Positions 1-51,130 of a stretch of 51,130 bases of DNA are shown one piece after another. The DNA is from Pseudomonadota bacterium (GTDB lineage: Bacteria > Pseudomonadota > Gammaproteobacteria > Burkholderiales > JAKAFK01): contig JAKAFK010000019.1 of NCBI GenBank assembly GCA_021817985.1, positions 1-51,130 on the forward strand, written 5' to 3'. Position numbers and translations under genes: made by a program. A model generated the notes under the pieces. The model saw only the letters and a program-made list of their open reading frames with translations. It did not search any database and was not told the DNA's origin. Numbering within the stretch: position 1 is the first letter of the stretch; every line of letters begins with the position of its first letter.

Positions 1-111
1 CGCTTTGGCGGAACGGACGGCTTCAAGTTCGTGAACGGGGTGCTCGACAAGCTGGCGGCCGAAATGCGGGCAGACGAGATCCGCGCCGGGCGCGGCAAGG
101 CCTCGGTGTGA
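1..111 (+). CDS. nusB: NusB, transcription antitermination factor (C-terminal end only)
   Basis: Only the last 36 codons lie in the window, in frame 1, ending at TGA 109-111. The segment carries [12 protein letters not shown], which closely matches the conserved C-terminal helix of NusB. NusB pairs with NusE (ribosomal protein S10) on boxA RNA during rRNA antitermination. Its stop overlaps the GTG start of thiL by four bases (GTGA). The nusB-thiL-pgpA order is common in gammaproteobacteria and supports the call. The 5' part lies outside the window. Confidence 0.85.
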
Positions 112-1097
112 GCGGAGCGCAGGCCGTCGCGCTCTCGGAATTCGATGTCATCCGTCGCTTCTTCACGCGTGCGAGCCCGCACGCCGTGCTGGGCGTCGGC
201 GACGACGCGGCCCTCGTGCGCCCATCCGAGGGCATGCTTCTCGCCGTCTCGGCCGACATGCTGCTCGTCCACCATCACTTCTTCCCGGACGACGACCCGT
301 TCCTGCTGGGTGGGAAGTGTCTGGCCGTCAACCTGTCCGATATGGCGGCCATGGGGGCCAAGCCGCGCTGGGCGACCTTGGGGCTCGCGCTGCCGGCGGT
401 GGACGAACCCTGGCTCGAGCGGTTTTCCGCAGGATTTTTCGCGGTCGCGGAGCGCTACGGCGTCGAACTGGTGGGCGGAGATACGAGCCGCGGGCCGCTG
501 ACCGTGTGCATCCAGATCATGGGCGAAGTCCCGCCCGGCCAAGCGCTCAGGCGATCAGGGGCCCAACCCGGCGACGATTTGTGGGTGTCCGGGCACTTGG
601 GCGATGCAGCGCTTGCGCTGGGCTACCTGCAGCGGCGCATTGCGCTTTCGCCGGCCGAGGCGAAAGCCTGCCTGCCGGTGCTGCATGCGCCGACGCCGCG
701 GGTGAAACTGGGACTGGCATTGCGCGGGCTGGCGACCAGCGCGATCGATCTTTCTGACGGCCTGGCCTCCGATCTTTCCCACGTGCTGGAAGCCTCGGGC
801 GTGGCGGCCGACGTCGATGCGTCGCGCTTGCCGGTCTCCCCGACCGGGGCGCAGCATCTGGCGGAGCCGGCGGGCCTGGCCTGCGTGGTGGCTGGCGGGG
901 AAGATTACGAGCTCCTCTTCACGGCCCCGGCGGGGCGCCGGGAAGACGTGACACGCGTCGCTAGGAGCACGGACGTGCCCTTGACCCGGATCGGGCGCAT
1001 CATGGCCGGTACCGGACTGACGCTGCGCGACGCCCAGGGGCATCCGATAAGCCTCGCAAAGCTGGGTTTCGATCATTTTTCGGGGGGCGGCGCGTGA
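108..1097 (+). CDS. thiL: Thiamine-monophosphate kinase ThiL
   Basis: ThiL phosphorylates thiamine monophosphate to thiamine diphosphate with ATP in the cytoplasm, the last step of cofactor synthesis. The 329-residue protein has the PurM/ThiL-fold motifs in order: VGDDAALV near residue 32, [23 protein letters not shown], the [10 protein letters not shown] nucleotide/metal motif in the middle, and [10 protein letters not shown] in the C-terminal half. Length is normal for the family. The GTG start overlaps the nusB stop by four bases, and the stop overlaps the GTG start of pgpA in the same way, so the three genes look translationally coupled in one transcript. Confidence 0.95.
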
Positions 1098-1624
1098 CGC
1101 GCGATCTGCCCGTCGGTCCGGCAAGCGCCTTGAAATCCCCGACGGTGCGCTTCATTCTGAGCGATCCCGCCTACTTCATCGCCTGCGGATTCGGCAGCGG
1201 GCTGAGTCCGAAGGCCCCAGGCACGGCGGGGAGCCTGGCGGCGATCCCGTTCTTTCTTCTGCTGTCCCCGGCGCTCTCGCGGGGCGAATGGCTCGTCTTC
1301 ATCGGATTGGCCTTCGCGGTGGGCGTCGCCGTCTGCGAGAAGACCGGCCGGGCACTTGGCGTCGCCGACCACGGCGCCATCGTATGGGATGAAATGGTCG
1401 CGCTCTGGCTCGTGCTCGTGTTCGTGCCGGCGCGCTGGACATGGTGGGCTGCGGCAGTCGTCCTGTTCCGCCTGTTCGATATCTGGAAGCCTTTCCCGAT
1501 CGGTTATGTCGATCGCATCAAGAATGGATTCGGCGTGATGGCGGACGATATCGGCGCAGCCCTCTATGCGCTCGCCGTGCTCCGGGCCGCGCTGGTGCTG
1601 GCGCACCGTCTCCACGGGGGTTAA
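1094..1624 (+). CDS. pgpA: Phosphatidylglycerophosphatase A
   Basis: PgpA removes phosphate from phosphatidylglycerophosphate to give phosphatidylglycerol at the inner membrane. The 176-residue protein shows the family hallmarks: GFGSGLSPKAPGTAGSL near the N-terminus, the acidic WDEMVALW segment, RLFDIWKPFPI, and the MADDIGAAL motif near the C-terminus. Hydrophobic stretches around residues 48-75 and 105-125 fit a multi-spanning membrane protein. The GTG start overlaps the thiL stop by four bases. The ThiL-PgpA neighbour pair is widespread in Proteobacteria. Confidence 0.93.
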   Translation: MTRDLPVGPASALKSPTVRFILSDPAYFIACGFGSGLSPKAPGTAGSLAAIPFFLLLSPALSRGEWLVFIGLAFAVGVAVCEKTGRALGVADHGAIVWDEMVALWLVLVFVPARWTWWAAAVVLFRLFDIWKPFPIGYVDRIKNGFGVMADDIGAALYALAVLRAALVLAHRLHGG

Positions 1625-1651
1625 GCGTTCGGACAGAGGAAGCGAGGACAC

Positions 1652-2149
1652 ATGGGCACCGACGATCTCTATCTATCGGCCGAGAAAGTGGGACAGGCGC
1701 TTAAAACGCGCCATCTGACGCTGGCCACGGCAGAATCATGCACCGGCGGCTGGGTCGGCGAAGCGGTGACCGCAGTCCCCGGGAGTTCGCAATGGTTTGA
1801 TCGCGGCTTCATTACCTATACTAATGTCTCCAAGCAGGAGATGCTTGGGGTCTGTGCACAGACGTTGGCGGCGCATGGCGCCGTGAGTGAACAGACGGTG
1901 CGCGAAATGGTCGCGGGCGCCCTGGCCGGCAGCCATGCGCAGGTGGCGTTGGCGGTCAGTGGCATCGCCGGGCCGGGAGGTGCGGTGCCGGGAAAGCCGG
2001 TCGGCACGGTCTGCTTCGCCTGGGGCGGAACGTCGGGTTCCGTCGTCGCCGAGACCCGGCATTATGCCGGGACGCGTGGGCAGGTGCGGGCGCAGTCGGT
2101 GCAAAGAGCCCTTGAGGGCCTCCTGGACTGGCTCGTCTCGCAGGCTTGA
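1652..2149 (+). CDS. pncC: Nicotinamide-nucleotide amidohydrolase PncC (CinA C-terminal domain)
   Basis: PncC deamidates nicotinamide mononucleotide to nicotinate mononucleotide in the pyridine nucleotide cycle. The 165-residue protein is a stand-alone CinA C-terminal domain, the usual gammaproteobacterial form. Visible motifs are [30 protein letters not shown] and [10 protein letters not shown]. The ATG follows a purine-rich ribosome binding stretch (gaggaagcgagga). It lies 27 bp after pgpA and 230 bp before recA; a pncC-recA-recX order is common and fits the older competence/damage-inducible (CinA) name. Confidence 0.93.
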
Positions 2150-2186
2150 CCCGCGGGGCGCAGGGCGGCCGTTTCGGACGCACCGA

Positions 2187-2232
2187 TACTGAACTGATGA
2201 CCAGTACAAATGCCTGGGCTTTGTGTCATAAT
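2187..2232 (+). promoter_or_regulatory. LexA (SOS) box and promoter region of recA
   Basis: TACTG (2187-2191) and CAGTA (2202-2206) form a perfect inverted repeat separated by 10 bp. This reproduces the outer arms and spacing of the gammaproteobacterial LexA site (TACTG-N10-CAGTA in E. coli recA). The inner T and A of the CTGT/ACAG core are not conserved. A -10-like CATAAT lies at 2227-2232. LexA bound here would cover or abut the -35 region. Functional operation is inferred from position and match. Confidence 0.75.
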
Positions 2233-2265
2233 TCAGCGGATCATCGCGATATTACCCAAATACGA

Positions 2266-2297
2266 CCGGGCCTTCGTGCCATCGCGCGAAGGCCCGG
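2266..2297 (+). other. Strong hairpin in the recA 5' leader
   Basis: CCGGGCCTTCG (2266-2276) pairs perfectly with CGAAGGCCCGG (2287-2297), an 11-bp stem with a 10-nt loop, about 35 nt after the predicted -10. It is followed by GTTGGGGGCTTTT near 2310, with a run of only four T. The recA start codon is more than 80 nt further on. This could be an mRNA-stability or attenuation element, or a weak terminator for pncC readthrough. No known regulatory RNA family was recognised. Confidence 0.5.
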
Positions 2298-2379
2298 GAT
2301 CACTCCCGATTGTTGGGGGCTTTTGCTCAAGGATCGCTTGACGCGCCGCCGACGATCCCTTTCGAGGATATCTAAGCAA

Positions 2380-3405
2380 ATGGACGAAAACAAGAGCAAG
2401 GCCCTTGCGGCCGCGCTTGCGCAGATCGAGAAACAGTTCGGCAAGGGTTCGATCATGCGCCTGGGCGACAACGAAGTCGTGTCCGATATCCAGGTCGTCT
2501 CGACCGGATCGCTCGGACTGGACATCGCGCTTGGGGTAGGCGGCTTGCCGCGGGGGCGGATCGTGGAGATTTACGGGCCGGAGTCCTCGGGCAAGACGAC
2601 GCTGACTCTGCAGACCATTGCCGAGATGCAGAAGCTGGGGGGGACGGCGGCCTTCATCGACGCCGAGCATGCCCTCGATCCGCAGTATGCCCACAAGCTG
2701 GGCGTCGACGTCTCCGACTTGCTCATTTCACAGCCGGATACCGGCGAGCAGGCGCTCGAGATTGCCGACATGCTGGTGCGTTCCGGCTCGGTCGACATCG
2801 TGGTGGTGGACTCGGTCGCGGCGCTCACGCCCAAGGCGGAAATCGAGGGCGAGATGGGCGATACCCATGTGGGCCTGCAGGCGCGCCTCATGTCGCAGGC
2901 CCTGCGGAAACTCACGGCCAACATCAAGCGCTCCAATACCCTGGTCATCTTCATCAACCAGATCCGCATGAAGATCGGCGTCATGTTCGGCAATCCGGAA
3001 ACCACGACCGGAGGCAACGCGCTCAAGTTCTACGCCTCGGTGCGGCTGGACATCCGCCGGACGGGCTCGATCAAGAAGGGCGAGGAAGTGATTGGCAACG
3101 AGACCCGCGTGAAAGTCGTCAAGAACAAGGTCTCGCCCCCGTTCAAGCAAGCGGATTTCGACGTGCTCTATGGGGAGGGCATCTCCCGGGAAGGGGAAAT
3201 CATCGAGTTGGGCGTGCTGCATAAGCTGATCGAGAAATCGGGTGCGTGGTACAGCTACAATGGGGACCGCATCGGGCAGGGCAAGGACAATGCGCGCGAA
3301 TTCCTCAAGGAGCACCCGACGCTCGCGCAGGAGATCGAGGCGCGGATTCGCTCCCAGGTGGGCATCGCCGCGCTGGCGTCCGACGCGGCCCACGTCGAGG
3401 CGTGA
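2380..3405 (+). CDS. recA: Recombinase RecA
   Basis: RecA forms ATP-dependent filaments on single-stranded DNA, drives strand exchange and stimulates LexA self-cleavage. The 341-residue protein has Walker [10 protein letters not shown] at 66-74, the subunit-interface motif [20 protein letters not shown], and the DNA-binding L2 region around [15 protein letters not shown]. The reading frame stays open upstream to 2146, but the ATG at 2380 gives the canonical MDENKSKAL start and follows a GAGGAT ribosome binding site at 2364. An SOS box lies upstream. The stop overlaps the recX start by four bases. Confidence 0.98.
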
Positions 3406-3863
3406 CCCGGTCGTTTCCGCCGGCTCGCGGAGAAGCGAGCTTGCATGAGCGGGCGCTGCGGTTGCTCGCGCGGCGGGAATATTCGAAGCGTGAACTCAAT
3501 GCGAAGCTCGCCCCACATACCGAGAGCCCTGAGCGGCTCGCCCAATGCCTGGCTGAGCTCGAGGCGCAAGGACTCTTGTCCGATCGGCGGTTTGCCGAAC
3601 AACTGGTGCACGCGCGGCGCGAGAAGTACGGCGCCATGCACATCATGGCCGAGCTTCGCGACAAGGGCGTCGAGGCCGACTTGGGCGCGCTGCGCGCCGA
3701 GCTTCTGGCGGATGAGCGCGAGCGGGCGAAAGCCGTGTGGGCGCGCAAGTTCGGCCAGACCGCGCGGGATGGCAAGGAACGCGCCCGGCAGATCCGTTTC
3801 CTGCAATCCCGCGGCTTTGACTTCGAAGTCATTCGCTCGATCGTCGGGGGGGACGGCGAGTGA
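3402..3863 (+). CDS. recX: RecA regulatory protein RecX
   Basis: RecX binds RecA filaments and limits their extension and ATPase activity. The predicted 153-residue protein has the family pattern of repeated three-helix units: [20 protein letters not shown] near the N-terminus, [15 protein letters not shown] in the middle, and [18 protein letters not shown] at the end. The start is set to the GTG at 3402 because it overlaps the recA TGA (GTGA) and gives a normal family length; upstream codons in frame fall inside recA. The overlap implies translational coupling to recA. Confidence 0.93.
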
Positions 3864-3891
3864 GCACGTCCACCATGGCGTGCCTTGGCGG

Positions 3892-3929
3892 TATACTGTG
3901 ACATTTTGCGGTGACGCGGCAATGCCGCG
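3892..3929 (+). promoter_or_regulatory. Possible alaS promoter with leader hairpin
   Basis: A -10-like TATACT sits at 3892-3897 in the 144-bp gap between recX and alaS. It is followed at 3915-3929 by CGCGGC-AAT-GCCGCG, a perfect 6-bp hairpin with a three-base loop, close to the expected transcript start. No convincing -35 is visible. AlaS is known to autoregulate in E. coli, but no evidence here ties this hairpin to that. Confidence 0.3.
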
Positions 3930-4007
3930 GGACGGACGGCGTGGCCGCCGTGAAGCGCCTGAGGCGGCAGATGGCAAGACTCTCTAATGAATGGGTAGGA
4001 CCGGGAC

Positions 4008-6602
4008 ATGAAATCCAGTGAAATTCGACAAAAATTCCTACAATTTTTCGGGGATCGTGGGCATACCGTTGTCCCATCGAGTCCCCTGGTCCCGGCCGGC
4101 GATCCGACGCTGCTTTTCACCAACGCGGGCATGGTCCAGTTCAAGGATGTCTTTCTCGGGCGCGAGATCCGGCCCTACGCGCGCGCGGCGAGCTCGCAGC
4201 GCTGTGTGCGCGCGGGCGGCAAGCACAACGACCTGGAGAACGTGGGCTACACGGCGCGCCATCACACCTTCTTCGAGATGCTGGGCAACTTCAGCTTCGG
4301 CGACTACTTCAAGCAAAACGCCATCCGTTATGCCTGGGAGTTCCTGACCCGGGAGATGGGGCTGCCGCCGGAGAAACTGTGGGTCACGGTCTACAGTGAA
4401 GACGATGAAGCCGCGGATATCTGGCTGAACGAGATCGGCGTGCCGGCCGAGCGGCTTTCGCGCATTGCCGGTTCCGACAACTTCTGGCAGATGGGGGATA
4501 CCGGACCGTGCGGGCCCTGCACCGAGATCTTCTATGACCACGGCCCGGATGTCGCCGGTGGGCCGCCTGGCACGGCGCAGGCGGACGGCGATCGCTACAT
4601 CGAGATCTGGAACCTCGTGTTCATGCAGTACAACCGCGACGACGCGGGCGTCCTGCATCCGCTGCCCAAGCCATCGGTCGACACCGGGATGGGGCTGGAG
4701 CGCATCGCGGCCGTGCTGCAGGGGGTTCACAGCAACTACGAGATCGATCTTTTCGTCGACCTGATCGCCGCGGCGGCTCGCGTCACGGGGGCCACGAACC
4801 TGGCCAGCAATTCGCTCAAGGTGATCGCCGATCATATCCGCGCCTGCAGTTTTCTTGTCCTCGACGGGGTCATCCCGGGCAACGAGGGGCGCGGCTATGT
4901 GCTGCGCCGCATCATTCGCCGTGCCATCCGCCATGGCTACAAGCTCGGGCGGAAGACCCCCTTCTTCCATCAGCTGGTGCCGGATCTGGTGCGGGTGATG
5001 GGCGAGGCCTATCCGGATCTCGGGCGCGAGGCCGAACGGGTGGCGGCTGTGCTTCGGGCCGAGGAGGAGCGCTTTGCCGAGACGCTCGAGAACGGCATGC
5101 AGGTGCTTGATGCGGCCATGAAAGGCGGCGACCCGATTCTCGACGGCGAGACGGTGTTCCGGCTTTATGACACCTTTGGCTTTCCCCTGGACCTGACGGC
5201 CGATATCGCGCGCGAGCGCGGCTATACGGTGGATTTCGCCGGCTTCGAGCATTCCATGCAGATGCAGCGCGAGCGCGCGCGGGCGGCCTCGAAGTTCACG
5301 ATGCGTGGAGTCGTGGAGTTCAAGGGGCAGCCGACCGAGTTCTATGGCTACGAGACCTTGGAACTGGAGGCGCAGGTGCTGGCGATCTACAAGGAAGGTA
5401 CTCAGGTCAACGGCATCGGCCCCGACGAGGAAGGCGTGGTGGTACTGGATCGCACGCCCTTCTATGCGGAATCGGGCGGCCAGGTCGGGGATCGCGGCGA
5501 ACTCGCGTCGGACCACGGGACCTTCGAAGTGGCGGATACCCAGAAGATCCAGGCGGAAGTGTTCGGCCACCGCGGGCGCCTGCGAACCGGACATCTCGAA
5601 GTGGGCGACCGGCTGCGCGCCCAAGTGGATGCCGAGGCCAGGCAGCGGGCGGCCTACAATCATTCCGCCACGCACCTGTTGCATGCGGCCTTGCGCGACG
5701 TGCTGGGCGCTCATGTGTCCCAGAAGGGTTCCCTGGTCGATGCCGAGCGCACCCGCTTCGATTTCTCCCATGACGCTCCCTTGAGCGCCGCAGAGCTCAA
5801 GGCGGTGGAAGACCGCGTGAACGAGGAGATCCGCAGCAACCATCTCGTGGCGGTGAGGCTCATGAAGTATGACGAAGCCGTGCGTCATGGCGCCATGGCC
5901 CTGTTCGGCGAGAAGTACGGCGACGAGGTGCGGGTCGTGGGCATGGGGGACTTCTCGACCGAGCTGTGCGGCGGGACGCATGTGCGGCGCAGCGGCGACA
6001 TCGGGTTCTTCAAGATCGTCGTCGAGACGGGGGTGGCCGCGGGCATTCGTCGCATCGAGGCGGTCACCGGACCGGTCGCGCTGGCGCTCGTGCGCGCGCA
6101 GCAAACCCAGCTCCAGCACGTGGCAGATGCCCTCAAGGCCCAACCGCAGGAAGTCGAGCAGAAGCTCGCTCAGGTCATGGACAACGTCCGCGCCCTGGAG
6201 AAGGAGCTGTCCCGGCTTCGGTCGAAGCTTGCCGCCTCGCAAACGGACGAACTGACCGTATCGGCGGTCGATATCGCAGGCGCGAGGCTGGTGGCCGCGA
6301 CGATCGAGGGTGCCGATGCGAAGGCCTTGCGGGAAGCCGTCGACCAGCTCAAGAACAAGCTCAAGTCGTGTGTGGCGGTGCTGGCCGCGGTCGAGGACGG
6401 GAAGGTCGTCCTCATCGGCGGCGTGAGCCCGGATCTCGTGGGCCGGCTAAAGGCGGGCGACCTTGTGAATTTCGTCGCGGGCCAGGTCGGGGGCAAGGGC
6501 GGGGGGCGCGCCGACTTGGCGCAGGCGGGTGGCACCGCCCCGGAAAAACTGCCCGAGGCCTTGGCGAGCGTGACCGACTGGGTGCGCGCCCACCTGGCCT
6601 GA
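4008..6602 (+). CDS. alaS: Alanyl-tRNA synthetase
   Basis: AlaS charges tRNA-Ala and edits mischarged Ser/Gly in the cytoplasm. The 864-residue protein has the standard order: class II catalytic core at the N-terminus ([14 protein letters not shown], then [17 protein letters not shown]), a tRNA-recognition region, the editing domain with the zinc-binding [11 protein letters not shown] and [13 protein letters not shown] motifs, and a coiled linker plus C-terminal domain rich in GG ([18 protein letters not shown]). Length is normal. The ATG at 4008 gives [14 protein letters not shown], the usual start. The recA-recX-alaS order is common in gammaproteobacteria. It converges on algC with a 6-bp gap. 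Confidence 0.98.
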
Positions 6603-6608
6603 AGACAC

Positions 6609-7982
6609 TCAGAACGGCAGCGACAATCCCGCACGGGCGCCTAGCAGCGCCTTCCGGAAATCGCCCTGAATGCGTGCGAGGGCCTGTTCGGTATCGGCTT
6701 CGAAGCGCAGCACGACGACGGGTGTCGTATTCGACGGACGCATCAGTCCGAAGCCGTCGGCGTATTCGACGCGCAAGCCGTCGACGGTGATTATTTCCCG
6801 CGCATCGTCGAAGCGTGCCGTGCGCCGGAGCTCCTCGATCAGCGCATAGTTCTCGCCTTCCTTGAGCTTGATCTGCAGTTCGGGCGTGCATACCGCATCG
6901 GGCAGCCCGTTGAGTACCGCGTCGATGTCCTGGGCGTGGCTGAGGAGCTCGAGCAGGCGGGCGCCCGCATAGAGTCCGTCGTCGAAGCCATACCAGCGTT
7001 CCTTGAAGAAGACATGACCGCTCATTTCCCCGGCGAGCAAGGCACCGGTTTCCTTCATTTTGGCCTTGATGAGCGAGTGTCCGGTTTTCCACAGCAGCGG
7101 CCTGCCTCCGTGGCGGGTGATCCACGGCGCGAGGTTGCGGGTGGACTTGACGTCGTAGATGATGCTCGCACCGGGATTGCGTGACAGCAGGTCCTGGGCG
7201 AACAGCATGAGCTGGCGATCAGGAAATATGATTTTCCCCCCGCGTGTCACCACGCCCAGCCGGTCGCCATCGCCATCGAAGGCGAGGCCGATGTCCGCGT
7301 CCCCTTCGCGCAGACGGGCGATCAGGGCTTCGAGATTCTCGGGTTGGGAGGGATCCGGGTGGTGGTTGGGAAAATGCCCGTCCACCTCGCAGAAGAGTTC
7401 CGTGACCTCACAGCCGAGGCGCCGGTACAGCCGGGGCGCAACGGCGCCCGCGGCGCCGTTGCCGCAGTCGATCACCACATGGAGCTTGCGCGCGACCTTC
7501 ACGTCGCCGGCGATGCGCTCGATATACGCGTCGGTGATGTCCTGCCGCGTGAGTTCGCCTTGACCGTGCGTCAGGCGGCCGTCCTCGATGCGCGTGCGCA
7601 AGTCCTGGATGGCCTGGCCCGAGAGCGCTTCGCCCGAGAGCATCAGCTTGAGCCCATTGTAGTCGGGTGGGTTATGGCTTCCGGTCACCATGACGCCGCA
7701 GCCCGTCGCGAGGTGAAAGGTGGCGAAGTAGACCATGGGGGTGGCGACAAGGCCGATGTCGACGACGTCGACCCCGGCGGCCTGGATGCCGCGCGCCAGG
7801 GCGGCCGAGAGCTCGGGTCCGGACAGCCGGCCGTCGCGGCCGACCACAACGGTGCGCTGGTCGCGGGCACGGGCTTCCGACCCTAGCGCATGACCGATGG
7901 CTTCGACGATGGCCGGCGTCAGGGTATGGCCGACCACCCCGCGGATGTCGTAAGCCTTGAAAATCTCCTTGGGGACTTGCAT
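6609..7982 (-). CDS. algC: Phosphomannomutase/phosphoglucomutase (AlgC/ManB type)
   Basis: This enzyme interconverts hexose 6- and 1-phosphates, supplying mannose-1-P and glucose-1-P for LPS and exopolysaccharide. The 457-residue protein shows the four alpha-D-phosphohexomutase domains: N-terminal IFKAYDIRGVVG, the phosphoserine loop TGSHNPPDYNG, the metal loop DGDGDRLGV, the sugar loop GEMSGHVFF, and the phosphate loop RPSNTTPVVVLRFE near the C-terminus. Length matches Pseudomonas AlgC. It is transcribed alone or after the GGDEF gene 105 bp upstream. Whether mannose or glucose phosphate is preferred cannot be read from the sequence. Confidence 0.93.
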   Translation of the reverse strand: MQVPKEIFKAYDIRGVVGHTLTPAIVEAIGHALGSEARARDQRTVVVGRDGRLSGPELSAALARGIQAAGVDVVDIGLVATPMVYFATFHLATGCGVMVTGSHNPPDYNGLKLMLSGEALSGQAIQDLRTRIEDGRLTHGQGELTRQDITDAYIERIAGDVKVARKLHVVIDCGNGAAGAVAPRLYRRLGCEVTELFCEVDGHFPNHHPDPSQPENLEALIARLREGDADIGLAFDGDGDRLGVVTRGGKIIFPDRQLMLFAQDLLSRNPGASIIYDVKSTRNLAPWITRHGGRPLLWKTGHSLIKAKMKETGALLAGEMSGHVFFKERWYGFDDGLYAGARLLELLSHAQDIDAVLNGLPDAVCTPELQIKLKEGENYALIEELRRTARFDDAREIITVDGLRVEYADGFGLMRPSNTTPVVVLRFEADTEQALARIQGDFRKALLGARAGLSLPF

Positions 7983-8087
7983 AAGGATCCTCGTGTGGAT
8001 TGGACGAACATCCGGGTGGGAGGATCCCGGACTGTGCTCAGGCGAATTTTAGAGCACGGGGCCGCGCGATGCCACCCTCACCGGAGC

Positions 8088-10178
8088 CTAGGCCGCATAG
8101 ACGGCATACCGGTTCTTGCCGCTCTGTTTCGCCTGGTAGAGCGCCTCGTCGGCGTGCCGCAACAGCGTCGCGGCGTCCTTCCCGTGCGACGGGAACACAC
8201 TGATGCCCATGCTGGCGGACACCGAGAGCGCCTGGCCCGGAACGGTCATCGGCTCGCCCAGCAGCGCAAGGGCCTTCTTGGCCACCGCCTCCGTGTCGCC
8301 GTCGCTGGCGACTTCTGCCAGCACGATCACGAATTCGTCGCCGCCCAAGCGGGCCACGACGTCCATCGCGCGGACGCAACGCGTCAGCCGCCGGGCGGCT
8401 TCCTTGAGCACCTCATCCCCCGCTTCGTGGCCAAAGCGGTCATTGATCGCCTTGAATCCGTCAAGGTCGAGGTACATGACCGCCGCGCGTCCCTGATGGC
8501 GCGTGGCGGCCGCGAAGATCTTGGTCATTTCCTCGAGCAGCAGGCGGCGGTTGGGCAGTTCCGTCAGGGGATCGTGGTGCGCCTGCCGCACCAGGGATTC
8601 GGTTTCCTTCTGGCTCGAGATGTCCTCATGGATCGCGATGAAATGGGCGATCTCGCCGGACGGGTCGGCGACGGGCGTGATGGTCTGGCGGACGGTGTAG
8701 AGGCGGCCGCTCTTGTGGCGCTCGACCGTCTCGTTGGCCCATACCCGGCCCGCCAGGATGGTCCCCCACAGATCACGGTAGTAAGGCTCGCCGTGGTGTC
8801 CCGAGCGCAGAAAGCGAGGGTTTTGCCCGAGGATTTCGCTCAGCGCATAACCGCTTTGGCGCGCGAAGGCGTCGTTGGCCCATTCGACCCGACCGCTGCG
8901 GTCGGTGATGAACACCGCATTCGCGGCCGCGCCCAAGGCGCCGCGCAGCAGACGCAGCTGTTGCTGGTCGAGTGCGATTTCAAGGGCCACGCTCACGCGG
9001 GTGGCCACACTCCTCATGTTGTCGACCACGCGGATGTCATCGAACGCATGGTCCGCGGACGAATGAATACAGAAGGCGCCGAAGATCTGGCCCCGCAGGA
9101 TCAGCGGGATGCCCATGGCCGAAGCGATCCCGTATTCGGTTGCGGCTTGCTGCCAGGGCCCGAAGCTGGAGTCTAGCGCATGCAGCACCTGGACGTCACC
9201 CGTACGGATGGCGCTGCCCGCGACCCCATGCCCTTCCGGCGTGTCGTCCCAGCGCACCCCGATCCGGGTGAGGGCTTGGCAGAATTCCTCAGCCTCACCC
9301 GCGCTCGCCAGCATCTTGAAGGTGCCATCCGTTTCCCTCCTCCCGATCCAGATGCACCCATAGCCAAAGACCCGGGCAAGTTCGCTGCACACGAAGTTCA
9401 GCCCCTCAGAAAGCTCCACACCCTTGAGGATGCGCTGGTCGACGGCGTGCAGCAGATTGTCGAGCACGCGTCTTTCGGATTCCTGGGTGATGTCGCTGGC
9501 GTAAACGGCTATGCGGGAGACGGTGCCTTGGCTATCGAGGATGGGATAGTAGGTGATCGAAAAGCGGCGCCCCTCCCGGATCTCCTCGTAATGGACCGGA
9601 TGCTGGGTATGCACCGCGTCCCTCACCTGGTTGTACTGGTTGGCGGCGCAATCGGCGGGCAAGTCGTCATAGAAATTGGTGCCGACGAGCTGCGAGATGG
9701 TCCCGTGCAGCGTCTCGGCACAGGCCTGGTTGAGGGCCTCTATGGTGCCGTCCGGCTCGATCAGAAGCGCTGCCTCGGCCGTCGCGTTGAGGAGGGCCTG
9801 TGTGTGACGTTCGCTCTGCCGGGCGTTCAGGGCGACGGGCTCGTGACGGGAAAGATCGCGGGCAATGGCCAGAATCACCGACTTTCCCGGCGCGAACGCA
9901 ATCGAGTGCGCCGCCAGTTCCACCGGCACCCGCGTGCGGTCGCGTCTTAGCAACGCGCCTTCGAAGACGAGATGCCCGGCGCTGTTGAGCCGTTTCATCC
10001 GTCCCAGCAGCGAGCTGGCGAGCTCGGGCGGCGTGATGTCCTGCATGCGCATCTGCAGCAAATCTGCGCGCAGATGACCCAGCGTTTCGCAAAGGGCCCG
10101 ATTGACGGCCACCAGTCGGCCATCCCAGTCAAGGGCGAGGATGGCATCGTAGGCGTTATCGAACCAGGCGGAGAACAT
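8088..10178 (-). CDS. PAS-PAS-GAF-PAS-GGDEF diguanylate cyclase, soluble
   Basis: Likely a cytoplasmic sensor that makes c-di-GMP. Starting at the ATG at 10178 the protein has about 696 residues: PAS at about 2-112, PAS at 125-235, GAF at 240-405, PAS at 415-520, GGDEF at 535-690. The active-site GGDEF motif is intact at about 612-616 and is preceded by an RAMD (RxxD) inhibitory I-site at the usual five-residue spacing. No transmembrane segment and no EAL domain are seen. The ATG at 10178 has AAGG seven bases upstream; another ATG at 10214 or 10349 could extend the N-terminus. Signals sensed are unknown. Confidence 0.88.
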   Translation of the reverse strand: MFSAWFDNAYDAILALDWDGRLVAVNRALCETLGHLRADLLQMRMQDITPPELASSLLGRMKRLNSAGHLVFEGALLRRDRTRVPVELAAHSIAFAPGKSVILAIARDLSRHEPVALNARQSERHTQALLNATAEAALLIEPDGTIEALNQACAETLHGTISQLVGTNFYDDLPADCAANQYNQVRDAVHTQHPVHYEEIREGRRFSITYYPILDSQGTVSRIAVYASDITQESERRVLDNLLHAVDQRILKGVELSEGLNFVCSELARVFGYGCIWIGRRETDGTFKMLASAGEAEEFCQALTRIGVRWDDTPEGHGVAGSAIRTGDVQVLHALDSSFGPWQQAATEYGIASAMGIPLILRGQIFGAFCIHSSADHAFDDIRVVDNMRSVATRVSVALEIALDQQQLRLLRGALGAAANAVFITDRSGRVEWANDAFARQSGYALSEILGQNPRFLRSGHHGEPYYRDLWGTILAGRVWANETVERHKSGRLYTVRQTITPVADPSGEIAHFIAIHEDISSQKETESLVRQAHHDPLTELPNRRLLLEEMTKIFAAATRHQGRAAVMYLDLDGFKAINDRFGHEAGDEVLKEAARRLTRCVRAMDVVARLGGDEFVIVLAEVASDGDTEAVAKKALALLGEPMTVPGQALSVSASMGISVFPSHGKDAATLLRHADEALYQAKQSGKNRYAVYAA

Positions 10179-10417
10179 TGCCGGCCCTTGACGCCCGTGT
10201 TTTCGGCCACGCATAAGTTGTCGCCACGCTCTAAGGATGGAGATCCGCTCATCACGCGATCTGATCGGCTGTCGGTATTCGCACGCGACCTTGCGCGCAC
10301 CCTGCATCGCAGGACCGAATCCTTCGGCATGTGGGTGTGGCGGCGCCATGGAAAGATGCGACGTGGGCCGCCGTATCCGTGTTCCCTTGCATCAGGGGGG
10401 CGGGTGACCGAGACACA
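10179..10417. other. Intergenic region upstream of the GGDEF gene
   Basis: About 240 bp lie between the end of the interrupted small gene and the chosen start of the PAS-GGDEF gene. If the small gene is not accepted, the gene-free stretch is 10179-10706. It should hold the promoter of the GGDEF gene on the - strand. I see no convincing -35/-10 pair, terminator or repeat. Confidence 0.4.
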
Positions 10418-10705
10418 TTACGGGGGGCCTTTGGCAACCGCGGGGCGGCTCTTGCACTGGCGGAGCGTCCGGCGCCATTCTTCGCGGATGCGCCTGCGCA
10501 TCGCCGGGTCGGTGGGCGCCTTCCGCAAGGTGGCCTGATCCACGGCGAGGGACAAGGACTGTCAACCCTCAGGCACGGCGCACTCGACATGCAGCCTCCA
10601 GTCGGCCTCCCGGGGCTTAATTTCGAAGACGTAAGTCTCGAGCCGACGGCCCTCGAGAATGGCGGCTGCCGCTCCAGCGCGGTCCGCCCGCGCGAGCCCT
10701 CTCAC
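10418..10705 (-). pseudogene. Small gene interrupted by an in-frame TGA (about 95 codons), unknown function
   Basis: One base after the yheT stop, a GTG at 10705 opens a 47-codon frame ending in HVECAVPEG and TGA (10562-10564). The same frame then continues without another stop for 47 codons to TAA at 10418-10420, including AVDQATLRKAPTDP and MRRRIREEWRRTLRQC. Both halves read like real protein (a beta-rich segment, then a charged helix). Changing TGA to TGG would join them smoothly as PEGWQSLSLAVD. Most likely a conserved small gene with a nonsense mutation; alternatives are two tiny genes or chance. No family was recognised. Confidence 0.4.
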
Positions 10706-10706
10706 G

Positions 10707-11729
10707 TTATAGACGCAATCCGACCGCCTGACCAGCTTCGGGGGTGTCCCGGCCGGCCAGCGACCACGAAAAGTAGCGCAGGAGGTGCCGTGAGAGCCAG
10801 GACGCGCCGCCTGCGAAGCCGGCACCGAAGAAGCCGGCGTGGCCGCCGGTTCGCGGAAAGTGCAGGTGGATGCTGCGCGACACTTCGCAGGGTGCGGGAA
10901 GCGCCGCCTCGGGCAGAAACGGGTCGTTGCGGGCATTGAGGAGGAGGGTGGGGACGCGGACGTGGATGAGCCAGGGCTTCGCGCTGGAGGCCTGCCAGTA
11001 GGCGGCGGCACTCGGGAATCCGTGAATGGGGGCGGTGTAATGCTCGTCGAACTCGGCGAACGTGCGTGCGCGGGCGAGCGCCCCCGCGTCGAGCGCCAGC
11101 GCGTGCGTATGAATCTTGGTCAGCGCCTTATGGACGAGCGTTTTCAAGAAGTGGCGGGTATAGAGCAGGCGATTGACGCCATGGTCCAGCGCGCAGGCGG
11201 CGGCCGTCAAGTCAAAGGGCGTAGAGATGGCGGCCGCCGCGTCGAGCACGGGCAGGGCCGCTTCAGCCTGCGTCCCGAGCCACTTCAGCAGGGCGTTGGC
11301 ACCCAGAGAAACGCCTACCGCGAGGAGCGGCGCGTTCGGATCCTGGCGTTCCTTGAGGCGACGCAGGATCCAGTCGACTTCTTGCGCATCGCCGGAATGG
11401 TAGGCGCGCGGCAAACGGTTGGGTTCCTCGCTGCAGCCGCGGAAATGGACGACGACGCCACGCCAGCCGATGGCGCCCACGGCCCGCATGAGGTCGCGGG
11501 CATAGGGGGAACGCGAACTGCCTTCCAGGCCGTGCAGCAAGACAATGAGGGGTTGCGCGCGCGGTCCGTCGATCCAGTCCAGGTCGATGAAGTCGCCGTC
11601 GGCGCTCTCCCAACGGCTGCGTCGATACGACAGCGTGAAAGTCCGCGGGAAGACGTATGGAAACAGGGTCTGCAGATGTCCGCCCGGCAGCCACCATGGC
11701 GCGCGATAGGCATCGGGAGCGAAAGGCAC
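10707..11729 (-). CDS. YheT-family alpha/beta hydrolase
   Basis: A predicted carboxylesterase-like hydrolase of the AB-hydrolase YheT family; the natural substrate is unknown. The catalytic triad is visible: nucleophile serine in VGVSLGAN, aspartate in LLNARNDPFLP, and histidine in RTGGHAGFF. The oxyanion region is LLHGLEGSSRSPYARDL, and the family N-terminal motif is WWLPGGHLQTLFPY. The GTG at 11729 is chosen because AAGGGCGCC lies just before it and it gives a family-like 340 residues; the frame is open further upstream only through the preceding gene. It follows the SnoaL-like gene by 8 bp, so the two are probably co-transcribed. Confidence 0.88.
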   Translation of the reverse strand: MPFAPDAYRAPWWLPGGHLQTLFPYVFPRTFTLSYRRSRWESADGDFIDLDWIDGPRAQPLIVLLHGLEGSSRSPYARDLMRAVGAIGWRGVVVHFRGCSEEPNRLPRAYHSGDAQEVDWILRRLKERQDPNAPLLAVGVSLGANALLKWLGTQAEAALPVLDAAAAISTPFDLTAAACALDHGVNRLLYTRHFLKTLVHKALTKIHTHALALDAGALARARTFAEFDEHYTAPIHGFPSAAAYWQASSAKPWLIHVRVPTLLLNARNDPFLPEAALPAPCEVSRSIHLHFPRTGGHAGFFGAGFAGGASWLSRHLLRYFSWSLAGRDTPEAGQAVGLRL

Positions 11730-11737
11730 GGCGCCCT

Positions 11738-12172
11738 TCAATGGTAGAACGGGGCGGCAGGTCCTGCGAGCATGCGCGCGTTCGCAGGCGAGGGGGAGGC
11801 GTGATGGAGAATCATGCGCCAGCCGCGGGGCGTCAGGCGGTAGGCATTGGTGGCGATCACCGGGGGACGGGCGCGGCTCGAGCGCGCCGTCAGGATGTGT
11901 TCGTGCACGAGGCGGACCGACAGGAGTCCCTCCTCGAAGGCTTGCACCGGCTGGATCTCGAAGCGCAATGCGGAGTCTTCCCCGAAGAGGCGGCTCCACC
12001 CCTCAAGGACTGCCGTGCGACCCTGCAGCCGGGCGCCCATCGGATGCACGCACACGATGTCGTCGTCATCGGCCCAGATCATCATCATCGCTTCCAGATC
12101 CTGCGCCGCAAAGGCGCGATAGAATGCCTTCTCGGCATCCTGCGCGCTGGCCAAGCTTACTACGGGGTCCAT
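11738..12172 (-). CDS. SnoaL-like / DUF4440 family protein
   Basis: A predicted 144-residue NTF2-fold protein of the ketosteroid-isomerase/SnoaL superfamily. The characteristic N-terminal helix is followed by AFYRAFAAQDLEAMMMIWAD, then VHPMGARLQGRTAVLEGW, and strands around VRLVHEHILTA and VIATNAYRLTPRGWRMILHH. Members are often of unknown activity, so no reaction is assigned. The ATG at 12172 is preferred; the frame extends to a TTG at 12235 with no good ribosome binding site. It is the first gene of a pair with the YheT-type hydrolase and is divergent from hemN. Confidence 0.8.
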   Translation of the reverse strand: MDPVVSLASAQDAEKAFYRAFAAQDLEAMMMIWADDDDIVCVHPMGARLQGRTAVLEGWSRLFGEDSALRFEIQPVQAFEEGLLSVRLVHEHILTARSSRARPPVIATNAYRLTPRGWRMILHHASPSPANARMLAGPAAPFYH

Positions 12173-12602
12173 CCGGGAGTGTGCGGGAATCCTCGCCGTG
12201 ACTCGCGAGGCCGGATAGCTCGGCTTGCGAGACAAGCCCGATTTCCCGCTTCCTTGTGCAATGCTATCTTGGTTGATGGAAATGCCTTGTCGGCGGCCTG
12301 TCGCCTTGCGCGGGCCTTCTTGCCGCTGCTTGGCACGGCGCCGGGTCGGCTGGCGCTTGCCTTACCCATCAGTATATAACCATCGCGACTCGGTGCAGAG
12401 CCTTGCCGCCTTGTTCCGGTGCCCGCCGGCATGGGGCCGCGCGGTTTCCAGCGCGCCGCACGCGGGCTCGGCTATCATGAAAACATGCACGCTGGACAGT
12501 CGGTGAGTCGCGCCTGCGCCCTATCGGCGGCATGGCCTTTCCGAACTTCGGGATGCCTCGCAGCTCATGGCAAAACAGACTATAATCAGTCCCCATATTC
12601 TG
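12173..12602. promoter_or_regulatory. Divergent intergenic region with a hemN -10 element
   Basis: This 430-bp region separates the SnoaL-like gene (-) from hemN (+). On the + strand a perfect TATAAT lies at 12581-12586, placing a likely transcript start near 12593, just before the preferred hemN start; its -35 (about 12558-12563) is weak. Other AT-rich spots are TATATAA near 12374 and TATCAT near 12473. No clear FNR palindrome was found. No protein-like frame is convincing here. Confidence 0.45.
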
Positions 12603-13985
12603 ATGGGGCCCACCGTGGATATTGATCCCGCCTTACTCGAGAAGTACAGCCGCCCAGGCCCGCGCTACACCTCCTATCCGACCGCGCCTTATTTCAGCGA
12701 GGCCTTTGGAGAAGCGGCCTGGCGCGAGGAAATGCGGACCAGCCAGGCGCTCGGCCGCGACTTGTCGCTTTATGTGCACATTCCTTTTTGCGACACGCTG
12801 TGCTACTACTGTGGCTGCAACATGGTCGCGACCCGGCGCTACGAGCGGGTCGAGCCCTATCTGCAGTGCCTGTCCCGCGAGATTCAAGCGGTCGCCGAAG
12901 GCGTTGCGAAGGATCGGCAGGTGCGCCAGCTCCATTGGGGGGGAGGCACGCCGACCTATCTGCGGCCGGCGGACATCGAACGGCTCGCGCATTGGGTGCG
13001 CGATGCCTTCACCGTTGCGGCGGATGCCGAAGTCGGGTGCGAGGTCGACCCGCGCGAGCTCACCCAGGGGCACATCGAGGCGCTGGCCGCGGCCGGGTTC
13101 AATCGCCTGAGCCTGGGCGTTCAGGATCTGGACGCGCGGGTGCAGCAGGCGGTCAATCGCGTCCAGCCGGCAGCACTCATCGAACGGGTGTACGGCTGGA
13201 TGCGCGAGGCAGGTTTTCGCAGCATCAACATGGACCTCATGGTGGGGTTGCCGCATCAGACCTTGGAGAGTTTCACGCAGACCCTGGATCAGATTCTGGC
13301 CATGGGTCCTGACCGGCTGGCGATCTTCGGCTATGCGCATGTGCCTTGGCTGAAGAAGCATCAGACCCTGATCGTCCAGTCCGACCTCCCCAACTTCGAG
13401 ACGCGCATCGCGCTGCAGAAGCTGATCCTCGATCGCCTGTCGCAGGCGGGCTACGTCTACATCGGCATGGACCATTTTGCACGTGCCGAGGACGAACTGG
13501 TCGTCGCGCAGCGAAGCGGGACGCTTTGGCGCAATTTCCAGGGCTATACGACGCACCGGCATTGCGACATCTATGCCTTTGGCGTATCGGCCATCAGCCA
13601 GACCGACGACGTCTACGTGCAGAATGCCAAGAAACTGAACGACTACCAGCGGCTGATCGGGGAGGGGCGTCTCGCCACTGAGCGCGGTTTGCGCGTGACG
13701 AGGGACGACAAGATACGGCGCGATGCCATCACGCGGATCATGTGCGACCTCGCCCTCGACAAGGCGGCGTTCGGCCGGCAATGGGCCATCGACTTTGACG
13801 CCTATTTCGGCGAGGCCCTGAATGACCTGGGCACCCTGGAACAGGATGGCCTGGTTCTGCTCACAGCCGAGTCCATCCGCGTGACCGAGCTCGGGCGCAT
13901 CTTCCTGCGCAACATCGCCATGCCGTTCGATGCCTACCTCAAGGCGGAAAGCGCGCAGAAGCCGCGTTATTCGCGCACGGTTTGA
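12603..13985 (+). CDS. hemN: Oxygen-independent coproporphyrinogen III oxidase HemN
   Basis: HemN is a radical-SAM enzyme that converts coproporphyrinogen III to protoporphyrinogen IX without oxygen. The 460-residue protein has GPRYTSYPTA near residue 19, the cluster motif CDTLCYYCGC (Cys 63, 67, 70 plus the HemN-specific extra Cys), GGGTPTYL, and a C-terminal HemN domain. Start: an upstream ATG at 12567 precedes the TATAAT at 12581 and is unlikely. The ATG at 12603 places 18 residues before GPRY, as in other HemN proteins. A GTG at 12615 with GGGG before it is a fair alternative. Flanked by unrelated genes on the opposite strand. Confidence 0.93.
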   Translation: MGPTVDIDPALLEKYSRPGPRYTSYPTAPYFSEAFGEAAWREEMRTSQALGRDLSLYVHIPFCDTLCYYCGCNMVATRRYERVEPYLQCLSREIQAVAEGVAKDRQVRQLHWGGGTPTYLRPADIERLAHWVRDAFTVAADAEVGCEVDPRELTQGHIEALAAAGFNRLSLGVQDLDARVQQAVNRVQPAALIERVYGWMREAGFRSINMDLMVGLPHQTLESFTQTLDQILAMGPDRLAIFGYAHVPWLKKHQTLIVQSDLPNFETRIALQKLILDRLSQAGYVYIGMDHFARAEDELVVAQRSGTLWRNFQGYTTHRHCDIYAFGVSAISQTDDVYVQNAKKLNDYQRLIGEGRLATERGLRVTRDDKIRRDAITRIMCDLALDKAAFGRQWAIDFDAYFGEALNDLGTLEQDGLVLLTAESIRVTELGRIFLRNIAMPFDAYLKAESAQKPRYSRTV

Positions 13986-14018
13986 CCTCCTATGCAGGCG
14001 CGGCGTCCGTGCCGTGCG

Positions 14019-16625
14019 CTAGGTCGGTTCCGAGGTGTAGAACTGGTAGTTGCCGCGCCCGCGCTCCTTGGCGCGGTACATGGCGGCATCCGCCGCGCGG
14101 ATCAGGCCCTCGGCGTCCCGCGCGTCTTCGGGGTACAGGCCGATGCCGATGCTGGCGGAAGTCGTGATCTCCCTGTCGTCGAGGGTCAAGGGCTCGGCGG
14201 CGGCAAGGATGATCTTGTCGGCGAGGGACGCGGCGTCCTCGCCATCGCGAATTTCCTCAACGATCACCGTGAATTCATCGCCGCCGAGGCGCGCGACCGT
14301 GTCTTCCTTGCGCACGCATGCGCGCAGCCGGGCGGCGATCGTCTGGAGCAGCGCGTCGCCTGCGGCGTGCCCCATGGCGTCGTTGATGAGCTTGAAGCGA
14401 TCGAGGTCGATGAACATGAGCGCGACTTTCTGCTGGTGGCGGTCGGCGCGAGACATGGCTTGCTCGAGGCGCGCATTGAAGAGCAGACGGTTGGGCAGCC
14501 CGGTGAGCGCATCGTGATGAACCAGTGCGGTGAGCTTGGCCTCGGCGTCCTTGATGACGCTGATGTCCGAGAACACCGCCACGTAGTGCGTGAGCTGGCC
14601 GCCGGCGTCGCGCACGGCACTGATGCTCTCCCACGCCGGGAAAACCGTTCCGTCCTTGCGGCGATCCCAGATCTCGCCGCGCCATTGGCCGGTGGTCTGG
14701 AGCACCGTCCACATCTCGCGATAGAACGCCTCGTCGTGATGGCCGGAGCTTAGCAGGCGGGGACTCCTGGCGAGGACCTCTTCCGCGGCGAAGCCGGTAA
14801 TGTCGCTGAAGGCGCGGTTGACGGCGGTGATGTGGCCTGTGCCGTCGGCGATGATGATCCCGTCGTTGGTGTTGTCGAACACCGTCGCCGCTTGCCTCAG
14901 CTTGTCTTCGGTATGCTTGCGCTCCGTGATGTCGCGCACCATCGCCTGCAAGCGCCCGTCGGGGAGGACCTTGGCGCTCACTTCGACCGGTAGGTGGCCG
15001 CCCGCCTTCGTAATGAACGTCCATTCCTCGACCTGCGTGCGCCCCGGATGAGCCGCGAGGAACGCCCGTAGCGCCGTGACGCGTGCGACATCATCCGCCG
15101 GCACGAGGTGCGTGATGCTTTGGCCGAGCAACCCGTCGTGCGACATGCCGAGCATCCTGCAGGCGGCCGTATTGGCGTCGATGAAAATGCCGTCCAGGTC
15201 GGCGATGAGGATTCCGTCGGAGGCTTGCTCTACCAGGAGGCGGAACGCTTCCTCGCTGGCGCGCACGGCCTCCTCGGCCTCATGGCGGGCAGTGATGTCG
15301 TGAACGGTGCCGATCATCTGGCGTATGCTTCCGTCGCGGTTTCTCGTCGCGATCTCACCGTGGGCCGAGACGACGCGCCGTACGCCGTCCGGCGTGACGA
15401 TGCGAAATTCCGTGGTGTAGGGCGCCCCGTCGGTTTGCGCGGCCCGTAGCCGCTGGGCGAGGCGGCTTCGGTCGTCCGGGTGCACCCGAGCGAGCAGATC
15501 GGCGAAATCCAGGGCGGTTTGGCCGGGGCCCAAGCCGAATAGGCGATGAAATTCGGCCGAGCCTTCGACTTTGCCGCTGACCACCGTCCAGGTCCAACTG
15601 CCCACATGGGCCAGGGCTTGCGCGGTGGCCAGCTCCGTTTCGCTCCGGCGCAAGGCCTGCGCGCGGCGTATGTGGAGCGTGCGCATCCAGGCCAGCGCGA
15701 GGCTGACGAGCGCAGCGAGGGTGAACAGCACGAGCGCCGAGGTGCTGCCTCCCGGGCGCGCGCGCATTCGCCCCAGAAGTGCGGCCCATGGCGTGGGAAG
15801 GGCAACCCAGCTGAGGACAGCCATAGGCTGATCGACCAGGACTTTCCGACGATCGGGCGGGGGGACTGCCGCCCAGGCGAGCCGGCCTGCCCGATCACCG
15901 TGCGTGAGCGCGTCGGCACGAGCGGCGTTTAGTGTCGTCGTGCCGAGGGCGACCGCCAGCGCGCGCCCGGGTGCGGCCTGCGCGCGCCGCAGCGCGCTCT
16001 CCAGAGACGGTCCGACGCCGATCGCCTCGCGGGCGGACCTCTCCGCAAGAAGTCGGCCTTGAAGTGCCCCGCGCCTATCGAAAACGTCGGCTTCGCCGCG
16101 GATGACCGCGTGGCAGGCCGACTGGCGCGTACAGCGCATATCCATCCACACGAGCGCCCACCCTTGGCGCAGCGCTTCGGCTTGAACCGGATTCAGGCGC
16201 GGGGTCGGTATGCCGGCCGCCGCAACGGGCTGTGCCGTCCCATGGTTTCCGCGGCGGGCGAGCTCAAGCCATTCCTTCCCGGCGGTAGACATAAACCACA
16301 GACGCGCCAAGCGCGGCTGTTGCCGCGCAGCCCGGCGGAGCCGCCGCATCATGCGCGAGGACCGATCACTGGCCAAGTCGGCTGTGAGGCCGGGGGTATT
16401 CGCGACCGCTCGGAGCCACTCGCCCAGTTGGGTCATGTCGGCTCCGAGGCGCTGGGAGGTCAGCTGCGCACGATTCATCGCCTGTCGCTCGAGCCGGCTG
16501 TCGGCGGCGAGCAGATCAGGATAGTTGGCGCACAGGAGCGTGAACAGGACGAGGGCCGCGCCAAGCGCAAAATAGGGCAGAAATCGGCCGGCCACGGGCG
16601 GCAGTTCGCGGAGATGCTCGGGCAT
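14019..16625 (-). CDS. Membrane-anchored diguanylate cyclase with periplasmic sensor and three PAS domains
   Basis: Predicted inner-membrane c-di-GMP synthase of 868 residues. A first membrane segment lies at about residues 15-36 and a second near 295-312; the roughly 255 residues between them form a periplasmic sensor of no recognised family. PAS domains follow: one starting near SWTWTVVSG, one at QASDGILIADLDG, and one at NTNDGIIIADGTG. The C-terminal GGDEF domain has an intact GGDEF motif and an RKED I-site five residues before it. No EAL domain. The start is fixed by AGGAGG seven bases before the ATG at 16625. The last PAS and GGDEF regions resemble those of the protein at 8088-10178. Confidence 0.9.
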   Translation of the reverse strand: MPEHLRELPPVAGRFLPYFALGAALVLFTLLCANYPDLLAADSRLERQAMNRAQLTSQRLGADMTQLGEWLRAVANTPGLTADLASDRSSRMMRRLRRAARQQPRLARLWFMSTAGKEWLELARRGNHGTAQPVAAAGIPTPRLNPVQAEALRQGWALVWMDMRCTRQSACHAVIRGEADVFDRRGALQGRLLAERSAREAIGVGPSLESALRRAQAAPGRALAVALGTTTLNAARADALTHGDRAGRLAWAAVPPPDRRKVLVDQPMAVLSWVALPTPWAALLGRMRARPGGSTSALVLFTLAALVSLALAWMRTLHIRRAQALRRSETELATAQALAHVGSWTWTVVSGKVEGSAEFHRLFGLGPGQTALDFADLLARVHPDDRSRLAQRLRAAQTDGAPYTTEFRIVTPDGVRRVVSAHGEIATRNRDGSIRQMIGTVHDITARHEAEEAVRASEEAFRLLVEQASDGILIADLDGIFIDANTAACRMLGMSHDGLLGQSITHLVPADDVARVTALRAFLAAHPGRTQVEEWTFITKAGGHLPVEVSAKVLPDGRLQAMVRDITERKHTEDKLRQAATVFDNTNDGIIIADGTGHITAVNRAFSDITGFAAEEVLARSPRLLSSGHHDEAFYREMWTVLQTTGQWRGEIWDRRKDGTVFPAWESISAVRDAGGQLTHYVAVFSDISVIKDAEAKLTALVHHDALTGLPNRLLFNARLEQAMSRADRHQQKVALMFIDLDRFKLINDAMGHAAGDALLQTIAARLRACVRKEDTVARLGGDEFTVIVEEIRDGEDAASLADKIILAAAEPLTLDDREITTSASIGIGLYPEDARDAEGLIRAADAAMYRAKERGRGNYQFYTSEPT

Positions 16626-16791
16626 TCGCGCCCTCCTGGCGAGTTGAGGCACGGCCCCGGTTTTTCGCTGAGCGCGTCCTTTGTTCCTAAAGTTTAGACA
16701 GGCTTGCGCAGATTTTCAGGTGTGGCGGAAAGGCGTTGGGGTGGAATAGTTGGCGTGTTCGAAGCGGCGGCCGGCGCCGACCAAGGAGACG

Positions 16792-17817
16792 TCAAGTGCC
16801 ATGCGGCCCCAAAAGTTCCGGCGGTATGGCTTCGAGAACCCGCTCGGGGGACAAGCCGGTGAGGCAGCCGTAATGGCCCAGGGGGCACTCCCGCTTGAAG
16901 CAGGGGCTGCACGGGAGGCCGAGGCTCAGCACCCGTGCGGTCGGGGAAAGAGGGGGGGTGAAGGCGGGCGTCGACGAGCCGTAGAGCGCCACGAGCGGCT
17001 TGCCGAGGGCGGCGGCGACGTGCATGAGGCCGGAGTCGTTGGTGACCACGAAAGCGGCATGGCTCAACAGGCCAATGGCTTCTTCGAGGCCGGTTCGTCC
17101 GCACAGGTTGACTGCGCGTTGGCCGGTCGCCTGCGCAATCTCGGCGCCCACGGCTGCGTCCTTCGGCGAACCGACGAGCCAGACGGCGTGCCCTTGCCGA
17201 AAAAGCGCCTGGGCGAGCTTGGCGAAGTGGCCGGCGGGCCAGCGCTTGGCGGGGCCATATTCGGCACCGACGCACAACGCGGCCGCGGGCTGGGACGCCG
17301 ATACGCCCAGCTGTTCCAGGATGGCGAGGGTTGCCTGCGGATCGACGCGCAGGCGCGGGGGCGCAAGTGGCCGTGTGAGGGGCGTCTGGGCCTCCTCGCC
17401 GAGGAGCGCATAGCGCTCGACCATCAGGGGATAGGCCCGCGGATCCAGCGTCCGGGCGTCGTTGACGAGACCCCGCCGCATCTCGCCCACGAAGCCGGTT
17501 CGCAACGGGATGCGCGCGAGGAAGGGAATGAGTGCCGACTTGAAAGAATTGGGGAGGACGATGGCCTGATCGTAGCCGCGTGCGCGGATCTCGCGTGCGA
17601 GGCGATGGCGGGCCCTGATCTTGAGGTCGCCGTGCGCGAAGGTGTGGGGCAGGACCTCCGCGACTTCGGGCATGTGAGCGAGCAAGGCAGCCGTCCGTTC
17701 CGGCGCCAGCACATCGAGCGTGAGAGGCTGACGGCGCTCATGCAGGCGGGCGAAAAGCGGCTGCGCCATGACCGTGTCTCCGACCCAGCTGGGCGCGACG
17801 ATGAGGATCCGGGGCAT
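16792..17817 (-). CDS. waaF: ADP-heptose:LPS heptosyltransferase II
   Basis: WaaF adds the second L-glycero-D-manno-heptose to the LPS inner core on the cytoplasmic face of the inner membrane. The 341-residue GT9 protein has the family start RILIVAPSWVGDTVMAQPL, a central PAKRWPAGHFAKLA donor-binding segment, and the signature NDSGLMHVAAALGKPLVALYG. The late SPCFKRECPLGHYGCL cysteine-containing stretch is typical of WaaF. Last gene of ilvE, zinc-finger, waaF, lying 44 bp after the zinc-finger gene. A 166-bp gap separates its end from the GGDEF gene downstream. Confidence 0.94.
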   Translation of the reverse strand: MPRILIVAPSWVGDTVMAQPLFARLHERRQPLTLDVLAPERTAALLAHMPEVAEVLPHTFAHGDLKIRARHRLAREIRARGYDQAIVLPNSFKSALIPFLARIPLRTGFVGEMRRGLVNDARTLDPRAYPLMVERYALLGEEAQTPLTRPLAPPRLRVDPQATLAILEQLGVSASQPAAALCVGAEYGPAKRWPAGHFAKLAQALFRQGHAVWLVGSPKDAAVGAEIAQATGQRAVNLCGRTGLEEAIGLLSHAAFVVTNDSGLMHVAAALGKPLVALYGSSTPAFTPPLSPTARVLSLGLPCSPCFKRECPLGHYGCLTGLSPERVLEAIPPELLGPHGT

Positions 17818-17861
17818 GGCGTTCGCTTAGGGGGTGCACAAAGGCGCGGCCGGCGCCGGCT

Positions 17862-18068
17862 TCAATGGGAGCCCGGGCGGGCACCGCCTTTCAGCCGGTA
17901 GACGGTGCCGCAATAGGGGCACTGCGCCACGCCGGTGGCCTCGATGGGCAGGAAGACCCGCGGATGGGCGTTCCACTGCGGTTGCCCCGTCATCGGGCAA
18001 TGCAGGGGCAGATCGTCGAGGGTGACCTCGATCTGCCGCTCCGTTTGGCCTTGCGTCTGTGCATTCAT
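17862..18068 (-). CDS. CHCC zinc-finger domain protein
   Basis: A 68-residue protein with one predicted zinc site made of Cys24, His35, Cys50 and Cys53 (LPLHCPMTG, NAHPRVF, QCPYCGTVY), matching the zf-CHCC family related to mitochondrial complex I subunit NDUFS6. Its bacterial role is not settled. It lies 13 bp after ilvE and 44 bp before waaF, and this small gene is often found between those two in beta- and gammaproteobacteria, which supports both the call and an operon. Confidence 0.88.
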   Translation of the reverse strand: MNAQTQGQTERQIEVTLDDLPLHCPMTGQPQWNAHPRVFLPIEATGVAQCPYCGTVYRLKGGARPGSH

Positions 18069-18081
18069 GCGGTGGTGCTCG

Positions 18082-19008
18082 TCAGGCGTCGATGTCGGTG
18101 AGCCAGTGCCCGCGCGCCGAATCTTTTCCGGTCACGCAGTCGAAGAACATGGACTGGAGCTTGGCCGTGATGGGACCGCGGTCGCCCGAGCCGATCGCCC
18201 GGTTGTCGAGCTCGCGGATGGGGGTGACTTCCGCCGCCGTCCCGGTGAAGAACGCCTCGTCCGCGGCGTAGACCTCATCGCGCGTGATGCGCTTCTCGGT
18301 CACCGACAGTCCGGCGTCCTTGGCAAGCGTGATGAGGGTGTCGCGCGTGATGCCTTCCAGCGCGGAGGTGGTGTCCGGCGTGTAGAGCTGCCCGTCCCTG
18401 ACGATGAAGACATTCTCTCCGGAGCCCTCGGAGACGAAGCCTTCCACGTCCAGCAGCAGCGCCTCGTCGTAGCCGTCGGCGGCCGCTTCCTGATGGGCCA
18501 GGATGGAATTCATATAATTGCCGTTTGCCTTGGCCTTGCACATGGTGACGTTGACGTGATGCCGCGAGAAAGACGACGTCTTGACGCGGATGCCGTGTTC
18601 GAGCGCTTCCTGGCCGAGATACGCGCCCCAGGACCAGGCCGCCACAATCACGTGCACGCTTAAGGTCTTGGCCGAGATGCCCATGGCTTCCGGGCCATAG
18701 AACGCCATCGGACGGATATAGCCGGAAGCGAGCCCGTTCTGGCGCACGGCCTCGATTTGCGCCTGCGCGATGGCGGCCCGATCGAAAGGCAGCTTCATGC
18801 CGAGGATGTGTGCGGAGCGGAACAGCCGGTCGGTGTGTTCCTTCAGGCGAAAGATGGCCGTTCCCCGCTGGGTCTGGTATGCCCGCACCCCCTCGAAGAC
18901 CCCCATGCCGTAGTGGAGCGTGTGGGTGAGGACATGCGTGGTCGCCTCACGCCAAGGGATCATCTTGCCATCATACCAAATCAGACCATCGCGGTCGGCC
19001 ATCGACAT
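18082..19008 (-). CDS. ilvE: Branched-chain amino acid aminotransferase
   Basis: IlvE is a fold-IV PLP enzyme that makes leucine, isoleucine and valine from their 2-oxo acids. From the ATG at 19008 it has 308 residues, the normal size. Features are WYDGKMIPW, HTLHYGMGVFEGVRAY, the PLP-lysine region CKAKANGNYMNS, LDVEGFVSEGSGENVF and the C-terminal FFTGTAAEVTPI. AGGA lies nine bases before the ATG; a longer frame starts at 19029 without better support. First gene of ilvE-zinc finger-waaF. In many relatives glnE directly precedes ilvE; here glnE lies 5 kb away beyond the prkA block. Confidence 0.95.
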   Translation of the reverse strand: MSMADRDGLIWYDGKMIPWREATTHVLTHTLHYGMGVFEGVRAYQTQRGTAIFRLKEHTDRLFRSAHILGMKLPFDRAAIAQAQIEAVRQNGLASGYIRPMAFYGPEAMGISAKTLSVHVIVAAWSWGAYLGQEALEHGIRVKTSSFSRHHVNVTMCKAKANGNYMNSILAHQEAAADGYDEALLLDVEGFVSEGSGENVFIVRDGQLYTPDTTSALEGITRDTLITLAKDAGLSVTEKRITRDEVYAADEAFFTGTAAEVTPIRELDNRAIGSGDRGPITAKLQSMFFDCVTGKDSARGHWLTDIDA

Positions 19009-19684
19009 CTTCGTAAATCCTAGACTCAAAACATCGATTATGAACTAGTCCCCCAAGCCGCTCAAGAGCTGAACGGCTTGGGCTCCACGCTGGGGCGATG
19101 GGCGCGCCCGAGCAGCGAGGCGCGGGACGCGAGGGCATCCGCGTTCGGGCGGCCGCGCCCGGACGCGCTTGCGGTTTGAATGCGGTGGTGCATACTTAAA
19201 ATGCTCGTTCGGTCCGCCGCGTCGATTCCTGGCCACGGCCCGAGCGTCCGCCCGAGGGGTATAGAGGCCTCGCCATCCTCTGGGATGTCGGCCGTCGAGC
19301 CCTGCGGGGCTGGAACGTCGTGATTCGTTGGACAGGAGCCGGGGGCCCGGGAACCAGGCCGTTGGCTCGCGCGGGCAGCATGGGCTCGACTGCCGTCATC
19401 CGTGGGTGTCGTTTCGCGAGGAACGCGCCCGTGCCCATGCCGCACCGTCAAGACTCAAAAGGGATCCGCTCGTGCGGATCGGGTGTGTCACGCAGCGCAA
19501 AACGGTACCGGGGATCCGTGTTCTTGGCCTTGCTCAAGTGATGGAGGGCGAGCGGGACGTCTCCTGCGGTTTGCTCTGGCAGTGCCAACCGCTCGCTTTT
19601 TGCTTGGGCCCTGCGCCCCAGTGCCCCCTGCGCCACGCGTGAACAGGTTGCCTCAACCGGACCGCGAACAGAGGGGGATGCGCA
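19009..19684. other. Long divergent intergenic region between ilvE and prkA
   Basis: This 676-bp stretch must hold the ilvE promoter (-) and the prkA promoter (+). Two inverted repeats are visible: CCCAAGCCG/CGGCTTGGG at 19052-19060 and 19074-19082 (9-bp stem, 13-nt loop), and GATCCGC/GCGGATC at 19463-19469 and 19474-19480 (7-bp stem, four-base loop). TGGCA-G-TGCCA occurs at 19577-19587. No convincing sigma-54 or sigma-70 promoter is readable. Frames of about 100 residues here look like chance. It may hold regulation or a small RNA for the PrkA operon. Confidence 0.45.
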
Positions 19685-21664
19685 ATGAACAATGAAGCTG
19701 AAACGACCATCGGCGCGGAATCGAATGCGAAGTTTTTGAGTGCTCTTGCGGCCTTTACGCAGCGGCATCGGGCGCGTCACTGGGAGGGTACGTTCAGCGA
19801 GTTCGTGGAGCATGTGCTGCCGCAGGATCCGCGCAACATCACGCGAAACAGCCACGAGTATGTCTGGGACATGCTGCGCTGGACGGGGACGCGGCTGGGC
19901 GAAGCCGAAACCGAAACCCCGTCGGAAGGCGGACGCGCGAGTCCCTGTGGTCTTTTCCGGCAGGATCTGTTCGGCGTCGATGAGTCTCTCGGGCGTGTCG
20001 TCGATTATTTCAAGACGGCCGCCACGGGCTCCGAGGTCGGCCGTCGGCTCCTGCTGCTGCTTGGCCCGCCGTCCGGGGGCAAATCGACGCTGGTGATCCT
20101 CCTCAAGCGCGGGCTCGAGGAATACAGCCATACCGATGCGGGCGCCCTCTATGCCTTGAAGGGCTGCCCGGTGCACGAATCGCCGCTCCATCTCGTGCCC
20201 CATACGCTGCGCGCGAATTTTCGCGAGACGTACGGCGTGGACATCACGGGCGAGCTGTGTCCTTTGTGCCGAGCGCGTCTCGAAGACGAGTTCAATGGCG
20301 ACTTCCTCAAGTGCCCGGTGGAGCGGATCTTCATTTCCGAAGCCGGCCGCGTCGGCGTGGGGACCTATGCGCCGCACGACCCGACTACGGCGGACATCGC
20401 GGATCTGGTGGGTTCGGTGGACTTGTCCAAGGTCGCGGTGTATGGCGACGAAGGTGATCCGCGTGCCTGGTCCTGGTCCGGGGCGGTCTACGCGGCCAGC
20501 CGCGGTCTGCTCGAGATGATCGAGATTCTCAAGGTCAAGCGCGAATTCCTGTACCTGCTGCTCACGCTCACCCAGGAGAAAAACGTCAAGGTTTCCCGTT
20601 TTCCCCTGATCTATCTTGACGAGACCATCCTGGCCCACACCAACCTTGCGGAGTTCCGGAAGTTCCTGCAGGAGGAGGAGAACGAGGCGCTGCTCGATCG
20701 AATGGTGATCATCCAGGTGCCCTATACCCTCTCCTATCGCGAGGAGGCCCGCATCTACAAGAAGCTGATCTCGGCGGCGCCGGCCTTCCGTGCGGTGCAC
20801 CTCGATCCCCATGCCCTGCATGTGGCCGCGGTATTCGCCGTCCTCACGCGGCTACACGCCTCCGAACGCCGCGACCTGGACTTGCCCAAGAAGCTTCGCC
20901 TGTATGCCGGCGAGGATCTCGAGGGCTTCACCTCCATGGACACCGAGCGCATACGGGGGGAATCACCCGAAGAAGGGCTGTCCGGCGTCAGCCCACGCTT
21001 CGTCATCAACGCGCTGTCGGGGGCGATTTCCAAGAGCAACGTCTGCAGTCTCACCAGCATGGAGGTGCTGCTGGCACTGAAGGATGCCATCGAGTCCGAC
21101 GCGCGCATGGACGCCAAGCAGAAGCGCTCATGGGTGGATTTTCTGGTGGCGGCGCGCAAGGATTTCTACAATCGTTGGGTCAAGGAAGATGTCCACAAGG
21201 CGCTGTTCGCCTCGTTCGAGGACGAAGCGCAAACCTTGCTCGACAAGTACCTCGACGAGGTGGAGGCGACGCTCGACAGCCGGCAGATCGAAGATCCCAT
21301 GACCGGAGAGCGCCGCCAGCCCGACGAACGCTTTCTGCGCTCGGTCGAGGATAAGCTCGGCATTTCCGAATCGGGAAAGACCACCTTCCGCCAGGAAGTC
21401 GTGCGCAAGGCCATGGGCGCTTATAAGCGGGGCGAGAAGTTCACGCTGGGCAGCCATGCCCGGCTGCGCGAGGCGATCGAGCTTTACCTTTTCGAGGAAC
21501 GGCGGGATGTGCTGCGGCTGGTCACCTCGGCATCGCGACCCGACGAGGAGACGCGGCGGAAAGTTTCGGCGGTCGAACACCGGCTCGTGGACGAATATGG
21601 CTACGATCCCCACAGCGCCCAGGAGGCGCTCAACTACGTGACCACCTTGCTGTCGCAGGAGTGA
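19685..21664 (+). CDS. prkA: PrkA (YeaG) serine protein kinase / AAA+ protein
   Basis: PrkA-family AAA+ protein of 659 residues, described in different bacteria as a serine kinase or ATP-dependent protease and tied to stress or starvation. Walker A GPPSGGKST is at 127-135, preceded by DLFGVDESLGRVVDYF. A cysteine-rich insert CPLCRARL...KCPV follows, and a Walker B-like FPLIYLDETI. The C-terminal PrkA kinase-like domain covers the last 250 residues. GAGGGGG lies upstream of the ATG. It is the first gene of prkA-yeaH-spoVR, the order seen in Pseudomonas; in E. coli yeaG-yeaH are paired and the spoVR homologue ycgB lies apart. Substrates are unknown. Confidence 0.94.
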   Translation: MNNEAETTIGAESNAKFLSALAAFTQRHRARHWEGTFSEFVEHVLPQDPRNITRNSHEYVWDMLRWTGTRLGEAETETPSEGGRASPCGLFRQDLFGVDESLGRVVDYFKTAATGSEVGRRLLLLLGPPSGGKSTLVILLKRGLEEYSHTDAGALYALKGCPVHESPLHLVPHTLRANFRETYGVDITGELCPLCRARLEDEFNGDFLKCPVERIFISEAGRVGVGTYAPHDPTTADIADLVGSVDLSKVAVYGDEGDPRAWSWSGAVYAASRGLLEMIEILKVKREFLYLLLTLTQEKNVKVSRFPLIYLDETILAHTNLAEFRKFLQEEENEALLDRMVIIQVPYTLSYREEARIYKKLISAAPAFRAVHLDPHALHVAAVFAVLTRLHASERRDLDLPKKLRLYAGEDLEGFTSMDTERIRGESPEEGLSGVSPRFVINALSGAISKSNVCSLTSMEVLLALKDAIESDARMDAKQKRSWVDFLVAARKDFYNRWVKEDVHKALFASFEDEAQTLLDKYLDEVEATLDSRQIEDPMTGERRQPDERFLRSVEDKLGISESGKTTFRQEVVRKAMGAYKRGEKFTLGSHARLREAIELYLFEERRDVLRLVTSASRPDEETRRKVSAVEHRLVDEYGYDPHSAQEALNYVTTLLSQE

Positions 21665-21706
21665 CCGGCCCGCTCGAAAGGGGGCTGGGCGCGGCGGGGG
21701 TCCGGG

Positions 21707-22876
21707 ATGGTGAGAACCGACATGTCTGAAACGAGGCAATGGTACGACCTTTTTTCTCGCGGGGCGCGTGATTGGCTGCGGCACAACGAGAAGATACGCG
21801 ATGCGGTGAGACGGGAGTTGCCCGACCTCATCGCGGGCTCGGATCTGATCTCGCGGCCGGACAACCGGGCAGTGCAGGTTCCCGTCCGTTTCCTTGAACA
21901 CGCGCGATTCCGGCTACAGGATTCGGACACCCGAATGGGGGTGGGGCAAGGCGAAGGGCAGACCGGCGACGTGCTGACGCCGGTCGACAGCGGGCGCGAC
22001 GGCGCCGCGAAGGCCGCAGGCCAGGGCGAGGGCGAACTGAGCTTCCTGCTCGAGTTCAAGACGGACGACATCATCGACTGGGTGTGGGAGGAGTTCAAGC
22101 TCCCGCACCTCAAGCCCAAGCTGTCGCCCGCGATGGCAGGCGACGATTGGGTGAGGGAAGGCTGGGACCGGCGCGGGGCGCGCGCGCGGCTGGACCGGCG
22201 CCGGACCCTCAAGGAGGCCGTCAAGCGGCGGGCCGTCGAGCCGGCGGGGCCGGCGTTCGTGGACGAGGACCTGCGCTTCCGTCAGCTCGCGAGACGTCCG
22301 CGCCCGATCAGCGCGGCGGCGGTCTTCTTCGTCCTGGATGTGTCGGCCAGCATGGAAGAGTCGCAGCGGCGACTGGCCAAGACCTTCTTCTTCTGGGCGC
22401 TGCAAGGCATTCGCCGGCAATATGCGCGCGTCGAGACCGTGTTCATCGCCCACACCGTGCGTTCGTGGGAGTTCGGAGAAGACGAGTTTTTCCAGGTCAA
22501 GGGCGAGGGGGGCACTGTCGCGTCGACGGCGTTCGCGCACGCGCTCGACCTCTTGCACGAGCGCTTTCACCCTTCGCGCTACAACTGCTACCTTTTTTAC
22601 GCCTCGGACGGCGACAATTTCACCGAGGACCATCACGCCGCCCAACGGGCGCTGGATGAGCTCGTGCAGTGCCTGAGCTTCATGGGGTACGTGGAGACCG
22701 CCTCCGACGCGCTGGCGCATTTTCCCGACACCGAGATGGGAGGACTCTTTGCGGGGCTGGAATACGCCGGCCATCCCGCAGCAAGCTATCCGCTCAATCG
22801 CGCCGACGATATCTGGGGTGCCATACGCTCGTTTTTCAGCGAGCGCTCGCGCGCCGAGGACGGCAAACATGGCTGA
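21707..22876 (+). CDS. yeaH: YeaH/YhbH family (DUF444) von Willebrand-factor-A-like protein
   Basis: A 389-residue DUF444 protein, the usual partner of PrkA; biochemical role unknown. The N-terminal part has PVRFLEHARFRL and a Gly-rich linker (GVGQGEGQTGD) followed by FLLEFKTDDIIDWVWEEF. The C-terminal half is a VWA-like domain with a MIDAS-type DVSASMEES at about 211-219 and FYASDGDNFTED near 298. The ATG at 21707 follows a GGGGG stretch; the ATG at 21722 (MSETRQW) is an equally plausible start. Its stop overlaps the spoVR start by eight bases, implying coupled translation. Confidence 0.92.
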   Translation: MVRTDMSETRQWYDLFSRGARDWLRHNEKIRDAVRRELPDLIAGSDLISRPDNRAVQVPVRFLEHARFRLQDSDTRMGVGQGEGQTGDVLTPVDSGRDGAAKAAGQGEGELSFLLEFKTDDIIDWVWEEFKLPHLKPKLSPAMAGDDWVREGWDRRGARARLDRRRTLKEAVKRRAVEPAGPAFVDEDLRFRQLARRPRPISAAAVFFVLDVSASMEESQRRLAKTFFFWALQGIRRQYARVETVFIAHTVRSWEFGEDEFFQVKGEGGTVASTAFAHALDLLHERFHPSRYNCYLFYASDGDNFTEDHHAAQRALDELVQCLSFMGYVETASDALAHFPDTEMGGLFAGLEYAGHPAASYPLNRADDIWGAIRSFFSERSRAEDGKHG

Positions 22877-24248
22877 ACGGCTCGCGCAATACGCGGCCCG
22901 CTTCGAGGAGTTGGCAGGCAGCCTTGGATTGGACTACGACCCTGTCGATTTCGAGCTGGTGCCACCGGCTTTCATGCTCGAAGTCTCGATCTACGGGCTG
23001 CCTGTGCGCATGCCGCATTGGTCTTTCGGCGTGCGGTACATCTACCAGCTGGTGCAGACCCGCATGGGCAATTCGCAGATCTTTGAAGTGGTCTTTCCCG
23101 GCGATCCCAACCGCGCCTACCTGGCAGACACCAATAGCCTGGCGGAGAATTCGCTGGTGACGGCGCACGTGCTCGGACACGCGGATTTCGCCAAGCACAA
23201 CGCGCTTTTCCAGCGCAGCCGCCAAGAAGCCGGGGCGCACATTGTCGAGCAGGCGGCCACCCGCGCACGCCGCATCGAACGTGCGATCGTCGAGTTCGGC
23301 CAAGGCAGCGTCGAGCGCGTGCTCGACTGCGCGCTGGCGCTGGAGCAGCACATCGACGTGAACCAGGCGATCGGACGGGCGCCCTATCCGGTGTATGTGC
23401 CCGAGGGGCCTCAACGGGCCGCCGATGCGTTTTCCTCTCGCTTTCGCGACTTGCCCGGGGAGCCGGCGGCCTCGGTCAAGCCGGTCGCCGGACGTCGCGC
23501 GCCTGTCCCGGCGCGACCGGAAAATGACTTGTTGTGGTTCATCGCCCAGTACGCACCGGAACTCGAGGATTGGGAGCGCGAGATTTTTCTGGCCGTGCGC
23601 GAAGAGTCATTTTACTTCTACCCCCTTTTCGCCTGCCAGATCATGAACGAGGGCTGGGCGGCATATTGGCACGCCCGCCTCCTGCGGGAAGCGACGTTTC
23701 TGCCGGAATCCGTCTATGTCGACGCGATCAAGTCGCACTCCGACGTCGTGAGCCCGTTCGCGGGCGAACGGCGCCTCGCGCTCCAGGCCAACCCCTACCA
23801 TCTGGGCTTTTCCATATGGGAGCGCATCATCGAGGAGCAGGGCGTGGAGGGTGCGCGCAAGATCCGCGACCAGGAGGACGACTTCGGCTTCGTTCGCAAT
23901 TACCTCGATGCGAGGCTCGCCGAGACGTTGCAGCTGTTCGTGTACGAGGCGGAACGTCGCGGCCGCATCGAAATTGTCTCGAAGGACATCGAAAGCCTGC
24001 ATGAGCGACTTTTGGCACCCAAGTTCAACTATGGCGCCCCTCGCGTGAGCGTGAGCGAGATGAAGACCGACGGCACCCTGGTGCTCACGCATGCGCACCG
24101 CACGGATGGCCGGGGGCTCGACTTTGACCGCGCCGTGAAAGTGCTCGACTACATCCACCGTGTCTGGCGGCGTCCGGTCATCCTGCACACCGTGGACTTT
24201 CAGGGGGCCTCCAGGGTGCTCAAGGCGGGGGCGGACCGCAGCGACTGA
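22869..24248 (+). CDS. spoVR: SpoVR family protein
   Basis: SpoVR homologue (YcgB in E. coli) of 459 residues; in Bacillus SpoVR affects spore cortex, but its role in non-sporulating bacteria is unknown. Recognisable are DYDPVDFELVPPAFMLEV, MPHWSFGVRY, ENSLVTAHVLGHADFAKHN, the conserved Glu-Gly-Trp in CQIMNEGWAAYWHARLL, NPYHLGFSIWERI, and DDFGFVRNYLD. The ATG at 22869 overlaps the end of yeaH by eight bases; the frame is open further upstream but only within yeaH. It ends 26 bp from the convergent glnE stop. Confidence 0.94.
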   Translation: MAERLAQYAARFEELAGSLGLDYDPVDFELVPPAFMLEVSIYGLPVRMPHWSFGVRYIYQLVQTRMGNSQIFEVVFPGDPNRAYLADTNSLAENSLVTAHVLGHADFAKHNALFQRSRQEAGAHIVEQAATRARRIERAIVEFGQGSVERVLDCALALEQHIDVNQAIGRAPYPVYVPEGPQRAADAFSSRFRDLPGEPAASVKPVAGRRAPVPARPENDLLWFIAQYAPELEDWEREIFLAVREESFYFYPLFACQIMNEGWAAYWHARLLREATFLPESVYVDAIKSHSDVVSPFAGERRLALQANPYHLGFSIWERIIEEQGVEGARKIRDQEDDFGFVRNYLDARLAETLQLFVYEAERRGRIEIVSKDIESLHERLLAPKFNYGAPRVSVSEMKTDGTLVLTHAHRTDGRGLDFDRAVKVLDYIHRVWRRPVILHTVDFQGASRVLKAGADRSD

Positions 24249-24274
24249 CGAGCCCGCCGCTCCGTTCCCCGGAC

Positions 24275-26986
24275 TTACGCGGCGGCGCCGAAAATGAACG
24301 TCCAAAGGCGTTCGACCGTCTCCCTGTGGCGGGCCACGGCCTTCGGGTCGACGCGCGCGACGGGTTCTCCTTGCAGTCGTTGCGCGTGCTGCAACCTGCG
24401 ATAGTCCCGGTAGGCGCGTCTTGCGGCCTGGGCGAGTGAAGGCTCGATCAGGCCCAGCGCGCTGGCGGTTGCGATGAGCGCCAGGTTCCCGCTGTTGGCA
24501 CCGAGCTCCGGGTGCGCATGGGCATGGGCCAGCACCAAGTACTGGACGCAAAACTCGATATCGATCATGCCGCCGCGGTCATGCTTGACGTCGAATTGTC
24601 CGCTTTTGTTGGGATGTGCGGTCAGCACCTTGGCCCGCATGGCGGTCAATTCCTTCTTGAGCGCGGCAGGGTCGCGCGGCGCCCTCAGGATTCCGGTGCG
24701 CAGCTGCTCGAAGCGCTGCCCGATGGAAGGGTCGCCGGCGATGAACCGGGCGCGCGTCAAGGCCTGGTGCTCCCACACCCAGGCTTGGGTGCTTTGGTAC
24801 GCCTCGAAGGCGTCGAGCGAACTCACCAGCAGGCCCGCGGCCCCGTTAGGTCGCAGCCGAAGATCGATTTCGTAGAGGATGCCCGCGGCGGTGAAGCAGG
24901 TGAGCCAATGGGTGATGCGCTGGGCGAGTCGGGCATAGCGTTCCGGTGCCTCGGGATCGGGATCGTCGTACAGGAAAATGATGTCGAGATCGGAGGCGTA
25001 GCCCAGTTCGCGCCCCCCCAGCTTGCCATAGCCGATCACCGCGAAGGCGGGGGAGGGCAGATGGCGTCCCGGCTGAACCGCCCAGCACTCTTGCAACACC
25101 CATTCCACGATCACTTCCGCAAGGTCGCTGAGGCGATCGCTCAAGATTTCAAGAGGCAGGCGGCCTGCGAGGTCCTGGACCAGGAGATGAAACGTCTGGG
25201 CATGCTTGAAATGCCGCAGCGCATCCATCCGCGGGTCGACATCGGCCTCGGCTTCGCTCATGGCGCGTGCGAGCGCCTCGCGCAACTGCGGTTTCTCGAG
25301 CTCGGCCGCACTCAGGCGGGTATCGAGCAATTCGTCGAGGAGAATCGGATGGCGCGCGAGGTACTCCGCAGCCCAGGCGCTTGCGCCGCAGAGCCTTGCG
25401 ACATCGGCGAGGGCTGCGGGATATTCCGCGAGCAGGGCCAGATAGGTCTCTCGACGGGCGATGCTTTCGAGGAGCGCGAGCATGCGGGACAATGTCTCGC
25501 CGCTATTCGGCGCCTGGCCGGCGCGGGTGATCACGAGAGGCATGAGACGGTCCAGCCGGTCGCGGCTTCCGGCCGGGAGCTGTCGGTAACGACTGCTTTG
25601 CCGGAACGCAACAAGCTTGTCCCAGGCCGCCTCTGGCTGCGCGAAGCCGGCCGCGGACAGCCGCGAGTGTGCTTCCTTGGGGTCGATCTGGCTGATCCAG
25701 ATCGGCGGCAGGCCGGGGTCGAGGGGCGCAGGCGGGCCGAAAATGTCCTCGAAGTGGCGCGAGACGAGCGCGCGGTGCCGGGCGAGTTCACTGAGGAAGC
25801 CCTCGCAATCGTCGAATCCGAGGCTCTGGGCAATCTTCAGCGCATCCGCAGGATCCAGGGGGAGGTTTTGCGTCTGGGCATCGTCGAGGTACTGCAGGCG
25901 GTGTTCCAGCCTGCGCAGGAAAGTATAGGCTTGGTCCAGGTCGCTGACGGCACTCGGCGCGAGGCGAGCGCTGTCCCCCAGGGCGGCGAGGGCTCCCCGT
26001 GTCGCACGTATGCGCAGGCGGCGCGAGCGGCCGCCCCGGATGAGCTGAAACACCTGGACGATGAACTCGACTTCGCGGATGCCTCCGGGCCCGAGCTTGA
26101 TGTTGGACTTCAAGTCCCGCCGAAGCACCTCTTGCCGGATCTGGCCGTGCAACGCGCGCAGTTCGGCGATGGCGCCGAAGTCGAGGTAGCGCCTGAAGAC
26201 GAACGGTGAGACGATTTTGCTGAGCGAAGAGCCGATGTCGCCCGCATCGGGCCGGGGCAGGGGATAGGTCATGCGCGCCTTCACCCAGGCGTAGCGCTCC
26301 CAGGCCCGCCCTTGGGTGATGAGGTAGTCTTCGAGCATGGCGAAGCTTGCGACGAGCGGGCCGGAGTCGCCGTATGGGCGAAGCCGCATGTCGACGCGAA
26401 AGACGAAGCCGTCGGCGGTCGGCTCGTTGAGGGCGCGGATGAGCGCGCGTCCCAGGCGGACGAAGTACTCGTGGTTGCTGATGACCTCGGGGCCTTGCGT
26501 CTGCCCGTCCTCGGGATACGCGAATATGAGGTCGACGTCGGAGGACACGTTGAGTTCGCGGCCCCCCAGCTTGCCCATGGCGATCACCACCAGCGATTGG
26601 GGGCTGTGGCTGTCGTTTCCGATCGGGCGACCGTACCGCTCGGCAGCCCACAGGCTCAAATGATCCGTGGCGAAAGCGATGCCGAGGTCGGCGAGTGCCG
26701 TCATCGTGGTCATGACTTCATCGAGGGTCGCGAGTCCGGCGAGATCGCGCACCAGGACGCGCAGCATGATCCGTTTGCGCAACTCGCGCAGGCGCTTCCA
26801 AAGATCGGCTTCGGAAGAGATGGGCTGTGCGGCGAGAAAGGCGCGCATGCCGTCTGCGCCCCAGGGCTGGAGACCATCGCCCAGAAGCCACAGGCGCAGC
26901 AACGGATCCGCGTTCAGGCAGCTGCGCGCATAGCGGCTGAAGCGCTCGGCTTCTTCGATGGCCTGCTTGGCGGGATCGTTCATCAT
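24275..26986 (-). CDS. glnE: Glutamine synthetase adenylyltransferase/deadenylase GlnE
   Basis: GlnE adenylylates and de-adenylylates glutamine synthetase in response to PII and glutamine. From the ATG at 26986 it has 903 residues. Two nucleotidyltransferase domains are intact: the N-terminal adenylyl-removing domain with GKLGGRELN...SDVDLIF near residue 140, and the C-terminal adenylyl-transferase domain with GKLGGRELG...SDLDIIF near residue 655. Each is followed by its PII-uridylyl/adenylyltransferase helical region. The frame extends upstream to 27088, but MNDPAKQAIEEAERFSRYAR looks like the native start. In Pseudomonas glnE is followed by ilvE and waaF; here the prkA block separates them. 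Confidence 0.96.
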   Translation of the reverse strand: MMNDPAKQAIEEAERFSRYARSCLNADPLLRLWLLGDGLQPWGADGMRAFLAAQPISSEADLWKRLRELRKRIMLRVLVRDLAGLATLDEVMTTMTALADLGIAFATDHLSLWAAERYGRPIGNDSHSPQSLVVIAMGKLGGRELNVSSDVDLIFAYPEDGQTQGPEVISNHEYFVRLGRALIRALNEPTADGFVFRVDMRLRPYGDSGPLVASFAMLEDYLITQGRAWERYAWVKARMTYPLPRPDAGDIGSSLSKIVSPFVFRRYLDFGAIAELRALHGQIRQEVLRRDLKSNIKLGPGGIREVEFIVQVFQLIRGGRSRRLRIRATRGALAALGDSARLAPSAVSDLDQAYTFLRRLEHRLQYLDDAQTQNLPLDPADALKIAQSLGFDDCEGFLSELARHRALVSRHFEDIFGPPAPLDPGLPPIWISQIDPKEAHSRLSAAGFAQPEAAWDKLVAFRQSSRYRQLPAGSRDRLDRLMPLVITRAGQAPNSGETLSRMLALLESIARRETYLALLAEYPAALADVARLCGASAWAAEYLARHPILLDELLDTRLSAAELEKPQLREALARAMSEAEADVDPRMDALRHFKHAQTFHLLVQDLAGRLPLEILSDRLSDLAEVIVEWVLQECWAVQPGRHLPSPAFAVIGYGKLGGRELGYASDLDIIFLYDDPDPEAPERYARLAQRITHWLTCFTAAGILYEIDLRLRPNGAAGLLVSSLDAFEAYQSTQAWVWEHQALTRARFIAGDPSIGQRFEQLRTGILRAPRDPAALKKELTAMRAKVLTAHPNKSGQFDVKHDRGGMIDIEFCVQYLVLAHAHAHPELGANSGNLALIATASALGLIEPSLAQAARRAYRDYRRLQHAQRLQGEPVARVDPKAVARHRETVERLWTFIFGAAA

Positions 26987-27254
26987 TCGCAATGCCAACT
27001 GTGAGTGCCCATGCGACCGGCCGAATGTTCGGTAACTGATCGGATTTCCATAATGATACAGCGGCCGGCGTTGCCCAGGACTTTTCAAGTGTGCGTGGCA
27101 ACGAGGAGGCCGCGGCGCGGGTGGAGAGGCGCATCGCAGTCGGCCAGCCGTCGAGCGGTGCCATGACAGGGCATCCGGTGAAGGCGTGCTGATCGGGAAC
27201 CGCGTGCCCTGGTTCGAGCATCCGGCAGGCCGCGGTTGACGCGCAACGCGAGCC

Positions 27255-28205
27255 CTAGCCGCCGCTTCGTCTGGTCGCTGCCGGCCATCCCGGCAGGCTC
27301 ACCGTCAACACCCCGGCCATCACCAGTGCCGTGCCCGCCAGTTGGACCGTGGTCACCGGTTCGTTCAGGAACAGGGCGGCCAGAAACAGCGTCGAAACCG
27401 GCCCGCTGGCGCTGATGAGTGCCGCAGAGCGGGCGCCGACCCGACGGATCCCGGCGGAGAGCAGGAACGCCGGCATGACGGTGGACAAGACGGCCATGCC
27501 GAGCGCCAGGCCGTACACGGGAATGGGCTGCTCCAGGCGTCCAAGCGGCTGAGTCGCGAGGAACTGCATCACGCTGGCCACGCAGGCGACCGTCATGGCG
27601 TAGGCGGTAAAGCGCGTCGCGCCCAGCCGCCGGATGATCTCGCCGCTACCGACCAGATAGCCTGCATAGGCCCAGGCGCTTCCGAATACCAGGGCGGTAC
27701 CGATTACGCTGCCGGGCTGCCTTTGCGCGAGGCCCTGCAGGAATACCAGGGCGATCCCGCCGTAACTCAGCGCGAGCGAGAGCCTCTCGCGCCGGCCCAC
27801 GGGGCGGCGATACAGTATGGCGGTGAGGATCACCACCAGGGTCGGATAGACGAACAGCACCAGGCGCTCGAAATCGGCGGTGATCCATTGCAGCCCGAGA
27901 AAATCGAACAGTGCGGCCAGATAGTAGCCGAGGATCCCGAGTCCGCTCACCATCAGCCAGTCGCGGCCCCGCATGGGCTGTGGGGCACGGCGGTGCTGCC
28001 AGGCGGCGGCCGCGACGAAGAAGGGCACCGACAGCAGCATGCGCAGCGTGAGCAGAGTGACGGCGTCGATCCCATAGCGGTATGCAAGCTTGATCAGCAC
28101 CGCCTTGGCCGAAAAGCCGAGAGAGGAAAGGAGCACCAGGCCGGCGCCCAGCAGCGCCGAACTGGAATCGTCGGGTGTGGCGGTAGCGGTGTTGTCTTGG
28201 GTCAT
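27255..28205 (-). CDS. EamA/DMT-family transporter
   Basis: A 316-residue inner-membrane protein with about ten hydrophobic helices arranged as two EamA repeats. Repeat one runs from LLGAGLVLLSSLGFSAKAV to LVVILTAILY; repeat two runs from VIGTALVFGSAWAYAGYLV to LAGTALVMAGVLTVSL. The FNEPVTT-like LNEPVTTVQLAG near the C-terminus is typical of drug/metabolite exporters. Substrate cannot be predicted. GAAGG precedes the ATG by eight bases. It lies upstream of glnE with a 268-bp gap, divergent from acs. Confidence 0.88.
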   Translation of the reverse strand: MTQDNTATATPDDSSSALLGAGLVLLSSLGFSAKAVLIKLAYRYGIDAVTLLTLRMLLSVPFFVAAAAWQHRRAPQPMRGRDWLMVSGLGILGYYLAALFDFLGLQWITADFERLVLFVYPTLVVILTAILYRRPVGRRERLSLALSYGGIALVFLQGLAQRQPGSVIGTALVFGSAWAYAGYLVGSGEIIRRLGATRFTAYAMTVACVASVMQFLATQPLGRLEQPIPVYGLALGMAVLSTVMPAFLLSAGIRRVGARSAALISASGPVSTLFLAALFLNEPVTTVQLAGTALVMAGVLTVSLPGWPAATRRSGG

Positions 28206-28735
28206 TGCATGGGCCTTCGGTTGGGGCGGGCCATGCAGCGCGGCGACAGGAGCTTCGGAACGACCGCGGCGGACCCGCGGTGGTCGATGGGGAGGTTATG
28301 ACAATTGAAGACGACCGCGGCAGGAAACGAGCCACAGGCGCCATTTCAGGACATGAGCGTGACGGATCTTCATGCCGCGGAGTCTACGAGGTGCCCTGTC
28401 CAGCTGTCAAGACCTCGCGGGAGGGTTCGTAGGCGATCGGCGGATCGCGCTCATGGGGCGAGATCCACCGCCCGCACGCTCGCAGTGCCGCGGGTGACGA
28501 TTGACGACGGGATCCGCAGCCATCTGCATGCGCATACCCTCGGGCAAGCGCTTCCACACGGCGCGCACCTTGGGTCTGGATCCCCAGGGGTTGGCTCGGG
28601 AGACTCGCCCGCCTATGGTATCATGCAGGCTCGGCGTGGTTCGCAAAAGGCCTCGCATGGAACTCTCCGGCGAAGGTCAATGGATTCTATACTGGACAGC
28701 ATACTCGGGGCGGCATGACGCCGTAGGGAGCGGTG
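28206..28735. other. Divergent intergenic region between the EamA transporter and acs
   Basis: This 530-bp region separates the two divergent genes. On the + strand near acs lie TATCAT (28618-28623) and TATACT (28688-28693), either of which could be a -10, without a strong -35. A 12-residue frame MDSILDSILGAA (28680-28718) with GAAGG in front ends 17 bp before the acs start; it could be a leader peptide or chance. No CRP-like or sigma-54 site was convincing. Confidence 0.4.
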
Positions 28736-30703
28736 ATGGCGACAATCGAATCAATCCTTTCGGAAACGCGGATTTTCCCGCCTAGCGAAGCCTTCGCGAT
28801 GCAGGCGAATGTTTCGGGCATGGGCGCGTATTCGGCGCTGTGCGCGAAGGCGCAGGACGATTATCCGGGCTTCTGGGGGGATCTCGCCCGTCGCCACATT
28901 TCCTGGCACAAGCCTTTTGCCCGCGTACTCGATGAGCGCGATGCGCCGTTCTTCCGTTGGTTCGACGACGGCGAGCTCAATGCCTCGTACAACTGCCTGG
29001 ACCGCCATCTGGCCTCCCAGCCCGACAAGACGGCGCTCATCTTCGAGGCCGACGACGGGCAAGTCACCCGCGTGACCTATGCCGAGCTTTTCCAGCGCGT
29101 GTGCCGTTTCGCCAACGCGCTGAAGGGCCTCGGCGTGTCCAAGGGCGAGCGCGTGGTCATCTACATGCCCATGAGCATCGAGGCGGTGGTGGCGATGCAG
29201 GCCTGCGCGCGCATCGGCGCGATCCATTCGGTGGTCTTCGGGGGCTTCTCGGCGAAGAGCCTGCATGAACGCATTCTGGATGCCGGGGCGGCGGTGGTCG
29301 TGACCGCGGACGAGGGCATGCGCGCCGGCAAGGCCGTCGCCCTCAAGGCGGCGGTCGATGAAGCGCTCGGGCTCGGGGGCTGCGATGCGGTGCGCCACGT
29401 CGTGGTCTACCGGCGCACGGGCGCCGACATCGCCTGGAACAACGCGCGGGATCTCTGGTGGCACGAGGTGACACAGGCGGCTACGGATCACTGCGACCCG
29501 GTGTGGATGAACGCCGAAGATCCCCTCTTCATTCTCTATACCTCGGGTTCGACCGGCAAGCCCAAGGGCGTCCAGCACAGCACCGGCGGCTATCTGCTGG
29601 GTGCCGTGCTGAGCCTGGCCTGGGTGTTCGACTACAAGCCGACGGATGTCTTTTGGTGCACGGCGGATGTCGGCTGGATTACCGGGCATACCTACGTCGC
29701 CTATGGCCCGCTGGCGCTCGGCGCCACCCAGGTGATCTTCGAGGGCGTGCCCACCTTTCCGGATGCAGGGCGGTTCTGGAAGCTGATTCAAGACCACCGC
29801 GTCACGACGTTTTATACCGCGCCGACCGCGATTCGATCGCTCATCAAGTTGGGTGCCGATCTTCCCCACCGCTACGACCTGTCCTCGTTGCGGCTATTGG
29901 GGACAGTGGGCGAGCCGATCAATCCTGAGGCCTGGATGTGGTATTACGAAACTGTGGGGGCGAGCCGCTGTCCTATCGTCGACACCTGGTGGCAGACCGA
30001 GACGGGGTGCCACATGATTGCGCCGCTGCCTGGTGCGGTGGCGACCAAGCCGGGGTCGTGCACGCTCCCGCTGCCCGGCATCATGGCCGATGTGGTGGAC
30101 GAGCATGGCGGCCCGGTCGAGGACGGCCATGGGGGGTTTCTGGTGATCAAGCGGCCTTTTCCGTCGCTCCTCCGGACCCTGTGGGGCGATCCGGAGCGGT
30201 TCCGGAATGCCTACTTTCCTCCCGAGTTGGGGGGCAAGTATTACCTGGCCGGCGATTCGGCTCACCGGGACAAGGACGGCTATTTTTGGATCATGGGGCG
30301 CATCGACGACGTGCTCAATGTGTCGGGTCATCGGTTGGGCACCATGGAGATCGAGTCGGCGTTGGTGGCCAACCCGCTGGTTGCGGAGGCGGCCGTGGTC
30401 GGAAAGCCGCACGAAATCAAGGGAGAGGCGATTGTCGCCTTTGTCGTCTTGCGCGGGCAGAGGCCCGATGGCGAGGCGGCGCGGGAGGTTGCGGCGCGCT
30501 TGCGCGACTGGGTAGGCAAGGAGATCGGGCCGATTGCAAAGCCTGACGAGGTGCGCTTCGGGGATAACCTGCCGAAGACGCGTTCCGGCAAAATCATGCG
30601 CCGCTTGTTGCGGGTGCTCGCCAAGGGCGAGACGATCACGCAGGACGTCTCGACCCTGGAAAACCCCGCCATTCTCGAACAACTGAAAAAGGCTGCCCTC
30701 TGA
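28736..30703 (+). CDS. acs: Acetyl-CoA synthetase
   Basis: Acs makes acetyl-CoA from acetate, CoA and ATP via acetyl-AMP. The 655-residue protein has the full ANL-family motif set: [14 protein letters not shown] near residue 267, [13 protein letters not shown] near 420, the hinge region [20 protein letters not shown], and the regulatory [14 protein letters not shown] with Lys619, the lysine that Pat acetylates and sirtuins deacetylate in other bacteria. GGGAG sits five bases before the ATG at 28736; a GTG three bases upstream is less likely. It is divergent from the EamA gene. Confidence 0.96.
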
Positions 30704-30795
30704 GCACAATCCCTCCGCCCGAGCGTACGCGGGATAGCGCCATGCAGCCGGGATCGATGGCGCGTGTCATCAGTGCATAGGCGCGCCCGGGTGTC

Positions 30796-33700
30796 GTGAC
30801 GCAACCTTTTCCCCATCCAGGCCGCGGGCCTGAACCGACCGGAGTTCGCCCGACGCTACGCGAGCAGGCGATTGCCATCGGGCGGTTCCTGTGGCGTTGG
30901 CATTGGCGTGTGGTGGGTTTCCTCATCGCCTTCGCCAGCACGATTTTCGTCATCCTGGCACTGGGCCTGCGGTTTTGGGTGTTGCCCCATATCGACACGT
31001 ACCGCGGGCTCGTTCAGGCGTCTGCGTCGCAGGCGCTCGGGCAGCGCGTGACGATCGGCGCGATTGCCGGGGATTGGGTCGGCTGGCGGCCCCGCGTCTC
31101 CTTGTCCCATGTGGCGATCTACGACATGCAAGGGCGCCCCGCGCTGGTCTTGGGGCATGTCCAGGGGACGCTGTCGTGGTGGCCGCTATTCTTCGGGCAC
31201 GTGCGGCTTTATGCCCTCGCGATCGATCAGCCGCACCTGAGCGTGCGGCGCGCGCCCGATGGGCTCATCTACGTCGCGGGCATCGCGGTCAACCGGCCAG
31301 GGGGTGCGCCCGATACGCGCTTCGGCGACTGGATTCTGCATGAGCGGGAAATCGATGTCCGGCGTGCGGTGATCGTTTGGCAGGACCAGCAGCGGGGGGC
31401 GCCGCCCCTCGTGCTCAACGATGCCAGCCTGACGCTCCAGAAGCGCTTCTCCCATCACCGCTTTTCCATCAAGGCGAGCCCTGCGGGGGGGATCGCCACA
31501 CCCGTCGACATCCGCGGCGATGTGCGCGGGAATTCGCTCAACGATCTCGGTGGCTGGTCCGGGCAGGTCTATGCGCGATTGGACGACGCCGATCTGGGGG
31601 CCCTATCGCGCTGGGTGGCCTTGCCGGTCGCGCTGACGCAAGGCCGCGGCGGGGTTCGCCTGTGGCTCGACTTCGCGCACCGCCGAGCGACCCAGGTGAT
31701 GGCGGACGTCCGGCTGAAGGACGTCCACACGCGTCTTGCGCCAGCCTTGCCGGAACTGGATCTGAAGACGCTGAGCGGGCGCTTGGGCTGGCGGCAGGCA
31801 TCGACGGGTTACGACATTTCTGCCCAGCACCTGGGGCTTACGACGAGCAATGGCCTCTCCGTCCCGCCGTTCGATTTCGCGTTCCAATACCGCGCCGCCA
31901 CCCGCGCGAAGCCCGCAAGCGGCAGCTTCAGTACGCGAGGGCTGCGGCTCGCCCCGCTGGTCGCCCTGAGCACCTATCTGCCGTTGGACCGCAAGACGCG
32001 CCAAGTGCTCCTGGCGGTTCACCCGAGCGGTACCTTCGACAACCTCGAACTGTCCTGGAACGGGACCTGGGGGGCCTTGAAGCGCTATCGCGTGGCCGGG
32101 CGCTTCCGCGACCTGGGGATGCGCGCCTATGGGCGCTTCCCCGGCCTGTCGGGGGTGACCGGAAGCGTGCGCGCGGACGATCTTGGGGGCAGCGCCACGC
32201 TCGATTCGCGGGGGGCGAGGGTCGACTTGCCCGCGATCTTCCAGGCTCCGCTCGGTCTCGACGCATTGAGCGCCCGGCTGCAGTGGACGATCAAGAACGG
32301 ACGCACGGCATTGAACTTCGACCAGGTGGAGTTCGCCAATGCCGATTTGGCGGGGAACGTCTCCGGCAGCTACCACACGATGCCCGGGAGCCCCGGCTAC
32401 GTGGATCTGACGGCCCAGGTCAACCGGGCCGACGCCCGCCATGTGGGGCGCTATATCCCGCTCATCGTCGCCCCGAATGTGCGCAGCTGGCTCGACCAGG
32501 CCTTCGCGAGCGGCCGCTCGGACGACGTGCGCCTGCGGCTCAAGGGCGACCTGGCGCGCTTTCCCTTCGTCGATCGCAACGGGATCTTCAGGGTCGCGGC
32601 CCAGGCGGAAGGTGTGACGTTGAGGTCCGGCCCGGGCTGGCCGGACATTCATGGCATCGATGGGGAGGTGGTGTTCCAGGGGGACACCATGGACGTCCAG
32701 GTCAGCCGTGCCTCGATTTACGGTGTGACCCTCTCGTCGATCCATGCGCAGATTCCCCATCTGAACGATCAAGCGACGCTGGCGATCCAGGGCGTTGCCT
32801 CTGGGCCCACCCAAGATTTTCTCGCCTACATCGCACACAGCCGGGTGAACGATATGCTCCATGGCTTGACGGCAAGCGTGTCCGCGCGCGGGCCGGGCCG
32901 GCTCGGACTCAGCCTGACGCTGCCGCTCGCGCACCTGCAGGCCACCCGCGTGGCCGGCACCTTCCGCCTGGCCGACGACGATCTTTTCTTCGGAAAGGGC
33001 GGCTGGCCCGGGCTTGCCCATGTGGCGGGAACCTTCGATTTCACGCAGTCGCTGATCACCGCCCGCCGGATCGATGCGCAGGCGCTCGGCGGGCCCGTTT
33101 TTCTGAACGTCACGAGCCGCCCGGGCGGAACGATCAACATCGCGGCACGAGGGCGCATGACGGCCGCCGGCCTGCGCTCGGCGCTCGCGAATCCCTGGCT
33201 GCGCTTTCTGGGCGGACAGGCCCATTGGAGTGCGCGCGCGACCGTGGAGGGCGAGCGCACGTCTTTTGTCGTGGATTCGGATCTCGCGGGGCTTTCCTCG
33301 GCGTTGCCGGCCCCCTTGGGCAAGCCGGCTGCTGCCGTCTTGCCGCTCCATTTCCAGAGGACGTTTGTCGGCCCCAAGGAAGACCAGCTGGCCTTGCGGC
33401 TGGGAGGCGACCGCGTCGCGGCGTTGATCGTGCGGCGCCTGGACTCGGGCCGGGCGCGCGTTGAGCAGGGTGTCGTCAGCTTGGGCGGCCCGGTGGGCGC
33501 GATGACGCGTCCCGGGTTATGGGTGGTGGGGACGCTGCCCTACCTTGACGTGGATGCCTGGCGGCGCGCCTTCGAGACGGCAGGCAGCCCGTCGGGCGAT
33601 GGGACCGGGCTTGCGCTCTCGGGCGCTCGCTTGGCGCTCGGGACGGTGGATGTCTTGGGGAGGCGCCTTGAGGGGGTGCGCCTGGACGTTGCGAGGACGC

Positions 33701-34746
33701 AGGGGCAATGGGGCGCGTCCGTGAGCGCCGGGGGCGTGCGCGGCCGCATCGCGTGGGATCCTGCGGGACACGGCAAGATCGTCGCGCGTTTCGCGAAATT
33801 TCGCCTGCCGCCACTCGCACCCGCGCCCCCAGCCGGCGCGAGTGCGGCGGCCATCGGTGCCGGGCAGCGTGAGCGGCTGCCTGACCTCGATATCGTCGTC
33901 GATCAGCTGGAGCTGCGCAACCTCGACTTGGGCAAGCTGACGCTGCTCGCCACCCAGCAGAACGATGATTGGAATATCCGGCAGCTTGCGGTGAGCGCGC
34001 CGGATTATCGGCTGCGCATGTCTGGGCTATGGCAATCCTGGCTGGTGCAGCCGCGCACGGAGGCCAGCGTGCAATTGAATGTGAGCGATGTCGGGCAGTT
34101 CCTGGGCCGCTTGGGCTATCCCGACTCCGTGAAGGGAGGAACGGCAGACCTGCATGGTAACCTTTCCTGGGCGGGCGGACCGGCCCAGTTCAACTACCCG
34201 ACGCTGTCGGGCGCGTTCACGCTGAATGCGCAAAATGGCCGTTTCCTACAGATCAGGCCAGGGATCGGGAAGCTGCTCGGCATCCTTAGCCTGCAGGCAT
34301 TGCCGCACCATCTCGCCTTCGGCTTCCGCGATATTTTCAGCAAGGGATTCGCCTTTTACGATATTTCGGGTAGCATGCAAATGGCCCACGGCGTGGTGAA
34401 TAGCGATGACTTCCGCATGGCAGGCCCGTCGGTGGTGATCAGGATGACGGGGAACACGGATCTCGTGCACGAGAGCCAGAACCTGCGTGTGCGCGTGGTG
34501 CCGCTCGTGGGGGACAGCGTCTCGGTTGCCGCGGGTGCGCTCTTGGCCAATCCGGTGGTGGGACTGACGACTTTTCTCGTGCAGAAGGCCTTGGGCAATC
34601 CAATCGGCCGGCTCGTGTCCTATGAATATCTGATCAGCGGCACATGGTCGCACCCGCAGGTCGTCAGGGTGTATGGCGAGCCGGTGTGGGGCGTGGACAA
34701 GCAGGCGCCAGGGCCCGATGCCGGTGTCCGGGGACAGGAAAACTAA
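30796..34746 (+). CDS. yhdP: YhdP-family AsmA-like protein
   Basis: A 1316-residue inner-membrane-anchored protein of the YhdP/TIGR02099 family. In E. coli YhdP, with TamB and YdbH, moves phospholipids to the outer membrane. One N-terminal membrane helix is visible (VVGFLIAFASTIFVILALGL, about 40-59), followed by IDTYRGLVQASASQALGQRV and a very long beta-rich periplasmic region. The AsmA-like C-terminal part has GILSLQALPHHL and FRMAGPSVVIRMTG. The start is a GTG at 30796; nearby alternatives exist. It is followed after 3 bp by a nitrilase-family gene, a pairing seen in other Proteobacteria. A second AsmA-like protein (YdbH) lies at 42997. Confidence 0.93.
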   Translation: MTQPFPHPGRGPEPTGVRPTLREQAIAIGRFLWRWHWRVVGFLIAFASTIFVILALGLRFWVLPHIDTYRGLVQASASQALGQRVTIGAIAGDWVGWRPRVSLSHVAIYDMQGRPALVLGHVQGTLSWWPLFFGHVRLYALAIDQPHLSVRRAPDGLIYVAGIAVNRPGGAPDTRFGDWILHEREIDVRRAVIVWQDQQRGAPPLVLNDASLTLQKRFSHHRFSIKASPAGGIATPVDIRGDVRGNSLNDLGGWSGQVYARLDDADLGALSRWVALPVALTQGRGGVRLWLDFAHRRATQVMADVRLKDVHTRLAPALPELDLKTLSGRLGWRQASTGYDISAQHLGLTTSNGLSVPPFDFAFQYRAATRAKPASGSFSTRGLRLAPLVALSTYLPLDRKTRQVLLAVHPSGTFDNLELSWNGTWGALKRYRVAGRFRDLGMRAYGRFPGLSGVTGSVRADDLGGSATLDSRGARVDLPAIFQAPLGLDALSARLQWTIKNGRTALNFDQVEFANADLAGNVSGSYHTMPGSPGYVDLTAQVNRADARHVGRYIPLIVAPNVRSWLDQAFASGRSDDVRLRLKGDLARFPFVDRNGIFRVAAQAEGVTLRSGPGWPDIHGIDGEVVFQGDTMDVQVSRASIYGVTLSSIHAQIPHLNDQATLAIQGVASGPTQDFLAYIAHSRVNDMLHGLTASVSARGPGRLGLSLTLPLAHLQATRVAGTFRLADDDLFFGKGGWPGLAHVAGTFDFTQSLITARRIDAQALGGPVFLNVTSRPGGTINIAARGRMTAAGLRSALANPWLRFLGGQAHWSARATVEGERTSFVVDSDLAGLSSALPAPLGKPAAAVLPLHFQRTFVGPKEDQLALRLGGDRVAALIVRRLDSGRARVEQGVVSLGGPVGAMTRPGLWVVGTLPYLDVDAWRRAFETAGSPSGDGTGLALSGARLALGTVDVLGRRLEGVRLDVARTQGQWGASVSAGGVRGRIAWDPAGHGKIVARFAKFRLPPLAPAPPAGASAAAIGAGQRERLPDLDIVVDQLELRNLDLGKLTLLATQQNDDWNIRQLAVSAPDYRLRMSGLWQSWLVQPRTEASVQLNVSDVGQFLGRLGYPDSVKGGTADLHGNLSWAGGPAQFNYPTLSGAFTLNAQNGRFLQIRPGIGKLLGILSLQALPHHLAFGFRDIFSKGFAFYDISGSMQMAHGVVNSDDFRMAGPSVVIRMTGNTDLVHESQNLRVRVVPLVGDSVSVAAGALLANPVVGLTTFLVQKALGNPIGRLVSYEYLISGTWSHPQVVRVYGEPVWGVDKQAPGPDAGVRGQEN

Positions 34747-34749
34747 TAT

Positions 34750-35664
34750 ATGACGCCAAAAGGATCATCCAGCTTTGCCAAGACGCGCACGCGTCCGACG
34801 CCCGGGAAGGGCAAGCCCCAACCCGGCATCTGCCGGATTGCTGCCATTCAGATGGCCTCCGGGCCGAACGTGGCGGCCAACCTGTCCGAGGCCGAGCGTT
34901 TGATCGCCATGGCTGCGGATTCCGGGGCACGGCTCGTCGCCCTGCCGGAGAACTTTGCCATCATGGGGCTCAAGGACACCGACAAGGTGGCCGTGCGCGA
35001 GGTGGAGGGCGGCGGGCCGATTCAGCATTTCCTGAGCGAGCAGGCCCGTCGGCACAAGATTTGGGTGATCGGCGGATCGGTGCCGCTGGAGGCCTCTCAT
35101 CCACGCAAGGTGCGCAACAGCTGCCTGGTGTACGACGAGAAGGGCAAGCTGGCTGCGCGCTACGACAAGATCCACCTGTTCGGGCTTGATCTGGGCAACG
35201 AACATTTTCGCGAAGAGGCGACCATCGAACCGGGGGATCGCATCGTGGTGGTCAAAACGCCGTTTGGACGTTTGGGCCTGTCGATCTGCTACGACCTGCG
35301 TTTCCCGGAGCTTTACCGCGCGATGCGCGATGTGGATCTGATCGTGGTCCCTGCCGCCTTTACGGAGACCACCGGAAAGGCGCATTGGGAGACGCTGGTG
35401 CGTGCGCGCGCCATTGAGAATCTGGCCTATGTCGTCGCGCCCGCGCAGGGCGGTTATCACCTGAGCGGGCGTGAGACGCACGGCGACAGCATGATCGTCG
35501 ACCCTTGGGGGGTGGTCCTCGACCGCTTGCCGCGCGGGTCCGGCGTCGTGCTCGCCGGCATCAATCCGGCCTACCAGGCGTCGTTGCGGGGCAGTCTGCC
35601 TGCCCTCAAGCACCGCACGATAGACGATCTCAGGGCGTCGACCCTCGGTAAGGATGCCGCCTGA
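34750..35664 (+). CDS. Carbon-nitrogen hydrolase (Nit1-like amidase)
   Basis: A 304-residue nitrilase-superfamily amidase. The catalytic triad is visible: Glu67 in LPENFAI, Lys140 in YDKIHLFGLD, and Cys180 in SICYDLRFPEL. The layout resembles the Nit1/deaminated-glutathione amidase branch, which removes side products of transaminases, but the substrate is inferred. The first 25 residues are basic, Ser/Pro-rich and probably disordered; the conserved fold starts at ICRIAAIQMASG. It begins 3 bp after yhdP, so the two are probably co-transcribed. Confidence 0.9.
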   Translation: MTPKGSSSFAKTRTRPTPGKGKPQPGICRIAAIQMASGPNVAANLSEAERLIAMAADSGARLVALPENFAIMGLKDTDKVAVREVEGGGPIQHFLSEQARRHKIWVIGGSVPLEASHPRKVRNSCLVYDEKGKLAARYDKIHLFGLDLGNEHFREEATIEPGDRIVVVKTPFGRLGLSICYDLRFPELYRAMRDVDLIVVPAAFTETTGKAHWETLVRARAIENLAYVVAPAQGGYHLSGRETHGDSMIVDPWGVVLDRLPRGSGVVLAGINPAYQASLRGSLPALKHRTIDDLRASTLGKDAA

Positions 35665-35974
35665 CGCCAGCTCGTGAGGGCCTGTCGCGCTTTTGTCATG
35701 GGAATGGCGTAGCCTTGCGTTCGCGGCGCGCCCCTGAGGGCGGGCGCCGGAACACCATGCTATAGTTAAAGAAGTCTCCGTGGCGCGGTGTCTCGAGTGG
35801 CATCTTCGCCAGCGGGCGGCGTCCAGGGTCGCGTGGACCACCGGACTGCTTATGTCGCGTGCATCCCGGCATCATGTCTCAGGGACTCCGGATATGGGCT
35901 GGGGCGACCGAAGCGCGACCAGCGTACGCCGCGGATGATTGAAGCCGCATCGTGACCAACGCAGGAGAGCATAC
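35665..35974 (+). promoter_or_regulatory. Intergenic region with an extended -10 promoter candidate
   Basis: This 310-bp gap lies before the DUF2934 gene. An extended -10 (TGC followed by TATAGT, 35758-35766) is the best promoter candidate; its -35 is poor, as allowed for extended -10 promoters. AGGAG at 35963-35967 is a strong ribosome binding site seven bases before the ATG. The GC-rich imperfect palindrome near 35726-35750 has no T-run and is not called a terminator. No other gene is visible. Confidence 0.4.
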
Positions 35975-36424
35975 ATGCCTGAAGTGAAAGGGACGAGCAA
36001 ATCCAACGGCAAGAAGCACGCCGGGCCGGCGCCCAAGGCGAGCGCAGAAGAAAAACGGCCCAAGCTTGACGTCAAGACTCCGGCACAACCTGCGCCCAAG
36101 GGGGTATCGCAGCCCGAAGCCAAGAAGCCTGTGACCGCCGCCAAGCCTGCAACGCCGTCGACCCCGCCGAAATCCGCTCCCCAGGCAATGCCGGCGGAGC
36201 CGAAGCCTGCGCCATCCGCGCCAGCAGCCAAGAAGGCGGGCGTGGTGGGAAACGGCGAAAAGAAAGCCGGCGCCAGGAGGCTCCAGGTGACGCCCGAGCA
36301 GCGTTACCGGATGATTTCAGAGGCCGCCTATTATCGCGCGGAGGCCCGGGGCTTCAGAGGCGGCGACCCCGCCCAGGACTGGATCGAGGCCGAGATCTAC
36401 ATCGACCAGTTGCTCCAGAAATAA
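35975..36424 (+). CDS. DUF2934 protein with long Lys/Pro/Ala-rich N-terminus
   Basis: A 149-residue protein. The last 45 residues match the DUF2934 pattern (QRYRMISEAAYYRAEARGF, then GDPAQDWIEAEIYIDQLL), a small helical domain of unknown function found in many soil and sulfur bacteria. The first 100 residues are low-complexity Lys, Pro and Ala, histone H1-like, and probably disordered and DNA- or RNA-binding. AGGAG seven bases before the ATG at 35975 fixes the start. It appears monocistronic, with its own promoter candidate upstream and 193 bp before the next gene. Confidence 0.85.
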   Translation: MPEVKGTSKSNGKKHAGPAPKASAEEKRPKLDVKTPAQPAPKGVSQPEAKKPVTAAKPATPSTPPKSAPQAMPAEPKPAPSAPAAKKAGVVGNGEKKAGARRLQVTPEQRYRMISEAAYYRAEARGFRGGDPAQDWIEAEIYIDQLLQK

Positions 36425-36617
36425 GCCGTTTGGCGAAGGCTGCAGGGCTGACCGGCCTTGTGCAGATCTCCTGCGCCGACGGGAGCCACGGGCGGGCGAG
36501 ACCTCTTCTGCGTGCGCAGGCGTAGGCCTTTCCCGGCGGGGCAAGCACTCTCTTCCATGCCGGCAGGTGGGCGAACCGTGGGCCCGCGTCCGCCGGCGCT
36601 CGCGCGGCTCGGACGCC

Positions 36618-37736
36618 ATGATCCTCATCCTGTCACCGAACATCACGCCGGAAAGCGGCGAGTATCAAGCGCTGCTGGGCTATCTGCAGCATCTTCCCGA
36701 CATCCAGACGCGCATCCATCATGAGCAGGGCGCTGAGCAGCGGCTCACGGAAATCTACCTGATCGGGCGGACGGCTGCCCTTTCCCTGGATTATATGAAA
36801 GGCTTGCCGGGTGTCGAACGGGTGGTGCGGGTGTCCGAGGAATACCGCGTCCTGGGGCGCCACCAGGATGATGAGCGGCCGACCTCGTTCGACTACAACG
36901 GCGTTCACTTCGGCCAGGACAGCCTGCACGTGTTTGCCGGGTTGTGCGCCGTGGATACGCGCGAACATGTGGAAAAGATGATGCGGGCGTTGCGCGACCA
37001 GGGTCAGGTATGCACCCGCATGGGCGCCTACAAGCCGCGCACGAATCCCTATTCCTTCCAAGGGCATGGCAAGGCCTGCCTGCCCTACGTCTTCGAGCTC
37101 GCCGGCCACTATGGCATTCGGGTGGTGGCCATGGAGGTGACCCATGAATCCCACGTGGATGAGATTCGCGAGGCGTTGCGTGAGACCGGCCATCCCACCG
37201 GGGTGATGCTGCAGATCGGTACCCGCAACACGCAGAACTTCGAGTTGCTGAAGATTGTCGGGCGCCAACAGGAATTCCCGGTCTTGCTGAAGCGAGGGTT
37301 CGGCATCACCCTGGATGAATCGCTCAACGCCGCGGAATACCTGGCGAGCGAGGGCAACCGGAAGGTCGTGTTCGGGCTGCGGGGCATGAAGACCAATATG
37401 GGCGATCCGCACCGCAATCTGGTCGACTTTGCCCACGTCCCCGTCGTCAAGCGGCTCACGCGCATGCCCGTGTGCATCGACCCGTCACACTCGGTGGGCT
37501 CGCGCGCAGCGGGGCCGGACGGGCTCCTCGATATCTTCCATGTCGTCGCGCAAGGGGTGATCGCAGGCGCCAACATGGTGCTCGTGGATTTCCATCCGGA
37601 TCCCTCGACAGCGCTGGTCGATGGGCCCCAAGCCCTGCTTCTGGAAGAGCTGCCCCATTTCCTCGAGGACGTGCGCATCGCGCGCGAGGCCTATGAAAGG
37701 CGTGCCCAGTTCTTCGCCCGTCTTGCCCGGGGATGA
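36618..37736 (+). CDS. aroF: DAHP synthase, type I-beta with ferredoxin-like regulatory domain
   Basis: This enzyme condenses PEP and erythrose 4-phosphate to DAHP, entering the shikimate pathway. The predicted 372-residue protein has an N-terminal domain of about 80 residues (ILILSPNITPESGEYQALL) resembling the ferredoxin-like regulatory domain of Thermotoga DAHP synthase. The KDO8P-synthase-like barrel follows, with GAYKPRTNPYSFQG, QIGTRNTQNFELL, LLKRGFGITLDE and CIDPSHSVGSR. It is not the AroG/F/H type of E. coli. The ATG at 36618 starts the conserved domain; upstream frame codons look non-coding. No chorismate mutase fusion is present. Confidence 0.92.
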   Translation: MILILSPNITPESGEYQALLGYLQHLPDIQTRIHHEQGAEQRLTEIYLIGRTAALSLDYMKGLPGVERVVRVSEEYRVLGRHQDDERPTSFDYNGVHFGQDSLHVFAGLCAVDTREHVEKMMRALRDQGQVCTRMGAYKPRTNPYSFQGHGKACLPYVFELAGHYGIRVVAMEVTHESHVDEIREALRETGHPTGVMLQIGTRNTQNFELLKIVGRQQEFPVLLKRGFGITLDESLNAAEYLASEGNRKVVFGLRGMKTNMGDPHRNLVDFAHVPVVKRLTRMPVCIDPSHSVGSRAAGPDGLLDIFHVVAQGVIAGANMVLVDFHPDPSTALVDGPQALLLEELPHFLEDVRIAREAYERRAQFFARLARG

Positions 37737-37870
37737 TCGACCTGGTCTTTTCGGTGTCCATGCCATAGATTGAGAGCATGCGCCGCCGGGTTTTCGCGGT
37801 CTGGACACCCCTTGAAGCGCGCGGCCAGAACCTTCTCTCACCCGCAGCCGGTCTTTGGCATGGAGAGGTG

Positions 37871-38758
37871 GTGGTTCGACTGCTCATTTTTTATCTCACG
37901 CCGTGGGAATTCTCGCCGACCGTGGCCGTGTGTTGCCTCACGGCCGCCTTGCTGTATGCACGAGGTATGCGCCAGACGGCGCACGCGGGCGAGGCGGTCG
38001 GCCTCGGGCGGGTCCTGTCCTTTTTCTCGGGGCTCGCGCTGATCTATTTGTCCCTGCAGAGCTATTTCGATTTCCTGTCTCAGCATATGTTCTGGGTCCA
38101 TCGGCTGCAGCAACTCTTTCTCCACCACGTCGGACCCTTCTTGATCATATTGTCGGCCCCCGGGCCCGTCATGGCACAGGGGATCCCGGCCCGGTGGCGC
38201 GCGCGCTGGATCGAGCCCGTCGGACGTTGGCGCCCGCTGCGGGCGGCCTACCGTTTCGTCCAGCAACCCTTCGTCGCCGCCGTGCTGTTTGTGGGGCTCC
38301 TTTATTTCTGGTTGATCCCCGCGATTCATTTCACGGCGATGCTCGACGTCGATCGCTACCGCGCGATGAACTGGGGCATGGTGATCGACGGCCTCCTGTT
38401 CTGGCAGGCCATGTTGACGGTGCAAGGCGTGGGAAGGCAGCGGGAGTCGGCCTATCTCCTCCGTTTTCTGATGCTGTTTCTGGTCATGATTGGCCAATTG
38501 CTGCTCGGCGCCTATATTTTCTTTCATGGGACCCTGCTCTACACCGTCTACGCGCTATGCGGGCGCGCCTGGCCCATCAACCCGATGACCGATCAGCAAC
38601 TGGGGGGACTGCTCACCTGGATTCCGCCGGACATGATGTCGGTCATCGGCTCACTGGTCATTCTGCGCAAGCTGACGCGCAACCAGGCGGTGACGTCCGG
38701 TGTGGCCAGAGACCTTCGGGCCGAGGGCCCCTGGGCGCTGGGCGAAATCGACGGTTAG
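37871..38758 (+). CDS. ctaG: CtaG-like cytochrome c oxidase assembly protein (Caa3_CtaG)
   Basis: A polytopic membrane protein of about 295 residues with seven or so hydrophobic helices, including FLSQHMFWVHRLQQLFLHHVGPFLIILSAP split by conserved histidines (His in QHMFWVH and LHHVGP) typical of the caa3-type CtaG family that helps copper loading of cytochrome oxidase. The GTG at 37871 is chosen because GGAGAGG lies just upstream and it starts at the first conserved helix. An ATG at 37778 would add 31 residues that look non-coding. It lies 46 bp before a Sco1-like gene, fitting a copper-delivery pair. Confidence 0.85.
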   Translation: MVRLLIFYLTPWEFSPTVAVCCLTAALLYARGMRQTAHAGEAVGLGRVLSFFSGLALIYLSLQSYFDFLSQHMFWVHRLQQLFLHHVGPFLIILSAPGPVMAQGIPARWRARWIEPVGRWRPLRAAYRFVQQPFVAAVLFVGLLYFWLIPAIHFTAMLDVDRYRAMNWGMVIDGLLFWQAMLTVQGVGRQRESAYLLRFLMLFLVMIGQLLLGAYIFFHGTLLYTVYALCGRAWPINPMTDQQLGGLLTWIPPDMMSVIGSLVILRKLTRNQAVTSGVARDLRAEGPWALGEIDG

Positions 38759-38804
38759 CGCGAGGCCCCCATCGCGTCTGCAAGCATCGAGCTGAGGGGG
38801 CACG

Positions 38805-39425
38805 ATGTTCAGGTTTCGTCAGGCTGACTTGACCCGTTTTGTGTCGCTTCGGCGCCGGATCACCGCAGCGCTCCTTTGTGGGATGGTTCTGCTTCTCGGC
38901 GCTTGCCAGCCGCATGTGCATGGGGCCTTGTATCGCATCGCGGGCCTCATGCCCTCCCTCGCATTCCGGATGACGAGCGATCGCGGCCAGTCGGTCACGG
39001 CGCGCACCTACCGAAACAAGGTGGTCCTCCTATACTTTGGCTACACGCACTGCACCGACGCCTGTCCGACGACGTTGGCGAGGCTGTCCCGGGCGGTTCG
39101 GCTCTTGGGGCGGGAGGCCGGCGACGTGCGCATCCTGTTCGTGACCGTGGACCCCGCGCGCGACACGCTTTCAGTGCTGCGCCGCTACGTGGCGGCGTTC
39201 GGTCCCGAGGTCGTCGGACTGCGCGGATCCCCTGCAAGCCTGGAGACTCTCGCCCGGCGCTACCGCGTCGTCTATGAGCCAGGCCGATCGAAGGGCGAAC
39301 TGGCTCACTCGAGCGGCGTTTTCATGTTTGATGCCCGGGGAAAGGCCCAATGGCTCGCGCCATTGGACACCCCCGCGCAGGCCATCGCTCAGGCCGCGCG
39401 CGGGCTGCTCGCCAGGCGGGGCTGA
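38805..39425 (+). CDS. SCO1/SenC/PrrC family copper chaperone lipoprotein
   Basis: A 206-residue Sco protein that delivers copper or reduces thiols during assembly of the CuA centre. Thioredoxin-like fold with the copper-binding Cys83 and Cys87 (THCTDACP) and His168 (ELAHSSGVF) all present. The N-terminus has a membrane segment ending in a lipobox (LLLGAC, Cys34), so it is likely a lipoprotein facing the periplasm. GAGGGGG precedes the ATG at 38805. It follows ctaG by 46 bp and precedes htpX by 95 bp. Confidence 0.92.
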   Translation: MFRFRQADLTRFVSLRRRITAALLCGMVLLLGACQPHVHGALYRIAGLMPSLAFRMTSDRGQSVTARTYRNKVVLLYFGYTHCTDACPTTLARLSRAVRLLGREAGDVRILFVTVDPARDTLSVLRRYVAAFGPEVVGLRGSPASLETLARRYRVVYEPGRSKGELAHSSGVFMFDARGKAQWLAPLDTPAQAIAQAARGLLARRG

Positions 39426-39476
39426 GCACCGCCCCGCGACCTGTGCGCGCCGCCGCCCCGGGACGGGAGGACTGTG

Positions 39477-39498
39477 CCCATCTATATTTAAATATGGG
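39477..39498 (+). promoter_or_regulatory. AT-rich palindrome upstream of htpX
   Basis: ATATTTAAATAT (39484-39495) is a perfect 12-bp palindrome inside a larger imperfect inverted repeat whose ends are CCCA (39477-39480) and TGGG (39495-39498). It stands out sharply in GC-rich DNA 23 bp before the htpX ATG. GCCCATCT at its left edge resembles the -10 of sigma-32 promoters (CCCCATNT), which control htpX in E. coli, but no CTTGAA -35 is seen. It could be an operator or an AT-rich promoter. Confidence 0.45.
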
Positions 39499-39520
39499 AG
39501 CGTAGATCCGGGCCGGTCCG

Positions 39521-40402
39521 ATGAAGCGTGTCTTTCTTTTCTTGGTGACCAATCTGGCGGTCATCCTGGTCCTCAGCATTGTGGTTCAGCTGCTGGTGGC
39601 AGGGGGCGTGCTGCCGACCGAAAGGCAGACGGGCTGGTATGGACTGCTCGTCATCGCCGCGCTGTTCGGCATGGGCGGGGCTTTCATTTCGCTGGCCATC
39701 TCCAAATGGAGCGCCAAGCATCTGACGGGTGCACGGGTGATCGTGGAGCCTGCCGACCCGGTTGAGCACTGGCTGCTGCAAGCGGTGCGCCGACATGCCA
39801 GCCAGGCGGGCGTCGGCATGCCGGAAGTCGCGATTTACGAAAGCCCGGAGCTCAATGCGTTCGCGACCGGCTGGAGCCGTAACCATGCCCTGATTGCGGT
39901 CAGCAGGGGATTGCTCGACAGCATGACGCCCGATGAGGTGGATGCCGTGCTCGGGCACGAGCTGACCCATGTCGCCGATGGCGACATGGTGACCCTGGCG
40001 CTGTTGCAAGGCGTGGTCAATACGTTTGTGATCTTCCTGTCGCGCATCGTCGGTTATTTCGTCGACCGTGTGATTTTTAGGAACGAGCGCGAGGACGGCC
40101 TGGGCTACCTCATCAGTGTCATCGTGGCCCAGATCGTGCTGGGTTTCCTGGCCACGATCGTCGTGATGTGGTTCAGCCGCCACCGGGAATTCCGGGCGGA
40201 CGCGGGCGGTGCGCGGCTTGCCGGGCGGGACCGGATGATCGCCGCGCTCGTTCGCCTCAAGAAGAGCGTGGAAGCGCCCGCGCTGCCCGCCCACCTCCAG
40301 GCATTCGGCATCTTCGGGCAGGCTGGGCGCGGGCTGACCCGCTTATTCATGTCGCATCCTCCGCTGGAGGAGCGCATCGCGGCGTTGTCCGGGGCGCAAT
40401 GA
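39521..40402 (+). CDS. htpX: Membrane zinc metalloprotease HtpX
   Basis: HtpX is an inner-membrane M48 protease that degrades damaged membrane proteins, acting with FtsH. The 293-residue protein has two N-terminal helices (about 5-27 and 41-62), the zinc motif HELTH at 146-150, further hydrophobic segments near 162-185 and 196-217, and the third ligand Glu223 in RHREFRADAGG. The C-terminus LFMSHPPLEERIAAL is typical. An AT-rich palindrome with a sigma-32-like -10 lies upstream. It converges on the gene at 40422. Confidence 0.96.
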   Translation: MKRVFLFLVTNLAVILVLSIVVQLLVAGGVLPTERQTGWYGLLVIAALFGMGGAFISLAISKWSAKHLTGARVIVEPADPVEHWLLQAVRRHASQAGVGMPEVAIYESPELNAFATGWSRNHALIAVSRGLLDSMTPDEVDAVLGHELTHVADGDMVTLALLQGVVNTFVIFLSRIVGYFVDRVIFRNEREDGLGYLISVIVAQIVLGFLATIVVMWFSRHREFRADAGGARLAGRDRMIAALVRLKKSVEAPALPAHLQAFGIFGQAGRGLTRLFMSHPPLEERIAALSGAQ

Positions 40403-40421
40403 ATCGCGACTGCTCCACGGA

Positions 40422-42005
40422 TCAATGACCGGGTGGCGTCGAGATTCGGCGCATAATCGCCTTCCCCACGCGTTCCCAATCAGGCTCTCCTTCATTGTCG
40501 ACGTCGATGACGTCGGACGCCTCGTCGGGCGTGAGGGGCTCGCGTGTTTGCATCTGGTGTTCGAGCACCTTGCGGTCGGCTTCGGAGGCATCGCGCGCCC
40601 CGGCAAGCCGCTGTGCAATCCGTGCGTGCAGGCGGGGCGCCGGGGCATGCACCTGGAGAATGACGAAGGGGACCGTCAGGTCGCGGGCGAGCTGCCTGAA
40701 CACTTCGCGCTGGGAGCGCTTCAGGAAGGCGGCATCCACCATGACCGAAAATCCTTCCGACAGCATCATATGCGCCAGCGCCCGCAGCCTTGCATAGGTC
40801 TTTTCGGTGGCGGGCCGGCCGTAGAGCCCGGCTTCGAGTCCCGACAGGGTGCGGACCTCGGGGGAAAGCCCGAACAGACGCTTGCGTTCGACGTCCGAGC
40901 GTATCTGCACGGCATCGAGCAGGGCGCAGAGCTGTTCGGCGACGAAGGTCTTGCCGGCGCCGGACAGACCGTGGGTCACGATGAGCGCCGGAGCCATCGA
41001 GGCGATAAACTGCTCGGCGAGACGGAGGTAATCGCGGCCGAGCGCCTCGTCGGAGCGCCTGTGCGGGAGGGTGGCCGCCTGTCCCGCCCGAATGAATGCG
41101 ATCTTGGCGCGCACGAGCGCCCGATAGACGAGGTAGAATCGCCATACGCGCAGGCCTTCGTAGTCGCCGGTGAGCATCAGGTAGCGGTTGCGCAGGCGGG
41201 TCGCGTGAGCGCGCTGGCCGAGCCGGATGAGATCCATCACCAGGAAGGCGAGATCGTTCATGACGTCGATCCAGCGCAGGGATTCGTTGAATTCGATGCA
41301 GTCGAAGGGCACGACGCCCTGGTTCAGCAAGGCGATATTGCCGGCATGGAGGTCGCCGTGCCCTTCCCGGATCCATCCGCCGCGCCGGCGCGCGTTCAGG
41401 ATCGGCCGGCTGCCGGCATAGGCCGTTCGGGTCCACGCCTCGAGGGCGGCCACGCGTTCGGCATCGAGTCGGTCCGCGAGCAGCGGGACGATCTGGCGGA
41501 AATTTTCCGCGACAGGCGCATAGACGCTTGCCGCGGTGCCGAAATCGAAGGCGTCACCGGTCGTCGGGGCCGCCTGGTGGAAGGTGGCAATGCGGTTCGC
41601 ACAGGCATCGATGTCTTGGACGGTGAGCATCCCGCGCTCGATGCGGGTGCTGAGCAGCGCGTTCTGGGGAAACTGGCGCATCTTGAGCGCATACTCCAGG
41701 ACCGGCCCCGCTTCGTTGATTTTGGGCCGGTCTCGGCTTCCGGTCAGGGCCACGACGGACAGGTAGAGATCGGGCGCGAAGCGGCGGTTCAGGCGCCATT
41801 CCTGGATGCAGTAGAATCGGCGCAGGGCCAGCGTGCGGAAGTCGAGGAAGCCAAGATCGAGCGGTTTCTTGATCTTGTAGGCGTACGGCCCTGTCAGCAG
41901 CACGTAGGAGATATGGGTCTCGATCAGCGCGATGCGTTCGACGTCATGGTCATAGCACTCAGGCCTGAGCAAGGCTTGAACGAGGGTTCGCAGACTTTCC
42001 GGCAT
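40422..42005 (-). CDS. APH-like / P-loop AAA kinase fusion protein
   Basis: A 527-residue two-domain protein, widely conserved but uncharacterised. The N-terminal two-thirds resembles aminoglycoside phosphotransferase/choline kinase folds: IKKPLDLGFLDF near the N-terminus, the Brenner-type loop EGHGDLHAGNIAL, and FDCIEFNESLRWIDVMNDLAF. The C-terminal part is an AAA_33-type P-loop kinase domain with Walker A GLSGAGKT and RSDVERKRLFGL. The substrate is unknown; small molecules are more likely than drugs. CGGAG precedes the ATG at 42005; an ATG at 42059 is less likely. No operon partner on this strand. Confidence 0.88.
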   Translation of the reverse strand: MPESLRTLVQALLRPECYDHDVERIALIETHISYVLLTGPYAYKIKKPLDLGFLDFRTLALRRFYCIQEWRLNRRFAPDLYLSVVALTGSRDRPKINEAGPVLEYALKMRQFPQNALLSTRIERGMLTVQDIDACANRIATFHQAAPTTGDAFDFGTAASVYAPVAENFRQIVPLLADRLDAERVAALEAWTRTAYAGSRPILNARRRGGWIREGHGDLHAGNIALLNQGVVPFDCIEFNESLRWIDVMNDLAFLVMDLIRLGQRAHATRLRNRYLMLTGDYEGLRVWRFYLVYRALVRAKIAFIRAGQAATLPHRRSDEALGRDYLRLAEQFIASMAPALIVTHGLSGAGKTFVAEQLCALLDAVQIRSDVERKRLFGLSPEVRTLSGLEAGLYGRPATEKTYARLRALAHMMLSEGFSVMVDAAFLKRSQREVFRQLARDLTVPFVILQVHAPAPRLHARIAQRLAGARDASEADRKVLEHQMQTREPLTPDEASDVIDVDNEGEPDWERVGKAIMRRISTPPGH

Positions 42006-42209
42006 GGGCGGCTCCGGGATGGGCAGCGATTGACGGGCGTGCCGGGCGGGCAGCCGCACCGGGCGGCAGATGCCGTCCCGGCTCTACAACGGTTTGGGCG
42101 CCGACAGTCCTCATTGTATCGCCTGGTCGACGTGATCGCTGCCCAGGCGATGATTTGCCCTCGCGGGGAGCCGGGGCGGGTGTCTGCTGAACAGGGAGCG
42201 TGAGGTGTG

Positions 42210-42818
42210 ATGACGGCGACAATCATAGACCTGATTCGCCATGGGGAACCGGTGGGCGGTCGCAAATACCGCGGTCAGGTGGATGACCCGCTCAGCCCCG
42301 AGGGGTTTCGGCAGATGTGGGCGGCCGTTGGGGAGGCGCGCCCGTGGGCATTTATCGTGAGCTCGCCGCTCAGTCGATGCGCCGAGTTTGCGGCGGCGCT
42401 TGGCGACAGACATGGCATTGCGGTACGCCTGGAGCCGCGCCTGCAAGAGGCGGGGTTCGGCGCATGGGAGGGAAGGACGCCCGGGGAGATCGAGGCCGAG
42501 GATGCATCGGCGCTGGAGGCCTTCAAGCGTGATCCCGTGAACCGGCGCCCGGCGGGAGCGGAGCCGGCGGAGGGGTTTGCCCGGCGTGTGGGGCTCGCGC
42601 TCGACGAGGTGGCGGCCGAATTCAGCGGGCGCCATACCCTGCTCGTGTGCCACGCCGGCGTGATTCGCATGGCGCTGCTGCGTGCCCTTGGCATACCGCT
42701 TTCCTCGGCCTATCGGATCGAGGTCCCGCTGGCCTCGGTGACCCGCCTGATCGTCCGGCATCAGGCCGCGGGGGCGGTCATGAGTCTCGCCTTTCACGGC
42801 GTACCCCGGCTCGCCTGA
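42210..42818 (+). CDS. Histidine phosphatase family protein
   Basis: A 202-residue branch-1 histidine phosphatase. The phosphohistidine motif LIRHGEP lies near residue 8, with conserved Arg in SSPLSRCAEFA, Glu in LQEAGFGAWEGRTPGEIE, and the second catalytic His in LLVCHAGVIRM. It resembles alpha-ribazole phosphatase (CobC) and phosphoglycerate-mutase-like enzymes. No cobalamin genes are nearby, so the substrate is left open. The ATG at 42210 follows GAGG; a GTG at 42207 is adjacent. Confidence 0.88.
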   Translation: MTATIIDLIRHGEPVGGRKYRGQVDDPLSPEGFRQMWAAVGEARPWAFIVSSPLSRCAEFAAALGDRHGIAVRLEPRLQEAGFGAWEGRTPGEIEAEDASALEAFKRDPVNRRPAGAEPAEGFARRVGLALDEVAAEFSGRHTLLVCHAGVIRMALLRALGIPLSSAYRIEVPLASVTRLIVRHQAAGAVMSLAFHGVPRLA

Positions 42819-42996
42819 CGAGAAGCGCGTATGGCCGGCCTGTCCGCGCGGTGCGCCTGCGGCTGCGTTCGGTGCGCGCTATGCTGAGAACAGGCGATGG
42901 TCCTGGGGTTGCCCGCGGGCCGAATGCTGGGGAGAGGGTGCGCGACAGGCGCGCCGTTGGCAAGCCATCCTGGAGCGAAACCGCGAGGCGGAAAAC

Positions 42997-45006
42997 GTGA
43001 GCGGCAGACCAAGATCATGCGGGTTTGCGGTCACCCTCGGGCTTCTGGCCGCAGGTCAGATGCACGGGCGGCCCGCCTGCGCGGACACCGAGATCCACGT
43101 GAGCGCCGCACAGGTCGCGAATGCGGCAGTGGTTGCCCATGATGTCCGGGGCGATCTGGCCGGGCCGATCGGTGCGCGGCGCCTGAAGGTGCGCATCGGC
43201 TCGCTGGCGCTGTCCCGCCATCGCTACCGGAATGTCGCGCTCCAATGCAGCGCGTTGCACCTGGCGCCTCAGGGTGTGAGCTGCGCCCGTGGACAGATCT
43301 TTTTCGTCCGCGCCATGCCCGTGCGCTTCCGTTACCGCAGCGTGGCGCGGCGGCTCCGGGTCGTGATCGCGCCTGCGCGGGACGAATCGTGGGCATTGGA
43401 CGCGCGGTTCCTGGCCGCAGGGTGGCAAGCGACGGTCGATGTGCGCAATGGGCGGCTCGATCGCCTCAGTCCCTGGCTGGCATCGCGCCTGCCGCACCCA
43501 ACCGGAGGGCGCGTGACCGGAAGCCTCTCGGCCCGCGGGGGCGTGGCAGGTCCGGTACGCCTTGGGGCCGACCTGCGGCTCGAGCAGGCGGCCTTCAGCG
43601 ACGCATCGGGCCTGCATGCAGGCGACAAGCTGAGCGGATCGCTTCAGGCGTCGGCAATCCGCCAGGTGGGCCGATGGGCGTGGACGGCGCAGGTGGACTA
43701 CCGGCAGGGCGAGGTGTTCTGGCAACCGTTCTACCTCGCCAAAGGCGGCACTCGGCTCGAGGCACAAGGGACCTGGGACCCTCAGACAGTCGCGGTGGCC
43801 GACGGCCGCTTGGCGATGGCCGGGGTGGGGTCCGCGCACTTCTCGGGACGTTGGAACAGGCTGAAAGGCAAGCTCCAGGCCTTGGACGTGCAGGCGTCCA
43901 ACGTCCAGCTTGCCCAAGCCTATCCGGTCGTGCAGCCGCTTTATGCGGGGACCGCGCTGGGCAACCTGGTGCTTGCCGGTGAGGCTGACGTGCACTGGCT
44001 ATACCAGGACGGACAGGCCCAGCAGTTCGACCTTGCGCTGCGCGGCGCATCGCTTGCCGACAAAAGCCATGCGTTTGCGTTTCAAGGCGTCACGGCCCAA
44101 ATCCCGTGGAGCCGTGTGGCGCCCACGGCAGCGAGCATCCGGATCAAGCAGGGGCGGGTTTTCAATCTGCCGCTGGGCGGCATGGACGTGCCGCTGGCCC
44201 TGAAAGGCACGAGTGTTCGGGCACCGCATCTGAGCATCCCTATCCTGAACGGGCAACTTGCCGTCAACAATCTGTATGCCGAACGCACACAAGGCGGTTG
44301 GCAGGGGGGCTTCAGCGGCACCTTGAGTCCCTTGTCGATGGCGGACTTGACGCGGGCCCTGAAGCTTCCCGTGATGCATGGCGATCTGTCCGGGGTCATT
44401 CCGGAAGTGGCTTACCGGCAAGGCCGGCTTGCGCTCAACGGCGCCTTGCTGGTGCGCGTTTTCGACGGCTCGATTGCGGTCACGCATCTCGCGCTGCAGG
44501 ATCCCTTGGGGCCTGCGCCGCAACTGCAAGCCGACCTCTACATGCACCGGCTGGATTTGGGCCTCCTGACCCGCGCCTTCTCCTTCGGGCATATCCAGGG
44601 GCGCATCGATGCAACGGTCGACCACCTGCACCTCGCGGATTGGCGGCCGGTGGCCTTCGATGCGCGCATCGCCTCGAGCCCCGGCAATTATGTCCGGGAA
44701 ATCAGCCAGCGCGCGGTGCAGAACATCACCGAACTCGGCGGCGCGAGTCCCTCCGCCGTCCTGGAGCGCGGGTTCTTGGGGTTCTTCAAGCAGTTTCGCT
44801 ACCGGCGGATCGGCCTGAGCTGCGTTTTGCGCAACGGCATTTGCTATATGGATGGCATCAAGGAGGTGCCCAATGGCTATGTCATCGTCGAAGGCGGCGG
44901 GATTCCCGCCATAACGGTAATCGGCTACAATCATTTCGTGGATTGGGATGTGCTGATTGACCGCCTGAAACGGATCGCGCATTCCCAGGGGCCGATCGTC
45001 CGTTGA
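42997..45006 (+). CDS. ydbH: YdbH-family AsmA-like intermembrane lipid transport protein
   Basis: A 669-residue periplasmic-facing, beta-rich protein. The C-terminal half matches the YdbH domain (older Pfam name dicarboxylate transport): GQLAVNNLYAERTQGGW, RLALNGALLVRVFDGSI, PQLQADLYMHRLDL, HIQGRIDATVDHLHL, and the end VPNGYVIVEGGGIPAITVIG. In E. coli YdbH acts with the lipoprotein YnbE and with YdbL in phospholipid transport to the outer membrane. The N-terminus (FAVTLGLLAAG) is a short hydrophobic signal or anchor, and the first 300 residues are less conserved. Start GTG at 42997. A small lipoprotein gene and ydbL follow, as in E. coli. Confidence 0.88.
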   Translation: MSGRPRSCGFAVTLGLLAAGQMHGRPACADTEIHVSAAQVANAAVVAHDVRGDLAGPIGARRLKVRIGSLALSRHRYRNVALQCSALHLAPQGVSCARGQIFFVRAMPVRFRYRSVARRLRVVIAPARDESWALDARFLAAGWQATVDVRNGRLDRLSPWLASRLPHPTGGRVTGSLSARGGVAGPVRLGADLRLEQAAFSDASGLHAGDKLSGSLQASAIRQVGRWAWTAQVDYRQGEVFWQPFYLAKGGTRLEAQGTWDPQTVAVADGRLAMAGVGSAHFSGRWNRLKGKLQALDVQASNVQLAQAYPVVQPLYAGTALGNLVLAGEADVHWLYQDGQAQQFDLALRGASLADKSHAFAFQGVTAQIPWSRVAPTAASIRIKQGRVFNLPLGGMDVPLALKGTSVRAPHLSIPILNGQLAVNNLYAERTQGGWQGGFSGTLSPLSMADLTRALKLPVMHGDLSGVIPEVAYRQGRLALNGALLVRVFDGSIAVTHLALQDPLGPAPQLQADLYMHRLDLGLLTRAFSFGHIQGRIDATVDHLHLADWRPVAFDARIASSPGNYVREISQRAVQNITELGGASPSAVLERGFLGFFKQFRYRRIGLSCVLRNGICYMDGIKEVPNGYVIVEGGGIPAITVIGYNHFVDWDVLIDRLKRIAHSQGPIVR

Positions 45007-45059
45007 TGGAGGCTTGGCGGCTCCCGGGAGGTGAGTCGACCGAGCGGAGGGTTCTCTTG

Positions 45060-45272
45060 ATGAGTAGAGTGCATGGACGTTGGATCCCCCTGGTGGGGAT
45101 TCTGGGGACATTGTCCGCCTGCGTGACCGTCAATATTTACTTTCCCGCATCGGCGGCTCAGAAGGCGGCGGACAAGATCATCGAGCAGATCTATCAGAGC
45201 AAGCACCCCCCGGCCGGGACGAAGGAGACGCCTCCGGCGCCGGCGACCTCGCCCACCTCACCGGGCCATTAA
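45060..45272 (+). CDS. Small lipoprotein in the YnbE position
   Basis: A 70-residue protein with a signal peptide and lipobox (LVGILGTLSAC, Cys17), so probably a lipoprotein. After the lipobox come VTVNIYFPASAAQKAADKII and a Pro/Ala-rich tail. The position between ydbH and ydbL equals that of E. coli ynbE, but the sequence lacks the NMNVKIEHEI pattern I would expect of YnbE and instead has the VNIYFPA motif seen in some DUF1318 lipoproteins. The start is set by GGAGG nine bases before the ATG at 45060; the longer frame from 45003 overlaps ydbH. Function is inferred from context only. Confidence 0.75.
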   Translation: MSRVHGRWIPLVGILGTLSACVTVNIYFPASAAQKAADKIIEQIYQSKHPPAGTKETPPAPATSPTSPGH

Positions 45273-45282
45273 GGAGAGATCC

Positions 45283-45723
45283 ATGAAAGCGCGAGTCGAT
45301 TACGCACGGGGACTCTTGTGGATGCTCGTGCCCCTGTTTCTGGCCTTGGCGCCGGTGGCGCGGGCGCAGCAACCCAATTTTCACGTCAACACGCCCGGGA
45401 TTGATGCGATACGGGACCAATTGCGCGCGGACTTCCACCAGCTGAAACCGTATTTCGAGAACGGGACCGTGGGACCGACGGCCGAGGGCTTGTTGGCCAT
45501 ACGCGACCTGAGCGCCGTTCCGCTGCCCGATCGGGCGCGCGTCACGGCGCTGGTGGCCGACGACAACGCTCACCGGCGTGAGCTTTATCAGGGCATCGCG
45601 GTGGCCAATGGCCATCCGGAGTGGGCGAGCGATATTCAGGCGACGTTCGCCCAACGCTGGATCGCCCTCGAGCGCCCGGGATGGTGGTACCGCAACGCGA
45701 GCGGCACCTGGGTTCAGAAGTGA
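45283..45723 (+). CDS. ydbL: YdbL-family (DUF1318) periplasmic protein
   Basis: A 146-residue protein with a clear signal peptide (LWMLVPLFLALAPVARA, cleavage near residue 28). The mature part matches DUF1318/YdbL: IRDQLRADFHQLKPYF, GLLAIRDLSAVPLPDRARV, LVADDNAHRRELYQGIAVAN, ending in [13 protein letters not shown]. In E. coli YdbL modulates the YdbH-YnbE bridge. GGAGAG precedes the ATG by six bases, and the gene lies 10 bp after the lipoprotein gene. The stop overlaps the GTG start of the exonuclease gene by four bases. Confidence 0.9.
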   Translation: MKARVDYARGLLWMLVPLFLALAPVARAQQPNFHVNTPGIDAIRDQLRADFHQLKPYFENGTVGPTAEGLLAIRDLSAVPLPDRARVTALVADDNAHRRELYQGIAVANGHPEWASDIQATFAQRWIALERPGWWYRNASGTWVQK

Positions 45724-46493
45724 CGCCACTGCTGGTCTTCGACATCGAGACGGTTCCCGATGCGGCAGGGCTCGCCAAACTCCACGGCATCGCACCCGCA
45801 GTGCCGGCTGAGCAGGTGGTCGAGATGGCGCTGCAGCGGCGCCGCCAAGCGAGCGGGACGGATTTTCTGCCCCTGCATGTGCACAAGGTGGTGGCCATCT
45901 CCTGTGCGTTGCGGGACCGCGACGCCTTCAGGGTCTGGTCCTTGGGGCATCTGGAGGACCCCGAGCCGGAGCTGATCCGCCGTTTCTTCGAAGGCATCGA
46001 CAAGTATTCGCCCCAGATCGTGTCCTGGAACGGGGGCGGGTTCGACTTGCCGGTCCTGCATTATCGCGCCCTGATCCATGGCATCCAGGCGCCCAGGTAT
46101 TGGGACATGGGCGACGGAGACCGGGACTTCAAGTGGAACAATTACATCAGCCGCTACCATACCCGTCATCTTGATCTGATGGATTTGCTGGCCCTTTATC
46201 AGGGGCGGGCGGCCGTCGGATTGGACGAGCTGGCGAAGCTGATCGGCTTTCCCGGCAAGCTCGGGATGGACGGGTCGCGCGTGTGGGAGTCCTTTCAGCG
46301 GGGAGAGCTGCCGGCCATCCGAAATTACTGCGAAACGGATGTGGTCAACACCTATCTCGTCTATCTGCGGTTCCAGCACATGCGCGGCGCGTTGTCATCG
46401 GAGCAGTATGGGCGCGAATGCGCGCTCGTGAGGGAAGTCCTGGCGCAGTCGTCCGAACCTCATTGGCGCGAGTTCCTGGCGGCGTGGGCATGA
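45720..46493 (+). CDS. Predicted PolB-like 3'-5' exonuclease
   Basis: A 257-residue DnaQ/RNase-H-like nuclease of the PolB-associated exonuclease family. The acidic active-site residues appear in FDIETVPD near the N-terminus, [19 protein letters not shown] in the middle, and [16 protein letters not shown] near the C-terminus (exo I, II and III motifs). The GTG at 45720 overlaps the ydbL stop (GTGA), and the stop overlaps the rlmD start (ATGA). The frame extends upstream only within ydbL. Biological role unknown; the coupling to rlmD suggests a nucleic-acid processing function. Confidence 0.88.
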
Positions 46494-47824
46494 GCCCGCG
46501 CCCGGGCTTCGCGCAGGCCGATTTGCTTCCGATGCCCAGCGTGATCGTCGAGTCCCTGGACCAGGAAGGGCGCGGCGTGGCCCACTGCGACGGCAAGGTC
46601 GTGTTCATTGAGGATGCGTTGCCGGGAGAGGAGGTCGAATACCGCGCCTACAAGAAGAAGGCGTCTTACGAACTGGCCGAGCTCGCCCGCATCCGACGGG
46701 CCAGCGCCTTCCGGGTCGAGCCGCGATGCCCGCACTTTGGCGTGTGCGGCGGATGCAGCCTGCAGCATCTGGAGCCGACGGCGCAGGTCGCCGTCAAGCA
46801 GCGGGTCCTGGAAGATGCCCTGCGTCATATCGGCAAAGTATCACCCGGCCTCATCTTGCGCCCGATTCATGGCCTGCCGTGGCATTACCGCTATCGTGCG
46901 AGGCTTTCGGTGCGCTATGTCGCCAAGAAAGGCGGGGTCCTGGTCGGGTTTCATGAACGGCGCAGCAGCTTCATCGCCGATATGGGCATGTGTGCGATCT
47001 TGCCGCCTCGCATCTCCGCCTTGATCAGCCCGTTGCGCAGCCTTGTCGGCTCGCTGTCGCTGCGCGAGCGCATTCCCCAGATCGAGGTGGCCATCGGGGA
47101 GTCGGTCGTCGTCCTCGTGTTGCGTATCCTGGCGCCGTTGGCTGCGGAGGATGAACCCCTCCTCAAGGCGTTTGCGGATGAGCATGGCATCCAGTGGTGG
47201 CTGCAGCCCAAAGGGCCCGCGTCGGCCCACGCCTACTATCCTGAGCGGATGCCTGAACTGTCTTACTCGCTGCCGGAATTCGGATTGGTCATGCCTTTTC
47301 GCCCGACCGACTTCACGCAGGTCAATGCGGCGGTGAACCGCGTACTCGTTGCGCGCGCGATCGCGCTGCTGGACCCTCGGCCGCAGGAACGGATCGGGGA
47401 CTTCTTTTGCGGCTTAGGCAACTTCACGTTGCCCATTGCCCGCAAAGGCGCGGAGGCGCTCGGGGTGGAGGGCAGCCGCGAGTTGGTGGCCAGGGCCGAA
47501 GCCAATGCGCGGCGCAACGGGGTCGTCAACGCTTCCTTCGTGGAAATGAACCTGTTCGAGATGACCGAGCAGAGTCTCGCGGGTCTGGGATATTTCGACA
47601 AAATGCTGATCGATCCGCCGCGCGACGGCGCTGTCGAACTCGTCAAGGCCCTGCCGCCGAGTGCGCCGTCAAGGATCATCTATGTCTCGTGCAATCCGGC
47701 CACGCTCGCTCGCGATGCGGCCATCCTGGTGCACTCCAAGGGCTACCGGCTGATGGCGGCCGGCGTGGCCAACATGTTCCCGCACACGACGCACGTCGAG
47801 TCGCTCGCCTGGTTCGAGCGGTAA
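46490..47824 (+). CDS. rlmD: 23S rRNA (uracil-5-)-methyltransferase RlmD
   Basis: RlmD methylates U1939 of 23S rRNA using S-adenosylmethionine. The 444-residue protein has an N-terminal TRAM domain ([20 protein letters not shown]), a 4Fe-4S cysteine motif ([10 protein letters not shown] plus Cys in MGMCAIL), and a C-terminal methyltransferase domain with [25 protein letters not shown], and the catalytic cysteine in [12 protein letters not shown]. The ATG at 46490 overlaps the exonuclease stop by four bases. It is followed by a hairpin serving mainly the convergent yccA gene. Confidence 0.95.
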
Positions 47825-47860
47825 GGGCGCATCGCCCGTGGACGAGGCAGGGGAAAACAA

Positions 47861-47886
47861 AAGCGCCGGCGGTGATGCCGGCGCTT
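47861..47886 (-). terminator. Rho-independent terminator of yccA
   Basis: AAGCGCCGGC (47861-47870) pairs with GCCGGCGCTT (47877-47886): a perfect 10-bp stem with a 6-nt loop between two convergent genes. Read on the - strand it is followed by TTTTGTTTTCCC, a good T-rich tract, so it terminates yccA. On the + strand it lacks a T-run and would be weaker for rlmD. Confidence 0.85.
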
Positions 47887-47914
47887 GAGGGATTGCGGAT
47901 CGGGCGAGCGCGAA

Positions 47915-48607
47915 TCAGCGGCGCCGCTGTCCGGACAGCATCATCAGGATGTTCAACAGATTGATGAAGATGTTGTAGATGTCCAGGTAAAGCCCGAGCG
48001 TGGCCATCACGTAATTGGTCTCGCCGCCATGCACGATCTGACTCACGTCATAAAGGATGTACAAGGAGAAGAGGAGGACCGCCACCGCCGAAATCGTCAA
48101 CGTCGCGACGGGCACATGGAAGAAGATGTTGACCAGGGAGGCAAGAACGAGCAGGATCAGCCCGACGAACAGGAACTTGCCCAGAAACCCGAAGTTCTTC
48201 CGGGTGACCGTTGCGATGCCCGCGAGGGTCAGGAAGATGGCGCCCGTGCCGCCTGCGGACAGGCCCACCAGTTCGCCGCCATTTTGCAGCTGCAGCGCGA
48301 CTTGCAGGATCGGTCCGAGAAAGAACCCTGCCACGAACGTAAACCCGAGCAGGAGGGCAACGCCGAGCCCGCTGTTGCGGTTCGCCTGGACGCCGAAGAT
48401 CAAGCCCATCATGGCGGCAAACATTCCCAGTGTAAAGAGCAGGGGGTGCGACGCCATGAAGGAGAAGTTGGTGTTGGTGCCGATGAGTGCCCCGATCACG
48501 GTGGGGATCATGGTAAGGCCCAGCATCGTGTATGTATTGCGCAGCACCCGGTCCGTGCCCAGCGCATACTGCGCGGACGGTGAGACCATGCGGATGTCAG
48601 GTTGCAT
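47915..48607 (-). CDS. yccA: Bax inhibitor-1/YccA family membrane protein
   Basis: A 230-residue polytopic inner-membrane protein of the TMBIM/YccA family, which in E. coli binds and modulates the FtsH protease. Seven hydrophobic helices are visible from YTMLGLTMIPTVIGALIG to TLGLYLDIYNIFINLLNIL, and the conserved acidic pore residues occur in LYILYDVSQIVHGG and the last helix. The start is fixed by AAGGAG before the ATG at 48607. HtpX elsewhere in the window shares the FtsH quality-control link. Confidence 0.94.
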   Translation of the reverse strand: MQPDIRMVSPSAQYALGTDRVLRNTYTMLGLTMIPTVIGALIGTNTNFSFMASHPLLFTLGMFAAMMGLIFGVQANRNSGLGVALLLGFTFVAGFFLGPILQVALQLQNGGELVGLSAGGTGAIFLTLAGIATVTRKNFGFLGKFLFVGLILLVLASLVNIFFHVPVATLTISAVAVLLFSLYILYDVSQIVHGGETNYVMATLGLYLDIYNIFINLLNILMMLSGQRRR

Positions 48608-48806
48608 TGAAAGAGCTCCTTTGTTGTGTTGCCAACGTGCGTAAGCAAGAACTGACGCTAAGACTACCGAAGTGGCATGAAAGTTTCAACTTGCCTATCC
48701 CGAGTCTAGTCGATGCAAGCCGCTTTAGGCTATCATGGACGAGGTTTCGACTCGGTGACCAACGAGTCTCCAGGGCGTAGGCGCAAGGCCCAAGTTCCCG
48801 GAAGCC

Positions 48807-48852
48807 GGAGAAGTGGCAGAGCGGTCGAATGCGGCGGTCTTGAAAACCGTTG
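48807..48852 (+). pseudogene. 5' half of a tRNA-Ser(UGA) gene
   Basis: GGAGAAG (acceptor 5' arm), TGGCAGAGCGGTCGAATGC (D-arm region) and a complete anticodon arm GCGGTCTTGAAAACCG with anticodon TGA are present. After the anticodon stem the sequence changes abruptly; the variable arm, T arm and acceptor 3' strand are missing. The break at the end of the symmetrical anticodon stem is the pattern left by tRNA-targeting integrases. A TATCAT at 48731-48736 may be its old promoter -10. It cannot make a functional tRNA as it stands. Confidence 0.8.
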
Positions 48853-48944
48853 TGTCATCGTGTAACATATTGATTATATTATATTTGGTAATATTTTTCA
48901 TTTCCGCAACCCCCGGGGCTGCGTGCGGATCATGCGGATCATTT
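48853..48944. other. AT-rich spacer between the tRNA-Ser fragment and the intact tRNA-Ser
   Basis: About 92 bp, of which 48861-48900 is strikingly AT-rich (TATTGATTATATTATATTTG and more) against a GC-rich background, followed by a GC-rich CCCCCGGGGC. The AT-rich part could hold the promoter of the intact tRNA-Ser or be foreign junction DNA. No gene is visible. Confidence 0.5.
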
Positions 48945-49034
48945 GGAAGCGTGGCAGAGTGGTTTAATGCTCGGGTCTTGAAAACCCGCGCGGGGGCAAC
49001 CCCGCCGTGAGTTCGAATCTCACCGCTTCCGCCA
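48945..49034 (+). tRNA. tRNA-Ser (anticodon UGA)
   Basis: A complete 90-nt type II tRNA. GGAAGCG (48945-48951) pairs with CGCTTCC (49024-49030), followed by discriminator G and an encoded CCA. The anticodon arm CGGGT-CTTGAAA-ACCCG has TGA at 48979-48981. The long variable arm GCGGGGGCAACCCCGC is serine-type, and the T arm contains GTTCGAATC. It differs at many positions from the truncated copy 92 bp upstream, so it is not that gene restored. Confidence 0.95.
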
Positions 49035-49484
49035 ACCGCTACTTCGTCGGCTTGACGACCTCGCGTCTCGCGGCGTCTCGCTGAAGTGCTCCGTGGGATC
49101 CAGAACGTTCCAATCCCAGTCCTTCCCGTGCTCAAGGCCCGATACTGCCGCGAAGCGGCATAGAATCTCAAAGTTCTCAGGTGTCTCGAGGTTTAGATTC
49201 GCGTACCTGACGTTGGTCAGGCGGTAATAGTTGGAGGGGGCATCGGCAAGCTCTGGAGTCTGGCGAAATAGCCTAGCGGGTGAACTCGCGAAATAGTTTC
49301 TTGCCGGGCCGTTCGGCCCACGTTGGCGTCCGACAGCCACGAACCCCGTCGTTTCCCAGCGTCGATCGGAGAGCAAAGCCGGGTTGACCTCCGCGAAACG
49401 CTCGACCAACCAGACATACGCGTCGCGGGCACTGTCGAATTGGTGTTCCTTACCACGGAAGTGCGGGTCCTTCGTCGATTTCAT
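49020..49484 (-). CDS. Unknown protein whose frame runs into tRNA-Ser
   Basis: A 154-residue frame with protein-like sequence: AYVWLVERFAEVNPALLSD, WETTGFVAVGRQRG, NYYRLTNVRYANLNLETPEN and FEILCRFAAVSGLEHGKDWDW. I do not recognise the family. The ATG overlaps the transposase stop (GTATGA). The last 20 or so residues are Arg/Ser-rich, and the stop lies inside the 3' end of the tRNA-Ser gene on the opposite strand, so the natural C-terminus was probably lost at a junction. Base composition is less GC-rich than the core genes. Probably a remnant of an accessory gene. Confidence 0.55.
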   Translation of the reverse strand: MKSTKDPHFRGKEHQFDSARDAYVWLVERFAEVNPALLSDRRWETTGFVAVGRQRGPNGPARNYFASSPARLFRQTPELADAPSNYYRLTNVRYANLNLETPENFEILCRFAAVSGLEHGKDWDWNVLDPTEHFSETPRDARSSSRRSSGWRKR

Positions 49485-50341
49485 ACGGTAGGTTTGTCGT
49501 TTTCCAAGGCCTTTTTGCTACGGCAACCCGGCCTGCGTAATGGGTAGAAGGGCTCGGCCGTGTCGGGCAGGTTGAGCTGCCGTATTTTGAGCTTGAAGTA
49601 CTCGGTGTCCAATAGTCCCCTGGCCCGCTTGCGGATCAGACCGATGCCGACGTTGCCCGCCTCAATGACGGCGCTGGTGATCGGGTAGGCCGCATAGTTG
49701 CAGATGCCCTCGGCGTGACTGCGTATTGTCTTGCTGAACGATTTGAGCGACGCGATCTTGCTGGCCTCCGCCAGGCCGCACCAGTCCTCAATACGCACAT
49801 GCATGGCCTCGACGGACGGTGGATCGCGCCAGACTGCCTGCAGTTGCTCCTTGAGCGTGTATACGATGTTGATCTTCTCGTTGGCCGCGAGCAGCTCTTG
49901 CAGACGGCTCTCGCCATCGTCGCCCAACTGGTTGCGGTTCTTCAGCAGCAGGTAGGTCGAACCCTTGATTCTCGCCTGCCCTTCCTCGTCCGCCTTGCGC
50001 ATCTCGGAACGCCGCACCTGCTTGATGACCTTGCTATACATCTGCATCACGTGAAAGCGGTCGAACACGATTGCAGCGTTCGGCAGCCACTGCCTGACTG
50101 CCGACTGATAGGCCAGCCCCATATCCATCGCGACCGCCTTAATGCCCTGGGCGCACTCCTCGCTCAACCCCTGCAGGAACTCACCGAAGACCTCGGCCGT
50201 GCGCCCCTCCTTGATCCACAGCAGCTTACCGCTTTCCATGTCGTAGACCAGCGTGAGATAGTCGTGCCCCTTGGCCCGCGCCACCTCGTCGACGCCAATC
50301 AGCTCCAGCCCCTCCAGAAACTCCGGCCGCCGCGCTTCAAT
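49481..50341 (-). pseudogene. ISL3-family transposase lacking its N-terminus
   Basis: The open frame encodes the catalytic part of an ISL3-type DDE transposase: IGVDEVARAKGHDYLTLVYD with the first Asp, DMGLAYQSAVRQWLPNA and FDRFHVMQMYSKVI with the second, and YFKLKIRQLN near the end. About 285 residues remain against roughly 400 in intact members; the N-terminal zinc/HTH DNA-binding part is missing. In frame, a TAA at 50342-50344 and GC-rich unrelated DNA replace it. The part beginning at the GTG at 50284 could still be translated, but it would lack DNA binding. No terminal inverted repeats could be assigned. Confidence 0.8.
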
Positions 50342-50347
50342 TTAAAG

Positions 50348-50395
50348 GCCGGCCCCCGTCTCACGCTGCGCGTGAGCCACCCCCAGGGGGCCGGC
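50348..50395. repeat. Nested GC-rich hairpin at the broken transposase edge
   Basis: GCCGGCCCCC (50348-50357) pairs perfectly with GGGGGCCGGC (50386-50395). Inside lies a second perfect stem, CTCACGC (50360-50366) with GCGTGAG (50370-50376), closed by TGC. It begins three bases after the TAA that ends the transposase frame and is flanked by TTTAAA. It looks like a palindromic extragenic or mobile-element end structure; no family was recognised. Confidence 0.6.
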
Positions 50396-50582
50396 GGGGC
50401 TTCGCCCCCCACCCCCAAAGCGGCCCTTTGCTCGCCCTACGGGCTGCGTCAGGCGCGCTTTTGTGGCGGCTCCCCCCGCCCCTGCGCTGGCGCTTCGGGG
50501 GACTCACCTGGACGGTTCGCCCCCGCCTTCGGCGGCCCCCCAACCAACTGCCGCGCATCCGCGAGAGGTGCTTCTGGAATGT
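50396..50582. other. GC-rich hairpin-prone spacer before the autotransporter end
   Basis: A continuation of the structured DNA: GGGGC-TTC-GCCCC at 50396-50408 and several further short GC palindromes up to about 50545. Frames here (for example 65 residues on the - strand) are Arg/Gly/Pro-rich and look like translations of palindromes. It lies just after the autotransporter stop on that strand and could include its terminator, though no T-run follows. Confidence 0.4.
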
Positions 50583-51130
50583 TCAGAACACCGCGTGATA
50601 GCTGATCGTGCCACCATAACTCGGGTCGCCGCCCTGGGTGGCGGCATTGACCCCGACGGTCACCAAATTCTTGTCCGTCAGATGATGGTCGAGGTCGGCC
50701 ATCACCCGCACCCAGTTTTGACGTACACTCTGACCCGGCACGGCAAAGCCGCCCAGACCGATGATCTGGCCGCCCACCCCGGAGGTATTGCTTTCCATGC
50801 AATGAACCATTTCCGTGTTCAACACCAACTCGGTCGTGCCGGTGAGGGCGGTTTTGGTTTCAGCGCCTACACGCACATTGTTGTCCGTGCTTGTGTCGCC
50901 ATTGTAGGAGACGGGGAAGCCGCCTCCGACTTCGGTGTAGGCCCCAACATGGGCTTGCTGCCAAGTGTAGGCGGCATAAGGTGAGAGCGACAGCTTGCCG
51001 AGAGTGGCAAGATTCAGCAAGTCCACGCGCAGCCGCACTGCCGTGCTGGTCGTGGTGGTGTAGCCTTTGGATGTGCTGATGTCGTTGCCGTTCTGATAGT
51101 TGCGGCTGACGTTGGTGCCGAAGTTTCCCC
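50583..51130 (-). CDS. Autotransporter outer-membrane beta-barrel, C-terminal part
   Basis: The frame is open to the window edge and encodes the last 181 or so residues of an autotransporter-type barrel. Alternating strands are visible: LGKLSLSPYAAYTWQQAHVG, NNVRVGAETKTAL, QNWVRVMADLDHHLTDKNLV and GTISYHAVF, ending in Phe as required for BAM-dependent insertion. The passenger domain and signal peptide lie outside the window. It adjoins the mobile remnants, so it may be part of the accessory region. Confidence 0.75.
   Translation of the reverse strand, partial: GNFGTNVSRNYQNGNDISTSKGYTTTTSTAVRLRVDLLNLATLGKLSLSPYAAYTWQQAHVGAYTEVGGGFPVSYNGDTSTDNNVRVGAETKTALTGTTELVLNTEMVHCMESNTSGVGGQIIGLGGFAVPGQSVRQNWVRVMADLDHHLTDKNLVTVGVNAATQGGDPSYGGTISYHAVF

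Follow-up and report, generated by a model that had tools for sequence, protein, structure and literature searches.

A phage-derived tRNA-Ser(UGA) beside the split host gene whose function it very probably took over

The window (the whole 51,130-nt stretch of DNA analysed here) holds half of a native tRNA-Ser(UGA) gene and, shortly behind it, a complete tRNA-Ser(UGA) gene of different sequence. We consider it very probable that a phage carrying its own tRNA-Ser(UGA) split the native gene, and that the phage then decayed while its tRNA was kept as the reader of UCA codons. The two gene halves, their common core, the attachment arms, the foreign tRNA, an integrase remnant, and intact relatives with the same layout are all present in the sequence; from them we infer integrase action, expression of the phage tRNA, and the essentiality of that tRNA. 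The arrangement is more than chance: it is bounded by identity with a congener, the missing 3′ half lies elsewhere in the same genome, and the layout recurs in six other integrated elements.

In the course of events that we propose, the attP of a temperate phage with a tyrosine integrase would have recombined with the anticodon-loop region of the host tRNA-Ser(UGA) gene. Because the common core is not long enough for the gene to be rebuilt, integration would have split it, leaving the 5′ half at 48807-48854 and moving the 3′ half to the far edge of the element, now on contig C103. With the phage would have come a whole tRNA-Ser(UGA) of its own, opposite a convergent integrase gene, and this tRNA would have made good the lost reading of UCA (tRNA-dependent lysogeny). 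Nearly all phage genes would later have been lost or replaced by insertion sequences; the tRNA would have been retained because the cell needs its UCA-reading function. The features at the junction are as follows.

47915-48607, minus strand: Bax1-I family gene, conserved host flank (Pfam PF01027, E 7.9e-48)
48807-48854, plus strand: native host tRNA-Ser(UGA) 5′ half including the core, aligned to the intact gene of the congener G001 up to 48854
48839-48854, plus strand: common core CTTGAAAACCGTTGTG, 16 bp, found in the window, G001, and C103, whose sequences diverge to its left and right
48855-48944, plus strand: phage attachment arm, identified by arm repeats against a random control and by similar arms in related phages
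48864-48878, plus strand: direct repeat AACATATTGATTATA in the window arm
48901-48911, plus strand: arm repeat TTTCCGCAACC, inverted relative to the C103 arm
48945-49034, plus strand: complete phage-derived tRNA-Ser(UGA) (ARAGORN; Rfam RF00005, 58 bits)
49039-49062, minus strand: remnant of a phage integrase C terminus, EVVKPTK-stop, convergent with the tRNA and identical to the end of the integrase of viral locus L099

The initial annotation had described the fragment at 48807-48854, the intact tRNA-Ser(UGA) at 48945-49034, and two copies of GGTCTTGAAAACC (48836-48848 and 48974-48986), and all of these are there. ARAGORN and Rfam call only the second copy at this locus; no tRNA is called on the 5′ half by itself, and RNA folding of the 5′ half and of the attachment arm gave no signal. 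Over 3.86 kb (45001-48854), the window is 91% identical in DNA to G001, and the identity ends at 48854. Beyond the matching point, G001 continues into the 3′ half of its own tRNA-Ser(UGA), present at this place as a single copy and adjoined, as in the window, by the Bax1-I family gene. Comparison with a relative, as the initial annotation had proposed, thus found an intact native gene in the corresponding position, and for this reason we take 48807-48854 to be the stump of that gene. The stump had been thought to end exactly at the 3′ end of the anticodon stem (48848), with recombination at the stem end. Neither point holds: the alignment to G001 carries the native match six bases further, to 48854, and the shared block starts at the first base of the loop, which places recombination in the anticodon loop and core instead. 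That the two tRNAs are different genes was correctly recognized, the intact copy of the window and the native gene of G001 being identical in 65 of 90 aligned columns. Among 369 genomes of the class, the tandem pattern of a half and a whole tRNA-Ser(UGA) was found only in the window's own genome.

The native 3′ half of the G001 gene has one match in the window's genome, on contig C103 (11973-12028, 96% identical). A second copy of the core joined to the missing native 3′ half, which the initial annotation had suggested seeking beyond the window, is therefore present elsewhere in the genome. The core CTTGAAAACCGTTGTG starts at the first base of the anticodon loop, and the window and C103 are alike in it and unlike on both sides, as two products of one recombination must be. 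When the host flanks of the window and C103 are joined, they read as a tRNA-Ser(UGA) whose acceptor stem has a single A-C mismatch; that of the native G001 gene has none. The C103 half alone is not called as a tRNA, neither junction of the window element reads as one, and the classical rebuilding of the target tRNA gene at one junction is not found in this element.

The orphan 3′ half is itself followed by other mobile DNA.

C103 (locus L053), 5286-11905: second integrative element, directly behind the orphan tRNA-Ser 3′ half

This second element contains a tyrosine integrase together with type I restriction-modification genes (Pfam HSDR, N6_Mtase, and Methylase_S). We considered its integrase as the maker of the split and rejected it, since in 5 of 11 loci the relatives of this integrase have an intact tRNA-Ser or tRNA-Asp gene as neighbor. 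Because of these intact neighbors, and because the type I restriction-modification genes come next, we assign the integrase to a second element. In a related locus, 83% identical in the part compared, the tRNA ends in CCTCTCC, as does the C103 half, and the native half ends in CTTCTCC, which suggests that the last bases of the C103 half probably come from the second element. The A-C mismatch between the C103 half and the native 5′ half is attributed to the same source.

Taking the attachment arms of the window and C103 as the 90 bases on the inner side of the core, we find an 11-bp inverted repeat common to both, GGTTGCGGAAA / TTTCCGCAACC, whose copies lie 44 and 46 bp from the core, and also a 10-bp direct repeat. 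In a control of 2000 random pairs of 90-mers drawn from four contigs of the window's genome, the inverted value was reached in 13 pairs, the direct value in 24, and both in 1. The arm motif has three occurrences across those four contigs; the window accounts for one, and C103 for two, both of the latter lying at most ~120 bp from the core.

The whole tRNA of the window matches the tRNA-Ser(UGA) of an IMG/VR phage contig (L250) in 88 of 90 columns and that of phage locus L126 in 86 of 90. It begins 99 bp past the anticodon loop and has the same direction as the host tRNA. Taken alone, the EVVKPTK-stop remnant is short and a weak match (E 0.85 in a small search). It sits where related phages carry their integrase gene, and a single DNA alignment to a phage contig, L125 (76%, E 1e-27), connects arm and tRNA and reaches as far as about 49064. 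Nothing else of the phage integrase was found in 49001-51130. With its attachment arm, phage tRNA, and last integrase codons, the window element is, on this sequence evidence, a relic of a phage family that carries a whole tRNA. Of the earlier reading, entry into the native tRNA-Ser gene through its anticodon region and replacement of its function by a foreign tRNA-Ser are borne out. That tRNA had been proposed as either supplied by the element or acquired later; on our reading it came with the phage. An inserted element does begin here, as the proposed island boundary implied; the label of island gives way to that of a decayed prophage of a recognizable family.

Viral contigs were scanned for the arm next to anticodon-loop sequence. 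Of the resulting seven plus two matches, three are attachment sites (L099, L100, and L101) and six are not. L099 contains arm, core, arm, complete tRNA-Ser(UGA), and a convergent tyrosine integrase. L100 (record G371) has arm, core, and a tRNA-Ser 3′ half, and the adjoining frames look, by eye, like a broken integrase of the family. The L099 integrase matched 30 viral loci, itself included; two more, largely overlapping scans added loci, one of them keeping the best 80 of 129 relatives. The exact tandem pattern gave 0 matches in viral contigs because the relatives differ in the core. The arrangement of the window is nonetheless found in four distinct viral records (L118, with a flank identical to that of L119; L120; L125; and G372), which have a host tRNA-Ser 5′ half, core, arm with TTTCCGCAAC sites, whole tRNA-Ser(UGA), and convergent integrase. 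Two bacterial genomes from the window's order (G615 and G559) share it, which brings the number of distinct integrated cases other than the window to six. A whole tRNA-Ser(UGA) next to the core is likewise carried by ten distinct attP forms that are not integrated: L099, L121, L122, L126, L145 (=L146), L159, L160, L250 (=L251), L252, and L269, with L270-L273 looking the same as L269. L288 was assigned by eye as an integrated junction rather than an attP form. The distance from loop to tRNA is 86-108 bp across the forms measured, a set without L145 and L146. The tyrosine integrase of the relatives matches Pfam PF00589 and PHROGs integrase; only its C-terminal codons are kept in the window.

Both junctions can be read in two of these cases. 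The two ends of record G372 are the two junctions, the far end being the host 3′ half behind a phage arm, and joining its host halves gives a tRNA-Ser(UGA) whose acceptor stem is paired throughout. G615 has its junctions on contig 6, at 255384 and 229224, with 26 kb between them; here too, the halves read as a tRNA-Ser(UGA) once joined. In both records, the two junctions diverge in the bases that follow CTTGAAA, from which we infer that strand exchange took place within this seven-base anticodon loop. The G559 contig ends before the far junction.

We sorted 119 loci by layout, many of them duplicate records from the L099 integrase scan. Thirteen have a whole tRNA, 21 reconstruct the host gene (six of these with <250 bp of upstream DNA), 37 are cut at most 15 bp from the integrase, and in 48 no tRNA-Ser site was found. 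At E 1e-40, the integrase family is present in 1 of 369 genomes of the class, the window's own, and in 25 of 399 genomes of the order, again including its own; among the order-genome loci retrieved, the whole-tRNA layout is found in G615 and G559. These counts speak against a wide spread of the family. Among plasmids and named phages, no record covers 80% of the whole-junction query. The window's genome also carries two integrases of the same family, on C34 (L156) and C63 (L157), 49% and 44% identical to that of L126, and the one on C63 is convergent with a tRNA-Cys(GCA). A related integrase on a circular plasmid record of Paraburkholderia sp. SOS3 (L155) adjoins what appears by eye to be the 3′ half of a tRNA with a CAT anticodon; this half begins near the anticodon loop, the same sublocation in another tRNA. 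L249 has an integrase nearly identical to that of L250, behind which lie several tRNA-like genes together with a different tRNA-Ser(UGA). Burkholderia phage BcepMigl carries a tRNA-Ser.

Integrases of this family also occur in phages that rebuild their target. Those of Pseudomonas phages PA8, VB_EV13, and PseuP_222 adjoin the 3′ half alone, and AUS531phi has a rebuilt tRNA gene; in such reconstructing phages, identity to the tRNA starts either at the anticodon-loop base or a few bases ahead of it. In a tree of 42 integrase rows, 14 with a whole tRNA and 18 that reconstruct fall on the two sides of one branch (support 96/91), and one change of strategy suffices in 99% of 200 bootstrap trees. 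When the strategy labels were shuffled, the mean was 10.7-10.8 changes, and 0 of 500 shuffles was as low as one. An earlier tree of 33 rows, which omits the partial L142, agrees (8 versus 8, support 94/96), and a strict count over 29 rows, without L137 and L141 (short upstream) and L203 (cut flank), still gives one change. The 42-row tree omits 11 rows as partial, near-duplicate, or long-branched (L127, L128, L129, L131, L132, L134, L142, L143, L153, L155, and L157); duplicate, partial, or broken integrases are likewise not in the tree (for example, L138, L145, L146, L150, L190, L193, L195, L251, and L269-L273). The outgroup lies on the reconstructing side, so the whole-tRNA strategy looks derived and probably arose once, from tRNA-reconstructing ancestors. 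The direction of this change is less sure than the grouping, owing to long branches near the root.

Past the integrase remnant, one frame is without a Pfam or PHROGs match, and two others can be named.

49481-50284, minus strand: ISL3-type transposase frame inside the element (Pfam PF01610, E 2.3e-65)
50583-51128, minus strand: autotransporter beta-domain frame that runs off the contig end (Pfam PF03797)

PHROGs searches with seven frames of the window and C103 yielded transposases, a broken integrase, and regulators, and no structural phage gene. The window is the whole of contig C181, so that nothing lies past 51130. The autotransporter frame has a near-identical copy on C162 (98.2% over 563 bp) that ends at the same base, and the duplicated gene breaks four contigs, C181 and C162 at one base and C103 and C42 at another. 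This gene is HAF-repeat-like (the repeat was named by reading), and its middle is missing from the searched assembly. C181 and C103 are unjoined in the assembly and both end inside the duplicated gene, which makes two pairings of contig ends possible, with C162 or C42 as partners; the pairing of C181 to C103 has the orientation that the attachment sites require. If this pairing is right, the element measures ~10.5 kb, a sum that includes a guessed gap of ~0.3 kb. A broken integrase of another type lies at about 14703-15968 of C103 (L053), inside the presumed window element.

The phage tRNA appears to be the one that the cell now uses for UCA, the codon read by a UGA anticodon. There are 42 tRNA matches in the genome, 40 of which were given an anticodon, and the tRNA-Ser genes among these have the anticodons UGA (in the window only), GCU, GGA, and CGA. 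The two matches without an anticodon (C36:17-89 and C94:55289-55362), at 73-74 nt, would be too short for tRNA-Ser. The listing of tRNA-Ser(UGA) genes called for by the initial annotation thus found none besides the window copy among the 42 matches; with the genome estimated to be 96.3% complete, an unassembled native-like copy is possible. UCA is in use, making up 9 of 2750 codons in seven evident genes of the window. No terminator-like sites were found between 48600 and 49120, so transcription of the phage tRNA by read-through from the host tRNA promoter is plausible. A promoter scan gave three promoter-like sites, against 0.3 expected in shuffles, two of them on the tRNA strand. One uses TTGAAA of the anticodon loop and was not seen to be kept in related phages.

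Three other explanations were weighed. Entry of the same phage type could have left a larger and less decayed element whose middle lies on other contigs, or two elements in place of one. This we regard as improbable. The two possible pairings of contig ends within the duplicated autotransporter gene leave room for it, as does the broken integrase of another type on C103 within the presumed element; against it, the pairing of C181 to C103 has the orientation required by the attachment sites, and the integrase next to the tRNA is reduced to its last codons. Far less probable is entry of a non-phage genomic island or conjugative element that carried or later gained a tRNA-Ser. The window element does now hold insertion-sequence genes and, if one frame is read correctly, part of a conjugation gene. 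Yet arm, tRNA, and integrase end form one continuous alignment to a contig of the phage family, and viral contigs show the same layout, on which grounds we discarded this origin.

The fragment might also be the decayed copy of a tandem tRNA-Ser(UGA) pair, given that two stretches resembling tRNA-Ser(UGA) are near neighbors with the same direction. Plain tandem duplication was rejected, however, because the intact copy and the native gene match in only 65 of 90 columns and the pattern is unique to this genome among the 369 of the class. G001 moreover has one copy at this place, the 3′ half survives elsewhere with the same core, and G372 and G615 have double junctions, all of which makes such a pair extremely improbable. 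Returning to a phage that split the gene and left its own tRNA behind, we think it likely that the exchange is permanent: the UCA tRNA would have been swapped for the phage gene, which would now be an essential host gene, and since the prophage would have decayed beyond excision, the swap could not be undone.

The mechanism is of a known kind. tRNA-dependent lysogeny was demonstrated in mycobacteriophages (Guerrero-Bustamante and Hatfull 2024, PMC10865867), and in its defining features at the sequence level the window case belongs to it: the attB lies in a host tRNA gene that is split, the core is short, no tRNA is rebuilt, and the phage tRNA is of the same isotype. Lysogens may require the phage tRNA for survival; an indirect sign is its being the sole tRNA-Ser(UGA) among the tRNAs given an anticodon. 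In the available part of PMC10865867, as here, a tyrosine integrase uses an attB in a host tRNA gene, the core (8-17 bp there, 16 bp here) is too short to rebuild the tRNA, and close relatives carry the 3′ half and rebuild the gene instead. Relative to what that part describes, the present case differs in its hosts and integrases, in the tRNA concerned (Ser-UGA, as against Lys, Ile2, and Leu), in where the phage tRNA sits (86-108 bp beyond the anticodon loop and oriented like the host tRNA), and in being a relic devoid of phage genes, known from its sequence. Beyond Actinobacteria, the discussion in PMC10865867 points to Lactobacillus prophage Lj965 as a likely case. PMC11476347, in the part available, describes two S. 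meliloti prophages whose integration in mid-gene likewise inactivates a tRNA, with a substitute of the same kind carried by the prophage; unlike the window relic, these are intact prophages in two strains of an alphaproteobacterial host, and the tRNA is tRNA-Leu(UAG). The term tRNA-dependent lysogeny appears in the reference lists alone in the accessible text of PMC13028781, PMC11236537, and PMC11783711. Islander elements, as presented in the available part of PMC4383910, also split tRNA genes by means of tyrosine integrases and normally restore the gene, which the window element does not.

Among phages with related integrases (58-59% to L126), PA8, VB_EV13, and AUS531phi have tRNA identity starting at the same first anticodon-loop base as here. 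Their attP has the whole 3′ half and rebuilds the gene, so that, unlike here, a separate tRNA-Ser is unneeded. A 2018 paper reportedly describes anticodon-loop integration in Acidithiobacillus. In our literature search, we met no description of either this phage lineage or a relic reduced to its tRNA; what appears to be new is the lineage, the one-time switch away from reconstruction, and the fossil exchange of a tRNA.

The available part of PMC10865867 left open the frequency of tRNA-dependent lysogeny beyond actinobacteriophages and its evolutionary relation to the reconstructing way. Here, one integrase family has both the whole-tRNA and the reconstructing strategies, and the window may show the end of the process, with the phage gone and its tRNA left. 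If this is true, some tRNA genes of bacteria descend from phages, and half a tRNA next to a complete one would be a searchable scar. Proteobacterial phages that swap tRNAs in their normal life cycle would then provide a steady route for the lateral replacement of essential tRNA genes.
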